From contig CP136061.1 in assembly GCA_032622095.1 (NCBI GenBank), positions 233,428,944 to 233,492,943 of the forward strand: 64,000 nucleotides of DNA. The letters are read 5' to 3'. This DNA is from Siphonodentalium dalli (Eukaryota > Mollusca > Scaphopoda > Gadilida > Siphonodentaliidae). Below the pieces are notes generated by a model. The model was not told the origin of the DNA. It was given only the letters and a program-made list of their open reading frames with translations, and did not search any database. The position numbers and the translations under genes are program-made. Below are positions 1-64,000 of this stretch, in pieces. Positions within the stretch are counted from its first letter, which is position 1. Each line of letters starts with the position of its first letter.

Positions 1-362
1 CGGTCAGTTTTGGACACCCACCCCCCTTAAATTTGAGAAAAATTATCAATTGAGCAACCAAATAGCTGATTATCCTGCATTATCATAATTTATTGCGCTA
101 TATTTGAATAGAACAGTGCATAATGAGATAACTATACTATTTGAATTTATCATATAAGTGTCAATAATCAAGAAATGTGTCAACATAATCACATTTCTAG
201 GGATATATAGGCAGAGTGCCAAGGTTTTTATTAACATTCATTTTCATAATATATAGTCACATGATCTAGTCACATAATCACATTTGAGTATTCTACAGAA
301 TACATGGTACCGGTACAACAAATTTCAGATTATTTGATATTTTTGATATTTGCTATGTGATA
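1..362. other. AT-rich, no feature seen
   Basis: I see no coding exon, RNA gene or clear repeat boundary here. The sequence is AT-rich and stops recur in all frames. Confidence 0.5.
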
Positions 363-500
363 TACAGTAATGCCCTAATTAATCGACTCCATAACCACAG
401 CAGAATAATGGGTACTTTAATTTTAATTTTCGACTAAATCCTGAAAATTACCCATTATTCTGCTGTGGTTATGGAGTCGTTTAATTAGGGCATTACTGTA
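363..500. mobile_element. Hairpin MITE, CAGTAATGCCC family (compact copy)
   Basis: An almost perfect palindrome (365-498) begins CAGTAATGCCCTAATTAATC and ends with its complement, with a short AT spacer at about 415-440. It is flanked on both sides by TA, which suggests a 2 bp target duplication of Tc1/mariner type. The same terminal sequence recurs at 28.8, 29.8, 35.1, 44.1, 44.7, 45.1 and 47.8 kb, so this is a dispersed family; this copy is internally deleted. Confidence 0.8.
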
Positions 501-1467
501 TTGCTGGAATCAAATTGTTTATCAAAACATGTGGAAATACAACTGTTCATCCCAGTTCATCCCAGTTTGAAGAATAATGCTAATACCAAACATAACCATG
601 ATATACATGCGTGACTCTTCTTGGGGCATCTCAGAAACCAGAACTGAGGAAACATGTTATAGCATGTAATGGTCAGGCTGGTAGCCACTGCCTGAAGTAA
701 TTGGCTTCGTAATAATTGGGAATAATATGGATGGATAGCCCAATTTTACTTCTTTTTTGCTCACGATATCAGTGACGATAAAATCTTCGTTACTGTGATT
801 AACATTACAAGCTGATCCACATTAACATGGAAAACAATGTGAAATTGTTCAAGCTGGCCCGGTTGGCCTTCAATTTATTTGTTAAGATTTTGTTTTACGT
901 TGTCAAAAGTCTATTTTATTCCATTATTTATTATATCTTTATTTCCAAGTCACATATGGTCAAGTGTGCTTTCATTGTATTGCTTATTTTCAGCTGAGTT
1001 CTGCATAGTTATTCTTATTTTGTTGTATCAGTAGATGGAATCCTGATTAAATTTTATTTTCCCAATAGCGCAGTGTCTAGTTCTATCAAGTTGAATTTGG
1101 GTTATTGTTGGCCATTGTGCAACTGATCCAACTTCTGATAACCTCTATATGTAGTATAGCATTAGTATTAACTATATATGACCTGTTTGTGTTCAAAACA
1201 CATCAAAATAAGACTCAATAGCAGGAATGGAAAAAAAATTTGGCATATGGAAAAAACTGTTTTTTGGACCCAAGAGACACCCACCCACCCCATCATACGT
1301 GCCTGGAAATTTTGTCCGACCCCCCCCCTGGGCTTCAAAGTAAATTTCGTTTTTGTACAGCGTCACATGGTTTTGATCATCAAAAGTGTGCATGTAGACA
1401 ATATATTATATAATTGTTTTGGAGACGGTTTGATGTCCTTTGGGTCCTCGGCGTTTGCTAAAAAAAA
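501..1467. other. Intergenic, no gene supported
   Basis: No exon with plausible splice sites and no recognised domain was found. The only notable feature is mild low complexity. Confidence 0.45.
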
Positions 1468-2630
1468 TTGGAAGCATATGGAATAACAGGACGTATTTTG
1501 GAATGGATAAACAACATAGGAAACAACGCGTTGTTGTTGGTAACGCAAAATCACAATGAACTGGTGTCACAAGCCGTGTTTCACAGGGAAACGTTTCGGG
1601 GTACCGCACAATTTTTAATCTACATAAACGATCTACCAGATAAAATCCAATGTCCGTGTACAATATTCGCTGATGGCACTAAAATTTACGGAAACCCAGA
1701 TAAAAACAAGATACAAAACAATGTAGATACAGTATGCCAGTGGTCCCCCACATGCATGGCGACTTAGATTCTATTCCAAGAAGATACCTCAGCTACACTT
1801 TGGATCTAAAAATACACGCATATAATACTTCATATCAGACCATCCGGACATACCAGCAATCAGTACATCAGAACACGTGAAATATATGGGAGTGTGTATA
1901 GACGAGAAACTAGAGCTTAATTCCTTTTTTAAAAATAAAATCTTTAAAAGAAGCTGAAAAATGCATGTAAAATGCATACATGCTCGGCGTTGGCTGAGAC
2001 TCTTCACAACCGTATACGACAGTATTGCGCGCTCTACCTTGCGACGAAACATATAGTCCCCCAACTTGCCTCTTTGTTTTTGTGCCTATGTTCGTTAGTG
2101 CAACGAAGTTGGATAATAATTGAACTTTAATGAACAAAGCAATAATTTTGCAATGTCTGATATTGCTGTCAAGCGCGGCTTTCTAAATAGTACTAATCCG
2201 CGCGGTTATTTACTTGGCGCGATGCCAAGTATAGATGGAAGCACTAGGCGATTACTCACTAGTGAGAGATAAGAACATATATAATGGGTTTTTCAATGAT
2301 ATTATAGGGGTTTCATGTGATACAGACGCGTTCGATGTGATCTATATATTGGAAGTGTACACAATTACCCACGAAGGATACAATATCGAAGCAAATGTAT
2401 TCTTCGAAAAGTGCAACGTCTCTAGAACTAGAGGGCACAGTTATAATTCCAAATAGACCAATGTAGGAAGGACGTTCGGTTGAACTTCTTTTCGCAGTGA
2501 ATTTGGAATAGTTGGAATAATCTGACCATGCAGTTTTGTGGTATAGACTCGCATAACCTCGACGAATTCAAAGATCGCTTAGATGCTCACCTGTTGAATA
2601 TAATATACGATTTTGATGACTATGATCGGA
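1468..2630 (+). pseudogene. Non-LTR retrotransposon (LINE) reverse transcriptase relic
   Basis: Frame 1468-1767 reads GITGRILEWINN, then FLIYINDLPDKIQ, then TIFADGTKIYG. These match the palm region of jockey/CR1-type reverse transcriptases (the family has F.IYINDLP and FADDT). The second catalytic aspartate of the FADD box reads glycine, and the usual GVPQG box is lost, so it is dead. After a frameshift, 1795-1925 still reads like the downstream block (EHVKYMGVCIDEKLE). Around 2525-2620, SHNLDEFKDRLDAHL resembles the C-terminal end of such ORF2 proteins at about the right distance. The 5' part of the element (endonuclease, early RT) is missing. The RT identity is firm; the assignment of 2480-2630 is weaker. 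Confidence 0.7.
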
Positions 2631-5600
2631 TAAAAGTCACTGCGACTTACATCCGTATATCTGTATGTATGTAAATTTTGGTATTTGTGTAGGATTGTAT
2701 GTGCGTGCAAGTAACATATATATGGGTTTCGATGTGAAGTATGGGTGAAGTGTAAGTTCGTTCCATTGATGTTTGCCATACATATTGGCAATTTTCGAAT
2801 TATACACTTACAATTGTTATCTCAGTTGTGGTTGCTTAAGTGACAACACTGCTTAAGCGATAACACTGGTGCATGCTTAGTCGCGGTCCAAAATTGACAT
2901 GTGGTGTTGACGCGAAATAGAAGTCAGGTTTTATGTTTTAAGTTTTGGAGATTTCGACTTGTGGACTTTTTACGGGATAGTAAGTTCATTCATACAGTAC
3001 CATCCACGTGGAGCCTATACCATATATGGACGTTTCCACTCTATGAATTTAAAGAAACTATATATATGGCTTTGAACTAATGTTGCATTCCAATTATAGA
3101 GCTAAAGTTTTCCTTATTGCAAAACTTGTATTGATTAAATTTCTGGAAAAGAGCAGATTTTCACCGTTTAGGCAAGACGAATCTTCCTGATTGTCAAGTA
3201 AAAACCATTTTAAATTACGATTTGCTTCAGATTAGCTCTATTTCGTATTTCAGATCACTAGAAAACGTCAATTTTTCTGAAAATAATGTAACTAGTTTCA
3301 AACTCTTGCGAGAAGCCATGTTTGGATTACTGCATGTGAGCAAACGCATTTATACGTGACGCAGTGGCTATATATAGCCGATATATCAGACATCATCAAA
3401 ATATTTCATAATTTGTTGTCTTGTTTTTATTTGTCTGTTGTGTATTTTGTTTGGGTCTTTTTGTTGCGTTTCGTGACCAATACACACAACGTCACATAAT
3501 TGTACTGTAGTTGAATGGACATCACGTCCTGGTGACATCGGATATCACAATACGTTCAGTCCAATCCCATTAAGGTCTGTATTCCACTCACATTGGGCGA
3601 ACTAGGTTCGCAGCTTCCTTTGCCGATAACATCTCGACTATACGGTTTCTTCAATAATACAAGTGGACATATTCATGCTCAATACCAAGATATGTGGACA
3701 GATCTTTACTCGCAGTCATGGCAACATGCTCTCAACTTTACTTCCCAATCGGCTTTACATAAACGAGAGAGGCTTCATATGGCTTCGTCGTTTTAGAACA
3801 CAACTATACCGTAATACGTAATTAAAACTCGACTTTCGTTACCCGCTAGGGCATGTAGATTACACCGGAATCTTGAATGATTCTAGTAACCAATGAAGCC
3901 ATCACTGTGTAGGAACTGTTACATCGCAAGTCGTTCTGTCGCCGCTATTGTGATGGTTCTTGACTGATTTGTTACGGTTCCTTATGATTAAAAATGATCA
4001 TTTTCGGTAAAATAATCATGCATACTAATAGATATCTTAAATACATTAAACATTCATGAACCAACACATTTTACTGAAACCTGAACATTAGATCACAATT
4101 AACTCGGATATAATGAGTTATTTAACGTGGAATTATCAACAAGTAATCACTGAAAATCAAACCATGTAAGAGTAATTCCTCTGTTTTCGTTGGCATATAT
4201 ATCGACTGTGAAACGCATTCTGAAGACGAACACTGGGCATAACGTATGTATACCTGTGTTACTCTTCTGTAACACAGCTGAGGAAATATCCCGATGGGTA
4301 TAGGGTTCTATTTCAAGGCAATCACGGCTGTTAAGGTTCTTTACAGGATATTTATTCAAACGATTTCTGCACTTTGGGCCGAATATATTTTTGTGTATCA
4401 AACTTTTAAACCCACGATAATGACTTGAGCGTAAGTTATCTACATAATCCAGCAGATATATTAAGAAATAAGAGTATAGCTGTCTATAGTATAACAGAAG
4501 ATTAAGTGACATTATCTTCACGAGTGGCAGGGACAACATATTGAAATTCATGTGGGGTATCGGACATTATATAATCATGCTCGACCGTATAATTGACCCA
4601 ATGAAATTAGACATCTACTGACATGATATTCTGTTCATTTTAAACGGACATGACTGAGCATAGCCCCCTGCACGTTGGACTTTGCGTTCGATTTCTATTG
4701 ATCATTCAACTATAACCAAATATATACGCGCTCTGAAGAAAGGTTGTGGGTGTTGTTTCAACCGCCGTTCGTCGGCCAAAATATCAATAGTTGGAAATTT
4801 CATGTCAAACACAACATTTGTTGTAAAGTTCAGACCAATAGTATGCCCAACTACTATAGTAGTATATTGAGTGTGAAATTGTTTTGTTTTTAGACTAAAA
4901 TTCGAATATTTTCGTGTACTGTACCTTCGGAAATTGACGTCGTCTTCAAGGGGATGCAACGGGAGACTATCTATAACCCTGCCTCCTCCTGCAGTGTCAA
5001 CTGGAAGTTTACGTGTAATCACCCCCCCCCCCCCCCCACCCGGCAGACCAAATTGTTGGATGGATCTCGATCGCATTTGGCAGTTAAACTTCTAACGATT
5101 GAAAGGCATTGGTCATTGAGAAAGGGTTAGTGACGTGTTAGCTACCGTGAGATGTTGTGTAATTACGCGCTCCGAAAATCAAATACTCAATTTCGTTCCT
5201 GTCATAAAATTACTAACCGTGCGGTGTAGTCAATTCACAATATGTTTGTACGATCCGGCTCCGAGTGACGAAATTATATTGACAGAACAAAAGCAGACGA
5301 CCGATCAATAATTATGTTTCACGGACCTGTCCGGCGTCAAGCTGGATATCGTGCGGTTTTTATAATAACTCTCCATTCCGTCTTCCGATTGCTGGCTATT
5401 CATCCAGAAAGAAATATTAAACAGCCCCGGGCACACAATTTGCAGACACAGCAACGCATGGCTGCTATGATATATATATATACACAGGGTCTCCGCTGCA
5501 TGGGGATGAACAACTTAGAATTTCGACCCCTCCCGTTTTTAGACCGATGGAATCTTTACTTGAATCTCATTATTTGAGTTGGACTTTTGCAAATGACATC

Positions 5601-5803
5601 TCACAATTCCATCTGGATCGAAATTTCCAATTTAGTCAGCTGATTTGGTTGGAAAATTTCCATAGCAACTGATGGCAAATTCAGGCTAATTTGTTTACTC
5701 AACATATAGGAAAATATTCTAATCTTAGTCAAATGAAAGTGTCAATGACAATGTAGCTCATATTGGGACTCAGCGTTAATTTTGTGCGGAGCAGTCAATA
5801 ATG
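2631..5803. other. About 3.2 kb without a supported gene
   Basis: This stretch contains open frames up to 134 codons (minus strand 4147-4551), but none shows a recognisable domain, a repeat pattern or splice sites that would chain it to another exon. A run of about 17 C residues lies near 5021-5038. I see no mobile-element boundary here. Confidence 0.4.
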
Positions 5804-6144
5804 TTAAAGGGAGACCGTACCCTGAATCCGACCATTTATGGGACCATCTCCTTTTATACTCAACGGAATATATGCAACAAATGAATTAATTTGAGCCATG
5901 TGTGAGTGCAAAATACACTCATGTGCTCTATGAACGATGCAAACAACATGGTAATTATCATGAAAATGGAATCATAAATTCCTTTTTATTATTACCAAGT
6001 TGTTTGAATCGTTCATAGAAACATGTCATTGTATTTTTGCACTAAATCATTGCTCAAATTCATTCAGTTGTTGCATATATTCTGTTGACTATAAAAGGAG
6101 ATGGTCCTATAAATGGCTGGATATAGTGTACAGTACCCCTTTAA
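5804..6144. mobile_element. TTAA-flanked MITE with AGGG ends
   Basis: TTAA (5804-5807) is followed by AGGGAGACCGTACCCTGAAT, and the right end is its approximate complement, running up to TTAA at 6141-6144. The arms stay complementary for well over 100 bases (CCATCTCCTTTTATA, GAATATATGCAACAA on the left; their complements at 6065-6110). No coding capacity. The right TTAA is also the left TTAA of the next element. Confidence 0.75.
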
Positions 6145-6540
6145 CCCTTTACCCAACAGAAGGGCCCTGTGCCAATGCATTCTCTTATATATGCGAGTCG
6201 ACCATAGGTCGCCTCGCATATATAAGAGAATGCATTGGCTTAACACATTAAAAATTATAAAATTGTTAAAGAATGTAAGAAAAAATGGTAAAAAGTGTTA
6301 AAAAAAGTTTTTTTTTAGGCCAATGCATTCTCTTATATATGCGAGGCGACCTATGGTCGACTAGCATATATAAGATAATGCATTGGCACAGGGCATAACT
6401 GTAACTATCACAATGTGGTCAATGAGCCGGTTCCAATGATATCCATATTTGTATGGTTTTATTGAGACAGACCCAAGATTATTTAGGCTGTTGAAACTTT
6501 ATTTGGCCGGTTTTGGCCGGTTTGTTGGGTAAAGGGTTAA
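6141..6540 (+). mobile_element. piggyBac-like MITE with two internal hairpins, copy 1
   Basis: TTAA, then CCCTTTACCCAACA, and at the other end TGTTGGGTAAAGGG then TTAA. TTAA duplication and CCC-type tips are characteristic of the piggyBac superfamily. Inside are two ~66 bp palindromes (about 6172-6238 and 6321-6386), each built on CCAATGCATTCTCTTATATA and its complement around a GTCGACC core, separated by an A/T spacer. Non-coding. Confidence 0.8.
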
Positions 6541-7197
6541 GGGAGAAGGTAAGTAAAAACGTTTAAGTAAAGGGCTTGTATTGTGTAGATTAAAGTATTT
6601 TCATTTCAATCATGTCACCAATAATTTTGGGCTGCATGGTGTGCCGATGGATTCTCATGTCAAATCCAATATGTCGGCTGGGGCCATGTTTATTTAATGA
6701 ATTTCGGAAAAAATTGGATAGCTCCCATCTATAGAGAACACACCGAAGAGTCATATGAAGTTTGATGGCGGTCGGATGATGGATGTTGCATATATGGTGT
6801 GCCGAAGGATTCAGTCATGAAAGAGTAAAATACAATAATTATTCGTTGGAAACTACCGAAGCAATTTCAACCTGTTTTCAACTCTGAAATATCCAACTAC
6901 AATTGATTGAGAAATGAGCTTTCTAACTGTTGAACATTTTGACCAAACTTGGGGCGAGACACCCAATCCACAGTCACCACATCGTGGCGCACATGTTCCT
7001 GAAGCGTGGTCTCGTGCATAATTAAGTGTGGTGAACGATCTTTATTTTTGACCGGTAATGTTTAGTTGAATGCTCTTTAAATTTGACCGTCTTTTACACC
7101 ATAATCAATCATTGAGGATGAAAACATTTTCATTGATAGGTCATGTTTTTCCCCAGACAACTGACATGCATGTGTTGGCGAATTATCGGATGTTCGT
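6541..7197. other. No gene; decayed copy of a dispersed repeat
   Basis: Around 6640-6830 the phrases GAATTTCGGAAAAAATTGGA and GCTCCCATCTATAG recur, in varied form, at 13.04-13.2, 26.3-26.7 and 60.67-60.75 kb, which marks an old dispersed repeat family. Nothing else is recognised. Confidence 0.5.
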
Positions 7198-7597
7198 TTA
7201 ACCCTTTACCCAACAAACCGGCCAAAACCGGCCAAATAAAGCTTCAACAGCCTAAAATATCTTCGGTCTGTCTCAATAGAACCTTACAAATATGGATATC
7301 ATTGGAACCGGATCCTTGACCACATTGTGATAGTTACATTTATGCCCTGTGCCAATGCATTCTCTTATATATGCGAGTCGACCATAGGTCGCCTCGCATA
7401 TATAAGAGAATGCATTGGCCTAAAAAAAATCTTTTTTTAACACTTTTTACCATTTTTTCTTACATTCTTTAACAATTTTATAATTTTTAATGTGTTAAGC
7501 CAATGCATTCTCTTATATATGCGAGGCGACCTATGGTCGACTCGCATATATAAGAGAATGCATTGGCACAGGGCCCTTCTGTTGGGTAAAGGGTTAA
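7198..7597 (-). mobile_element. piggyBac-like MITE with two internal hairpins, copy 2 (inverted)
   Basis: The same 400 bp element as at 6141-6540, in reverse orientation, with intact TTAA flanks at 7198-7201 and 7594-7597. Both internal palindromes are intact. The pair 6141-6540/7198-7597 therefore forms a large inverted repeat about 1.45 kb across. Confidence 0.85.
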
Positions 7598-7689
7598 CGT
7601 TTATTGAAGAAAGAATAACTCAGGATAGTGACAGTATCCTTTCACACACACATGTTGCGTAATTTGTAAAACAATGAGTTAGCAGATAA

Positions 7690-8045
7690 AGAGTACAACA
7701 TGTTGGTCTTACGTCTATCTCATACGCAAGTGGCTACTGTAGCAGGTCTGTCTGAATGTAGAGCACGATGTGTTAGTGGCACAGAGAGCAGCACGTCAGC
7801 GTCATGCCTATCTCATTTACAAGTGGTTACCATAGTTTGTCTGTCTGAATGTAGGGAGTCGTACTGCACAGAGAGCAGCACGTTGGTTTCATGTCTATAT
7901 CACATGCAAGTGGCTGCCGTAGCATGGTTGTGTGAATGTAGAACACGATACGTTAGTGAAAAAGAGAGCTGCACACTGGTCTTGTCATACTCTTATGTAT
8001 ATCTCACACACAAATGGCCACTGTCGCAAATACCTCTCACATAAT
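7690..8045 (+). repeat. Minisatellite of about 90 bp units, partly open reading frame
   Basis: About four units begin near 7715, 7808, 7895 and 7997 (CTATCTCATACGCAAGTGGC and variants), with GAGAGCAGCACGT near each unit end. The first three are spaced by 31 and 29 codons, so a frame stays open (114 codons from 7700) and repeats the pattern LS..QV...LSECR; the fourth unit is out of phase. I read it as a tandem repeat that happens to be open rather than a proven gene. Confidence 0.6.
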
Positions 8046-8643
8046 TTCTTAATAAAAAAAAAGTATACATAATAATGTAACGCAACTTTTTTAACCTCAT
8101 ATATCATTATCTTACAAATTAAGACTAGGTTTGATATTTAATTTAACCAACACGTGCATGTGGTGCTCCTCATAGATAAAGGAGGGAGTCCATCACAGAA
8201 CCTTAATCGAACAGAACACCTGTTTTAACCATGCTTTTCCAACCGGGTGTTTTTTGGTCAGAAAACTCCTTCTTGGAGAAAATTGCTTTAGTACGATTCG
8301 AGATTGTACAACTGAAGGATTCCAGTGCTGTCGTGCAGGTGCTGGGAGGTTGAACAGTTTTGACTTATATATTTTGTACAGAATGATTCAGAGGGGTGTC
8401 TTGTGGTGCAGGTAAATGAATGAGTTCCCCCAGAGATAATTATACCATTAGGAATATGTGGCCAATGCTTGTTGTACATATAGAATGCCCATTCTATATG
8501 TACAACAAATCTTCAGTCATGCAGGTGCCTCCCACGATCAGGATCGGCCAGCCAATAAAATCGACAACGCCTCAATATGGTCAAAGCAAATGTAACTAAT
8601 TAATCCGTGCTGTCCTAAATACTCATTGACGAGTAGTTTCCCT
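8046..8643. other. No gene; small hairpin
   Basis: A perfect short hairpin lies at 8468-8508 (TTGTTGTACATATAGAATG, a CC spacer and its complement). No exon or recognised domain. Confidence 0.45.
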
Positions 8644-8910
8644 TAAAGATACATAATCCGATTTAACGCACCTAAAACACCATTTCGTCGGCTTCGGTGG
8701 TAAACAATATTTGAATTGAGTCGAGGAAACCACCCGCTAAAGCTCAGAATTATCATATATTATCGATTTTTTTCACGAGCCGACCGACATATTCTCGATA
8801 CCAAAACGTTAAACAATATGTTGATATGTAACACGTTTTGGAAAATTTTATAATAGAGTTGATGGTGGTTAGCATTACTTTTTGGTGGTGTTATTGGAAT
8901 CTGATGATAC
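8644..8910. mobile_element. Decayed TTAA MITE related to 21020-21474
   Basis: TTAA then AGATACATAATCCGA at 8644, followed by GGCTTCGGTGGTAAACAATA and GAGTCGAGGAAACCACCC, all matching the better preserved element at 21.0-21.5 kb (AGGTACTCAATCCGA, GAGTCGAGGAAGTCACCC). The right end is degraded near 8900. Confidence 0.5.
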
Positions 8911-9966
8911 GGGGACGACTGGATGTTCACATAATAAGTTCAACAAACGACCGTCGTTGAACATATTATCTGAACATTTCCCACCAATAATACATATATA
9001 TACTTCTGCTATTGTATTATTTGTTTTTCGTCTGTCGTCTGCTTGTGTGTCATGAACAGCCCTCCAAATAAATAACAGACGGTTCCAATATACACTTTAT
9101 ATCTGCATGGGTTGATCCTCTGCCGCCAAATGCTTGGATAGGGAACTCAGTACACCGGAACTGGATACGTAGAAACAGACGTACATCGCATTCATAAATT
9201 ATTCCCCATTTGAAATCTCGCATCGCAAGCGATTTCTCATTGTCGTGGTGACATTTCACGCTGCCCTTATCGCGTGCATCATCATCAGCTGTCGTCATGC
9301 GTTTTAATATTTTAATATTCCATCTTTTGATCTCTACAGATCAAGGGGGATAATTATCTTGAGGCGACAATTCCGACAGGTAGGGCGATATTACGTCACA
9401 TGGATTATGCCATGATGCATAGCTTTGTGTCTTCTTTTTTATGTCAGACGAATTGATATAGAATGTTGCTTCCTTTCAAGGACGTTCCTGCGCAATCCCC
9501 ATAGGCCCACATCATGCCTGCAAACGCTATTAAGGATCCACGATTAACTCAATGTTTTTTTTCAGCTTGTTAAATGTATTTTTGTTTTTTTGTTATTCAA
9601 AATAATGACTCAAATTACTACCTCAGTAAACTAGCCTGATTGGGTCGAGGTATATTGGCGACATTCGTGTAACCTTCTATAGCAAAGCGTCCGCTTATTG
9701 TTTCAATATTATTATTATATCTTTATTTCTTCCACAAATCTTCATCAAGAATATATAGAATCTGAACAATTATAAAGAGAAGACAAAACAATGGATTTTA
9801 ATATATTTGACAAATTGAAAATACTGTTTTCTTTTTTGTTCCTTTGTGTATTAAGAACTTCTAAAAATGATTTAAAATGTTACACAACAATCCAATTATC
9901 AAAATGCGTATTGTCTTAGCTCTATTGGAGGAAGCTTCATTTGTGTCATAATGTTGAGTTATATGC
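8911..9966. other. No gene; dispersed repeat shared with 51.06-51.6 kb
   Basis: The blocks AATAAGTTCAACAAACGACC (about 8934), GAACATTTCCCACCAATAAT and CCCTCCAAATAAATAACAGA (about 9060) reappear in the same order at 51.08, 51.48 and 51.55 kb. This is a dispersed non-coding repeat. An 82-codon minus-strand frame (9050-9298) overlaps it and is not taken as a gene. Confidence 0.45.
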
Positions 9967-10356
9967 TTAACCCTTTACCCAACAGAACGGCCCTGTGCCA
10001 ATGCATTCTCTTATATATGCGAGTCGACCATAGGTCGCCTCGCATATATAAGAGAATGCATTGGCTTAACACATTAAAAATTATAAAATTGTTAAAGAAT
10101 GTAAGAAAAAATGGTAAAAAGTGTTAAAAAAAGATTTTTTTTAGGCCAATGCATTCTCTTATATATGGGAGGCGACCTATGGTCGACTCGCATATATAAG
10201 AGAATGCATTGGCACATGGCATAACTGTAACCATCACAATGTGGTCAAGGAGCCGGTTCCAATGATATCCATATTTGTATGGTTCTATTGAGACAGACCG
10301 AAGATATTTTAGGCTGTTGAAGCTTTATTTGGCCGGTTTGTTGGGTAAAGGGTTAA
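9967..10356 (+). mobile_element. piggyBac-like MITE with two internal hairpins, copy 3
   Basis: Same layout as copy 1: TTAA at 9967-9970, CCCTTTACCCAACA tip, two palindromes, right TTAA at 10353-10356. Slightly shorter at the right end because one GGCCGGTTTT repeat unit is missing. Confidence 0.85.
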
Positions 10357-11256
10357 GTGCATGATATAAGATCATACCCCATATATTAAAAATGAAAAAT
10401 AAAGCGGCCACAAACACTGAAAACCAATGTTAGTACGGCCATTTAACTTAGCAACCAACTGGGAATATGTCACAGTGTCAGCTGTGGATTTGGCTATGGA
10501 CCTATGAGATAAAACTCATCTCAGTCCAAAGTGGTATTGATCAGCAGGCATGACATGAAAATTCTCAAATAAAGAAAATTATTTATTACATGATCCGACA
10601 TCTATTCCATTCATTAAACCCATTCTATAATAATAACATACAACGGTAATTGTATAACAGGAAATAGTTCAATGTTTACACAAATGTATATATTGTTGCG
10701 CAAACGCGACCTTTGACTTCCGGCTTGTCGTCTGTTTATAATCCGTATGCTTCGGACGAGGAATGAAGAATAATCGGTGTCTGTGACTGATATTGATATA
10801 GTTTTGAAATGTTATTTCATTAAATTCACTCCGTTAAATGCGCAAAAGAGTCTTATTTGTATGTGACTATTTCTGTACGCTGGTAAACAACGCATAGTTA
10901 CCTGAAACGTCATCGCTGGTCTTATATGAGCCACTGTTACTTTCACCTCCCACTAGCGCCATGGATTCAAACTGGGCAAGACATCGAAACAAACCCGGAG
11001 CATGGCTACAAGAAACCCAGACGAACAAAGGAACCCAGTATACATTTTTATAATATAAATCAGGCTTCTTGCGGACAATATGTCTGCATGGGGTTCTTGT
11101 CTGCTTTTCTGCTTCTTGTATAATCACATCTGGGGTTTTTATTCCATTCGCCCATTGTGGGATTTGGCGTACCTGTATATTGGGTTTGGTGTTCTTATTG
11201 GAAAAATAAAGCTGTCTCCTGAAACGACTTAAGATTCCTGACATTTTGTGAAGACC
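10357..11256 (+). pseudogene. Possible LINE fragment (DIETNP motif)
   Basis: The frame at 10926-11123 contains GQDIETNPEHG followed by IHFYNINQASC. The order resembles the start of many LINE ORF2 proteins, where a DIETNPG-type motif precedes the first strand of the endonuclease. Only about 60 codons are recognisable (about 10920-11100) and there is no start, endonuclease core or RT nearby. The complementary 132-codon frame on the minus strand (10867-11265) is regarded as antisense to this relic. The rest of the interval is featureless. Confidence 0.35.
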
Positions 11257-11403
11257 CTGTACCAATGCATTCTCTGAGAATGCATTGGCCTAACAATATT
11301 TACATAGACCTTGAAAGCCAGTGCATACTCAAAGCTTATATATTCGATGCTCCACGTGGTATTTAATGCTGAACCAGCGCAGCTCCCGTCGTGAAAGGGT
11401 TAT
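11257..11403. mobile_element. Degenerate piggyBac-like MITE
   Basis: CCCTGTACCAATGCATTCTC, a collapsed hairpin, then GTGAAAGGGTTAT at the right end. The inner blocks (CAGCTCCCGTCGTGAAAGGG) match the right part of the copy at 51755-51978. The terminal TTAA is mutated to TTAT. Confidence 0.55.
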
Positions 11404-12072
11404 ACGACCATTGACGTTTTTGTTAGGTTGACAATAATTTAAAACATGTAAAAACTTCCTCTTTCGAAAGTCGATATCTGTCAATCAAAATCAATTAATG
11501 GGCTAATTGATCCGATCTAATTATTTTCTAGTATAGAAAACGTGCAAATTGTGGTTTTATGGTGTCAAATCTGACATGGCATCTTTAATACCACAGTGTA
11601 TGATATTGAATCTATCCTGAGGTTATTAGAGTCCCATGTGTCGCGGAATATATTGCTCACTAACGCAACCCGAGCACAGAGCAGCAAATAACGCGGACAG
11701 ATTTGATTTTTATTGACAACGGTATGGCAATATAAACGCTTCATTGGCTATGATGTGTATTCCCAGTATCGACCAGGCCGTGAATTAGCCGGGATCGTGA
11801 CAGGTATCTTATTTAAAATGTCACGCGGAACACAAGCCTCGATGTCGCGATGTATAGGAGGCATGACCTGACGCAGCATATGTCAATAGATCAGACCAAA
11901 TTAGTCTGCCGTGATATGGTACATTGCTTTGGTACAGGGAGTTCACAAAATGTCAGGAATCTCAAGTCATAAAAGGGTTAATGAAAACAGCAGCATTTAT
12001 TAACGTGACATGCGCTACATTACATCATATAGAAGCAAATTTGATTTTTGAGACAGTGCAATTTTTTTTGGG
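11404..12072. other. No gene seen
   Basis: No recognised coding or repeat structure in this ~670 bp. Confidence 0.4.
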
Positions 12073-12223
12073 TGGGATTCGAACCCCGGCGACTCAAAGT
12101 CCGACGTCAATATATATCACACGGCCATGCACCGGTGGCCGCGTGTGGTATTGACGTCGGACTTTGAGTCGCAAGGCGCGCTCGCCGTCATGGGCCGGGA
12201 TTCGAATCCCGTCCAATCCCCAA
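12073..12223. repeat. Head-to-head pair of tRNA-derived sequences forming a palindrome
   Basis: On the plus strand (about 12132-12223) an A-box-like TGGCCGCGTGTGG is followed by GACTTTGAGTC, a GGCG/CGCC mini-stem resembling a long variable arm, and GGATTCGAATCCC, close to the B box. On the minus strand (about 12140-12073) a related copy has TGGCCGTGTG, the same GACTTTGAGTC and a perfect B box GGTTCGAATCC, but lacks the variable arm. The two share 23 complementary bases and converge at their 5' ends. Both are followed by runs of A on their own sense strand. Neither folds into a convincing full cloverleaf, so I call them tRNA-derived (SINE-head-like) sequences rather than working tRNA genes. 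Confidence 0.55.
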
Positions 12224-12250
12224 AAAAAAAAAATTCTTAAGCATCATATA

Positions 12251-12793
12251 TATAAGCTTGATCATGCCATGAATCTCTACTCTGACTAACGCCCGTAGAG
12301 ATCATATTCCACCAGTACTAAACCTGCATGGGAACTTTTTGAAGTTTTGACAGGGAACCTTATAAAGTCGAAAAAATCACACAGGGAACATATTTCTTTG
12401 TTATTATCTGTTTCTTAATAATGTACTTCACTGTAGGTAAAGGTCCCAACTTGAAATTAACGATTTAAGTGACTTTGTTACCGATTTGTTTTTGCGTTTC
12501 TTACAATTATGGAATTTTTCCTGGGTAATTAATTGAATGATTATTGCGATATCGGCTCTCAAAAGTTACAGAAAAGCATGTATACAGTTTCGAGTTGGGA
12601 CCTTCACATATAGTGAAGTACACTATTAAGGAACAGATAAACATTAAGAAATTTATTTCCCGTGTTATTTTTTCGAATTTAGAAGGTTCCCTGTCAAAAC
12701 TTCAAAAAGTTCCAAGGTTTTTTGCTGGTGGCATATGATCTCTACGGGTGTTAGCCATAGTAGAGATTCATGGCATTATCTATACATATAAGC
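12251..12793. mobile_element. Fold-back element with ~200 bp arms
   Basis: The left arm (about 12255-12452) contains GCCATGAATCTCTACT, TTGAAGTTTTGACAGGGAAC and CTTCACTGTAGG. The complement of each appears in reverse order at about 12575-12785. The loop is ~120 bp. No coding capacity; the open frame at 12544-12738 falls inside the arm. Confidence 0.7.
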
Positions 12794-13829
12794 GTCAGAC
12801 ACAAATTCGATGCTCTGGTTAATATGTCTGTTAATTATTTCGACAAAAGCAGCTTCAAATTCAATATTTCGGATTAGATCCAGTATATCATCTGAAAGAC
12901 AATTTTTTAATTTCTATATCGACCAGTTTCAATCCTTAAAGGCAGAAACGGAATGAGAATGCAAACTGAAACCCCACTTTAGATATAATAAGCAAATAAC
13001 TCGATCTATTATTAGTAAGCTCCATGTTTTCCAATAAAAAAAAAAAAATTGTGATAGCTCCCATCTATAGTGCATGGTCACCCGAATGTCAATATGAAGT
13101 TTGGTGACGATCAGAAGAGAGATGTGACCTGTAGGATGTGCTAACGGAAATTGTTGACGGGTCACGGATGCACGCATAGACGACGGACGCCAACCGATAG
13201 CAATAGCTTGACTTCGTACACGTGTAGCTATATATACTATAAAGAGCGTTCTCAATAATGTGCTTTTGTGAATCGTTTTAACGTATACTTATGGATGGTT
13301 TTGTGCATTTTCACGATGCCCGTGTGATACGAATGATGATGCAAGTATTTTTTTTTTGCCTATATATTCAGCGTAAAATTGCATGACAAAAAGAGATTCT
13401 ACATTATTTGGTGTCAGATAGGACAGTGCGAGTATCTTTAACAACTATACTGCAGTTAACTCCAGTTCGATGTGTACAATCAATATCCTATACAATCCCA
13501 AATGTACACGCGGATATGAACGAAGTTTGGTCACTCCTTATCAAAAGCACAAAGCCACGTGAAATCACAACACGTTCGTGATACCTCGCATTTCCTTCTT
13601 GTTCAAAGGAATGTCAACTGTGTTCCCATATCGTCCAATCGGGCATGTTCCTTACACAACAGTTTATTAAAGGGACTAAAGTCCTTCGAAGTGGTTCATG
13701 CGAAATAACGCACTGTTAAAACTGATTTTAAATTTACAGATGTAGAGGGAATAATGTAACGAACCGTATAGGTTATGTATGTAGTGCATGTTTTGATACG
13801 ACGGACCGTGTGAACTTTATTTCCAGGTT
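12794..13829. other. No gene; decayed dispersed repeat
   Basis: About 13040-13215 resembles the repeat at 26.3-26.74 kb (GCTCCCATCTATAGTG, GAAGTTTGGTGACGATC, then a CTTGACTT-type end). The remainder shows nothing recognisable. Confidence 0.45.
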
Positions 13830-14052
13830 TTGATGTAATTGACCACTTTTCATGCAACTAACGAGTATTGGTGTAAAAATCGCCAGCTATTGATGTAACT
13901 GACGAGTTCTGATGTAAAATCGCCAGCATTTGATGTAAAATAAGGTCACCACTTTTGGAATAAAATCGCCAGCTTTTGATGTAAAAAGAACAGGCAAAGA
14001 GATTTGAAGTGGGAAAACAAACGCCAGCTTTTGATATAAAATCGTTTTCTTT
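13830..14052. repeat. Short degenerate tandem repeat upstream of zinc-finger array 1
   Basis: Variants of CGCCAGCTTTTGATGTAAAA recur about every 30-40 bases. The same phrase in the opposite orientation occurs at about 20041-20150, upstream of the inverted array 3, so it belongs to the duplicated unit. Confidence 0.6.
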
Positions 14053-14560
<508 letters not shown>

Positions 14561-15585
14561 GGTTCAACAAAAGCATATAAATAAATAGGCAAATGTGCCA
14601 TCATCTACACATATCCCACGTATATAGTGGATTCCATTACGAGAAAAACGATAGGCTTCTGTAACAAACTGTTTGATATTTAAATTTTCAGGTAACATAT
14701 ATGATCTAGTAAAGTGGCTCGGTCAAATAAGAATGATTCTGTATAATCAGGAGAGGAGTTCAAGGAATAGGGATACATCTACATAATATACCATGTAGCA
14801 TGCGTGTGGTCGGTGGATACCGTGATGGTTCCTGGCCCCCAAAGTTAATGACATATTAGGCTTATTGTAAACGCAATAAGACCTGACAAAAGAACAAATT
14901 TGTAAAGATGACACAACCTACATATGTCACACGTATATGGTCGATTACAATAACACGCCAAAATTTGCACGACAGCTACGCCCATATTCCTTCCTGTTAA
15001 TAATAATATTTAAAAGAACAAGGGATAGATAGTAGTCTGATACACTGATAGCAAACACAGTCCCAAATCACACTATATATGAACGATTTTCGTTCCCTTT
15101 GTTTTAACTTGGTAACAACTTTGCTTTTCGTTGTTGATATAGATTGGTGCAAAACGAATTTATTCTTGGCAATAATATAGGGGATGCATTTATATAATTA
15201 TGATTTGATTTCTTGAAGAATTATATTTGCTATTGATATCTGCACCAATGTTTCTTTACTGGCCCTTCGATGGCAGACACCGAAGGCCAATTAACGGTGC
15301 CCCGCAGTTGGTCATCGATGGGCATTACTGGCATGTTATTGGCATGAATACGGCCAAATGTTTTAGTGCGAGGTTGACGTTCATCCGTCTAAACTTCTCC
15401 AACATCAGTGCGTGAGAGGCATCCCCACTGGGATGATAACTCTCAAATGAGGACTTAAAGGGATACAAAATTCTCGTAGTGGGTAAATGTGCAAAAATAT
15501 ATAAGTCTGTCAAAAACATCACCACTAAGAACATGGAGAAATAATTCTCGTGTTGAAAACATTGTTATGGAATTAAAACTACCAC
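14561..15585. other. No gene; tail shared with array 2
   Basis: 14630-14790 (CCATTACGAGAAAAACGATA, AAAGTGGCTCGGTCAAATAA, TATAATCAGGAGAGGAGTTC) is repeated in the same orientation at about 16430-16580. The rest (14850-15585) holds no recognised feature. Confidence 0.5.
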
Positions 15586-16300
15586 TGTGACGTGTGTCAG
15601 AAGGAATTCAGTCCGACCATGCGAGTGTGACGTGTGTCAGACGGAATTCAGTCATATATGAAGTCTGACAATGTATAAGAGCAACACCGGTGATCGACCA
15701 TACGAGTGTGACGTGTGTGAGAAGTAATTCAGTCATATCTGGAGTATGACAATTCATAAGAGGAGCAACACCGGTGATCGAGCATACGAGTGTGACGTGT
15801 GTCAGAAGGAATTCAGTCATATATGGAGTCTGACAATGCATAAGAGGACCAACGCCGGTGATCGGCCACACGAGTGTGACGTGTGTCAGAAGGAATTCAG
15901 TCATATCTGGAGTCTGACCATGCATAAGAGGACCAACACCGGTGATCGAGCATGTGTCAGAAGGAATTCAGTCATATATGGAGTCTGACAATGCATAAGA
16001 TGAGCAACACCGATGATCGCAAATACGAGTTTGACGTGTCAGAAGATAATTCAGTCATATCTGGAGTCTAATAATCCACACAAGTCCGACAACGGTGATC
16101 GACTATGAGTTTGACGTTTGCCATATCGAAGACATTTGTGACCCGCCATATCAAATCCAGTCGGAAGTCGGGATTTTTTTTACCCTGTGACGTGTCTCGG
16201 AAGGCGTTTAATTAGTCCGGAAACCTTACAGTTCATATGAGAATCCACACAGGCGATCGCCGATACGAATGTGACACTATATGTCATGTCTCATGTGTGT
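15586..16300 (+). pseudogene. Decayed C2H2 zinc-finger array 2
   Basis: About eight ~84 bp finger units. The best stretch, 15746-15985, is open for 80 codons and holds two full fingers with CDVC, the hydrophobic EFSHIWSLTM and MHKRT, joined by GDRP linkers. The fourth zinc ligand, normally histidine, is asparagine in most units (KRTN, KRSN). Upstream and downstream units are frameshifted. About 16210-16280 repeats the HMRIHTGDR finger seen at the end of array 1. No start codon with an upstream domain is visible, so this is a relic of a repeat-rich zinc-finger gene. Confidence 0.7.
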
Positions 16301-17542
16301 TCGCTGGCTATCGTATACGTAATGGTTCTTGATCCCAAAATTAATGATACATTCGGTTGAAAAACAAGAGTATAAATAAATAGGAAAATGTTCCATTATC
16401 TATACCCATATCACGCGTATTATTATAGTGGATTCCATTACGAGAAAAACTATAGGTTTCTTTTACTAGCTGTTAAATTCTCAGGTAACATTTATGATAT
16501 CGTAAAGTGGCTTGGTCAAATAACAATGCTTCTATATAATCAGGAGATGAGCTCGGGGAATAGGGATAAATCTACATAATAAACCATGTCTCAGGCGTGT
16601 GTTCGAAGGTTACCGTGGTGTGTGTATGTGGTAGACAAGTGCCTATCAGCCCAGGGGGGGGGGTATGTCGAGGTGGGTGGGTGGCCCGAGGGGAAAAAAC
16701 GCGTTTTTTACACCCTCTTTTTTACTAAAGACCTGTTGTGCCCTTATATGACATTTGTAACAGTTTAAAACATATTATAAGAATTTATAACTGCAAACAC
16801 ACCATATTTATGTTACTGGGACCTCATATGGGCCTTAGGAGAGATGACATTAAGCTATATGGCATGTTGCATATGGGGAGGTGGGGTGAAAATATTCCTT
16901 CCCGACACCCTTCGGAAAGAAGCTTCGAGAAATGTAAAACTGAAATATATAAACTTGTCTTGATGTAACTAAAGCCAAGATCATTGTGTGCATGGAAAAA
17001 GAGCAACTGCCTCAAACAATAATGTGACTATAAATGGCTAGAATATAACTGTCATCACACTGTTCACCAGTGCATCAAGCCAATCAGTGAAATATTTGCA
17101 TGTCTATCAACTCATATGATCTGTTACACTCACAACACCTAAAATATCCCAAGTCTGGCATAGTGACTGTTTGTCATTTATTATAACAGACGTTGCTCCA
17201 GTAGACTAACAAAAGTGTTAAGGCATAATGCTAGATACTGGGCTGGTTGACAGACTAATCGGGAAATGGTTAGAAATTATGAAATTGTGTGTATCCTGTA
17301 CAATGACCTAAGTTTGCATATATAAGTAAACTTGTCCTGATGCAACTAACGCCTAGATCATTGTGTGCATGGAAAAATAGCGAGCAACTGTCTCAAACAT
17401 CATGTGACTATAAATGGGTAGAAAATATCTGTCATCAGTGCTTCAATCCAATCAGTGAATTATTTGCATGTCTTTCAACTCAGATGATCTCTCACAAGAC
17501 CGAAAGTATCCAAGTCTGGTATAGTACTGTGAATGCTTGTCA
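16301..17542. other. No gene; internal direct duplication
   Basis: About 16975-17170 and 17350-17540 are diverged direct copies (GATCATTGTGTGCATGGAAA, GTGACTATAAATGG, AATCAGTGAA, CAAGTCTGG). A G-rich run lies near 16650-16700. Open frames here overlap these repeats and match nothing I know. Confidence 0.45.
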
Positions 17543-17919
17543 TCTATATATATAAACGAGTAGGATCTGTCCGGAGTTTTCTCACAGACCCCTGGACCGA
17601 GTTCAACCAAATTTGGTGTGGTGACTCGGGGTACCCTGGCGGATGTTATAATGGTATTAGTTTTTCAAAAAATTTATTAAAAAAATAAACTAAAATTGGT
17701 TTTGTTAATTGAGCAAGAAATTCAATCTTTAAAAAAAAGTATATTAAAACGATATATATAAATCAAAATGTTTCAATGACCAAATGTGCTTGAAGCGCAC
17801 AAAGGGGCCGCCGCTAAGTGAAGGGTCTAAGATCAAAATGTGTGCGAAGTCCAACAAAGGGGGCCACATGTATCTCCGATGCTGAATATAGGCTCCCAAA
17901 TGGAGCCTGTTTCAGCTAG
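17543..17919 (+). mobile_element. Helitron-like non-autonomous element
   Basis: Begins TCTATATATATAAACGAGTA, carries GGATCTGTCCGGAGTTTTCT, and ends with a hairpin (GGCTCCCAAATGGAGCC) a few bases before CTAG (17916-17919). A 5' TC, a 3' hairpin and a CTAG end without inverted repeats or target duplication fit Helitrons/Helentrons. A relative lies at 43460-43676. Confidence 0.65.
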
Positions 17920-18040
17920 TTTAGTATACTAGAACTAAGCTGCTGAAGGGTCTGTCTAAGATCAAAATGTGTGCGAAGTCCAACAAAGAGGGCCACATGT
18001 ATCTCCGATGCTGAATATAGGCTCCCAAATTAAGCCTGTT
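17920..18040 (+). repeat. Second, partly duplicated Helitron-like 3' end
   Basis: AAGATCAAAATGTGTGCGAA through GGCTCCCAAATTAAGCCTG repeats the 3' part of the preceding element, again ending at CTAG, with the hairpin spoiled by substitutions. Confidence 0.55.
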
Positions 18041-18222
18041 CATCTAGTTTAGTATAATAGAACTAAGTTGCTCCAGTAGACTAACATAAGTGGTATGGAA
18101 TATGTTAGATAATGGACTGGTTGACAAACTACATCTAGTTTAGTATAATAGAACTAAGTTGCTCCAGTAGACTAACATAAGTGGTATGGAATATGTTAGA
18201 TAATGGACTGGTTGACAAACTA
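18041..18222 (+). repeat. Exact tandem duplication of 91 bp
   Basis: 18041-18131 and 18132-18222 appear identical base for base (CATCTAGTTTAGTATAATAG through GGTTGACAAACTA). A diverged version of the inner part occurs at about 17193-17265. Confidence 0.85.
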
Positions 18223-19039
18223 ATCAGGAAATAGTTAGAAATTATGAAATTTTGTGTATTCTGCACAATGACCTAGGTTTACAGATGATCAGCAATTTAT
18301 AAAACGTTTTTTTTCAATTAAAACAGCTTCTGAAACAGGTTAAACTGTTATTTGAACTAATTGAGATAAGATAATTCCCAGTCATAAGAGTGATATCAGT
18401 ATAGTTTAATGAGATTTTAGACCAATTTTAGTGAAATTTGGGGGGTGGGTGTCAAAAAATTGGGAATAATTTTTTTTTTTTGCAGGTTTGGGGGTGATGG
18501 GTCCCCGAAAATGCCAGATGCAAAAAAAACGCATACCTTCTTGCAAATTTTTTACTACACACCCCTGATCAGCCAGTATTATTTTTTAAATCCATAGTTG
18601 CCTGTATTAACATTTTGTTTAAATTAATACAGCTTCTGAAACAGGTTAAACTGTCAAACTAAAGGAGATAATTTCCCAGTCATACGGTTTTAGACCAAAA
18701 TGAGTGAAATTTTGGGGGTGGGGTGTCCAACAATTGGGAGCAAACAATTTTTTATTTTTTTTGTTGCAGATTTGTTACTACCCACTCCCCCGCTATTATC
18801 GCCAATTAGGTGACGTTTAGCTAATTATGTAAGGGTCGGGCTATTATTGAGTGCGTCAAACCACAATGAACGGCGCGACACCTACCGGTACGTCACAGAC
18901 AAGAGCTGTTTGGTCGTTATGCGAATTCAACGCACGGAAACATTGTGTTTATCTTCTAGGAACCCACACAAAGTGTTAATAATGATTTTTCGGCTACTAT
19001 TGTGTCATGAAAATGATTCGTATATAATCTGCCAGGTTT
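18223..19039. other. No gene; diverged direct repeat
   Basis: About 18325-18480 and 18630-18750 are direct copies (CAGCTTCTGAAACAGGTTAA, CCCAGTCATA, TTGGGGGTGG). Nothing coding is recognised. Confidence 0.45.
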
Positions 19040-20030
19040 TCAGGACTGACTACACGCCTTTCGATAAACGTCACACCCGTATGGTCGATTGACGGTGCGA
19101 AGTCTCTGATTCGATAGACTTGCGGTATGACCTATCCATAACCACGTCACACTCGTATGGGCGATCCCCGGTGTGTATTTTTGTGTGTGTTGCCAGGTTT
19201 TCGGAATAACGAAATGTCTTATATGTGGCACACACCATATATGAGATTATTATTATTATAGATACATTTAGAGCGCATTATACAATAAATTAGTTTCAAT
19301 TCGCTTACAATACAGACATGGCACACATCCTAAAATAATAGTAAATAGCGAATGGATAATTTTATATACAAAGAACCTAACTAGAAAATACGCAAATGTA
19401 ACCTAATTCTCAACCGCGGTAAAGGCAATATAAATAAATAAATAAATAACAGTTTTGTATAGCGTAAAATCCACCGAAGTGCTCTAAAACGCTTGACATG
19501 TTAAACATAAAATACAATTGCAAATATAAGACATAATTTTGGACATCAACAAAAAATGTAAAACTATAAGTGAGACGTTACTAAGAAATACAGAAGCGCA
19601 TAAAATTACAAATCGAAAAAATATTTAAAAGTTACTGGTAAATTGGGGGTGGTAACATGCTAAAAAATGCTAACAACGAAAAAATGATGCCACATACTGG
19701 TATGGACGATCGCCGGTGTTGGTGTTGGTCCTCTGATGCATTGTCAGACTCCATATATGAGTGAATACCTTCTGACACACTTCACATGCGTATGGGCGAT
19801 CACCAGTGTGAATTCCGGGTGTTGTCAGGTATTCAGAATCACTAAATGTCGGATTGCACATGTCACACGTGTATGGTCGATCTACCGGTGTTGGTCCTCT
19901 TATGCGTGACAAGACTAGATATGACTGAATTCCGTCTGACATACGTCGTGTGGGCGACCCCCGGTGTGTTCTCTTATGCATGGTCATGCTCCAGATATCT
20001 GAATTCCTTCTGACACACGTCAAAGAAAAA
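19040..20030 (-). pseudogene. Decayed C2H2 zinc-finger array 3 (inverted)
   Basis: On the minus strand, 20023-19670 stays open for 117 codons with RPYTCDMC, then GIHTGDRPYACEVC and SLTMHQRT, i.e. two or three recognisable fingers among frameshifted ones. 19231-19040 adds a further broken finger (NRPYGCDVY). About 19245-19660 between them is AT-rich, non-ZF sequence (ATT repeats), apparently an insertion. The flanking CGCCAGCTTTTGATG-type repeats on its 5' side (20041-20150) show that it is an inverted relative of arrays 1 and 2. Confidence 0.65.
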
Positions 20031-21019
20031 TGGTTTACATAAAAAGCTGGCGTGTTTTACTTCAAAACTCTTTTCCTGTTCTTTATACATCAAAAGCTGG
20101 CGATTTTACTTCAAAAGTTGTGACCTTATTTTACACAAAAAGCTGGCTTCAGCGAAATTGATATGAATCAAGCTGGATTGCGCTGAAGCGCAATTGAATT
20201 GCGCAATTATTAATGAATGTGAATTTGGCCTCGTCATAACAATGCAGCTATAGTAATATACGGTACTACTGGAAATGTTTGAAAAACCGATAACAATGAT
20301 TATCGGAATGCTAATGCGGTATGCAATATATTGTATATAGTGGGATATTTGCGTGTGTGTTTTATTTTTATTTTTTTTATTTTTGTCGTTTTAAATGTTG
20401 CGAAGAAAATGTGTGTGTATGGCTTCACCGAAAGAGAATCACTAAAATGACATATTCAATAATATCTTATATATGATCATCTAGTATATCAAATCAGCAG
20501 CATATACGCGGTTGTGGTGTTATTTCGTTCGAGTTCATTTAAATCATGTACATTTAAATATTTAAAAACCGGAATGATTATTGGGAGCATGCATACATAG
20601 GCCTACACATCTTCAAAATAAAAAGATGATGCAGTTATGCTCTACTCGCTGTACAGTTTCGTAAAATGTTGAATTTAATATACATGCACACGTATCTTAT
20701 ATAATGAACGACTAAGAACTGAAACTCCCATCAGATACAAAACGTTTACGAAAATAATTTGTCAGTTTTGAATTCGCGCGGCACTGTGTGCAAATTTAAG
20801 TGTTCGAAATCAAAACTGAGCGAAAAATAGTACCGGTAGTGTGCGCATTTAAATACGAGTAAGGTATATAAATGTTCTGTTATGTTCTGCTGGACGTCTC
20901 TCCTCTATTTATGAGCAGCACCCGGCCCACATGTGGGTTAAAAAATATAAAACCTCGTCTTAGTTGTAAGACAACAATGAAACTTACAACTGAGACTAGG
21001 TTATATATTTTTTTTAAGC
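20031..21019. other. No gene; repeat tail and small hairpin
   Basis: 20041-20150 is the inverted counterpart of the repeat at 13.83-14.05 kb. 20760-20870 (TTTGAATTCGCGCGGCACTG, GAGCGAAAAATAGTA, TAAATACGAGTAAGGT) recurs diverged at 47285-47385. A hairpin of ~30 bp arms lies at about 20940-21012 (AAACCTCGTCTTAGTTGTAA and complement). Confidence 0.5.
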
Positions 21020-21474
21020 TTAAAGGTACTCAATCCGATAAAACTCCTCTCAATTACTATTTTAATGGCTTCGGTGTCAAAAATATTTGATTCGAGTCGA
21101 GGAAGTCACCCATCAAAGCTCAGATTTGTTAGATATCGATTTTAGAAATCTATTATTTTTCATTATCGGGAATACTTTCTGGCCCAGAACTCAGTCAAAA
21201 TTGCGTTATTATTACCACTTGATTTTAGAGTTATCCATCCTTGTCTGTTTGAAAAAGTGTTTTGGACAATTATTAGTACTCATCTCGAGAAACTAACAAA
21301 TTTCAAAAATCAATATCTAATAACTCTGAGCTTTGTTTGATGGGTTCCTCGACTCGAATCAAATATTTTTTAACACCAAAGCCAAAGAAATAGTAATATA
21401 GGACCCTCTGATCGGATTGTTGTTGTTGGAATCTGTTGAGATGGGGACCCTCTGTTCGGATTGAGTACCTTTAA
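21020..21474. mobile_element. TTAA-flanked MITE with AGGTACTCAATCCGA ends
   Basis: TTAA 21020-21023, AGGTACTCAATCCGAT at the left and ATCGGATTG / GGATTGAGTACCT at the right, TTAA 21471-21474. Longer inner arms match too (ATTTGATTCGAGTCGAGGAA and its complement at about 21345). The right end contains a short internal duplication of GGGACCCTCTG. Non-coding. Confidence 0.75.
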
Positions 21475-21559
21475 CATGTGAAAATAAAACTTATGTACAC
21501 ATTGTGTTGTTGTTGTTGTTTTTTTTGTTGTTTAAAAAAAAAAAAATCATGTGGAATGT

Positions 21560-22550
21560 TTATGTACATGTGATTTTTGAGCTTCAACTAGCTCTCAGAA
21601 AATTTAATGACAATGTTATTATAATTTACGTATTGTCAAATAGAAGCTATCTGTCAAATAAAAAGCAATCTGTACAGTATGACGGCAACATTTCTTGCCA
21701 AACAAATATAACATGCGGCGTGCCACAGGGATGTTACTTGGCCTTCTGCTCTTTCTTATATATACGAATGATCTTCCAAATGTGTGCAAAGAATTAAAGG
21801 TAATACGATTTGCTGATGATACAAATGCATTTTACTCAGATAAAGACATTAATGCTTTTAAATCTTGATAAAACAAACTATATGCTTTTCACAAATACAG
21901 TTCTTTGTAAGCCGTTAAATTTTCTACCGGAGCTAAAATTTAATGATAAACTGGTCCAACGGGTTAAAAACACTAAATTCCTAGGAATTAATATTGAAGA
22001 AACTTTGTCATGTGATTTACATGTGGATACAATTATCAATAAATTATCCAGAAACCTAGGAGTCATTCGTAAGGTTAGTGAGTACCAAAAGATACGATGA
22101 AATCACTCTATTCGATTCTTATTATCCCATATCTAACCTATTGTAAGGCTATTTGGAGTGCAACAACAGTGAAAAATCCCCAAAAACTTGAAAAAAAAAG
22201 CAATTGCAGCACTGTCATATGGAAATAAAAATACCCAGGAAATATGCAATAAACATAATTTATTGCTGCTTGAAGATATTGGAAATATGCAACTGCTTCA
22301 AATTGTACATGATTTTCACCACAAGAAACTCCCTAAATCACTGACTTTCTTATTTACAAGCTTACAGGATATCCATAATTCCAATACACGGTTCAAAGCT
22401 AACTCAAATCTATTCTGTGTATTTAAAAGAACGAAAAAAACAAAAAAATCCATATCAACCAAAGCCAGATGCCCGTGGAACGAATTACCAAGTGACTGCA
22501 AGCTCAGAATAGAAATTTATAGCAATTACTCAAAATATCTGAAATAATAT
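21560..22550 (+). pseudogene. LINE reverse transcriptase C-terminal half, broken
   Basis: Blocks in order but in different frames: SYLSNKKQSVQYDG and CGVPQG (21640-21730), RFADDT (about 21805), LDKTNYMLFTN, then VKNTKFLGINIEETLSCDLH (21965-22020), IIPYLTYCKAIWSA (about 22120), KKAIAALSYGNKNT, and WNELPSDCK near the end (22188-22544). This is the usual order of a CR1/jockey-type RT from the palm to the C-terminus, and the catalytic FADD is kept. At least three frameshifts or stops (near 21740, 21800, 22100) inactivate it, and the endonuclease and N-terminal RT are absent (5'-truncated). Confidence 0.8.
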
Positions 22551-22906
22551 TTCATTAACAAGCAACATAAAACCAACCTCGAGATCCCCCACTGATATAG
22601 TACTCCTCCCTGGTTACCAACATGTATTACACTAGTAATACAAAGCAGAGTTCTGACACCACGGTGCTATTCAGATTAGGACAAGCTACTTATTGTTTCA
22701 TACTATTAATGCATAATTCCTCGGAATTTCCTCCTACTCTGATTAGCCCTACATGGTGAGGGGAAAGAAAAGTCTGAATATTTCAACTACATGTATTATA
22801 TAGCTAACGTGTCATCCCATATTGAAATCCGTACAATAACCAATGGATAACTCGGAATGAACCAAACTAACCTATCCAAACATGTTTGAACCTCCGCATC
22901 TGTATA
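22551..22906. other. LINE 3' flank, nothing recognised
   Basis: Non-coding AT-rich sequence between the LINE stop and the next TIR element. Confidence 0.4.
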
Positions 22907-23926
22907 TAGGGTAATTTGGGGCATAATGCGACACATAAGCACATTAGACCCCATCATACCACTAAAAACGATGGAAGGGCACACATTATTAAAATAAAAG
23001 TTAGATAAATATTTCCACTATATAATTTAATACTCGCACTTGCCTGGGAAGCACCAATTTCTGAACAGCATTACTCCCCGTCGACGTACCCAATCCGTCG
23101 CATTATGCCCCATACACGGGGTACAATGCGACACATTTGACATTACAACATCAGCATATACCGAACCTAATAAATGCAAGACGGTCTGCAGTTTCTTTTC
23201 TTTTGTGGATTGAAAGAATGTATAAGCGTTAGTTAAAGTCATAGCAGCAGACCAATGAGACATTTTATTGATTTTATGGCGGGTAAAATAGCACCATAAA
23301 GTTTTGATTTCAGGAAAATGGCCGGGTAGGGTTAACAATAATTATTTATCTATATCATGTTTTAATGTTTGGGAATGATCGAATATGTTTTTTTATTTCT
23401 TTTCTTTTGAACTAAGGTTACGATAAGATTTATTTTTCCAGGTTTTCTTTGCGATATGCCTTTATATCATATTTTTTTCTCGTACTGGTTGTACCCGAGT
23501 GTCGCATTATGCCCCACAACCAGACAACCCGTCTCTCCCCCAAATATGAGTGAATGTGAATAACCGATGTACATAGAACTGATCAACTTACTATATAACT
23601 CGTTTTACTTTACCAAAATACGCATGTCGCTTTGGTGGTAGTGGTAAGATGTTCTCTTTTTAACATGTACAAGACATACCGGAAGTTATAAACCATTCAA
23701 AAAGGGGGTCACCAAATGTGGGTACCCCTACTCCGGCGTTTCGCATGTGAGATTAAACAGTCATAATGATGTCGGTCCAATTGCAATTGGGATGTCAACT
23801 TCTATGATTGGTCTTACTAAAATAATAAATGTGCGATTCAACTTCAGTCATGGAAAAATCATATGGCCTGATGACGACCGTCTGTCGCATTATGCCCCGC
23901 GTCGCATTATGCCCCACATTACCCTA
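22907..23926. mobile_element. 1 kb TIR element with GGGTAAT ends and internal GTCGCATTATGCCCC copies
   Basis: TA, then GGGTAATTTGGGGCATAATG; at the right CATTATGCCCCACATTACCC then TA. The element proper is 22909-23924. GTCGCATTATGCCCC or its complement (some with a change) occurs at about 22916, 23097, 23118, 23501, 23884 and 23901. A 103-codon minus-strand frame (23027-23338) lies within; I recognise no domain in it. TA flanks suggest Tc1/mariner-type integration, but without a transposase the class is open. Confidence 0.65.
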
Positions 23927-26239
23927 GTAATTATTAGTGAATATATTCCAATAGAGGCCTAATATTTAAATGCCCTGCATTGACTCGTGTGGGTTGTTAT
24001 ATGATGCATCTACATCAGGTCACACCACGAGGAGCTTGGTATTACATGATCAAATATATCATTGCAACATGAAAAATATACTGTGAACTGTGACAAGCCC
24101 CCACCCTCTCCCCTCCCCCTGCACACACCCCCTTGATTACCCGTCCCCAAAATCTTTGTAGTTAATTGTCGCACACCATGTAAATATACACAGCAACTTT
24201 AATGTCAATATAATATAAAGTAATATATTGTATAAGGGTCCTGCCCTCATAAGCCCAGCTTCTGTGGGTTCATGTTGTATATAAAACGTAAACGTTATTA
24301 TTCGATAATATCAAATAAAACTATTGAATTTGAATTTTAAAATTTATTTAACGCGTTTCAAATTCACCTGTTCTGAGAGACCAGTTTTTATATTTTATCA
24401 ACAAACATTGGCTCCAAGCTCTAAACCAATCAGAAAACGCGTACCATCATTTGTTTTATTGAAAAGGGCGCAATTCTTGCACGATAGAACGCTGGTTGTT
24501 AGAAAAAGTTATAAAAAGGTCCTAAAACTCTTCGCTATGGATTTCATTTATCATTTTGTCGACCCAAGCTTCCTAGTTCGATCACATGGTAACTATCAAG
24601 AGTACTGTCAAGTGTGGAAACGTGAAATGAAAATTTTTGAATGGGAGATTTCCATGCAAATCAGCTGCAAATACTATCTATGTAGTTCAACTTCAAGTCG
24701 AACGAAAACAAGTGTTTCGTTCAAGAATCACCCATCTCTGTCAGTGTGACAAATATTTGAAAGTGCAGTTGAAACTTATATTATAAAGCCTTATATTAGG
24801 CCAATCTGGTAACGGGTCCAAAAAATGTTGGGGCGGGTGATTTTGGCTTTTGCATTTTATTTTATTTTTTAATTTTATTTTTCAAAGGTTAACTAACAAC
24901 CGGACATAATGAGCAGTTATGAAGTCAGACATCTAAATGATATACTATGTATACATGCAATAATATCCAAAAGCAATATTTACAAATAAATCACCTCAGA
25001 ATAGCGAAGTTCCAAATATGTTGTATGGCCCTTCATATGCCAGAATGCACCAGGGACCATAACGGAAATAAATGGGATCTGATCTGCTCTTTAAATATGT
25101 TATCTCCAATGAAATTCAGTCAAATGATAGGGCACCCAACTATAACGTAACTATCACAAGAATAACATACCCGGTACCCTTTGGACAACTTATCGCCAAT
25201 TTCATGTATACGATATTTTAAACAAAACATCTTTGACTTGTTTTATTTTCTTTATTTTCATGAAAAGGAATGATAAATGGGGCGATAAATTAAAATTAGC
25301 CATTTGCACCCTGTGAAACAGGCCAGGCAAGGGAGGAACAAAAAACTGCATGACCGTCATTGACCGAACTTAAAACAAATATCTGCCAATGATTGACAAA
25401 ACATTTTTTTAAATGTTTATCGACAAAAAAAGGTCAAAATCAATAAAATGATTTTGGGTGCAGTGTTTTAGATTGGGGCAGGTGGGTACCAGAAACACAC
25501 ATTCAATTTATTTTGTCCTTTAATACATACAGTATGTGTTAACATGCTACACTTCTGTCATGTCTTTAATATTATTCTACCATTTCAACTGCAGTTCGAT
25601 TCTCAAATAGAAAACGTTTAGAAGACAATTTATTATTCGAAACGACAAACATTCCTCCGCAGCAGGAAAACATGGGTGGACTCGATCAGGAATGAAAAAA
25701 AAATGTTACGGTCCCTCATTTCTCTTTCTGTAGCACTGCGATTTCAATGATCATATTATAAGTGATAAATAATGTATGTAATATTATTTAATAACAAATT
25801 AATAAACATGTCTGCAGTTGAACTGTATTAAAGACCATCATGTTAACACTATATGTAATATAAGGCCAACAAAAAAAATACCTGTGTTTAGGGTTTCCCT
25901 ACCTACCCTAGAAAAAAGTGCCTACCCAAAACTTTTTATTGGACTGTGGACAATGAAATTTTTTTTTGTTCAGTGGGAAAGGCATCAAAAGGTATCTTAC
26001 CCATTTTCATAGGGTTGGTCTCACTTTGCAGACATGCGGCAGGGGATTAACTCAAGGTGCGACCGCCTGTGTTGTTACAACGCTGGCAATTAGGCCGATC
26101 CAAGTTAAGTGTTGTGTCCAGGCCACCTTAAACTTGTTTATACTAAGCCCACTGTAACTGTTGTCATTTGTTTTTTGCGCATATGTAAGTTAAACTAAGT
26201 TCACCATGAATAGTTAGTGATGTGTCCAGGCCAAAGGAT
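23927..26239. other. About 2.3 kb without a supported gene
   Basis: An open frame at 24324-24749 (141 codons, first ATG well inside) has no domain that I recognise, no repeat pattern and no neighbour to splice to, so it is not called. 24100-24140 is C-rich. 24240-24320 (GGGTCCTGCCCTCATAAGCC up to AATAAAACT) could be the 3' end of an old retroelement. The phrase GTGTCCAGGCCA occurs twice near 26115 and 26223. Confidence 0.4.
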
Positions 26240-26745
26240 TTAGATATCCAAAGAGTAAAATACAAGATGGCCACGGACGGCCATATTTTTCATTAAAAGA
26301 CATTCAAATTCGATGGCTCCCATCTAGAGGTGATCCAAATCATGCCTATAAATTTTCAAAACATTTCTGCGATATGTATATGTGGGCTGCTGTGTGTGCT
26401 GATGGATTCAAATGGTTACTGGTTAATGAATTTCGGAAATAATTGATGCCATCTAGAGGTCACCCCGAATATCAGGGTGAATTTTGGTGATGGATGATAA
26501 GGGATGTGGCCTGTAGGGTATTCCCAAATATTTAGATGACTGCTGGCAGCCATGCTTTTTATTAAATTTTGGGGGAAATGGATGGTTTCCATCCAGAGGT
26601 CACCTCAAAGATCAATATAAAGTTTCATGATGATCTGATGCGGGATGCGGCCTGTAGGGTGAGCCAAAGGGAATTGTTGACGGACACACGACTGATGCAA
26701 CACCATGGCAAAAGCTCGAGCTTGACTTTGTCATGTTGAGCTAAA
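26240..26745 (+). repeat. Dispersed repeat with about three ~120-150 bp cores
   Basis: The units share TTCGGAAATAATTGATGCCA / CTCCCATCTAGAGGT, CACC, GAATTTTGGTGATG and GGGATGTGGCCTGTAGGGT. The end reads GGCAAAAGCTCGAGCTTGAC, a small hairpin. Older copies lie at 6.64-6.83, 13.04-13.2 and 60.67-60.75 kb. This looks like a non-autonomous element with a repeated core. Confidence 0.55.
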
Positions 26746-28059
26746 AATGCATCAGCAAAACATGGAACCTAATGGCTGATATAAAATTATTATTTTAATG
26801 GTAAAGACATAATGGTGAAGACAAATTGGAAATAAGCCTAAAATCAACCACAACCCCATGATAGTCTTTGAAATTTAATGAATTGTAAAGAATTTACACA
26901 GCAGTATATAATAGCCAACAACACAAAAATTCATAAAATGTCTACACAAACATTATTGGCAATGAAATTAATGCCAAATTAAGCAGGTATGCTCATAGAT
27001 GCCACCCCTTCACTGTTAAAAGAGTCTTTCCCAGTTATATATATTATGCCATTATACCACCAAAACCCCAACTATTCACTTTTAGTGTCTTAACCGTTAT
27101 GCCAGTTGACTTCACGTCATGCAGGTTTGTAACAGTAAAGACAACACATGATAATGGTAAAGACACTTATCCTCCTCATTAGTCCTCATACTTCTTGACA
27201 TTCTACAAATTTGATGAAAAATATTACCCATATACCAATATATAGTCATATACCAATGCATGCATTGATTCAATTTAAAAGTTTCAAAAGATCATGGTTT
27301 TATGTGTAAAATCAAGATAACGTGGTGGACATGCAATTTGTGTGATAAACTCTGAGCAGCAGACAAGTAAGATTTTATTTAATGCCAGAATGATGCAAAC
27401 AATCGGAGGTGACCTCCTCGAAGAGTGGTCTCCACTGATGATATAAAATACAGTGGTTATTGGTATTAACCGTTCCATCTGACAGCATGATAGCTTTTCA
27501 AATATGCTGGTAACGGTAAAGACATTAAAACATTTTCTTGACTATTGAACACCATACTGCAATTTAATTCATGTATTTCGTTGCTCCTGCATTTCACATA
27601 TCTACTGCACAAATCTGTGTCATTGAATTGCTATTCATGGAATTATTCATAGCAATGTTGGAGCCTTTGCAAATAACATAGTAATGGAGTGGATATTTCA
27701 TACCCTTAGAGTCATATTTTCATCACTTACTGGTACATAAAAGCTTTCATGGTCTGGTCATTTTTTGTCTTTGAAGTAAAACCATGGGGTGTTATGTGTT
27801 AACACGCCACTTCGTTGTATTGTGGTCTTCTCTTATATGCTGAAATATTCTTGACAAATCTTTACCCTTATTTTACCATTTTTTCTTCAGAAAATGACCC
27901 AGAATTTCACACGTTGATATATGTCGGGTCTCGTCAGCCAAAACAATGACTTTCGCCCGAGAAAGGAAAACTGTAAAATGTACCATTTTTTTTCATTTTC
28001 AGCATGAAACCATAAAGAGCATTATTGATCCGTCTATTCTTTAGTCGTTACCCACGAAA
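26746..28059. other. Upstream of the DUF4806 gene; promoter not identified
   Basis: Several copies of GGTAAAGACA occur (about 26806, 27125, 27148, 27513). A pyrimidine tract and CAG at about 27880-27891 could be a splice acceptor of a 5' untranslated exon, but I cannot place an upstream exon or a TATA box with confidence. Confidence 0.35.
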
Positions 28060-28142
28060 ATGAAATTCTACAAGCAGTGGAAACCGTCCGAAATTGATTC
28101 AGATCTGGAATCTCTGGCTGAAAAGAGCAGAAGACAACGAAG
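28060..28142 (+). CDS. DUF4806 gene exon 1 (initiator)
   Basis: Opens with ATG in the context GAAAATGA and reads MKFYKQWKPSEID...SLAEKSRRQRR before the donor AG|GTACAT. 83 bases, ending in phase 2. The first ATG of the open frame was chosen; an untranslated upstream exon is possible. The end of the exon is strongly basic. Confidence 0.75.
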
Positions 28143-31100
28143 GTACATTATGGCATCACTGATCGCCTGCCCCACACATTAACATTCAAAGTGCAAAGTG
28201 CAAACAGAAATGGTCACTTTAAATCAATTGTGTCTCTCCACATCTTTTAGTATTATTTGATTTATACAACTCATATTTGGTCAATGAATTTTTATACGCC
28301 CGTTTTTTTTAAACTTACAAACGTGGTCAGGTTGTCTGTATGCCCATCTTCCGCCTGTTTGCTACTGGTTTCTGAATGATAACTTTAGATAGTTAGTCTG
28401 AACTGAATGGGATGAAATTTTGTCATAAACATAAACTACAGGTGAGGTTTGAATTTGGGTTCTTCCTGCCAATTTTGACCAGAGTTATGGCTATTTTTGT
28501 TGGGAGTTTGCACTCATTTTTTTTTCCTGGGTGATAACTTTGGTAGGTCTGAACTGAATGGAATCAAATTTGGTATGTGAGTTTTCTAGCCATTAATACA
28601 GGTCAATTTCAAATTTGGGTTCCGCCTGCCAATTTTTACCAGTTGGAACTACCACAGGCATATTTTGCCACTCCCTAGCGAATATTAGCGATGCTCTTGT
28701 TTTGTCTAGGGAAACAAGTTAGTTTCAATTATTTAATATCTGGGTGCATTCCGCACATTTTTGTCAGCAATGGTCCTTATCATAATTAAAGTAATGCCCT
28801 AAATAATCTACTGCTTAACCACAGCAGAATTATAGGTAATTTTTCAGGATTTAGTCGGAAATATGGCTTGTTGCCATTCATCGGAAAGCTCTCAGACTGG
28901 AAAATCTGTTTTAACTAATGCTTTCTTCTGAAATTCCAATTCTGTGAAAAATACATCTCATATTCTACTATCCTAACCTAGCAGATGAAACAAATTCACC
29001 AGGTGTTCTCTATTTTTTCCTTTTGGAAAATATGTTATCCCACTTAATACCACAGTGATGTTGAGACAGCCCTCGAATTTAGCTATGGCTAAACTTAAGG
29101 TAATGCTGTAGAAAAATCAGTAGAAGCCAATACTGTATATAATTTCATACAGTTCTAAGCAAATGCTGTAGAAGAAAAGCGCCAATTTCAAGGGCTGTTG
29201 AGATAACTGAATTTACTTTTATTTCAGAAAATTAAAAGATGGTATCCGCACTCTACCAATAAAAAAAACATTTCTGTCACCTGGTCGTCCAAGATCAACC
29301 CAAGTAACTTCAACCTCACAGCAGGTTACTCTGAAGATGATTTATGGTGAGCATAATACTGTCAGACCAATTTAAAAACTTGAATTACGAACATGAAAAT
29401 CAACACACAGAAGAAAAAATGTAATAGAAACATTTTGAAGCATTTTTGTTTTAAAATAATTGTTCCATTTTAATTGTTAATGATTTTAAAATACCAGTAA
29501 TAATTGATGTCATGTCCATAAAACATAGAGGTTAATGTTAGCCACTTATATACCGGTGTAAAAATAAGACTCAGAAAGAAATTTGTGCTTTTATACCAAA
29601 ATTCATCAAATTCTATATTACAAACAGAGAATCAACCAGCTTGTAACAAGGCTTTTTCAATTGCATGTGTATGACAGCTGATTGTATTGACAAATATTAT
29701 AAGTGGTTCGTAATTCACATTTTAAATTGTTTCAGCCTTGTTAAATGTCAAATTGTGAAAACCGTTTGATTTGCCATTTCTAAGCTCTATGAATGGCAAC
29801 AAGCCATATTTCCGACTAAATCCTGAAAAGTTACCCATAATTCTGCTTTGGTTAAGAGGTCGATTAATTAGAGCATTACTGTAATTCTCTTTTGAAGAAA
29901 CAGTGCATTGTTATCAGTCTGAGATACCGTTCGTCATTCAAGCGACTCTAGTTGTCACAATCAAATTTTTCCTGTCTTTCATGCCGGAAATAAAAGAACA
30001 ATTTCAAACGACAGTTTGGTCAAAAATTCCTTTCTTGATGAATAAAAACTTGTTCCGTTAAATGACCAGTGTGACATCGAGTATTATGATACCAGGTGTT
30101 CGAAATTTGCACCATTTTGATGTACGCTGTAACAATGTGAAGGTTGCATAATTACCCCATTCAGAGTCTCACCCTGAACTGAAAATCTCATTGACAAAAA
30201 TTTTACACAACAATTACACTACCGTAGTGTAAGTATACCACCAAGCAACGTTGACTAAAGTGTTGATTAAACTATTTCTACTCAACAAGTTGAACATTGA
30301 AAGTGAAATCGCTCAACAACCGATTGATTTTGCTCAACAGTCGACTGAAAAATGAAGCTTTATTAGTTAAGAAAAGAAGTTGGCTAGGAATATTTGTTGG
30401 AAGAATTCTCAAAACTGAACTGGATGATATATCCAAAATCAGCAAATGAATCACCATTGGAAATATTGATAATTTTTTTATGAAATTCCCTATATAGTAT
30501 AGTATCTGATAACGGTCTGTTGAAGATATTAAATTTATTCTGTGATATAACTTGATTCATATGTCTGGATCATTTGTAGTGTCCATGAAATTAGAACCTC
30601 GGCTTCAAAATGTTAACTCTTTAATGAGGTGATGAACTTATGAAGTTCTGACATACCTATATCGGTCATCTCCCATCTCAATGTTGCATTAAGATTAAAA
30701 ATTAATGTTGAAACATAGATTAATCATCTCGAAATGACTACCATTATAGATTCATAGTGTTTAAATTGAGTTATTGTTCTGAGAACTATTAATTAACGTG
30801 TTGATTAAATCCGAAACAGATATCATGATTTGTTGTATACAAATATTGTTGCCCATATATTGAAGATGTGCAACATGTATATAGATGACGGATTTTTTTT
30901 TTTTTTACGGAGTTATTAACCCTTTTCGACATTTTTTATAATTTTCAGTATGAGGGTACCTTCATGGTGTAATTAACTCCTCCTACAGTTTTCATCATAG
31001 AGATTTGAAACTTCAGAGTATTGTTACCCACATATTGGAGATTATTAACCCTTTTTTAAATTTCTTTAACAAAGCGGCATCGACTTGCCACGTTGTCGGG

Positions 31101-34100
31101 GGGACACTGTGATCGGCTGAACTTTTATTTTTTAATTATTGAGGATATTAGGTGGACAGGTACTCTTAAGGCCCGTTTTACTCCCAAATTTCCAGTAGAT
31201 TTTGCAAGTTTTCGGTTCAATATCGTGACTTCCCTTCATTTGATACTGTCGAATTATACATCAAAAGAAAGGTAGTTCCATGGCCAATGAGTCACATTGA
31301 ATTTTTTGTGTCTGAGATGAATGATTTTGAGAATCTATGAGGAATATGATAGTGTGTTTTTAAAAATCGGACTTGTGAACCTTGTCACTGGTATAGTATA
31401 TATTGGTGTATCCAGGTGTATCTGGTATTTTCCCCCTGTGGTCAAAGTCCAATTCAGGTCCCTGTCGTATTGTCTTATGTGATACCAGTCCTTTTGTGCA
31501 GTTGTTAAAAAATAACTCAAATTTGTTTACCCTAATTCATTTTACAGAAAATAATGATTGTGCAATGAACCGTGTGTACAATTCCAGTGTTAGTCTGGTC
31601 GTTGAGACTCGTTTTTGAGGTGAACCTAGAACAGATTATTGACAAGCTGTTTTTGGTGTAATTTTGTCAGGCAGAATCTGGGGAACAAAATATCCCAAAT
31701 CGCTTTGGGGAAAAATTTCTACTGCTCTTTGAAATAGGGTCGTGTTTATGGCTTTTTGTGTAAATTTTTCTGTTCCTTATTAGTCCAGTCAATCGAATGG
31801 AAAGGAACACCCAGTCATGAACAAATTGCTAGCAGTGTCTTTTGGTGTGTTTTAATGTGACTATACCCATATAATAACATATCCAAAATCCCCATGAATT
31901 CCAGGATGGGAAAGTCGTCATTTTTGGGTCAAAAGTCAGGAATATGTAAAACAAACTGGTGAAAATTGTAATTTTCTAGTTGAAACTCAGATTTTAAGGT
32001 GAACCTATGTTAAATTGGTAACAAGCTGTTTTTGGTGTTATATTGTCGAGGCAGAATCTGGGCAACAATATATCCAAAATCCTCTTTGGGTAAAATGTTC
32101 TACAGATCTTTTGTTGTCAATTTTGCAGTGCCTTATTAGATCAGTCAAACTGATGGCCAGATTTGCTATGCAATGACTTTTGGTGTTTTTCAGTGTGACT
32201 ATACTCATCTAATAACATATCCAAAATCCCCATGAATTCCAGGATGGGAAAGTTGTCATTTTTGGGTCAAAAGACTGGAATATGTAAAAAAAAATATGCA
32301 GCCAACCATAGAGGCACTCAGTCGATTTCCCTGACTGCCGAATGTGACCAAATAATAACATATATTAATTGGCATGTGTTTCATGAAGGGAAAGTCGTTA
32401 ATTTTGGGTAAAAATGAAGAAAATATGTAAGAAAATGGTGAAAATTGGAATTTTAGTCCAGGAACCAGGTTGGCCAACATGCATCTCCCAGACTGGGGCC
32501 CCAGTGTTATACTTGATCCATGTTTTTGTTTGTAAGGATGTCTGCTCAAACTATTTTGATGCTAGCATGTGGCCGTTTATGTACCAGGCAAAATGGCAGC
32601 CATTTCCAGGAGTGTACTACCAATCAATTCAATTGTCCTCTAAATTTATTAATGTGACAGAAACCTGCAATAAAAAGCACACTATTCTTGTTGCCATAGC
32701 ATGTGCCTGCCATTTCGTGCATAATTTGAATCTAAAACTATAAAATGTTGAATACTAATCTGTTATAATAAGTCATATCCTGAGGATTTGACAATTCGGT
32801 GTCTCAAAAGTTTTAAAAATGACAGTTAAAATGGCAGTCGGAAGTGAACAATTTAAAGTGATATGAAACACTCCGGTAGGGTGATCAAATAGAAATGGAG
32901 AATAATCTTGCTCAAAGTAGTTATTTTTATGAATATTATCCCAAATATACAACACACACAGTCAGTCTAATATATTTGTTGAATGCAATGAGTATTGATG
33001 ACGAAATCATTTGCGTTAGTTTATCGCAGATTGTTGCGTCCCGAATCGAGATGTAAATATTTACAATTGAGCGTAGTTCAGGCAATGTTTTCTATGGAGT
33101 GGTACGGTCGATTTGCTTCAGATTTTCGGCGATGTTAGTAAAATGCTACATTCATCCAGTTGGCATAGCGTCTGGTTACTAACTGATCAGTTTCACGCAC
33201 CCAAACAAGTACATAATATGTCTTTAAGAGTTATTTAAAGTACTAAAGTACTGTGGTGAACTTTAGCAAAAATTGCCCAATTTTACTACTTGCTGCAGCC
33301 ATTTTGTCCATATTTTGGGAATGATGGCTTCATTTCTGCTAAAATAAGCAGTTGAGCACCAGTGGTTCATATCTGACATCTAATGAGTATTCATTCACTG
33401 GTTTGTTTGATTCGCAGCTATTCTGGGCATTAAAATAATAGTCAATTTTTCTTCGAAATTTAGTACATCTATTTCGAATTTGAGGAACACTGAAGGACCC
33501 AAATTCCCAATCCTTGTGATATGGCTCACAATTATCAGGCATTGTTTTAAAATGGTACATGTTTGCCATTTAAACCACATTTCTTATCAATGGAAACGAT
33601 GAAATTAAGCGATAATTGTCCTATTTTACCACTTTCGGTCTCCATTTTATCCACCATTTTGAACTTAGACAATTGTACACGAAATGACATACGTCTGTTA
33701 TGACAAAAAAATAATGTGTTTATGTTGCCATCTGTATAACTTAAATTGAAATGCCATTCCAAGTGTATATTCCATAATGAATGGAAAATTATACATAAAA
33801 ACCTTAAAGGATTGCTATCCTGATGAATACTACAAAACACTATCGGAAAGCCACCCCTATTATGATCACAATGATCCAAGTCCCATAACAATATTCTAAG
33901 TCGAGTCCCCATTTTCCTTTACCATGATTCAACAAAGAGCGTTCCCTGTTAAGCATATTCCATATATGGTGCGAATAAAGAGCGTTTGTATATGTGATTA
34001 CTTAATAAATCAGATTTGTATCCCTCCTTCAAAAAGTGTTATATATGATTGGATGTTCAAACGAACCACGGTCATATCTTTAATAATGCTGTTGTTATGC

Positions 34101-37100
34101 GTAATTGACACAAAGTGGTCGATGATATGTAATTGACACAAAGAGGTCAATGATATTTTCCAAATGCCATATATACATAGAAAAACTTGCAAACAGCATA
34201 AGGCAGTGACCAATTGCTACATCATCTACAACAACGTTCGAAGAAGACATCAACGGAAGACATTGATCCCGACTACATCCTGATGAATGAGATCATTTTG
34301 TTTTAGTAACGGGAATTGCCATAATCGCTACGTCATTGTCATGTGTTATATCATGTGACCGCACTGACCGCTGATCATGTGACTTCGATCACGTGCCTTC
34401 GTCTGCAACACAAGATCGGCATTCTTCAGAATTTTTTTTATTTCGTTATAAAAACAAAATTAGCGATCAAACACAAGACTATTTGGGCAAATTGGACATT
34501 TTTATTATATAATATAGGTATATTGAAAGAAAATACAATTTTTTTTTCAGAATAGTATTCCTTTAAAGTGATGTGAAACACTGCGGTAGGGTGATCAAAT
34601 AGAAATGGAGAATAATCTTGCTCAAAGTAGTTATTTTTACAAATATTATATCCAAATTGGCAGCACAATTCGTCATTCTTAAAGATTAATAAATTTTCAT
34701 GATTCTCGAAGGTGAAATCGTTTTTGTTAGTTTATCGCATGTAGGTGCGTCCCAAATCGAGAAATAAATATTTACAATTGAGGGTAGTTCAGACGATGAT
34801 TTCTATGGAGTAGTACGGTCGATTTGCTTGAAATTTTAGACAATGTTACTAAAATGCCACATTCCTCCAGTTGACATAGCGCTCCTGAATGCTAACTTAT
34901 TAGTTTCACATACCCGAATAAGTACATAATATGTCTTTAAATAGGACCCTTTTTTTTTCAAAATTTTTCCCCAAAGCGGATTTTGGATATGTTGTTCCCC
35001 AGATTCTGCCCGAAAAAATGACACCAAAAACAGCTTATCAGCAATTTGTTCTTGGTCCAATGCTTCAACGACCAGACTATGTGTCAATCTTAACTACAGT
35101 AATGCTCTAATTAATCGACTTCTTAACAACAGCAGAATTATGGGTAAATTTTCAGGATTTAGTCGGAAATATGGCTTGTTGCCATTCATCAGAAAGCTCT
35201 CGGCGAGAGCTTTCCGATGAATGGCAACAAGCCATATTTCAGACATACAGACATACAGACAGAGGTCTTCAAAATATATAGGAGACTAGCTGGGGGACCC
35301 TGCATTGCTCGGGTAAAGAATGAGTAAATTATTAGTGCCCCTTCAAGTCGTTTAAATTAATTATTAGTCATCTGAGGTAAACATCACCTATACATATTGC
35401 ATGACACTTTAGGATAAAGTTACCGCTATCTTTTTTGTTGATAATAAACACTCTTCATTGCTAAATATTAGTGCCTCTTTAAGTCATCTGAGATCAACGT
35501 CACCTATCCCACGAGACTCCCCGTGTCTAATGACCTCTGTGTGTCAATTTTCCCACATATCTTCTGAGCTAATAATATAATTTATTGGTCCCCAGTTAAG
35601 TCATCTGAAGTCAAAAGTGCTATACCATGATATTTCCCTGGTCAGGTGACCCCTGTGTACCAATTTTCCTTCAAATTGTCTGAGCTGATAAGGAACATTC
35701 TTTATTGCTCATATATCATAATATAATTGTTAGGTTCCCCATTAGGGTCAACAGCACCTATATAATGGTACTCCCCAGATCAATGTGCTTCCCAGGTCAT
35801 TCATTTTGGGAATGTGATTAATTATGGTGTAAATAAATTGTTTCTTATGGTCCCGTTAAGTCATGTGAGGCACCTATCCCGTGACACTCGTCAGGTAAAT
35901 TTATCTCTGAAAATATTTTCAATGACAAGATTCCAACCATTTTGGGTATATATAGTAGGGTGGCTAAGCGTAAAATTATGGTCAAATCGTTCAGTTGGTG
36001 ATACAAGCATGAAATTTGGTATGCATGATCAATATATATTACTAAAACAAATTGCTCGACAAACCAATCAAAATGGCAACCGGATTCAAGATGGCCGCCA
36101 TTTTTCAAAATGGCCGCCGCATTGAACTTCTACCCAATATATAAGATACACTAACCACTTTTCGGTTCTTTCTTTGTTACGATATATAAGTAAATTATCC
36201 CTTTAAAGGTTGCGTTATCATAAGTATGCAAAATTATTATTATTTTTCGGAATTTATTGATTATTTTCATATTTTTACAGGTTTTTTTCGTCAAAATTCT
36301 TCAAAAAATATCTAGATGACTACTTTTTCAGCAACTGCAACTATTGTATAGGTCTATATGTGGTATAACATAGATACTTAGTTCATATATCTGCAATTTC
36401 TTTGGTAGTTCTCTTCTGTTAACATACATGTGCGAATTGGTATAGTGTGAGTTAAAATGTTTAAGCTATGCTTGGTGTTGATATTATTGACAACACAATT
36501 GCTGATATTAATAGTGTAATCAATTGTATGCATTTTATATTTGAAGTCATTAAATACTGATGACATGTCATTCCATATTTTGTACAAATGGGTCTTCCAT
36601 AATGTACTGATTATTTTCTTAAGCAGATGACAAATTTCTCTGAAGAGCACAAACATGGTCGCGATATGCTTATGACTTTCTCAGACACAGTTAGTTCTGT
36701 ACTATCTCAAGCTTGTAAATATTATGAAGCGCTACAAATTACTGGAGCAGCAGAAATCATTTGTAAACATATGCTTGAACATCATACCAAATTTTACAAC
36801 AAGTTTGAACAAGTATACAAAGTTCTGTACCACAAAGCCTTCTGCAATGTGTATGTATGATCGAGCATGGTGCTGACATCAAGTAACAACTTACAAATGG
36901 TGCAACACAGTCTGATTTAACAATCGCGCAGTTATTACAATTCAACTGTTTCTTCTCTAGATATAAGAACAAATCATTTTATCATCGCCACTGTCAAGAC
37001 CGTGAAAAACCATTCCCTATATACACTGGCATCACTCTGTACGCAAACAACAAGGACACGAAACCTGATTTTACATGTTCTATGAAAAGTGACTGAGTAT

Positions 37101-40100
37101 ATCTTATGATCGTGTCATGGACATCTCAAACCAGCTTGGAAATGTTGTTGTTAAACATTATCAAATAGATGGAGTTATGTGTTCACCTATATTGAGAAAA
37201 GGCTTGTTCACCACATCTGCTTTGGACCATATTGACCACAACCCTATATCAACTACCAGCACATCAGCTTTCCACGGGACAAATATTTCCATGTTTCAGC
37301 ATCCGCATCCAGATAATCAAGGCGAGCAGCAACCTATTGACTTCAGTTCTGAAAAAAACTGGAAAAACGAAACAAATCCCACATCTTCCGGACTCGAATA
37401 CAAATGTTCCACCTGTCTACTAGTATTTAAAAGATTTAAAGCCAAACCCACCAACCAACACTGGCTTTGGTCTACCTGGTTCAACTGTTTTTCAAAAACA
37501 TCTTCGGCTGGATTATGAGTGGTTGCAAAAGGCCTCGACAACAGAAGTCATTGATGGTAGTACATCAATACTAGTACTATGGTCAGCTCATCATGCAACT
37601 CAAAAGAGACGTCAGCAGTTTGATATAGCAATAACCTCAATGTTATCTATGTTAATGAATATTAATGAATCAGTTCAACTTCTAAAATCAGAACGGACAC
37701 CGGTCATTACTGCAGACCAGCCTCTGCATGCATTGGCTAAGCAGATACAGTGGCAGTGGCCAGACTTATATGGTGAGGACAGATAAGTTGTTATGCTTGG
37801 AGGGTTACATCTGGAATTGGATGCTCTAACGACGGTTGGTTCAGTGCTTCAGGATAGCGACTGGGCGAGTGCTCTCGTAGAAGCAGGTATAGAAAGCCAG
37901 GCGCAGCAGATTCATTCATCAAAGCTTCATGTATTACAAAAACCCGACAATCACATCAGATAACAGCGTGTAGTCTTTTCAAACTCATGAAATTTGCATA
38001 CTCAGAATACTGCAGTCGGGATTTATCCGATGTTGATAGTATGCACTAAAATTTCAATGACTGGTATAAAAGTAAATGTGCTGTGATCTAATCAAAAGAC
38101 ATTCTATTTCAATTTTTCGGTCGTCTCCAGCTGAAATAAAATCAAAGAAAACAAGTACGAAAGATGATTGTCAACTCTTCTCTCGATTGTTCATATCTTG
38201 TCAGACCTTTGTGACATTTTTGCACATGAAAACCAGATTTCTCCAGCATCAATCAGTAACGATGGAAAACTCATATGTGCCATAAATCTCAATAGATGGA
38301 TATATTTGAAGCAGAGTTAACACTGCCCGAGGAAGCACCCACTGCAGATGCTGTACTGCTAATAGATGGTTCTGACATAATAAATGTTCTTCAACCTAAT
38401 AGTGTGAAACAAATTGATGAATATGCACAAGACGATGACATTCCTAAAATACAGACATATTGCCATATATATAAGAGAACTGACATCATGTTTGACGTGT
38501 ACAAGACAGGTAGCCGCAAACAGGAAACTAGGGCAAAGCACGGAAAAGGAATCAGGAGAAGGGTATCAGGATCTAGCAAAACTCTAGCAGACTGGTATAG
38601 CTTTCTTCGCGATGACAACAACAAAACAGAGCTATCAGTAGTTCACTTCCTTGCTGATAAGATCATAACTGTTAATACGGCCAATGGCATTGTTGTTACC
38701 AAAGGTGAACATGTACAACGTAACCATGAACTTGATTTGGATATTCTTGCACCATGTACACATGAAGAGGCCGATACAGGGAGTTTTGTGCATGCAAATT
38801 ACGCAGTTATCAACCAACACAACAGCATCATAATCCAAGCCACCGACACGGATATAGTGATTATAGATGTAATTGTATACTCAAGTTTGAAAGCATTCGG
38901 TCACAGAAAAAATTCAGATGGATTCCGATACATGAGATTGTTTCATCAATAGGTACAACAAAATGTTATGGAATTCTCTTTTTCCTTGCAATTAGTGGAT
39001 GTCATGTGGTTCTGCATTTCGCAGGAAAGGAAAAAAGTATGCATGGCAGACATGGAATGTATTTCCAGAAGCTTTATCAATTTTCTCCAGACTCAGCAAT
39101 TCTCGAGTGTCCATCACAGAACATAACATTGCAGTAATCGAAAGATTCGTTATAATAATGTACGACCTTTCAAATACATTAACGAAGCCAGACTAGACTT
39201 TTTTTTGCACGAAAACAGACCATACAATGCTATTCCACCTACAAGGTCTGCGCTGTTGCAGCATGTCAAGCGAGCCGCATACGAGGCCGGGCATATATGG
39301 GACGATCATTGGCACGTAAACCAGCCAACCCGAGTCCTACAGATTGGGAATGGGCAGAAAATGGCAGTCACTGGGAACCATTTTGGACGGAGCTTCCACC
39401 AATTGCTAAATTTTTCAGTCAGTTGACCAAATGCGGCTGCAAGAAGGCAAATAGTGGGCGATGCACATGCTACCATATTGGGCTTCCATGCACCACTTTA
39501 TGCAGTTGTTGCTGCCAACTTTAAAAGACTCTAAGAACTGATAGTAATGAATGTGTGTAGATCTCCCAGTACTAACATCATATATAGTGTGACGATAAAT
39601 TGTTTGAAATTGAATTTTTTTTCACAATTTTGAAAGTTAAGTGATATAAAAATGCCAAAATTTTGAAACGAAACAGCTGTTGTTACAATATATTGTTTTA
39701 ACATACTCAGGTTGTGTTTTAATTTCAATTCAACCTTTAGAAATGAAATAAGATCTCTTGTTTGAGTGATACATCGATCAAACTTTTCAAAATTCGAAAA
39801 CTGACGTAGCTGAAAATGGTGGCCATCTTGAAAATGGCGGCCATCTTGGATTTTCGCGTGGTTTGTCGAACAATATTGTTTAGTGGCCCATACTCATTAC
39901 TGATCATTCGTGCCAAATTTCATGCTTGTATCACCAAGTGAACGATTTTACACTTAGCCGCCCTACTAATAATTAATTATTTAGTTAAGTTAATTATTAG
40001 TGCCCGTTTAAGACATCTGATGTCAGCGACACTTATATTATGACACTCTCCAGGTCAATTGATCCTGTGTAAAAAAATTCAGCTCCGAGTGTCCAGCCAT

Positions 40101-43100
40101 TTGGTCGGCCATAGCCCAACAGGCAAAACAATTTGTTTTTAAATTGAGTTTTATTTGTACATGTAGTACATGTATAGATAATAATGGTATGCTTACTCAC
40201 TATAATGATTTTATAAATGGACTCTTGTGTTGTATAATATAAATTGGATCATAGAAGGGTGATGTTGGGGTGTAAATTGTACTTCAGCCATTGTTACTTC
40301 TCCCAATCTGAAACCTCTAGCCTGGTCCCTGCTACAGACAAATGTAATTTTATGAAAATCTATATATATATCTCATATATATTTTGAAGACCTCTGTATG
40401 TTTGTATGTTTGTTTGTATGTATGTTTGTCATTGATACAAATCTACGATTCTCGACCGATCAGGATGAAACTTGGTACGTGTGTGTAGTTTGACCAGGCG
40501 GTGGACGTTGTCGTATTGGCGAGCCCGTGCGGCGCCCGTGCAGCCTTCGCGCATGCGCAGACGAGATCTCGGAAACGGGTGGAGCTATCGACTTGAAATT
40601 TGCTATGTGAATGTATCTTGCCCCGGATACGAATTTTATCGGGTCGCCGAGCCCGTGCGACGCCAGCTTCGCGCATGCGCAGACCGGATGTCGGAAACGG
40701 GTGGAGCTATCGGCTTGAAATTTGGTATGTGAATGTATCTTGCCCCGGATACAAATTTTATCGGGTCGCCGAGCCCGTGCGATGCCAGCTTCGCGCATGC
40801 GCAGACCAGATCTCGGAAAACCGGTGGAGCTATCGACTTGAAATTTGGTTTTTGAATAGCCCGGACAACGTCGGGCTCATCGGCTATCTCATATATATTT
40901 TGAAGACCTCTGTTTGTTTGTCTGTCTGTCTGTCTGTATGTATGTCATTAATACAAATCTACGATTCTCGACCGATCGGGACGAAACTTGGTACGTGTGT
41001 GTAGTTTGACCAGGCGGTCGTCGTTGTCGTATTGGCGAGCCTGTGCGGCGCCCGCTTCGCGCATGCGCAGACGAGATCTCGGAAACGGGTGGAGCTATCG
41101 ACTTGAAATTTGCTATGTGAATGTATCTTGCCCCGGATACGAATTTTATCGGGTCGCCGAGCCCGTGCGACACCAGCTTCGCGCATGCGCAGGCGAGATC
41201 TCGGAAACGGGTGGAGCTATCGACTTGAAATTTGGTATGTGAATGTATCGGGTCGCCGAGCCTGTGCGACGCCAGCTTCGCGCATGCGCAGACGAGATCT
41301 CGGAAACGGGTGGAGCTATCGACTTGACATTTGGTATGTTAATGTATCTTGCCCCGGATACGAATTTTATCGGGTCGCCGAGCCCGTGCGACGCCAGCTT
41401 CGCGCATGCGCAGACCAGATCTCGGAAACGGGTAGAGCTATCGACTTGAAATTTGGTTTTTGAATAGCCCGGACAACGTCGGGCTCATCGGCTAGTCTCA
41501 TATATATTTTGAAGACCTCTGTCTGTCTGTCTGTCTGTTTGTCTGTATGTTTGTCTGTCATTAATACAAATCTACGATTCTCGACCGATCGGGACGAAAC
41601 TTGGTACGTGTGTGTAGTTTGACCAGGCGGTCGACGGTGTCGTAATGGCGAGCCCGTGCGGCGCCCGCTTCGCGCATGCGCAGACGAGATCTCGGAATCG
41701 GGTGGAGCTATCGACTTGAAATTTGCTATGTGAATGTATCTTGCCCCGGATACAAATTTTATCGGGTCGCCGAGCCCGTGCGACGCCAGCTTCGCGCATG
41801 CGCGGACGAGATCTCGGAAACGGGTGGAGCTATCGACTTGAAATTTGCTATGTGAATGTATCTTGCCCCGGATACGAATTTTATCGGGTCGCCGAGCCCG
41901 TGCGACGCCAGCTTCACGCATGGGCAGACGAGATCTCGGAAACAGGTGGAGCTATCGACTTGAAATTTGCTATGTGAATGTATCTTGCCCCAGATACAAA
42001 TTTTATCTGGTCGCCGAGCCCGTGCGATGCCAGCTTCGCGCATGCGCAGACCAGATCTCGGAAACGGGTAGAGCTATCGACTTGAAATTTGGTTTTTGAA
42101 TAGCCTGGACAACGTCGGGCTGGGTAGAGCTATCGACTTGAAATTTGGTTTTTTAATAGCCCGGACAACGTCGGGCTCATCGGATAGTCTCATATATATT
42201 TTGAAGACCTCTGTCTGTTTGTCTGTTTGTATGTATGTTTGTCTGTCATTTATACAAATCTACGATTCTCGACCGATCGGGACGAAACTTGGTATGTGTG
42301 TGTAGTTTGACCAGGCGGTGGACTTTGTCGTATTGGCGAGCCCGTGCAGCGCATGCGCAGACGAGATCTCGGAAACGGGTGGAGCTATCGACTTGAAATT
42401 CGCTATGTGAATGTATCTTGCCCCGGATACGAATTTTATCGGGTCGCCGAGCCCGTGCGACGCCAGCTTCACGCATGCGCAGACGAGATCTCGGTAACAG
42501 GTGGAGCTATCGACTTGAAATTTGCTATGTGAATGTATCTTGCCCCGGATACGAATTTTATCGGGTCGAATAGCCTGGACAACGTCGGGCTGGGTAGAGC
42601 TATCGACTTGAAATTTGGTTTTTGAATAGCCCGGACAACGTCGGGCTCATCGGCTAGCCTATTATATATTTTGGGAAATCTGTGTCTGTCTGTCTGTGTG
42701 TTCGCGATGGACTCGAAAACGGCTGAGCCGATTTCGATGAAACTTGGTATGTGGGGTACTTTCGGCCCTGGAGTGGCATGGGCCTATTAATTTGCCTGTG
42801 CGACGTGACCTTGACCTTGAAATCGGGTCATTTCAAGGTCGAACGCCTGAGTATCACGGGATTTCGATGAAAATTAGTGTCTGGGGATACTTTCGTATGG
42901 GGAGTGTCGTGAGCCTATTCGTTTGCCCGTGCGACGTGACCTTGACATCGGGTCAATTCAAGGTCAAATCCCGAATTTTTATGGGATTTCGACGAAATTT
43001 TATACGTAGGGTTACTTTTGTCCATTGAGTGTTTTGGACAGTTCAATCGTGACCCCGACCTGACCTTGACCTTCAAAATGATCAATTCGAGGTCAAATCG

Positions 43101-46100
43101 GGTAAAACCGGATGGATTTCGACGGGTGCTTTTGTCGGGTACTTTTGTCCGGGCAGTGTTTTGGGCGGGTCAAATTATTACCCCACCTCACCTTGACCTT
43201 CAAAATGGACAATTCAAGGTCAAATCGCGCAATTCGCCGAAAAGCAGTGGGGAAACGGCCTGGACGAAGTCAGGTCCACCAGGGATTTCGACTTTATTTG
43301 ATACGTAGGGTTACTTTTGTCCACTGAGTGTTTTGGATGGGTCAAATCGTGACCCCGACCTGACCTTGACCTTCAAAATGATCAATTCAAGGTCAAATCG
43401 CGCAATTCGCCGAAAAGCAGAGGGGAAATAGCCCGGACGAAGTCGGGTCCACCTGCTAGTATATATATAAAAGAGTAGGATCTGTCTGTCCGGATTATTC
43501 TCCCAGACCAATTTAGTGTGGTGACTCAGATTACTCTGACAGAGTTTTTTTTACAGATCAAACTGCTTAAACAATCAAAATGTGCACGTAGTGCAATCAT
43601 GGGCCGCAGGTCTCTAACGTACAAAGGCGCCACCCATGCTGAATAAAGGTTCCCTTTGGGAGCCTGTTTCGGCTAGTAACTTATATTGGACTGATTATTC
43701 ATTTTTCCGTTCTGAACACCTCAGCGGAGAGTTTCACATCACTTTAATTGTTAAGGTTTTTTTAGATTCTACCAAGGATCTGTTAAAAATGGTTGCATCA
43801 GTGCAAGACGAACAGAGGCAAATAGCTGCTGAGATTAATGCTTTGAAGTTCCAGGTCGAAACGGTGAGAAGAACTTATCTATGTAGTTTACTATTGCTGA
43901 CATATGTTTTGATGAATTATTGTGGGTGTCCATCTGTCATGTCACAATGTAAGTGTGGTGACTTTAACAAACTTTCTCCGTTTTTGACTACATTTGATCC
44001 ATGGTTTCCCGACTCCCTTGAATGAGTTTGATAACCAGTCCTGTCCGAACTCCTGGATCATTTACAGTAATGCTCTAAGTAATCGACTTCTTAACCACAG
44101 CAGAATTATGGGTAACTTTTCAGGATTTAGTCGGAAATATGGCTTGTTGCCATTCATCGGAAAGCTCTCCCCGAGAGCCATGCTCTGATTGGTTTAATTT
44201 GATGAACTGCTGTGATTTCAACCAATCAAATACTAGTATATTGGATATATCGTCTGCACAAAACAACAACACGTGGGCCGTGGAAAGATGTCTGCTCAAG
44301 AAAGCTTAAAACTGGTCAATCCGACAGCAGCCTACAGGTCGAAAATCTGGCAGTATTTCGGTTTTGGTACGTATACTGTTGAAGAGGATGGAAAGCGATG
44401 CATTAAGACAGGCAGAACTAAAATGATCTGCAAATTATGTTCGACGGCAACCTCTTACAAGACTGGTGTTACGACCAACATGTCGCACCATTTGAAACGA
44501 CATCATTCTCAGCCAGCTGTTGTGATTATGTGACATATAAGCAGATGAGTGAGAAACTTTTCAACTCTTTTACCGACTTCAGTATCAATATGTCATGTTG
44601 TACTGGTCATGTTGTCAGTTGTACAGGGACATGGGTTGGTTGGGGTGTCTCACTGAGAGCTTTCCGATGAATGGCAACAAGCCATATTTCTGACTAAATC
44701 CTGAAAAGTTACCCATAATTCTGCTGTGGTTAAGGAGTCGATTATTTAGAACATTACTGTAAGTGATACTCCATGTTTCCCTGGTCCGATAGTAACATTC
44801 TTATTTTATTCCTCTAGCTAGAGATGAAGTGTACTGATGAACGAGATGAACCAGGGGAAGAAAAGCATCCTCCTGTGAACATCCCGGCATCGACAATAAA
44901 GGATTTGATGCAGATCGAGGCATTGTTGGACAATCCATCTGCCATGAAGGCACTGGTAAGGCCCTAAAAAATGTAGGCCTAAAAACGAGTGATGTTTACA
45001 GTAACAAAGGGAAATATGTAGGGATGGGCGGAAATGAAGGCACTGGTCCAACTTTGGGTATTTGATGTCAAAACTTACTGGTTAATTTTTTCTATATTAA
45101 ATGGGTTCTCCCATTCATTTATAAAAGTATACAGTAATGCCCTAAATAATTGACTCCTTAACCACATCAGAATTATTGATAATTTTTCAGGATTTATTCG
45201 GAAATATGGCTTGTTGCCATTCATCGGAAGGCTCTCACTGAGAGCTTTCCGATGAATGGCAACAAGCCATATTTCATGCTTTTCAAAACTTTATGGCTTG
45301 AGAAATGATAAATTGACTTTGCATGTCCTAATTAGTTGGTATTTGCTATTTTTTTTTCTTCGTAGGTTCGCCAGTATAACTGCATAGGTGGATCGTCCCA
45401 CCAAGAAGTAGTGTCCAAGATTTTTGCTGCTACAATGGTGCACGACCTTGCAGTGAGAATTAATTGGACTGGAAAAGGGTCCAAGAGGAAACAACCAATG
45501 CTCGACTTCCCAAAGCTCATCAAGTGTATGCTAAGTAAGTGATAATAAAAAGATATCGTAAAAAAACTCAGTTTATCGCTTCATTCCAACAAAATCAAAG
45601 AAACTGGAAACTTCATATTTGGACTATTTCTTAGTGAAAATTCATTAGAAACAGGAAGATTTTAACATAAAAGTAACAAAAAATATACAGGAAAGCAAAA
45701 GATTAAGACTTGAGTATCTGTTGTGATGGCAATAGAGAACTGTGTGGAAACCACAATATTAAAATTCATACAAGTTGATAGCAAAGGGCTTAAGAGTTTT
45801 TGGTCAGAAAATAAGTCATTTTAAATTCATGTTGTATATACAAATATACACCTTAAGATGCATCAGGCTTATGAAGTACTCAGCTCGATGTAACATATAT
45901 ACATTAATTCATAATTGAGGAGTATGAAGATTAAAAACGTCTTGTTTGTCTTGTTTCCAGCATCGGCTACGAGACATCAAAATCTCACTGAGGTTGTATT
46001 TGCTAGTCATGCCAAAATGTGTCTTCGTCGTGCACCTGATAGACATGGAGGTCGCGGTCAACGAAAACAGAAAATAAAAAATCAAGTGGAGTCATCGGTA

Positions 46101-49100
46101 AGCCAAATATATCATATAATCAAATTTACCTCTGTGTTTTTCAACATGTTTCATGATTTTACTGTTTACCATCTTGGAATTGCTTTTGGTGACAAGGCAG
46201 TGGTCTTTCACTGAAAATCATGAAACACAACATTGTTATTCTATAAAAATAACAATAATTTAGCTGTTTAGTTGCCTGTCATTTGTAAAACAAAAATGGG
46301 TTTCATAAAAAAATTTGGGGATTTTGGGCAACATATTTTATCTTAAAGATATATTATGTACTTATTCGGGTGCATGAAACTAGTAAGTTAGTATTCAGGC
46401 ACTATGCCAACTGAAGGAATATAGCATTCTAGTAACATCGCCGAAAATTTCAAACAAATCGACCTTACCAATCCATAGAAAACATCGTCTGAGGCTATGC
46501 ACAATTGGAAATATTTACTTCTCAATTCGGGATGCAACTATCTGCGATAAGCTAACGAAAATGATTTCGCCATCCAGAGTCGCTGTATTTAATTAATATA
46601 TAAGAATGGCGGTGTTATTTCGAACTATTATCAATGAATTTGAAAGATGTTTGGTATATTAGTTCACAAAAGGAGTATCTGTAAAAAAAAGTTCGCAAAC
46701 TAGGGGCCAGGCCATACATTTTCACTAGAGTAATGGCCCTCAGATTGTAATTTGATTGTAATTGTAATTTTTGAGCATTTTAAGCCCGAACTAAAACACA
46801 TATTAACCAATCTCAAACAAATTAATTTTTGGCATATTTTTAAAATGCCCATCCCCAACTTGGCCAACTTAGGTGGGGGAGACTGCCATTGGTGACTGCT
46901 TGTTTGTTTTGCTTGTACAATAATTTTTGGCAAATTGTTTCAGCTCTCAAAATCATAAAGAGGTTTGTGTTACTGTATTAATTGATATTCATGTAAAACT
47001 GTAAAGTGACAATTCCAAAGTTAGAGGGTTATCACTGGTTGTTGAGGCCACTTTTTACTTAGTTCGATATTCATGTCAGTGATGCCATGAACTATTGAAA
47101 TACCATCATTATTAGTGTGGTGCAGTAGAACTACCTATCTTTACTAAATATTTAACAGTTACCTTCTATGTACACGACTATATATATATATCAGTATCAT
47201 GTTGGTCTTAAATGAACTTTCAAGAAAATAAATAACTGCATACCTTTGGATACATGATTTTTACAGAAAAAACATTTCCTGCTTTGAATTCGCTGCTTTG
47301 GGTGCGCAAATTCAAAGTGTGCATATTTAAAACTAAGCGAAAAATAATAATGCATGAATTTAATTATGAGTAAGGTAGTGCTTCAGCCTAGAACAACTAA
47401 GTGATACTCCTTGTTTCCCTGGTCCGATAGTGACATTCTTATTTTATTTCTCTAGCTAGAGATGCAGTGTACTGATGAACGAGATGAACCAGAGGAAGAG
47501 AAGTATCCTCTTGTCAACATCCCGGCATCGACAATAAAGGATCTGATGGAGATCGAGGCATTGTTGGACAATCCATCTGTCATGAAGGCACTGGTAAGGC
47601 CCTAAAAAATGTAGGCCTGAAAACGAGTGATGTTTCTGGTAACTTCCGGGAAAAATGTAGGGATGGGCGGAAATGAAGCCACTGGTAATGCCAAAATAAC
47701 TTTTTTTCCAACTTTTGAGTCAAAACTTACTGGTTAATTTTTTCTATGTTCTCCCATTCATTTATAAAAGTATACAGTAATGCCCTAAATAATCGACTCC
47801 TTAACCACAGCAGAATTATGGGTAATTTTTCAGGATTTATTCGGAAATATGGCTTGTTGCTATTCATCGGAAAGCTCTCAGTGAGAGCTTTCCGATGAAT
47901 GGCAACAAGCCATATTTCATGCTTTTCAAAATTTTATGGCTTGAGAAATGTAAATTGACTTTATATGGCTTAGTTGGTATTTGTTGTATTTTTTTCTATA
48001 GGTGCGTCAGTATAATTACATTGGTGGATCATCCCACCAAGAGGTAGTGTCCATGATTTTTGCTGCTACAATGGTGCACGACCTTGCAGTGAGAATTAAT
48101 TGGACTGGAAAAGGGTCCAAGAGGAAACAACCAATGCTCGACTTCCCAAAGCTCATCAAGTGTATGCAAAGTAAGTGATAATAAAAAGATATCGTAAAAA
48201 AACTCAGTTTATTGCTTCATTCCACCAAAATCAAAGAAACTGGAAACTTCATATTTGGACTATTTCTTAGTGAAAATTCATTAGAAACAGGAACAAGATT
48301 TCAACCTAAAAGTAACGAAAAATACAGGAAATTAAATGATTAAGACTTGAGTAGCTGTTGTGGTGATAATATGCCCTATCACTAACTCCTGGCCATTTTA
48401 GAACCACCAGGTCCGGTTCCGTGGTTTCATAGATTCATCCAGCCCGGTTCCGTGGTATCAGTGCTACAGGTCAAAGTTTTGGAGTGGCATTTCCATATAT
48501 GGAGCTCTTAAATTATTCATGACTCCCATATATGGAAAGTTAAGTAAAAACATGTAACCCGACCTGGTGGATTCAAAATGGTCGCGAGTTAGTGATAGGG
48601 CATATAGAGAACTATGTGTGGAAACCACAAATATTAAAATTCATACAAGTTTGATAGCAAAAGCTTCATAAGAGTTTTTGGTCAGAAAATAAGTCATTGT
48701 AGTTATTACTAACATATTATGTCTTATGTGTTATGAGAAAAATCTTGATAGATTTGAGGACATCTTTTAAAGACATATTATACAATGTTGTTTTTCTTGT
48801 ACAAGTCAGGTCATGGTGAAAAGTCATATTGGACGAGACACGCAGTGTCGAGTCCAATATGACTTTTCACCATGACCTGGACTCGTACAAGAAAAACACA
48901 TACTGTACACAAATTGTATTATAAAATTTTTATTATCCATCTGTGTGTTTATCCAAATTTTGGGAATAAAACTTTTGTGGTTATTGTTAGTATTTGTCGG
49001 CTCTTGATACTCTATAAAAGCCTGTATTCGATCATTAGAAAGCATGATTTGGAACAGTAAACACGGAAGTGAAAACAAAACTCAATGCAGAAGTGAAACA

Positions 49101-52100
49101 TCTGCTAAATCCACCACAGTATTGCATGCGCATCATAATTTCACCGATTAATTTCGCAATAGAGTTAATTCGTGAGGTCACAGAGTCCCGATAAAAAAGT
49201 CATATTGCACACTTGGGAGTCCAATAGGACATTCGGGAGTCCAGTATGACTTTTTCCCCGATTATCACGTGGCGGCTTTTGACCAATCAGAAATAGTGTT
49301 AGTTAAGGGATGGATAATAATATATGCTTCTTTCACTATTTAAACTGATATTTTATGACTCCGCCACTACACCTATTTGAAGAAAGCATCATTAGACTAT
49401 TATTTTCCAAAATTGCAACAACAATGGATGTACCGTACCCTTTTGAAGAACACGTCATCTGAACTATGCAAAAATGTAAACAAAACAGTCTGACATTTGT
49501 CCCGAACAAATCGCCGGTAAACAAACGAGAATGATTACTAACGAGAGTCACTTTATTTGATGTATATGGTAGAATGATGTTGTGTAGTTACTGGCAATTT
49601 TGATATAAAATTAATTAAAGTTCCTGCTTTGAGTAAGCTTATTCACTGTGCATCCCAGCATTATGTTTCACATTACTTTAAGTACATCATTCATGTTGTA
49701 TATACAAATATACACCTTAAGATACATCAGGCTTATGAAGTACTCAGCTCGATGTAATATATACATTAATTCATAATTGAGGAGTATGAAGATTAAAAAC
49801 ATCTTGTTTGTCTTGTTTCCAGCATCGGCAACGAGACATCAAAATCTCACTGAGGTTGTATTTGCTAGTCATGCCAAAAGGTGGCTTCGTCGTGCACCTG
49901 ATAGACATGGAGGTCGCAGTCAACAAAAACAGAAAATAAAAAATCAAGTGGAGTCATCGGTAAGCCAAATATATCATATAATCAAATTTACCTCTGTGTT
50001 TTTCAACATGTTTCATGATTTTCAGTGGTTTCACTGATTTTACTGTTTACTGTCTTGGAATTGCTTTTGGTGCCAAGGCAGTGGTCTTCCACTGAAAATC
50101 ATGAAACACAACATTGTTATTCTATAAAAAAATAAATAATTTAGCTGTTTAGTTGCCTGTCATTTGTAAAAAAATTGGGGATTTTGGGCAACATATTTTA
50201 TCTTAAAGATATATTATGTACTTATTCGGGTGCATGAAACTAGTAAGTTAGTATTCAGGCACTATGCCAACTGAAGGAATATAGCATTCTAGTAACATCG
50301 CCGAAAATCCATAGAAAACATCGTCTGAACTATGCACAATTGTAAATATTTACTTCTCAATTCGGGATGCAACTATCTGCGATAAGCTAACGAAAACGAT
50401 TTCTCCATCCAGAGTCGCTGTATTTAATTAATATATAAGAATGGTGGTGTTTGTTGTCAATTTCGATATAATATTTGTAAAAATTACTACTTGGAGCAAG
50501 ATTTTTGTCCATTTCTATTTGATCACCCTACCGGAGTGTTTCACATCACTTTAAAGCTCATATACTGGAGACATTGGAAACCAATGTTGACAACTTCTTA
50601 TCACTTCGTTGCCTCAAGAATGGTGTTACCATAGCAACAGTATGTGATTTCTGAGAATTCTGGAAAATGACCATATATGAAGTATTTTAGTGATAGTGGT
50701 GGACCTATTGGTGGATATAGTTATATAGTAATATTTATATGTATAAATTATCCATGGTGGACAGCCAGTACTTATCTAAGGGTCAAGGTCACTGAAAGGA
50801 CATTATCAATAATTGAGTGATTATTATTCGTGTGATAGATTTTTCAAAACATGTGACTGGGCCAATGCCCACCCATAATGTGTGGCAATTGTTTATGGGG
50901 AAGGACGATTTTTCATTTTAGTCGCATGTTTTGTAAAATTTCTCACATGAGTAATAATCACCCTATGGATATGATATATGGCTCAAAATAAAGGCTATCT
51001 AACCAAATGATAGGCTACCAGTTGCTTAAAACTTTCTATACTAAAGCATCATTGATGAGTAGTTACCCATAGGAAATGTTCAGATAATAAGTTCAACAAA
51101 CAACCATACAACCATAGTCATAATTTGTCAGTCGTTATATTAGATTAAATTAGTTTGTAATCCTTTACAAAGTTATCCTTACATTTTTCTGGACCTGGGA
51201 AGGTATAATAACCCATGCTTACTATGCCAGTCTATGACGGTCAGATACAAAATTTAAATAAAACCCTCGCTCACTCATTGATTTTCAAAAAAATTGCCTG
51301 AGAATCAAATACCTTTTTTTGTTTGGCTTTATTATGTACATTTGTCTATAATAGTACTTAACAGTATACGCTATAATTCAACAAAAAAACTCTAATTTAT
51401 GATTCTGATCATAGTAATTTACTGTCGCCAAGGGATGGGTTAAACATCTGCCGATCATGATCGGCCTCTCATTATCTAAACATTTCCCTAAATAAATTGG
51501 GCTCCTTCTGCACTTTTATTTTCCTGTCATCTGCTTTTATCCTCTCAACATCCCTCCAAATCAATAATAGACCATTCCGATGTACACTTTTTAACTGACT
51601 AGTAGAATCCATTAAGTATAGAAAGGGTTAAACTATGACATATTTTTTGGAAGCCAAACAAGATCAACTTGTTCATTTCACAATGATTAAATAATAGCAG
51701 TTCTATTTTATCCATAATTAAACTTTCATGACTGGAGATTTTTTTTATTTTGAGAAAACCCTGTGCCAATGCATTCTCTTATATATGCGAGTTGCCCATA
51801 GGGCACCTCGCATATATAAGAGAATGCATTGGCCTATCAATATATACCTTGATTTGTAAGCCAGTGCATTCTCTTATATATGTGAGGTTCCCTATGAGAG
51901 ACTCGCAAATATAGCAGAATGCACTGGCACAGGGTCTTTAATGCTGCACCAGTGCAGCTCCCGTCATGAAAGGGTTAAATAGCAATAAATGTGAAAAATT
52001 ACTCCCTTAATTGAAACTCAATTTCAATACTCTGATTTTTATGGAGATTTCATAAATTTCATCATAAATAATTCAGTAGGCTTCACTTTAATTCAATACC

Positions 52101-53914
52101 CATCAGAGGTTAATAATCTAATTTGTATTAAAATGTCACACGATGACCACATGTGAATAGCGCGGATACCATGGAACCAGGCATGATGCATGATGTCTAA
52201 TATTGTTTATAAATAATAAAGCTGCAGTTGAATCATATCCTTTGCTGGACGATACTCACTGGTTTATTGAGATGTGAATTTTATTGCAATTATTTAATAA
52301 GAAAGCTTTTTCAATTGTATCAAGACAGTAGACACTGTTAATGAGTTTATATGAGATGCATCCAATCAGAATGAGTGTTATAGTGACAAATATTCAACTT
52401 GAGTTACAATTGTTGCTGTTCTTTGGTTTTTAGCTCAACTTTACTTTGTCATTTTGGGGTCATTCGGCCGAAAAACATGGCCGCCAGCCATCTTGGATTT
52501 TACTCTTTGTATGACTAAATCATTTAGCACGGGCTACAGGTCGTACCTTTAGTCTGATCATCATAAAATTTGTCATGAATGTTAATAATGACATGTAGAT
52601 GGGAACGAGTCATTTTGGGGTCATTCGGCCAAAAAACATGGCCACCAGCAGCCATCTTCGATTTTACTCTTTGTATGACTAAATCCTTTAGCACGGACTA
52701 CAGGTCGTACCTTGAGTCTGATCATCATGAAATTTTTCATGGCTGTTGAAATTGGAATGTAGATGGGAACGAGTAATTTTGGGGTCATTCGGACGAAAAA
52801 CATGGCCACCAGCGGCCATCTTTGATTTCAAAATTCAATCCAATAGCATGGGCTACAGGTCGTACTGTTCGTCTGATCATCATGAAATTTGTCATGGATG
52901 TTAATATTGACATGTAGATGGGAACGATTAATTTTGGGGTCATTTCGGTCAAAAAACATGGCCGCAGCAGCCATCTTGGATTATACTCTTTGTATGACTA
53001 AATCCTTTAGCACGGGCTACAGGTCGTACCTTTAGTCTGATCATCATAAAATTTGTCATGGATGTTAACAATGACATCTAAATGGGAACAAGTCATTTTG
53101 GGACCATTCGGCCAAAAAACATGGCCGCCAGCAGCCATCTTTGATTTTACTCTTTGTATGACTAAATCCATTAACACGGGCTACAGGTGGTACTTTTAGT
53201 CTGATCATCATAAAATTTGTCATGGCTGTTGAAATTGTAATGTATATGGGAACGAGTCATTTTGGGCTCATTCGGACAAAAAACATGGCCGCTAGCGGCC
53301 ATCTTGGATTTCAAAATTCAATCCATTAGCACGGGCTACAGGTCGTACTGTTCATCTGATCATCATGAAATTTGTCATGGATGTTAATATTGACATGTAG
53401 ATGGGAACAAGTAATTTTGGGGTCATTTGGCCAAAAACATGGCTGCCAGCAGCCATCTTGGATTTTACTCTTTGCATGACTAAATCCTTTGGCATGGGCT
53501 ACAGGTTGTACCTTTGGTCGGATCATTATGAAATTTGTCTTGACTTTTGACATTGACATGTAGATGGGAACGATTCATTTTGGGGTTATTCGGCATTAAA
53601 ACATGGCTGCCAGTGGCCATCTTGGATTCTACTCTTTGCATGACTAAAGCTATCAAATGTTTTTGAATTGTTGGAAAACATAGCCGCCAGCAACCATCTT
53701 AGATTTTACTTTTATATACATGTATATATATATCTCTTCATGTTGATAAACTAGTATTAGACATTCAACTTTCCACATTCCTAATCACTCCATCGACAGT
53801 AACACATTAAATTATTCCCTTTCCAAGTTGATCTACAGTGTCATTGACACTTTCATTATTTTTTACCTTTATTTTTCTCTTCCTTAACAGGAATCATCTG
53901 ACAGCAGCTTTTAG
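28060..53914 (+). CDS. Spliced gene for a DUF4806-domain protein (whole gene model)
   Basis: Exons by my reading: 28060-28142, 29228-29346, 43766-43863, then cassette A (44818-44955, 45366-45534, 45961-46097), cassette B (47456-47593, 48002-48170, 49823-49959) and 53891-53914. Every border is GT...AG and every phase matches. The first three exons total 300 bases, each cassette 444, the last 24 including TAG. One cassette gives 255 residues, both give 403. The order is: basic N-terminus with KSRRQRR (a possible nuclear signal), a Ser/Thr/Pro-rich linker, a ~35-residue coiled coil, and a C-terminal region with IGGSS, INWTGKGSKRK and LDFPKLI that fits DUF4806 (Pfam family of unknown function, common in invertebrate proteins). 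Intron 2 is 14.4 kb, mostly transposons. Function is unknown; a nuclear role is only inferred from the basic stretch. Confidence 0.8.
28291..28704 (+). repeat. Bivalve-type repeat with two ~150 bp cores (intron 1)
   Basis: Starts TTTATACGCCCG and ends GCGATGCTCTTGTTTT. Inside, AGTCTGAACTGAATGGGATG ... AATTTGGGTTCTTCCTGCC and GGTCTGAACTGAATGGAATC ... AATTTGGGTTCCGCCTGCC are direct copies. Non-coding, on the same strand as the gene. Confidence 0.55.
28789..29881. mobile_element. CAGTAATGCCC-family TIRs enclosing exon 2
   Basis: The left arm (28789-28897) runs AAGTAATGCCCTAAATAATC to CATCGGAAAGCTCTC; the right arm (29790-29881) is its complement, ending GAGCATTACTG. TA lies on both outer sides. 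The arms break exactly where compact copies of this family have their palindrome centre. Between them is ~890 bp including exon 2 of the DUF4806 gene. This is either one long element that took in the exon or two opposed insertions; the TA flanks and matching break point favour one element. Confidence 0.6.
29228..29346 (+). CDS. DUF4806 gene exon 2
   Basis: Acceptor TTTATTTCAG, then 119 bases reading (R)KLKDGIRTLPIKK, FLSPGRPRSTQ and QQVTLKMIY, donor G|GTGAGC. It joins in phase to exon 1 (AG+A = Arg) and to exon 3 (G+AT = Asp). It encodes the Ser/Thr/Pro-rich linker. It lies inside the TIR-bounded segment 28789-29881. If skipped, exon 1 to exon 3 shifts the frame and meets a stop within about 25 codons. 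Confidence 0.75.
29882..31600. other. Intron 2, nothing recognised
   Basis: AT-rich sequence with a T run near 30893-30906 and two loosely repeated phrases ATTAACCCTTTT (30918, 31046). No exon that would chain in phase was seen. Confidence 0.45.
31601..32465 (+). repeat. Two to three direct repeats of ~360 bp in intron 2
   Basis: AGGTGAACCTA...GACAAGCTGTTTTTGGTG (about 31618 and 31997), GGCAGAATCTGGG(G/C)AACAA and CATATCCAAAATCCCCATGA (31878 and 32215) recur in order; a third, partial unit follows to 32460. A reverse-orientation piece lies at 34950-35090 (CAGATTCTGCCCG, ACACCAAAAACAGCTTATCA). Confidence 0.65.
32466..32852. other. Intron 2, nothing recognised
   Basis: Open to 32743 in one frame (from 32414) but without a domain; overlaps the preceding repeat. 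Confidence 0.35.
32853..33227 (+). mobile_element. TTAA MITE, AGTGATATGAAAC / GTACATAATATGTCTT ends, copy 1
   Basis: TTAA 32853-32856 then AGTGATATGAAACACTCCGG; right end GTACATAATATGTCTT then TTAA 33224-33227. About 370 bp, non-coding. Further copies at 34563-34940, 46343-46612 (partial, inverted) and 50203-50554 (inverted). Confidence 0.7.
33228..34562. other. Intron 2, nothing recognised
   Basis: A 121-codon minus-strand frame (33547-33912) and others lie here without any domain or splice partner that I can see. ACACAAAG(T/A)GGTC repeats at 34109 and 34136. Confidence 0.4.
34563..34940 (+). mobile_element. TTAA MITE, same family, copy 2
   Basis: TTAA 34563-34566 then AGTGATGTGAAACACTGCGG, and GTACATAATATGTCTT before TTAA 34937-34940. 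Shares GGGTGATCAAATAGAAATGG and CTCAAAGTAGTTATTTTTA with copy 1. Confidence 0.75.
34941..35096 (-). repeat. Inverted fragment of the 31.6 kb repeat
   Basis: TTTTCCCCAAAGCGGATTTT, GTTCCCCAGATTCTGCC and ACACCAAAAACAGCTTATCA are complements of phrases at 31.65-31.72 kb. Confidence 0.6.
35097..35240. mobile_element. CAGTAATGCCC-family MITE, right arm truncated
   Basis: The left arm is complete (CAGTAATGCTCTAATTAATC to AGAAAGCTCTCGGCGAGAGC). The right arm is cut after GCCATATTTC, where a Helitron-like 5' fragment begins. TA precedes the left end. Confidence 0.7.
35241..35285 (-). mobile_element. Helitron-like 5' end fragment (45 bp)
   Basis: The complement reads TCTCCTATATATTTTGAAGA followed by CCTCTGTCTGTATGTCTG, the 5' end of the elements at 40371-42657. 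Only the tip and the microsatellite remain, fused to the truncated MITE. Confidence 0.55.
35320..35930 (+). repeat. Diverged ~130-170 bp tandem repeats interrupted by the Academ-like element
   Basis: AAGTCATCTGA..TCAAC.TCACCTAT, CTC(C/G)CCAGGTCA and TGTGT..CAATTTTCC recur four to five times; the pattern resumes at 39985-40080 (AGACATCTGATGTCAGCGAC, ACTCTCCAGGTCAATTGATC). The 4 kb transposon therefore landed inside an existing repeat array. Confidence 0.55.
35953..39968. mobile_element. Academ-like DNA transposon, complete ends, dead ORF
   Basis: Long terminal inverted repeats of ~160 bp: left 35953-36115 begins TAGTAGGGTGGCTAAGCG, and the right end read in complement from 39968 begins TAGTAGGGCGGCTAAGTG. 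Both contain GGTGATACAAGCATGAAATT and AAGATGGCCGCCATTTT. A 3 bp duplication ATA (35950-35952 and 39969-39971) fits, although AT-rich flanks make this uncertain. Inside is one broken ORF with XPG-like acidic motifs and an eight-cysteine tail. Academ transposons are described as having short 3-4 bp duplications, an XPG-type nuclease and a Cys8 finger, hence the assignment. Confidence 0.65.
36627..39524 (+). pseudogene. Broken Academ-like transposase/nuclease ORF
   Basis: Collinear segments in changing frames: HKHGRDMLMTFSDTVSS (36650), DLTIAQLLQFN (about 36916), ITLYANNK (about 37030), ALDHIDHNP and SAFHGTNISMFQHP (37222-37310), SNTNVPPVY (37400), ADQPLHALAKQIQWQWPDLY then a stop and VVMLGGLHLELDAL (37712-37830), and an intact 218-codon block 38296-38949 with LLIDGSDIIN, GKGIRRRVSGSSK, WYSFLRDDNNKTELS, CTHEEADTGSFVHA and ATDTDIVIID. 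Then KKYAWQTWNVF, RPYNAIPPTRSAL, FWTELPPIAKFFSQLTKCGC and the tail CGCKK..RCTC..GLPCTTLCSC. I count at least five frameshifts or stops. The same protein family is widely annotated as 'uncharacterized' in molluscs, corals and hemichordates. DGSDI, EEAD and DTD look like the metal ligands of an XPG/PIN-type nuclease (inference). Confidence 0.75.
39985..40370. other. Continuation of the interrupted repeat, then AT-rich DNA
   Basis: 39985-40080 continues the array of 35320-35930. 40080-40370 shows no feature except an AT-rich run before the first Helitron-like element. Confidence 0.5.
40371..42657 (+). mobile_element. Four head-to-tail Helitron-like (pearl-type) elements
   Basis: Starts TCTCATATATATTTTGAAGA at 40371, 40887, 41496 and 42188. 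Each continues with a TCTG/TATG microsatellite, CTACGATTCTCGACCGATC, a variable number of ~122 bp cores (GCGCATGCGCAG, CGGAAACGGGTGGAGCTATC, GGATACGAATTTTATCGGGT), and a 3' hairpin AGCCCGGACAACGTCGGGCT followed by CATCGG and CTAG or a one-base variant. The next element starts directly after this end. Bivalve pearl elements combine a microsatellite with ~122 bp or ~160 bp cores; a TC start, hairpin and CTAG are Helitron hallmarks. The array is a CpG-rich island. The open frames on both strands here are products of the repeats, not genes. Confidence 0.75.
42658..43459 (+). mobile_element. Fifth Helitron-like element, TGACCTTGA-rich cores
   Basis: Follows the previous CTAG directly: CCTATTATATATTTTGGGAA, a TCTG microsatellite, GGCTGAGCCGATTTCGATGA, five cores of ~120-170 bp each holding GTGACCTTGACC and its partner TCAAGGTCAAAT, and the end GCCCGGACGAAGTCGGGTCC, ACCTG, CTAG (43456-43459). 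Confidence 0.7.
43460..43676 (+). mobile_element. Sixth Helitron-like element, short
   Basis: TATATATATAAAAGAGTAGG, GATCTGTCTGTCCGGATTAT, ... and a 3' hairpin AGGTTCCCTTTGGGAGCCT, GTTTCGG, CTAG (43673-43676). Related to 17543-17919. Its end is ~90 bp upstream of exon 3 of the DUF4806 gene. Confidence 0.65.
43766..43863 (+). CDS. DUF4806 gene exon 3 (coiled coil)
   Basis: Acceptor after GGTTTTTTTAG; 98 bases reading (D)STKDLLKMVASVQDEQ and IAAEINALKFQVET, donor ACG|GTGAGA, ending in phase 0. The heptad-like spacing of L, V, I and A suggests a short coiled coil for dimerisation. The frame stays open on both sides of the exon (43636-44025), so its borders rest on splice sites and phase rather than stops. 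Confidence 0.75.
44065..44759. mobile_element. TIR element of the CAGTAATGCCC family carrying a BED-finger ORF
   Basis: Left arm 44065-44173 (CAGTAATGCTCTAAGTAATC to GGAAAGCTCTC), right arm about 44655-44759, TA on both sides. Between them: CCAAT-like boxes (44180-44230), an ATG ORF (44288-44533) and ~120 bp of non-coding DNA. It sits in the intron between exon 3 and cassette A and is probably an internally deleted derivative of the autonomous parent. Confidence 0.7.
44288..44533 (+). CDS. BED-type zinc-finger ORF within a TIR element
   Basis: 81 codons from the ATG at 44288. After MSAQESLKLVNPTAAYRSK come the BED hallmarks: IWQYFGF (aromatic positions), then KMICKLC, then TTNMSHHLKRHH, giving C-x2-C and H-x4/5-H ligands. 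BED fingers bind DNA and sit at the N-terminus of hAT-type transposases and of ZBED proteins derived from them. No catalytic or dimerisation domain follows; the frame stops eight residues after the last histidines. No splice donor in phase is obvious, so it is probably a transposase remnant rather than an exon of the host gene. Confidence 0.65.
   Translation: MSAQESLKLVNPTAAYRSKIWQYFGFGTYTVEEDGKRCIKTGRTKMICKLCSTATSYKTGVTTNMSHHLKRHHSQPAVVIM
44818..46097 (+). CDS. DUF4806 gene cassette A (exons 44818-44955, 45366-45534, 45961-46097)
   Basis: Three exons in phases 0/0, 0/1, 1/0, 148 codons. The first reads LEMKCTDERDEPGEEK ... VNIPASTIKDLMQIEALL; the second QYNCIGGSSHQEVVSKIFAA ... INWTGKGSKRKQPMLDFPKL; the third ATRHQNLTEVVFASHAK ... 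RKQKIKNQVESS. IGGSS, the INWTGKGSK block and LDFPKLIKCM match the DUF4806 pattern; the third exon adds a basic tail. Donors GTAAGG, GTAAGT, GTAAGC. The first intron holds a MITE copy at 45132-45275 that is shared with cassette B. Confidence 0.8.
45132..45275. mobile_element. CAGTAATGCCC-family MITE in cassette A
   Basis: Left arm complete; right arm stops at GCCATATTTC. The orthologous copy in cassette B (47775-47918) is truncated at the same place, so this insertion and truncation came before the cassette duplication. Confidence 0.75.
46343..46612 (-). mobile_element. Partial TTAA MITE after cassette A
   Basis: TTAA then AGATATATTATGTACTTATT, same family as 32853-33227 but inverted. Its homology ends near 46612, where the similarity to cassette B also ends. 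This marks the right limit of the tandem duplication. Confidence 0.6.
46613..47397. other. Spacer between cassettes
   Basis: Not shared with the other cassette. 47285-47385 is a copy of the dispersed repeat at 20.76-20.87 kb. Otherwise AT-rich, with (TA)n near 47180. Confidence 0.45.
47456..49959 (+). CDS. DUF4806 gene cassette B (exons 47456-47593, 48002-48170, 49823-49959)
   Basis: The same three exons as cassette A, with identical lengths (138, 169, 137), phases and donors. Differences from A: in the first exon K>Q, G>E, H>Y, P>L, Q>E, A>V plus three silent changes; in the second C>Y and K>M; in the third M>R, C>W, G>S, R>Q. No stops or frameshifts. The long last intron of the cassette has gained a 231 bp MITE and a ~0.9 kb TTAA element. 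The cassette can follow exon 3 directly or follow cassette A without a frame change. Confidence 0.8.
47775..47918. mobile_element. CAGTAATGCCC-family MITE in cassette B
   Basis: Same position and same truncated right arm as 45132-45275. Confidence 0.75.
48370..48604. mobile_element. TA-flanked MITE with TGCCCTATCACTAAC ends (cassette B only)
   Basis: 48372-48602 has ~47 bp inverted arms (TGCCCTATCACTAACTC, CCACCAGGTC and complements) with TA on each side. Cassette A has the empty site (GGCAATAGAG, about 45730), so the insertion is younger than the duplication. Confidence 0.75.
48767..49681. mobile_element. ~0.9 kb TTAA element with internal palindrome (cassette B only)
   Basis: TTAA 48767-48770 then AGACATATTAT; right end ATGTTTCACATTACT before TTAA 49678-49681, the same end types as the 370 bp MITEs. 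It contains a near-perfect palindrome at 48789-48898 (TTTTTCTTGTAC, GGTCATGGTGAAAAGTCATA and complements) and a related pair of GTCATATTG / GTCCAGTATGAC near 49200-49250. Absent from cassette A, where AAGTCATTTTAAATTCATG is uninterrupted. No recognised coding sequence. Confidence 0.6.
50203..50554 (-). mobile_element. TTAA MITE, full-length inverted copy
   Basis: TTAA 50203-50206, AGATATATTATGTACTTATT, ..., GGAGTGTTTCACATCACT, TTAA 50551-50554. Complete version of the copy truncated at 46612. Confidence 0.75.
50817..50961. mobile_element. Small hairpin MITE (~145 bp)
   Basis: GTGATTATTATTCGTGTGAT ... CAAAACATGTGACT, with complements CACATGAGTAATAATCAC and AGTCGCATGTTTTG at the other end. Confidence 0.6.
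50962..51754. other. Last intron; dispersed repeat
   Basis: 51060-51600 shares ordered blocks with 8.92-9.09 kb. No exon seen. Confidence 0.45.
51755..51978 (+). mobile_element. piggyBac-like MITE, shorter subtype
   Basis: CCCTGTGCCAATGCATTCTC, a hairpin with GCGAGTTGCCCATAGGGCAC core, a second hairpin, and the end CATGAAAGGG then TTAA (51975-51978). The left TTAA/CCCTTTACCC tip is not clear. Confidence 0.6.
51979..52439. other. Last intron, nothing recognised
   Basis: AT-rich intronic sequence without a visible exon or repeat boundary. Confidence 0.4.
52440..53690 (+). repeat. ~160 bp tandem array with a three-unit (~482 bp) higher-order period
   Basis: CATGG of each unit lies at 52476, 52637, 52801, 52957, 53120, 53284, 53438 and 53602. 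Unit lengths run 161, 164, 156, 163, 164, 154, 164. Units three apart are more alike: those at 52801 and 53284 both read GATTTCAAAATTCAATCCA where the others have ACTCTTTGTATGACTAAATC. Shared blocks are ATTTTGGGGTCATTCGG, AAACATGGCCGCCAG, GCCATCTTGGATTT, GGGCTACAGGTCGTAC and CTGATCATCAT. Confidence 0.8.
53891..53914 (+). CDS. DUF4806 gene terminal exon
   Basis: Strong pyrimidine tract and acceptor (TTTCTCTTCCTTAACAG), then 24 bases in phase 0 reading ESSDSSF and TAG. The acidic/serine end continues naturally from VESS at the end of either cassette. An AATAAA follows three bases after the stop. Confidence 0.65.
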   Translation, partial: ESSDSSF

Positions 53915-53916
53915 TG

Positions 53917-53922
53917 AATAAA
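53917..53922 (+). terminator. Candidate polyadenylation signal AATAAA
   Basis: AATAAA directly after the stop of the terminal exon. It is unusually close, and a second AATAAA lies near 54127, which may be the one used. Confidence 0.35.
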
Positions 53923-54230
53923 TATTTGGGCGGATTCCATAATTTGACGGCATATGAGATGAATGAAAAGGGTGATGTTCTATCTCGCTGTGGACCTGTA
54001 ATCTTGAGGTTATGGGTCATTCAATCAAAACATTTTGATATATTTCGTATTTTTAAAAATGGTCATATATTTCATAGAAAAACATTCCTGGCTGCTATGG
54101 TTAAGTTCATTTAAGTGAGTTTAAAAAAAATAAAAACTCAACTTATCGGTATGATTTGACAAGTGACGGATGGCGGGTGAGCATCTGGCCAGATTCCCCA
54201 TTAACTTAGCTGTTTATTAATTGGATTCGA
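53923..54230. other. Likely 3' untranslated or flanking region
   Basis: No domain in the 66-codon frame at 53914-54114. Nothing else recognised. Confidence 0.35.
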
Positions 54231-54960
54231 CAATTTTTGATAAGTGTGTTTGTAACCACGTGTGAAGGACACAAAACAGAAAATTGGGCCCTGCCCCAAC
54301 TTCTTTCCAGAGTCATGGCCCTTATTCTAGTCATAGCAATTTTATGGCCGTTTGCACTGGTTATGCTGTTAGTGCAATATTTTGAACAAACATCAACCGA
54401 TACCATTCATAATTGGTGTATGGATCTTGTACAACAATATTTGATCCAGTTTTGCAACATCAGGTTTGTTCGTTTCGTTTTACTTGAGTAATGGCCCTTT
54501 AGTTTGTTTTTTTCTAGAATGTTAGTGTGTTAATTTGAACAAATGTCAATGATTCCATTTATATTTGGTATATGTCACAATCGAGGCAGATAACCTGGTT
54601 TGTCTGATATTGTTTTTACCTGAGTTATGGCCCTTAGTTTGTCTATCGTTAGTAACATTAAGACCGTTAGCATGATAACTTTAACTGATACTTTCATATT
54701 TCGTAAATGAATCTTCCACAACCATATTTCGATCAAGTTTGAAAATTAGGTTTGTCTGCTTCTTTTTACCTGAGCTATATATACAACCCTTAGTTTGTCT
54801 ATTTTTTATATAAATTTTAAGACCATTTGTACAATAACTTGATCAAATGTCATTTATTTTATTCAAAACTTTTGATTTTTCACAACAATGTGACATTCAA
54901 GTTCGAAAACCAGATATGTTTGTCTATTTTTAGCAATGTTAATGCTGTTTGCATAATAAC
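54231..54960 (+). repeat. Decayed tandem core repeat (~130-180 bp)
   Basis: GAG(T/C).ATGGCCCTTA recurs near 54311, 54488, 54622 and 54775, together with TTTGAACAAA(C/T)(A/G)TCAA and ATATTTGATC. Non-coding; frames here follow the repeat. Confidence 0.55.
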
Positions 54961-55586
54961 TTTAACAAATGTCAACTGAATCCTTTTCCAAAATAATATC
55001 TAGAAAATAAATGTCAACCAATTTGAACTGCATATCTTACAGATTGACTCTTGTAGAAAAAAATTGATACGCAACACTGGTTTCTCATTGGATATGTAAT
55101 TTTAATTTGAATATTTAATTTTAATTTTCATGTAATTTTTCATCGTAATTGGCTGTTTCATTGGACTTAGCCCATAACATAGGAGTATTGTGACAACCAG
55201 CACTTATGTTTATTAATGTGTAGCATTTTATTACCACTTTACATTACCTAAGGCCAGTTTCTCATGCCAAAAAAATTTGAAAAGTATGAAAAACATCAAC
55301 AGAGCATTCCATCTCTTTATGAAGTAGCTATGTGTCCATATTACCTGAATAGGGGTCCATAAAACTTAGTTTACAGATTCCTTGTGATTTATTTCATTAA
55401 AAATCACACAATAGAGTATCATTCATACACTTTATACTGAGTTTGAATTCATCCCATATGTTTAACACATGTTTGAAGATGGTTACAAATTACTTACAGT
55501 AACAAATCTAAAATTTGAATCAGGGGTACAAGGGTCTGTTTGATTTCACTTCTGTGCATGTTTGTATTAAAATGTACCACAATTAT
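54961..55586. other. No gene seen
   Basis: AT-rich, no recognised structure. Confidence 0.4.
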
Positions 55587-56207
55587 TATACCCCCACTTT
55601 CGAAGAAAATGGGGGGGGGGGGGTATACTGGATTGACTGCGTCCGTCTGTCCGTCCGTTATGCTTTCTCCCTCTGTGTGTCCGTCCGACCTCATAACTCG
55701 AACAACTATGAACCGATTTCAATAATTTTTTGTATGCAATCTCCTTAGGACAGTCTCTCCGCATGATGCTAATTGCGGTTCGGTCCGACTTATTTTTTTC
55801 AAGTTACGCCTCATTATCGACTTATTTTGACTTAGAAAATTCTGTCCGACTTAATAACTTTAACAAATATGAACCGATTTCAATAATTTTTGGTATACAT
55901 GCTTCTCACAATACCCTCTCTACATGATGCGGCTAGGGATTGGCTCAGACTGTTTTTCGTAATATTACACTTCATTTTCGACTTATTTTGACTTATAAAA
56001 TTCTGTCTGACTTAATAACTTTAACAAATATGAACCAATTTGAATAATTTTTACTGTACACGCTTCTTGTGACACCATATCGATATTATTAGTCCGAATT
56101 TTTCATTAAAGTTAAAAATCTTTTTTGTTGGGTTTATGGATAATGCGGGTTGAATTTGGCTGCCACGGTGGGGGTATGCTAGCACTCGAGTGCACACCTC
56201 TTGTTTT
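55587..56207 (+). repeat. TATACCCCC-hairpin dispersed element 1
   Basis: TATACCCCCACTTTCGAAGA then a 12-base G run and TATACTGGATTGA form the 5' hairpin. CGTCCGTCTGTCCGTCCG follows, then repeated GAACCGATTTCAATAATTTT cores (about 55710, 55870 and a variant at 56030), and the end GTGCACACCTCTTGTTTT. A frequent non-autonomous repeat type in molluscs. Confidence 0.6.
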
Positions 56208-57630
56208 GTACCGATTAAAAATTATATTATTATTGTTAACATTGTTATACTGAGTGAGCAGTATTATTAAATGAGATTGTTTTTGTGGATGTGTGTATGA
56301 CGGAATAATACAGGTTAAATTTGAACCATAGTTTGATCCAATGTTTCTGGCAAAATAAAGTTATGTGCCCTTAATTATTATTTTAAAATTAAATTCCAAA
56401 TTAAAACTGGAGGTCATCTTAAAATAAAGGCTCTCTTAGTGAACATTCAGATGACCACGATTCAATCATAATAGAAGTAACCGGTAGTTGGACTGCACAT
56501 GCTCACGTCAATATCGCATGTCAAAAAATAAAATCAAGCACTTTTTGAGTTTAGATTCAAAATCATGGCGTATCCTTGGATACCTCCACTTGAGACGTAA
56601 TCGCAGTCGTGTGTACTTAATAATCATAGCTGGAAAGATCGTAGGGTAGTCAATCACATAGTTATGAACAACCTATGATATCATCATGTATGATGATATT
56701 GCTATCATGTAAACAAACTATCCACAATTTTTTTCAGAGCCTGATCCTCCACTTACAATTGAATCGTGGTCGTCTGAATGTTCACTTAGATGATTTTTGT
56801 TTGAGTTGTGTGGCCGACTTCAGAAATTTAATTCTCAATGTTTTGAATGTCATATATTTCGAAATATTTTGCCAGAGTTGGTTGTCTTGAGTGTAATTCT
56901 CCATTAATGTTTCAATTTCTTGGCGATATCTTTTTTTAAATGAAATTTGGTCAAATATCATAAGGGACTTGCCTAGATTTTTTTCTTATTTTTTGTCTGG
57001 AATAATTTATAGATTGCATTTTAGTGAGAATAACCATTTTTCCAATCATTCTCTATTATTACCAAACATATCAAAGTAATCTGGGTGTACTTGATATATC
57101 GACAACAAAATGTGCCCCATGTCGCCTCTGGATAATCAACTGAGGATTAATTATCCAACACTATTTATGCTATTTACCATTTTTGAGGTTTTAACTTTTT
57201 GTGTTGGATTGGTTGTTTATCACAAGAATAACTTTTTTAACAATGTTTTTAAGTTGTCACAATTTGTAAGTAAAACTTAGTTATACGAACATGTTTTGAA
57301 GCATTTTTTTAAAACTCTCGCTTCCATTGTAGAAACCTATACACATAATGTGGCTTTACTGGGCTATCAGTTGTCATGATAGGTCAGTAATATTGCCATA
57401 CTCTATTTCCCTATGTGCATTGCTGTCGTTAATATGTTTTCTATTTTGGATAATAAACTGATGAAATTGATCTTCATTGTGTCTTCAAGACCGGGGTAAC
57501 AAGATCATTACCATTATATTCAGCCTTCAAGCTCTACTTTACTACACACCGGCTGGTGTGAGGCACATGTATTCAACTGAATCCCAGCAATTGAACACAT
57601 ATTGTTGTATATTTACATACTAAGTGTAAT
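56208..57630. other. About 1.4 kb without a supported gene
   Basis: AT-rich. Open frames (e.g. 56675-56890) show no domain. No element ends recognised. Confidence 0.4.
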
Positions 57631-58229
57631 TATACCCCCCCGCAACGAAGTTAGGGGGGGTATACTGGAGTCATGTCCGTCCGTCGTCCGTCCGTGGACA
57701 CAAATTTGTCCGGAGTTTTTCTCAGTCGTGTTTTGATCAATTGTCGTGAAACTTGGCACAGACATCAACCACCATGGGAACCTGTGCACCTGCGATTATG
57801 ACGTCTGTCAGACTTTTTTTCGTGGAGTTATCCCCCCTTTTTCGACTTAGAACATTTTTGCAACATGTATACTTTTGTCCGAGCTTTTATTCCTACATTT
57901 TTCGGTCACTTTTTTTAAAACGTGGCACAGATATTTAGTACCATGAGAACTTGTGCACCTGCGATTATGACGTCTGTCAGACATTTTTTGGTGGAGTTAT
58001 TCCCCTTTTTCGACTTAGAATTTTTTTCGCAACATACATAATTTTGTCCAAGCTTTTATTCCTACATTTTTTGGTCAATAGGTTTAAGATTAGGGTTATG
58101 GTTGTACACCTGCAATGGGAACTGTTATTTTATTATTTTAACTAAATGTTTACTGACATGTGAAACATCTTAGTATTTTTTAAATATGGGGGTATCCGTA
58201 GTCCCATTGGGACAGTCACACCTCTAGTT
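57631..58229 (+). repeat. TATACCCCC-hairpin dispersed element 2
   Basis: TATACCCCCCCGCAACGAAG, TTAGGGGGGGTATACTGGAG, a CCGT-rich microsatellite, then two direct cores (GTGCACCTGCGATTATGACG at about 57763 and 57953) and the end GTAGTCCCATTGGGACAGTC, ACACCTCTAGTT. The overlapping frames at 57753-57938 and 57951-58145 are repeat products. Confidence 0.6.
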
Positions 58230-58538
58230 ATCACTGAATCCAGCATTCCTATTTGTCGGCGCCCACGTGACTAGTTGCAATTATTTCTCGGTGAATGCGC
58301 AACAGGTCATAACTGCAGCCCTATAATTACATCGACGAGTCATCGGTTTCGGAAAGAAGAACGCGTAATGTTTTGGGCGCATTTGGACTCGCGCATGATT
58401 GACTTAATAAATCATGCCTCGTTGTTCCTGTTAACTTTGCCAAGGGCGCTATGGGATATTTTGGGCTGGTTTTGTCACGATACACTTTTCGATTTAAATA
58501 CATTTACAAAAGTGGCTTTTTCGCTAAATGCATATAAA
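58230..58538. other. Unrecognised open stretch
   Basis: Open for 91 codons (58275-58550) with no domain that I know; it runs into the palindrome that follows. Not called as a gene. Confidence 0.35.
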
Positions 58539-58704
58539 TATAAGGATTAACTGTCATGTGGTCTGTTTTTATGGAGATGTAACCGCGAGGTGAGTGGTCA
58601 TAACTTGTATGTAAAACCCTTTCGGGTTTTACATAAGTTATGACCACTCACCTCGCGGTTACATCTCCATAAAAACAGTCCACATGACAGTTAATCCTTA
58701 TATA
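58539..58704. repeat. Near-perfect palindrome, ~82 bp arms
   Basis: TATAAGGATTAACTGTCATG ... GTAACCGCGAGGTGAGTGGT ... AAAACCC, then TTTC and the complement. One mismatch (GGTCTG/CAGTCC) and a 2-base indel. Effectively no loop. Confidence 0.85.
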
Positions 58705-58750
58705 ACTGCTGGAGTTAATGTTGTTTCCAAGATTGATGATGTTCATATGA

Positions 58751-58993
58751 CCAAGCCTTGAAATAGTGTGACTGTCATTTGCAGAATGAGGTCCCCAGAG
58801 GGTGAATTTAGTGATGCGGGCTAGGATCACAAAATTCACCCTCTGGGAACCTCATTCTGCTGAGGTGTAAGCAGAATGAGGTCCCCAGAGGGTGAATTTG
58901 GTGATGCTAGCCCGCTATGCGGGGTAGCATCACTAAATTCACCCTCTGGGGACCTCATTCTGCAAATGACAGACACCCTATTTCAAGGCTTGG
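58751..58993. repeat. Nested palindromes built from GCAGAATGAGG modules
   Basis: The outer arms CCAAGCCTTGAAATAGTG and its near-complement enclose two tandem hairpins (58791-58860 and 58871-58963). Each starts GCAGAATGAGGTCCCCAGAG and ends with the complement. A third, older module is at 60098-60188. Confidence 0.8.
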
Positions 58994-59115
58994 TGACGAT
59001 GTGCATAAGACCAATGATGCACTTCACTAAGGTGATGCACAGATAATTACCAGTTTTTTTTATCTTAAATCACAATAAAGCTAGTTATAGTATCAATGGT
59101 CATCATGGTTATGGG

Positions 59116-59517
59116 TTAACCCTTTCAGTGCCAGGGGCCGATCTCATCGGCCCTAATTTACGGTCTGTAAAATCGGCCCTAAAAGATTTTAAATTTTTGG
59201 TTTTGTTTTGTTTTGTTTTTTTGGGTTGATTTATTTTGGGTATGCTTAAGCATGCTATAGCGAATTTAAAAACAAACTGGATAAAACCTTAGGGGCATGT
59301 TATAACTCAAAACTATCACCAAGTATTCATAGTAATAATTTGGATGCCCATAATAAGTCTGTTAAAGAATATAAGAAAAAATTATTAAAATTGTAAAAAA
59401 TTGTAAAAAATAATAACAAATGATGAAAAAATGTTAGGCTAATGCATTCTCTTATATATGCATTGTACAGGGTATATGGGTTGATACAAAAATCGGACTT
59501 TGCACTGAAAGGGTTAA
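59116..59517. mobile_element. TTAA MITE with CCCTTTCAGTGC ends (piggyBac-like subtype)
   Basis: TTAA 59116-59119 then CCCTTTCAGTGCCAGGGGCC, right end TTTGCACTGAAAGGG then TTAA 59514-59517. An inner block ATGCATTCTCTTATATATGC links it to the double-hairpin family. Confidence 0.7.
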
Positions 59518-60061
59518 ACTTATCTGACAAGGGTGTGAAATACAGAACACAACATGCATCACAATCTAGAATCTTTTATCAAACTTGTTGCGGAAGGCAC
59601 ATAGTCACATTTCACTAAAGTTCTGCTTTTGTGAAATATATCCTTGCACTGTTTGCATCTCATTCGATAAAATATTTCCGATTAAGATGCACGCTGCATT
59701 CTAACTGTATATGGGAATGTTACATTGCTTGGTTTAGCAGTTCAAATGTTCTGACATTGATCCCCTTGACCTATTAATGAACTACCTTTTCCCCCCTTAT
59801 GCCTCCAATTTATTTTAAAATGGTCTATTGGGTTTTCTTTAGTTTCCAGGGAATAAAATAATAAATATGAATTGAAGATACCTGTTCAGATATGCTTCTT
59901 TCAAAATTTTATTTGGAATTTATTATCACGTTTGTGGGACATATTCGGCTAATGTTAAAACAGAAATCCGTGCAAAAAATGTTTGGAGTGTATCAAGTGG
60001 GAGAAGTAATTATGACCTGGAAGAGCCAGACCATCTTTAATTGAGGCATTGCTGATGTCTG
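59518..60061. other. No gene seen
   Basis: AT-rich sequence without recognised features. Confidence 0.4.
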
Positions 60062-60260
60062 ATCTAATCAAGCCTGCAAATAGTGTCTGTCAATAGTAGA
60101 ATGAGGTCTCCAGAGGGTGAGGTTAGCGACGCTATCCTAAACAGTGGGCTAGCATCACCAAATTCACCCTCTTGGGAACCTCATTCTGCTTAGGCCTCAA
60201 CTGCTATGGGAGACCTAGAACTTCCCAGTTGAAGTTGGTGATGTTCACCCATTAGTCACC
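60062..60260. repeat. Third GAATGAGGT hairpin module
   Basis: AAGCCTGCAAATAGTGTCTG, then TAGAATGAGGTCTCCAGAGG ... CCTCTTGGGAACCTCATTCTG. A diverged copy of the 58751-58993 unit with one hairpin. Confidence 0.6.
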
Positions 60261-60334
60261 TCAATTGTGCATTTTATCTTCAGTAAATTAGGGAAACTTT
60301 CCAGAATGGAAAAAGTAACTAAAATCAATGTTAA

Positions 60335-60560
60335 TTTGAGACGACAGCAACCAGCAACCATCTTGGATTTTACTTTATATATATATCTCTTCATGTTGAT
60401 AATCTAGTATCACTTAGACATTTCAACCTTCTGCATTCCAAATCGCTCCATTGACTGTAACACAAGAAATTATTCCCTTTCCTTAGTTGAGCTACAGTGT
60501 CATTGACACTTTCATTTTTATTCTGAGGGTTCTGTATTCAGAAATCATGGAATTGTGAAA
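60335..60560 (+). repeat. Duplicate of the end of the DUF4806 gene's last intron
   Basis: CAGCAACCATCTTGGATTTT, ATCTCTTCATGTTGATAA, AAATTATTCCCTTTCC and CTACAGTGTCATTGACACTT align in order with 53688-53860. The acceptor region TATTCAG|AAATCATGG corresponds to AACAG|GAATCATCTG of the terminal exon, but the exon is mutated. Confidence 0.65.
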
Positions 60561-60847
60561 GTTTTTTGTTGAAAATCCAGTAGGAAACAATAAAACATGT
60601 CCGATCCGATTGGACACTACGAGACTGCTAATTGTGTGCTGTCAATACTGTCGATATTGGAAATTAATGAGCTCGAATTTATGGGTCCCAATCATCACCC
60701 GATCGTCACCAAACTTCATGTTTCTTGATGGGAGCCATCAATTTGTTCCCAAATTCTTGTAAAAACATGGCACAATACAATGCCTTCACTGAAACGTTTT
60801 GACTTTCCTTAAACTTTATCATTCTATTGACTACTCAGCATAAAATT

Positions 60848-60910
60848 GAGCCCCCTAGTTGAGCTACATGTACAGTGTCATTGACAATTTCATTTATTTT
60901 CAGCTTTTGT
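60848..60910 (+). repeat. Second short duplicate of the last-intron acceptor region
   Basis: TAGTTGAGCTACATGTACAG, TGTCATTGAC and TTTCATTTATTTTCAG|CTTTT repeat the acceptor side of the last intron once more. In phase 0 the following frame stays open for 26 codons before TGA (LLSGTQTITLPLSNSA...). Confidence 0.5.
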
Positions 60911-61192
60911 CAGGCACCCAAACGATCACGCTACCACTGTCCAATAGTGCTAAACATCAAAGAGCATTTTGGATGCCTCTGTGAGTTGACACGGTAGATG
61001 TGTGTTACCAATGGTGTTAATAATAATAAATAGTTTTTATTAAATTACTTTGAATACATTTGACTAATTTTGGTGTTAAATTGGCTCATTTTTAAATGCC
61101 CGAAATACAAGCAATACCACATTAAGTTGTATGAACAATGAACATTTGGAATGAAGAACCATCATTATTAATTAGCTACAGGTTATGGGCCG

Positions 61193-61306
61193 CAATAAGT
61201 AGAGCTCTGCCCGCGTCATAAGTAACAAAAAGTCGACCAATAAGTAGAAAACGCGGCCAATAAGTAACAAAAAGTCGGCCAATAAGTAGAAAACGCGGCC
61301 AATAAG
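61193..61306. repeat. 42 bp minisatellite
   Basis: ATAAGTAACAAAAAGTCG(A/G)CCA and ATAAGTAGAAAACGCGGCCA alternate, giving a 42 bp unit (starts 61218 and 61260) in about 2.5 copies. Confidence 0.8.
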
Positions 61307-61605
61307 TCAAGGTAACGTAAATGACGTCATACGTAATTAGCTCGATCGACAAAGAATATTGGGTCGACGGAAGATAGATTGCAGTTGAATTTCGGATGAA
61401 TTACGGACAGTCACTGTTTTTGGGAGTAAATATACATGCACGTGGATGAACTACATGTATCCTTATCAATATCATTCCCAGTGGAAACTGACAGTACTGT
61501 GAAATCGCTGCAAGTTCTTCACAAATTTCACAAGAATAAAAATTGCTGGAATTATTGTTAATCCTGTGAAACAATTATTGCCAATGTTGCTAATTAATAA
61601 AATAC

Positions 61606-61734
61606 TTATTAATTGGTTGTTTCCACATTGACCGAGTTATGAGGCCTCGGTCTGTCGTATTAGCCTTCGGCTTGAGGCCAATACGACAGACCTCGGCCTC
61701 ATAACTCGGCCAATATGGAAACAACCAATTAATA
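61606..61734. mobile_element. Hairpin MITE, ~55 bp arms
   Basis: TTATTAATTGGTTGTTTCCA ... GAGTTATGAGGCC(TCGG) and the complement, with a GCCTTCGGCTTGAGGC centre. Confidence 0.8.
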
Positions 61735-61739
61735 ACATC

Positions 61740-63500
61740 TATATCTATATTTGCGAATGTCTGTCTGTCTGTCTGTCTGTCTGTGAAATTCACAGGGGAC
61801 CATCTAGATGATGCCAAATGGGTCTACTAGGAGTAGCTTTTTACGAGAAAGATAATGGTCGGGGTTAGAATTTTCTAAAGTGACGCCGTTGTTGTCAGGG
61901 GCAGAAAAGGGGGAGGGGCAGAAAAATAAATTGTCGCCGATTGCCACCAAACTTATAGATAATCATCCACATAATATGAGGAATATAATGGCGTGGATTA
62001 AATATGGCAAAAGTCGCGCCGTTCGCGTCAGGGGTGCCCGGAGGGGGGGGGGCAGATTTTTTTCTGTCGCCGATTGCCACGAAACTTACATATAATCATC
62101 CCCATGATATGAAGAATCCAACGATGTGGTTTAAATATGTCAAAAGTGGCGTCGTTTGAGACAGGGATGAACGGAAGGGGAGAGGGGCACCAAAATTGAT
62201 AAAAACATATTTTAGCGCCGATTTCCACCAAATTGATATATATTCTTCATGATACAAGGAATCTAATTGTGCGATTTAACAACGCCAAATTGTTGTTTTT
62301 GAATGAGATATTGGGAGGTGGTGGGCACTAAATTTGATAATAAGTCGCCGATTGCCACCACACTTATACAAAATCATCCCCATGGTATGAGGAGTCTAAT
62401 GGTGTGGCTTTTATCTGTCAAATGCGGCCTCATTCGAGCCAGGGTTGCATTGAAAATTGATGCACAATTTTTTTAGCGCCAATTTCCACCAAATTGATAC
62501 ACGTTCTTATCCATGATACTAGGAATCTAATCGCGATTTAATGACGCCATAGTGGTGCTGTTTGGTGAGAGATGGAGAGGGGAGGGATTGGCACCAAATT
62601 TTCTAAAAAAAATTGTTTAGTCGCCGATTATCACCAAACTTTAAGTTATAAACAATCATCTCCATGATATCAGGAGTGTAATCGTGTGGTTTAAGGATGT
62701 CACAAGTGGGGCCATTCGAGTCAGTGGTGTATAGAGATGAGAGGGACACAAAAAATATAACTATATGTTTAATGTGCCGATTTCCACCAGATTGATACAT
62801 ATTGTTCTCCGTGATACGAGGAATCTTATCGTGTGGTTTAGATACACCAAATTGGTGCCATATGGGGACCTTAAATTTGATACGAATTTGTATACTCGCC
62901 AATTTTCACCAATTTCATATATATGCATCTCTAATCTCTAATGAGTCTTAGTGTGTGCAGCTTGAGTCCGAAATAGGGACGGGAGGGTCACCAACATTGA
63001 TACAAAATATTTTTAGTACCAATTACCATCAAATTCAGACACGTTCTTCTCAAATGATACAAGAAATAAAATCGTGCTGTCTGTCTGTCTTTTTGTCTGT
63101 CTGTCTGTGTGCGTTCTATATATAACTTCACGCGGTACAATCGAGATGGCACCAAGGCGTTCTAAGAGGGGTAACTTTTTACAAGGAAGATAATGGTGCG
63201 GGTTAAAATTTTCTAAAATGACGCTGTTGGTGGGAGGGAAAATTACAAATTATGTTGAAATAGTTTTGTCGCTGATTTCCACCAAACGAATACATAATCA
63301 CCTTCGCAATATGGCGTTGTTGGAGTCAGCGTTGCATCAACAATTGATTTAATAAACCAAATTCCACCAAATTCATACACGTTTTTCTCTAATGATATAC
63401 GATGAATTAAATCACATTTGGTGTCGTTTGCGTCACGGATGGCGAGCGGATATGCACTATCATTGATAAGATTGCTATTCGCCGATATCCACATATAAGT
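61740..63500 (+). repeat. Core-repeat array with two TCTG microsatellite heads
   Basis: A (TCTG)n head at 61760-61784 and another at 63079-63108 are each followed by AGATGGCACCAAGGCG-like or GATGATGCCAAATGGG sequence and TTTTTACGAGAAAGATAATG. Between them ~140 bp cores recur about eight times (GCCGATTGCCACCAAACTTA, CATCCCCATGATATGAGGAA, GTGTGGTTTAAATATGTCAA). Pearl-like organisation; no clear CTAG end seen. Confidence 0.65.
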
Positions 63501-64000
63501 TATATACAGTCACCAGGCCATCTCCATATCATTTTAAGTAGTTGGGCGTTCACATTTCACAATCCCGACATATGGTGACCCACATAAGTCACTTGAACAA
63601 TTGTATCTTCTTAACAGTCATATTTATATGGGAATGACAATCAAGACATTCACACAATGAGCTAGCAAAAAGAGATAACTAGAAGAAGCATTAAACGTAT
63701 ATTTATCATTGTATTGAAGAGATACACATATTCGTGCAAACTGAGAGACCTCGAACCGTCAGAGGATTGCATATATATAATAACAAAATTTAGTTTGTTC
63801 CATTCAATACAGTTTCCACAAAAAGTTACAATTTGTCAAGAGATATGGAAGGCCTGTTCAAAAATAGTGGCCACAGTGTGCAGTCAAATATAGTTTATTC
63901 TGATATACAAGAAAATGCAGTTAGTAGCACAAGACTTTTCAGGATCCTACCAATACTGACATCTGACAAGGGTTTTAGTACAGACTCATCGACTGACATA
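63501..64000. other. No feature recognised
   Basis: AT-rich sequence up to the window edge. 63843-63920 might be part of an exon but I cannot support one. Confidence 0.4.

Follow-up and report, generated by a model that had tools for sequence, protein, structure and literature searches.

Tandem duplication of a three-exon DUF4806 cassette within one predicted gene of the scaphopod Siphonodentalium dalli

Gene model and domain content

The window analyzed here—the whole stretch of 64,000 nucleotides of Siphonodentalium dalli DNA—bears on its forward strand a predicted gene of 10 exons, which reads as one continuous frame of 1,212 nt and encodes 403 residues. Two neighboring cassettes of three exons each are included in this frame, cassette A at 44818–46097 and cassette B at 47456–49959 (Table 1), in line with the proposal of the first-pass annotation that a duplication took place inside one gene. 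The three exons upstream of the cassettes are predicted from splice sites and phase alone, and we infer that the gene is transcribed. Within the window, each of these upstream exons has one match and each cassette exon has two (tblastn, E up to 1), and the 24-nt terminal exon has a single site when up to 6 mismatches are allowed on both strands.

Table 1. Positions of the exons, the duplicated block, and the neighboring elements in the window
Feature	Position	Strand	Remarks
Predicted first coding exon, ATG	28060..28142	+	83 nt; open frame, donor GTACAT, phase fits the next exon
Predicted coding exon 2	29228..29346	+	119 nt; from splice sites and phase
Coding exon 3	43766..43863	+	98 nt; encodes a heptad pattern, likely a coiled coil
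Transposon-like element, intron before A1	44057..44767	.	120-nt inverted ends, BED zinc-finger fragment
Duplicated block, copy A	44764..46616	+
Exon A1	44818..44955	+	138 nt; first half of DUF4806
Exon A2	45366..45534	+	169 nt; second half of DUF4806
Exon A3	45961..46097	+	137 nt; basic tail
Spacer	46620..47397	.	without other match in the window
Duplicated block, copy B	47402..50451	+	longer mainly by two intron 2 stretches
Exon B1	47456..47593	+	138 nt
Exon B2	48002..48170	+	169 nt
Exon B3	49823..49959	+	137 nt
Terminal coding exon	53891..53914	+	ESSDSSF and stop; AATAAA at 53917

As had been noticed earlier, the exons of both cassettes share their lengths (138/169/137 nt) and their phases (0-0, 0-1, and 1-0), and each cassette spans 444 nt or 148 codons without an in-frame stop; the other two frames bear 8 to 11 stops each per cassette. 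The five splice junctions named in the first-pass annotation all fall exactly on GT/AG sites. Its further statement that the splice sites of the two cassettes are identical holds for the donors—which are the same over the 8 nt shown and all begin with GTAAG—but not for the acceptors, which are similar: over the last 30 nt they differ at two positions for exon 1, at one for exon 3, and at more for exon 2. The peptides of A and B are 91% identical, with 13 of the 148 residues differing.

Scored by itself, each cassette matches DUF4806 (PF16064) above the Pfam gathering cut-off for this family of 25 bits, with 35.6 bits for A and 32.6 bits for B. The match covers profile positions 3–88 of 90—nearly the full length of the family profile in both copies—and lies at residues 18–102 of each 148-residue product. 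The domain is hence the product of exons 1 and 2, and the residues from exon 3 form a basic tail that the Pfam domain does not include. In the joined protein, two DUF4806 stretches are found at 64 bits. Directly ahead of the first cassette, residues 73–101, contributed by exon 3 of the gene and the first cassette residue, show a heptad pattern whose score under a purpose-made scoring rule is reached by a fraction of 0.001 of 2,000 shuffles; a pattern this rare makes it likely that exon 3 encodes a coiled coil.

DUF4806 is called a BEN subtype in a statement of PMC11075544, which cites Pan et al. 2023. The BEN family in Pfam gave no match at E up to 1 or 10 (the HMMER filters drop most matches above 0.1), and searches of PDB sequences gave no BEN match and nothing credible, the sole match being an unrelated chain at E 0.55. 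By analogy with the published subtype statement, the DUF4806 domains might bind DNA. For this family, counts of 69 and 54 in two Hydra columns and of 0 to 6 in five others are given in PMC7642931, and an enrichment in a beetle is described in PMC13270666; the family thus expands in some lineages.

The duplicated block and the mobile DNA at its edges

The homology between A and B spans exons, introns, and flanks; blastn gives one piece of 984 columns at 90.4% identity and another of 811 columns at 89.4%. As it reaches into the introns, the resemblance of the cassettes is not due to chance. The locus is a tandem intragenic exon duplication, introns included—neighboring exons within one predicted gene that are homologous and agree in length and phase. 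The extra stretches in intron 2 of copy B lie at 48371–48607 and 48703–49688. The former, which is present in B and absent from A, measures 237 nt and bears inverted ends (arms 48369–48427 and 48547–48605, 83% complementary); it is probably a small transposon that inserted after the duplication.

On the left, copy A adjoins the end of the transposon-like element in the preceding intron, whose 120-nt inverted ends are 93% complementary and whose BED zinc-finger fragment scores 33.3 bits. On the right, the edge of the block falls into a repeat with relatives at 32956–33229 and 34671–34943 (81–83% identity). Hence, both edges of the block touch mobile DNA. Ends related to those of the transposon-like element are also seen at about 361–501, 28787–28894, 29789–29884, and 35095–35247. 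At E 1e-6, the spacer and the left intron (43864–44056) resemble no other part of the window. Relatives were also sought among viral and genome contig collections, neither of them eukaryotic, where none of the 21 and none of the 76 pattern matches, respectively, was confirmed.

Several further features were observed in the window. The last intron contains, at 52448–53614, an array in which a 41-nt reference stretch recurs eight times at intervals of 154–164 nt. G+C-rich repeated motifs can be recognized by eye at 40460–42660, and the GC content is 47% in 40001–44000 compared with 34–39% in the other 4-kb bins. Broken coding stretches with open reading frames of 133 and 218 codons occupy 36630–39530, around which similar flanks are seen by eye near 36000–36120 and 39800–39960; this region looks like a decayed mobile element. 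On the reverse strand, an open reading frame of 117 codons at 19670–20023 shows, by eye, a C2H2-like zinc-finger pattern.

Divergence of the two copies

Between A and B, 23 of the 444 coding bases differ (5.2%) without any indel, compared with 16–25 indel events in 1,331–1,343 aligned non-coding bases. These non-coding values come from nine alignments—five pairwise scorings and four MAFFT settings, realigned on the block itself—which give a non-coding divergence of 3.8 to 6.7% (pairwise 3.8 to 4.9%, MAFFT 4.6 to 6.7%). As the value varies with the alignment, the whole of this range is reported. A first MAFFT alignment with slightly wider edges had shown a higher divergence in the four non-coding stretches, with 11/74, 45/394, 29/422, and 15/477 differences. 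For indels spread evenly, the chance of finding none in the coding parts is 0.0002 to 0.005; for one copy being free, it is 0.016 to 0.071. Mutation by itself may, however, introduce indels more readily into introns than into exons, and the lack of coding indels hence gives moderate support for both copies having stayed coding.

Over the whole cassette, pN is 0.037 against a pS of 0.104 (Fisher p 0.016), and over exons 1 and 2 the values are 0.037 and 0.138 (p 0.005); exon 3 bears 4 non-synonymous changes versus 1 synonymous change. Measured against the non-coding rate, pN is lower at p < 0.05 in only one of the nine alignments (p 0.043; 0.18 to 1.0 in the others), and pS is higher at this level in six of nine. 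With pN near the non-coding rate and pS above it, the low pN/pS is due as much to a high pS, and the substitutions alone do not show a clear, strong constraint at the protein level. Gene conversion between the copies was also considered, for which the longest mismatch-free run of 154 columns (permutation p 0.077) gives a hint only, and it is not claimed.

Joint inclusion of the cassettes and its alternatives

For human exclusive exons, PMC5740500 lists as causes U2/U12 incompatibility, a donor lying too near the branch point, and a reading frame that shifts when both exons are included. All three of these mechanical bars are absent here: the donors read GTAAG, the intron between A3 and B1 is 1,358 nt long—the length from which the second bar was judged—and 444 is divisible by 3. 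As the first-pass annotation had foreseen, transcripts with A, B, or A+B all leave the frame open (255, 255, and 403 aa); skipping of A1 alone likewise leaves an open frame, of 357 residues. Mutually exclusive choice, which it had put forward alongside a double-domain product, is in turn disfavored by the absence of the three bars. A mechanical bar is not required, however: the same source describes many known exclusive clusters without one that rely on other regulation, and absent bars are hence compatible with exclusive choice.

We consider it probable, although with some reserve, that the main product of this gene with its duplicated three-exon block is a two-domain protein of 403 residues made from a default A+B transcript. 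Three consecutive exons were duplicated in tandem within the gene together with their introns and some flanking intron. Since the cassette has phase 0 at both ends and is thus symmetric, its copy would have joined the transcript with the reading frame preserved. The predicted product would then comprise a short N-terminal part, the putative coiled coil, DUF4806 A with its basic tail, DUF4806 B with its basic tail, and ESSDSSF. By analogy, a second DUF4806 might add a DNA-contacting module beside a presumably dimerizing coil and thus raise the valency without swapping domains, and the single-domain forms would be in-frame by-products.

A regulated or mutually exclusive choice, by which most transcripts would bear A or B and hence one DUF4806 of either version, appears rather unlikely to us. 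It is in keeping with every combination leaving the frame intact, with the 13 differing residues, and with the frequent tie of tandem exon duplications to such a choice (PMC9013439, PMC6071210). In addition, a model proposed in PMC6071210 holds that competing selectors arise when one arm of a stem within an intron is duplicated, and a docker-like stretch of 114 nt at 44648–44761—the right end of the transposon-like element—has complements in intron 1 of A and of B: 45130–45243 in A (90.4%, duplex −167 kcal/mol) and 47773–47886 in B (94.7%, −194 kcal/mol). This resembles the Dscam exon 6 type of docker and selectors described in PMC6071210, in which one unduplicated upstream stretch is likewise complementary to both intron copies. 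Here, however, the selectors follow the first exon of their cassette instead of preceding it. Pairing would hence loop out exon 1 and leave half a domain, which scores 21.7 bits and thus falls below the 25-bit cut-off; by this placement, the pairing of the transposon ends would skip the first exon of a cassette and not choose a cassette. The selectors, moreover, derive from transposon ends, and a stronger rival partner exists in the left end of the same element, which pairs with the right end at −200 kcal/mol; in a fold of 44050–45300, with copy B outside of the folded region, 111 of 120 bases go to this partner. The intron 1 copies also fold on themselves at about −68 kcal/mol each. Antisense matches to the introns of the duplicated block were also sought at E up to 1: the spacer yields none, and the right-hand intron yields three weak ones, the best over 45 columns at 80% (E 0.002). 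Exclusive choice would, finally, need the joint switching of three exons per copy and runs against the lack of any of the three bars to joint inclusion. That the same pairing of intronic transposon ends sets a balance between one- and two-domain DUF4806/BEN-like proteins, as a young switch of domain number, we regard as very improbable; if true, the valency of DNA binding would be tuned by splicing.

The use of one cassette only, with the other being a young copy that decays or is rarely included, is unlikely in our judgment: it would fit the pN close to the non-coding rate in eight of nine alignments, the excess of non-synonymous changes in exon 3, and the slightly lower DUF4806 score of B, but frame, splice sites, and domain score are kept in both copies, and the lack of coding indels would be a rare outcome if one copy were free. 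The closeness of the copies, which differ by insertions in the way haplotypes of very variable animals can, could also be read as an assembly artefact that places two haplotypes of one cassette in tandem. This is improbable, as the homology ends at both block edges where a haplotype join should extend it to the join, the window is without any N, and a pS of 0.104 is high for two alleles. Least probable of all is that A and B belong to different genes or transcripts that start and end independently of each other. One AATAAA does lie in the A3–B1 intron, at 47227, and would allow a transcript to end early, after A; yet the window has only one version of exons 1–3 and of the terminal exon, and cassette B starts and ends in phase with them.

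Tandem exon duplication has been estimated for about 10% of animal genes, a figure cited in PMC9013439. As in the cases described there, homologous exons that match in length and phase lie side by side, and the introns are copied along with them; the locus differs in that a block of three exons, encoding a whole domain and a tail, was duplicated instead of one exon. Among BEN proteins, BEND3 has four BEN domains and BANP a coiled coil (PMC11472053). If DUF4806 is a BEN subtype, the predicted protein would resemble these in bearing several copies per chain and a preceding coil, although its match is to DUF4806 and not to the Pfam BEN family, and its copies are 91% identical and recent. The locus is hence a good example of a common route of gene growth and no new kind of system. 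It shows cleanly how a symmetric exon block can duplicate a domain, and the event is young enough for the introns, the edges, and the transposons around it to remain readable. The locus lends itself to a direct test of whether a duplication in tandem yields a two-domain protein straight away or an alternative choice, as the model in PMC6071210 would suggest, and for DUF4806 it raises the question of which role the second copy plays.
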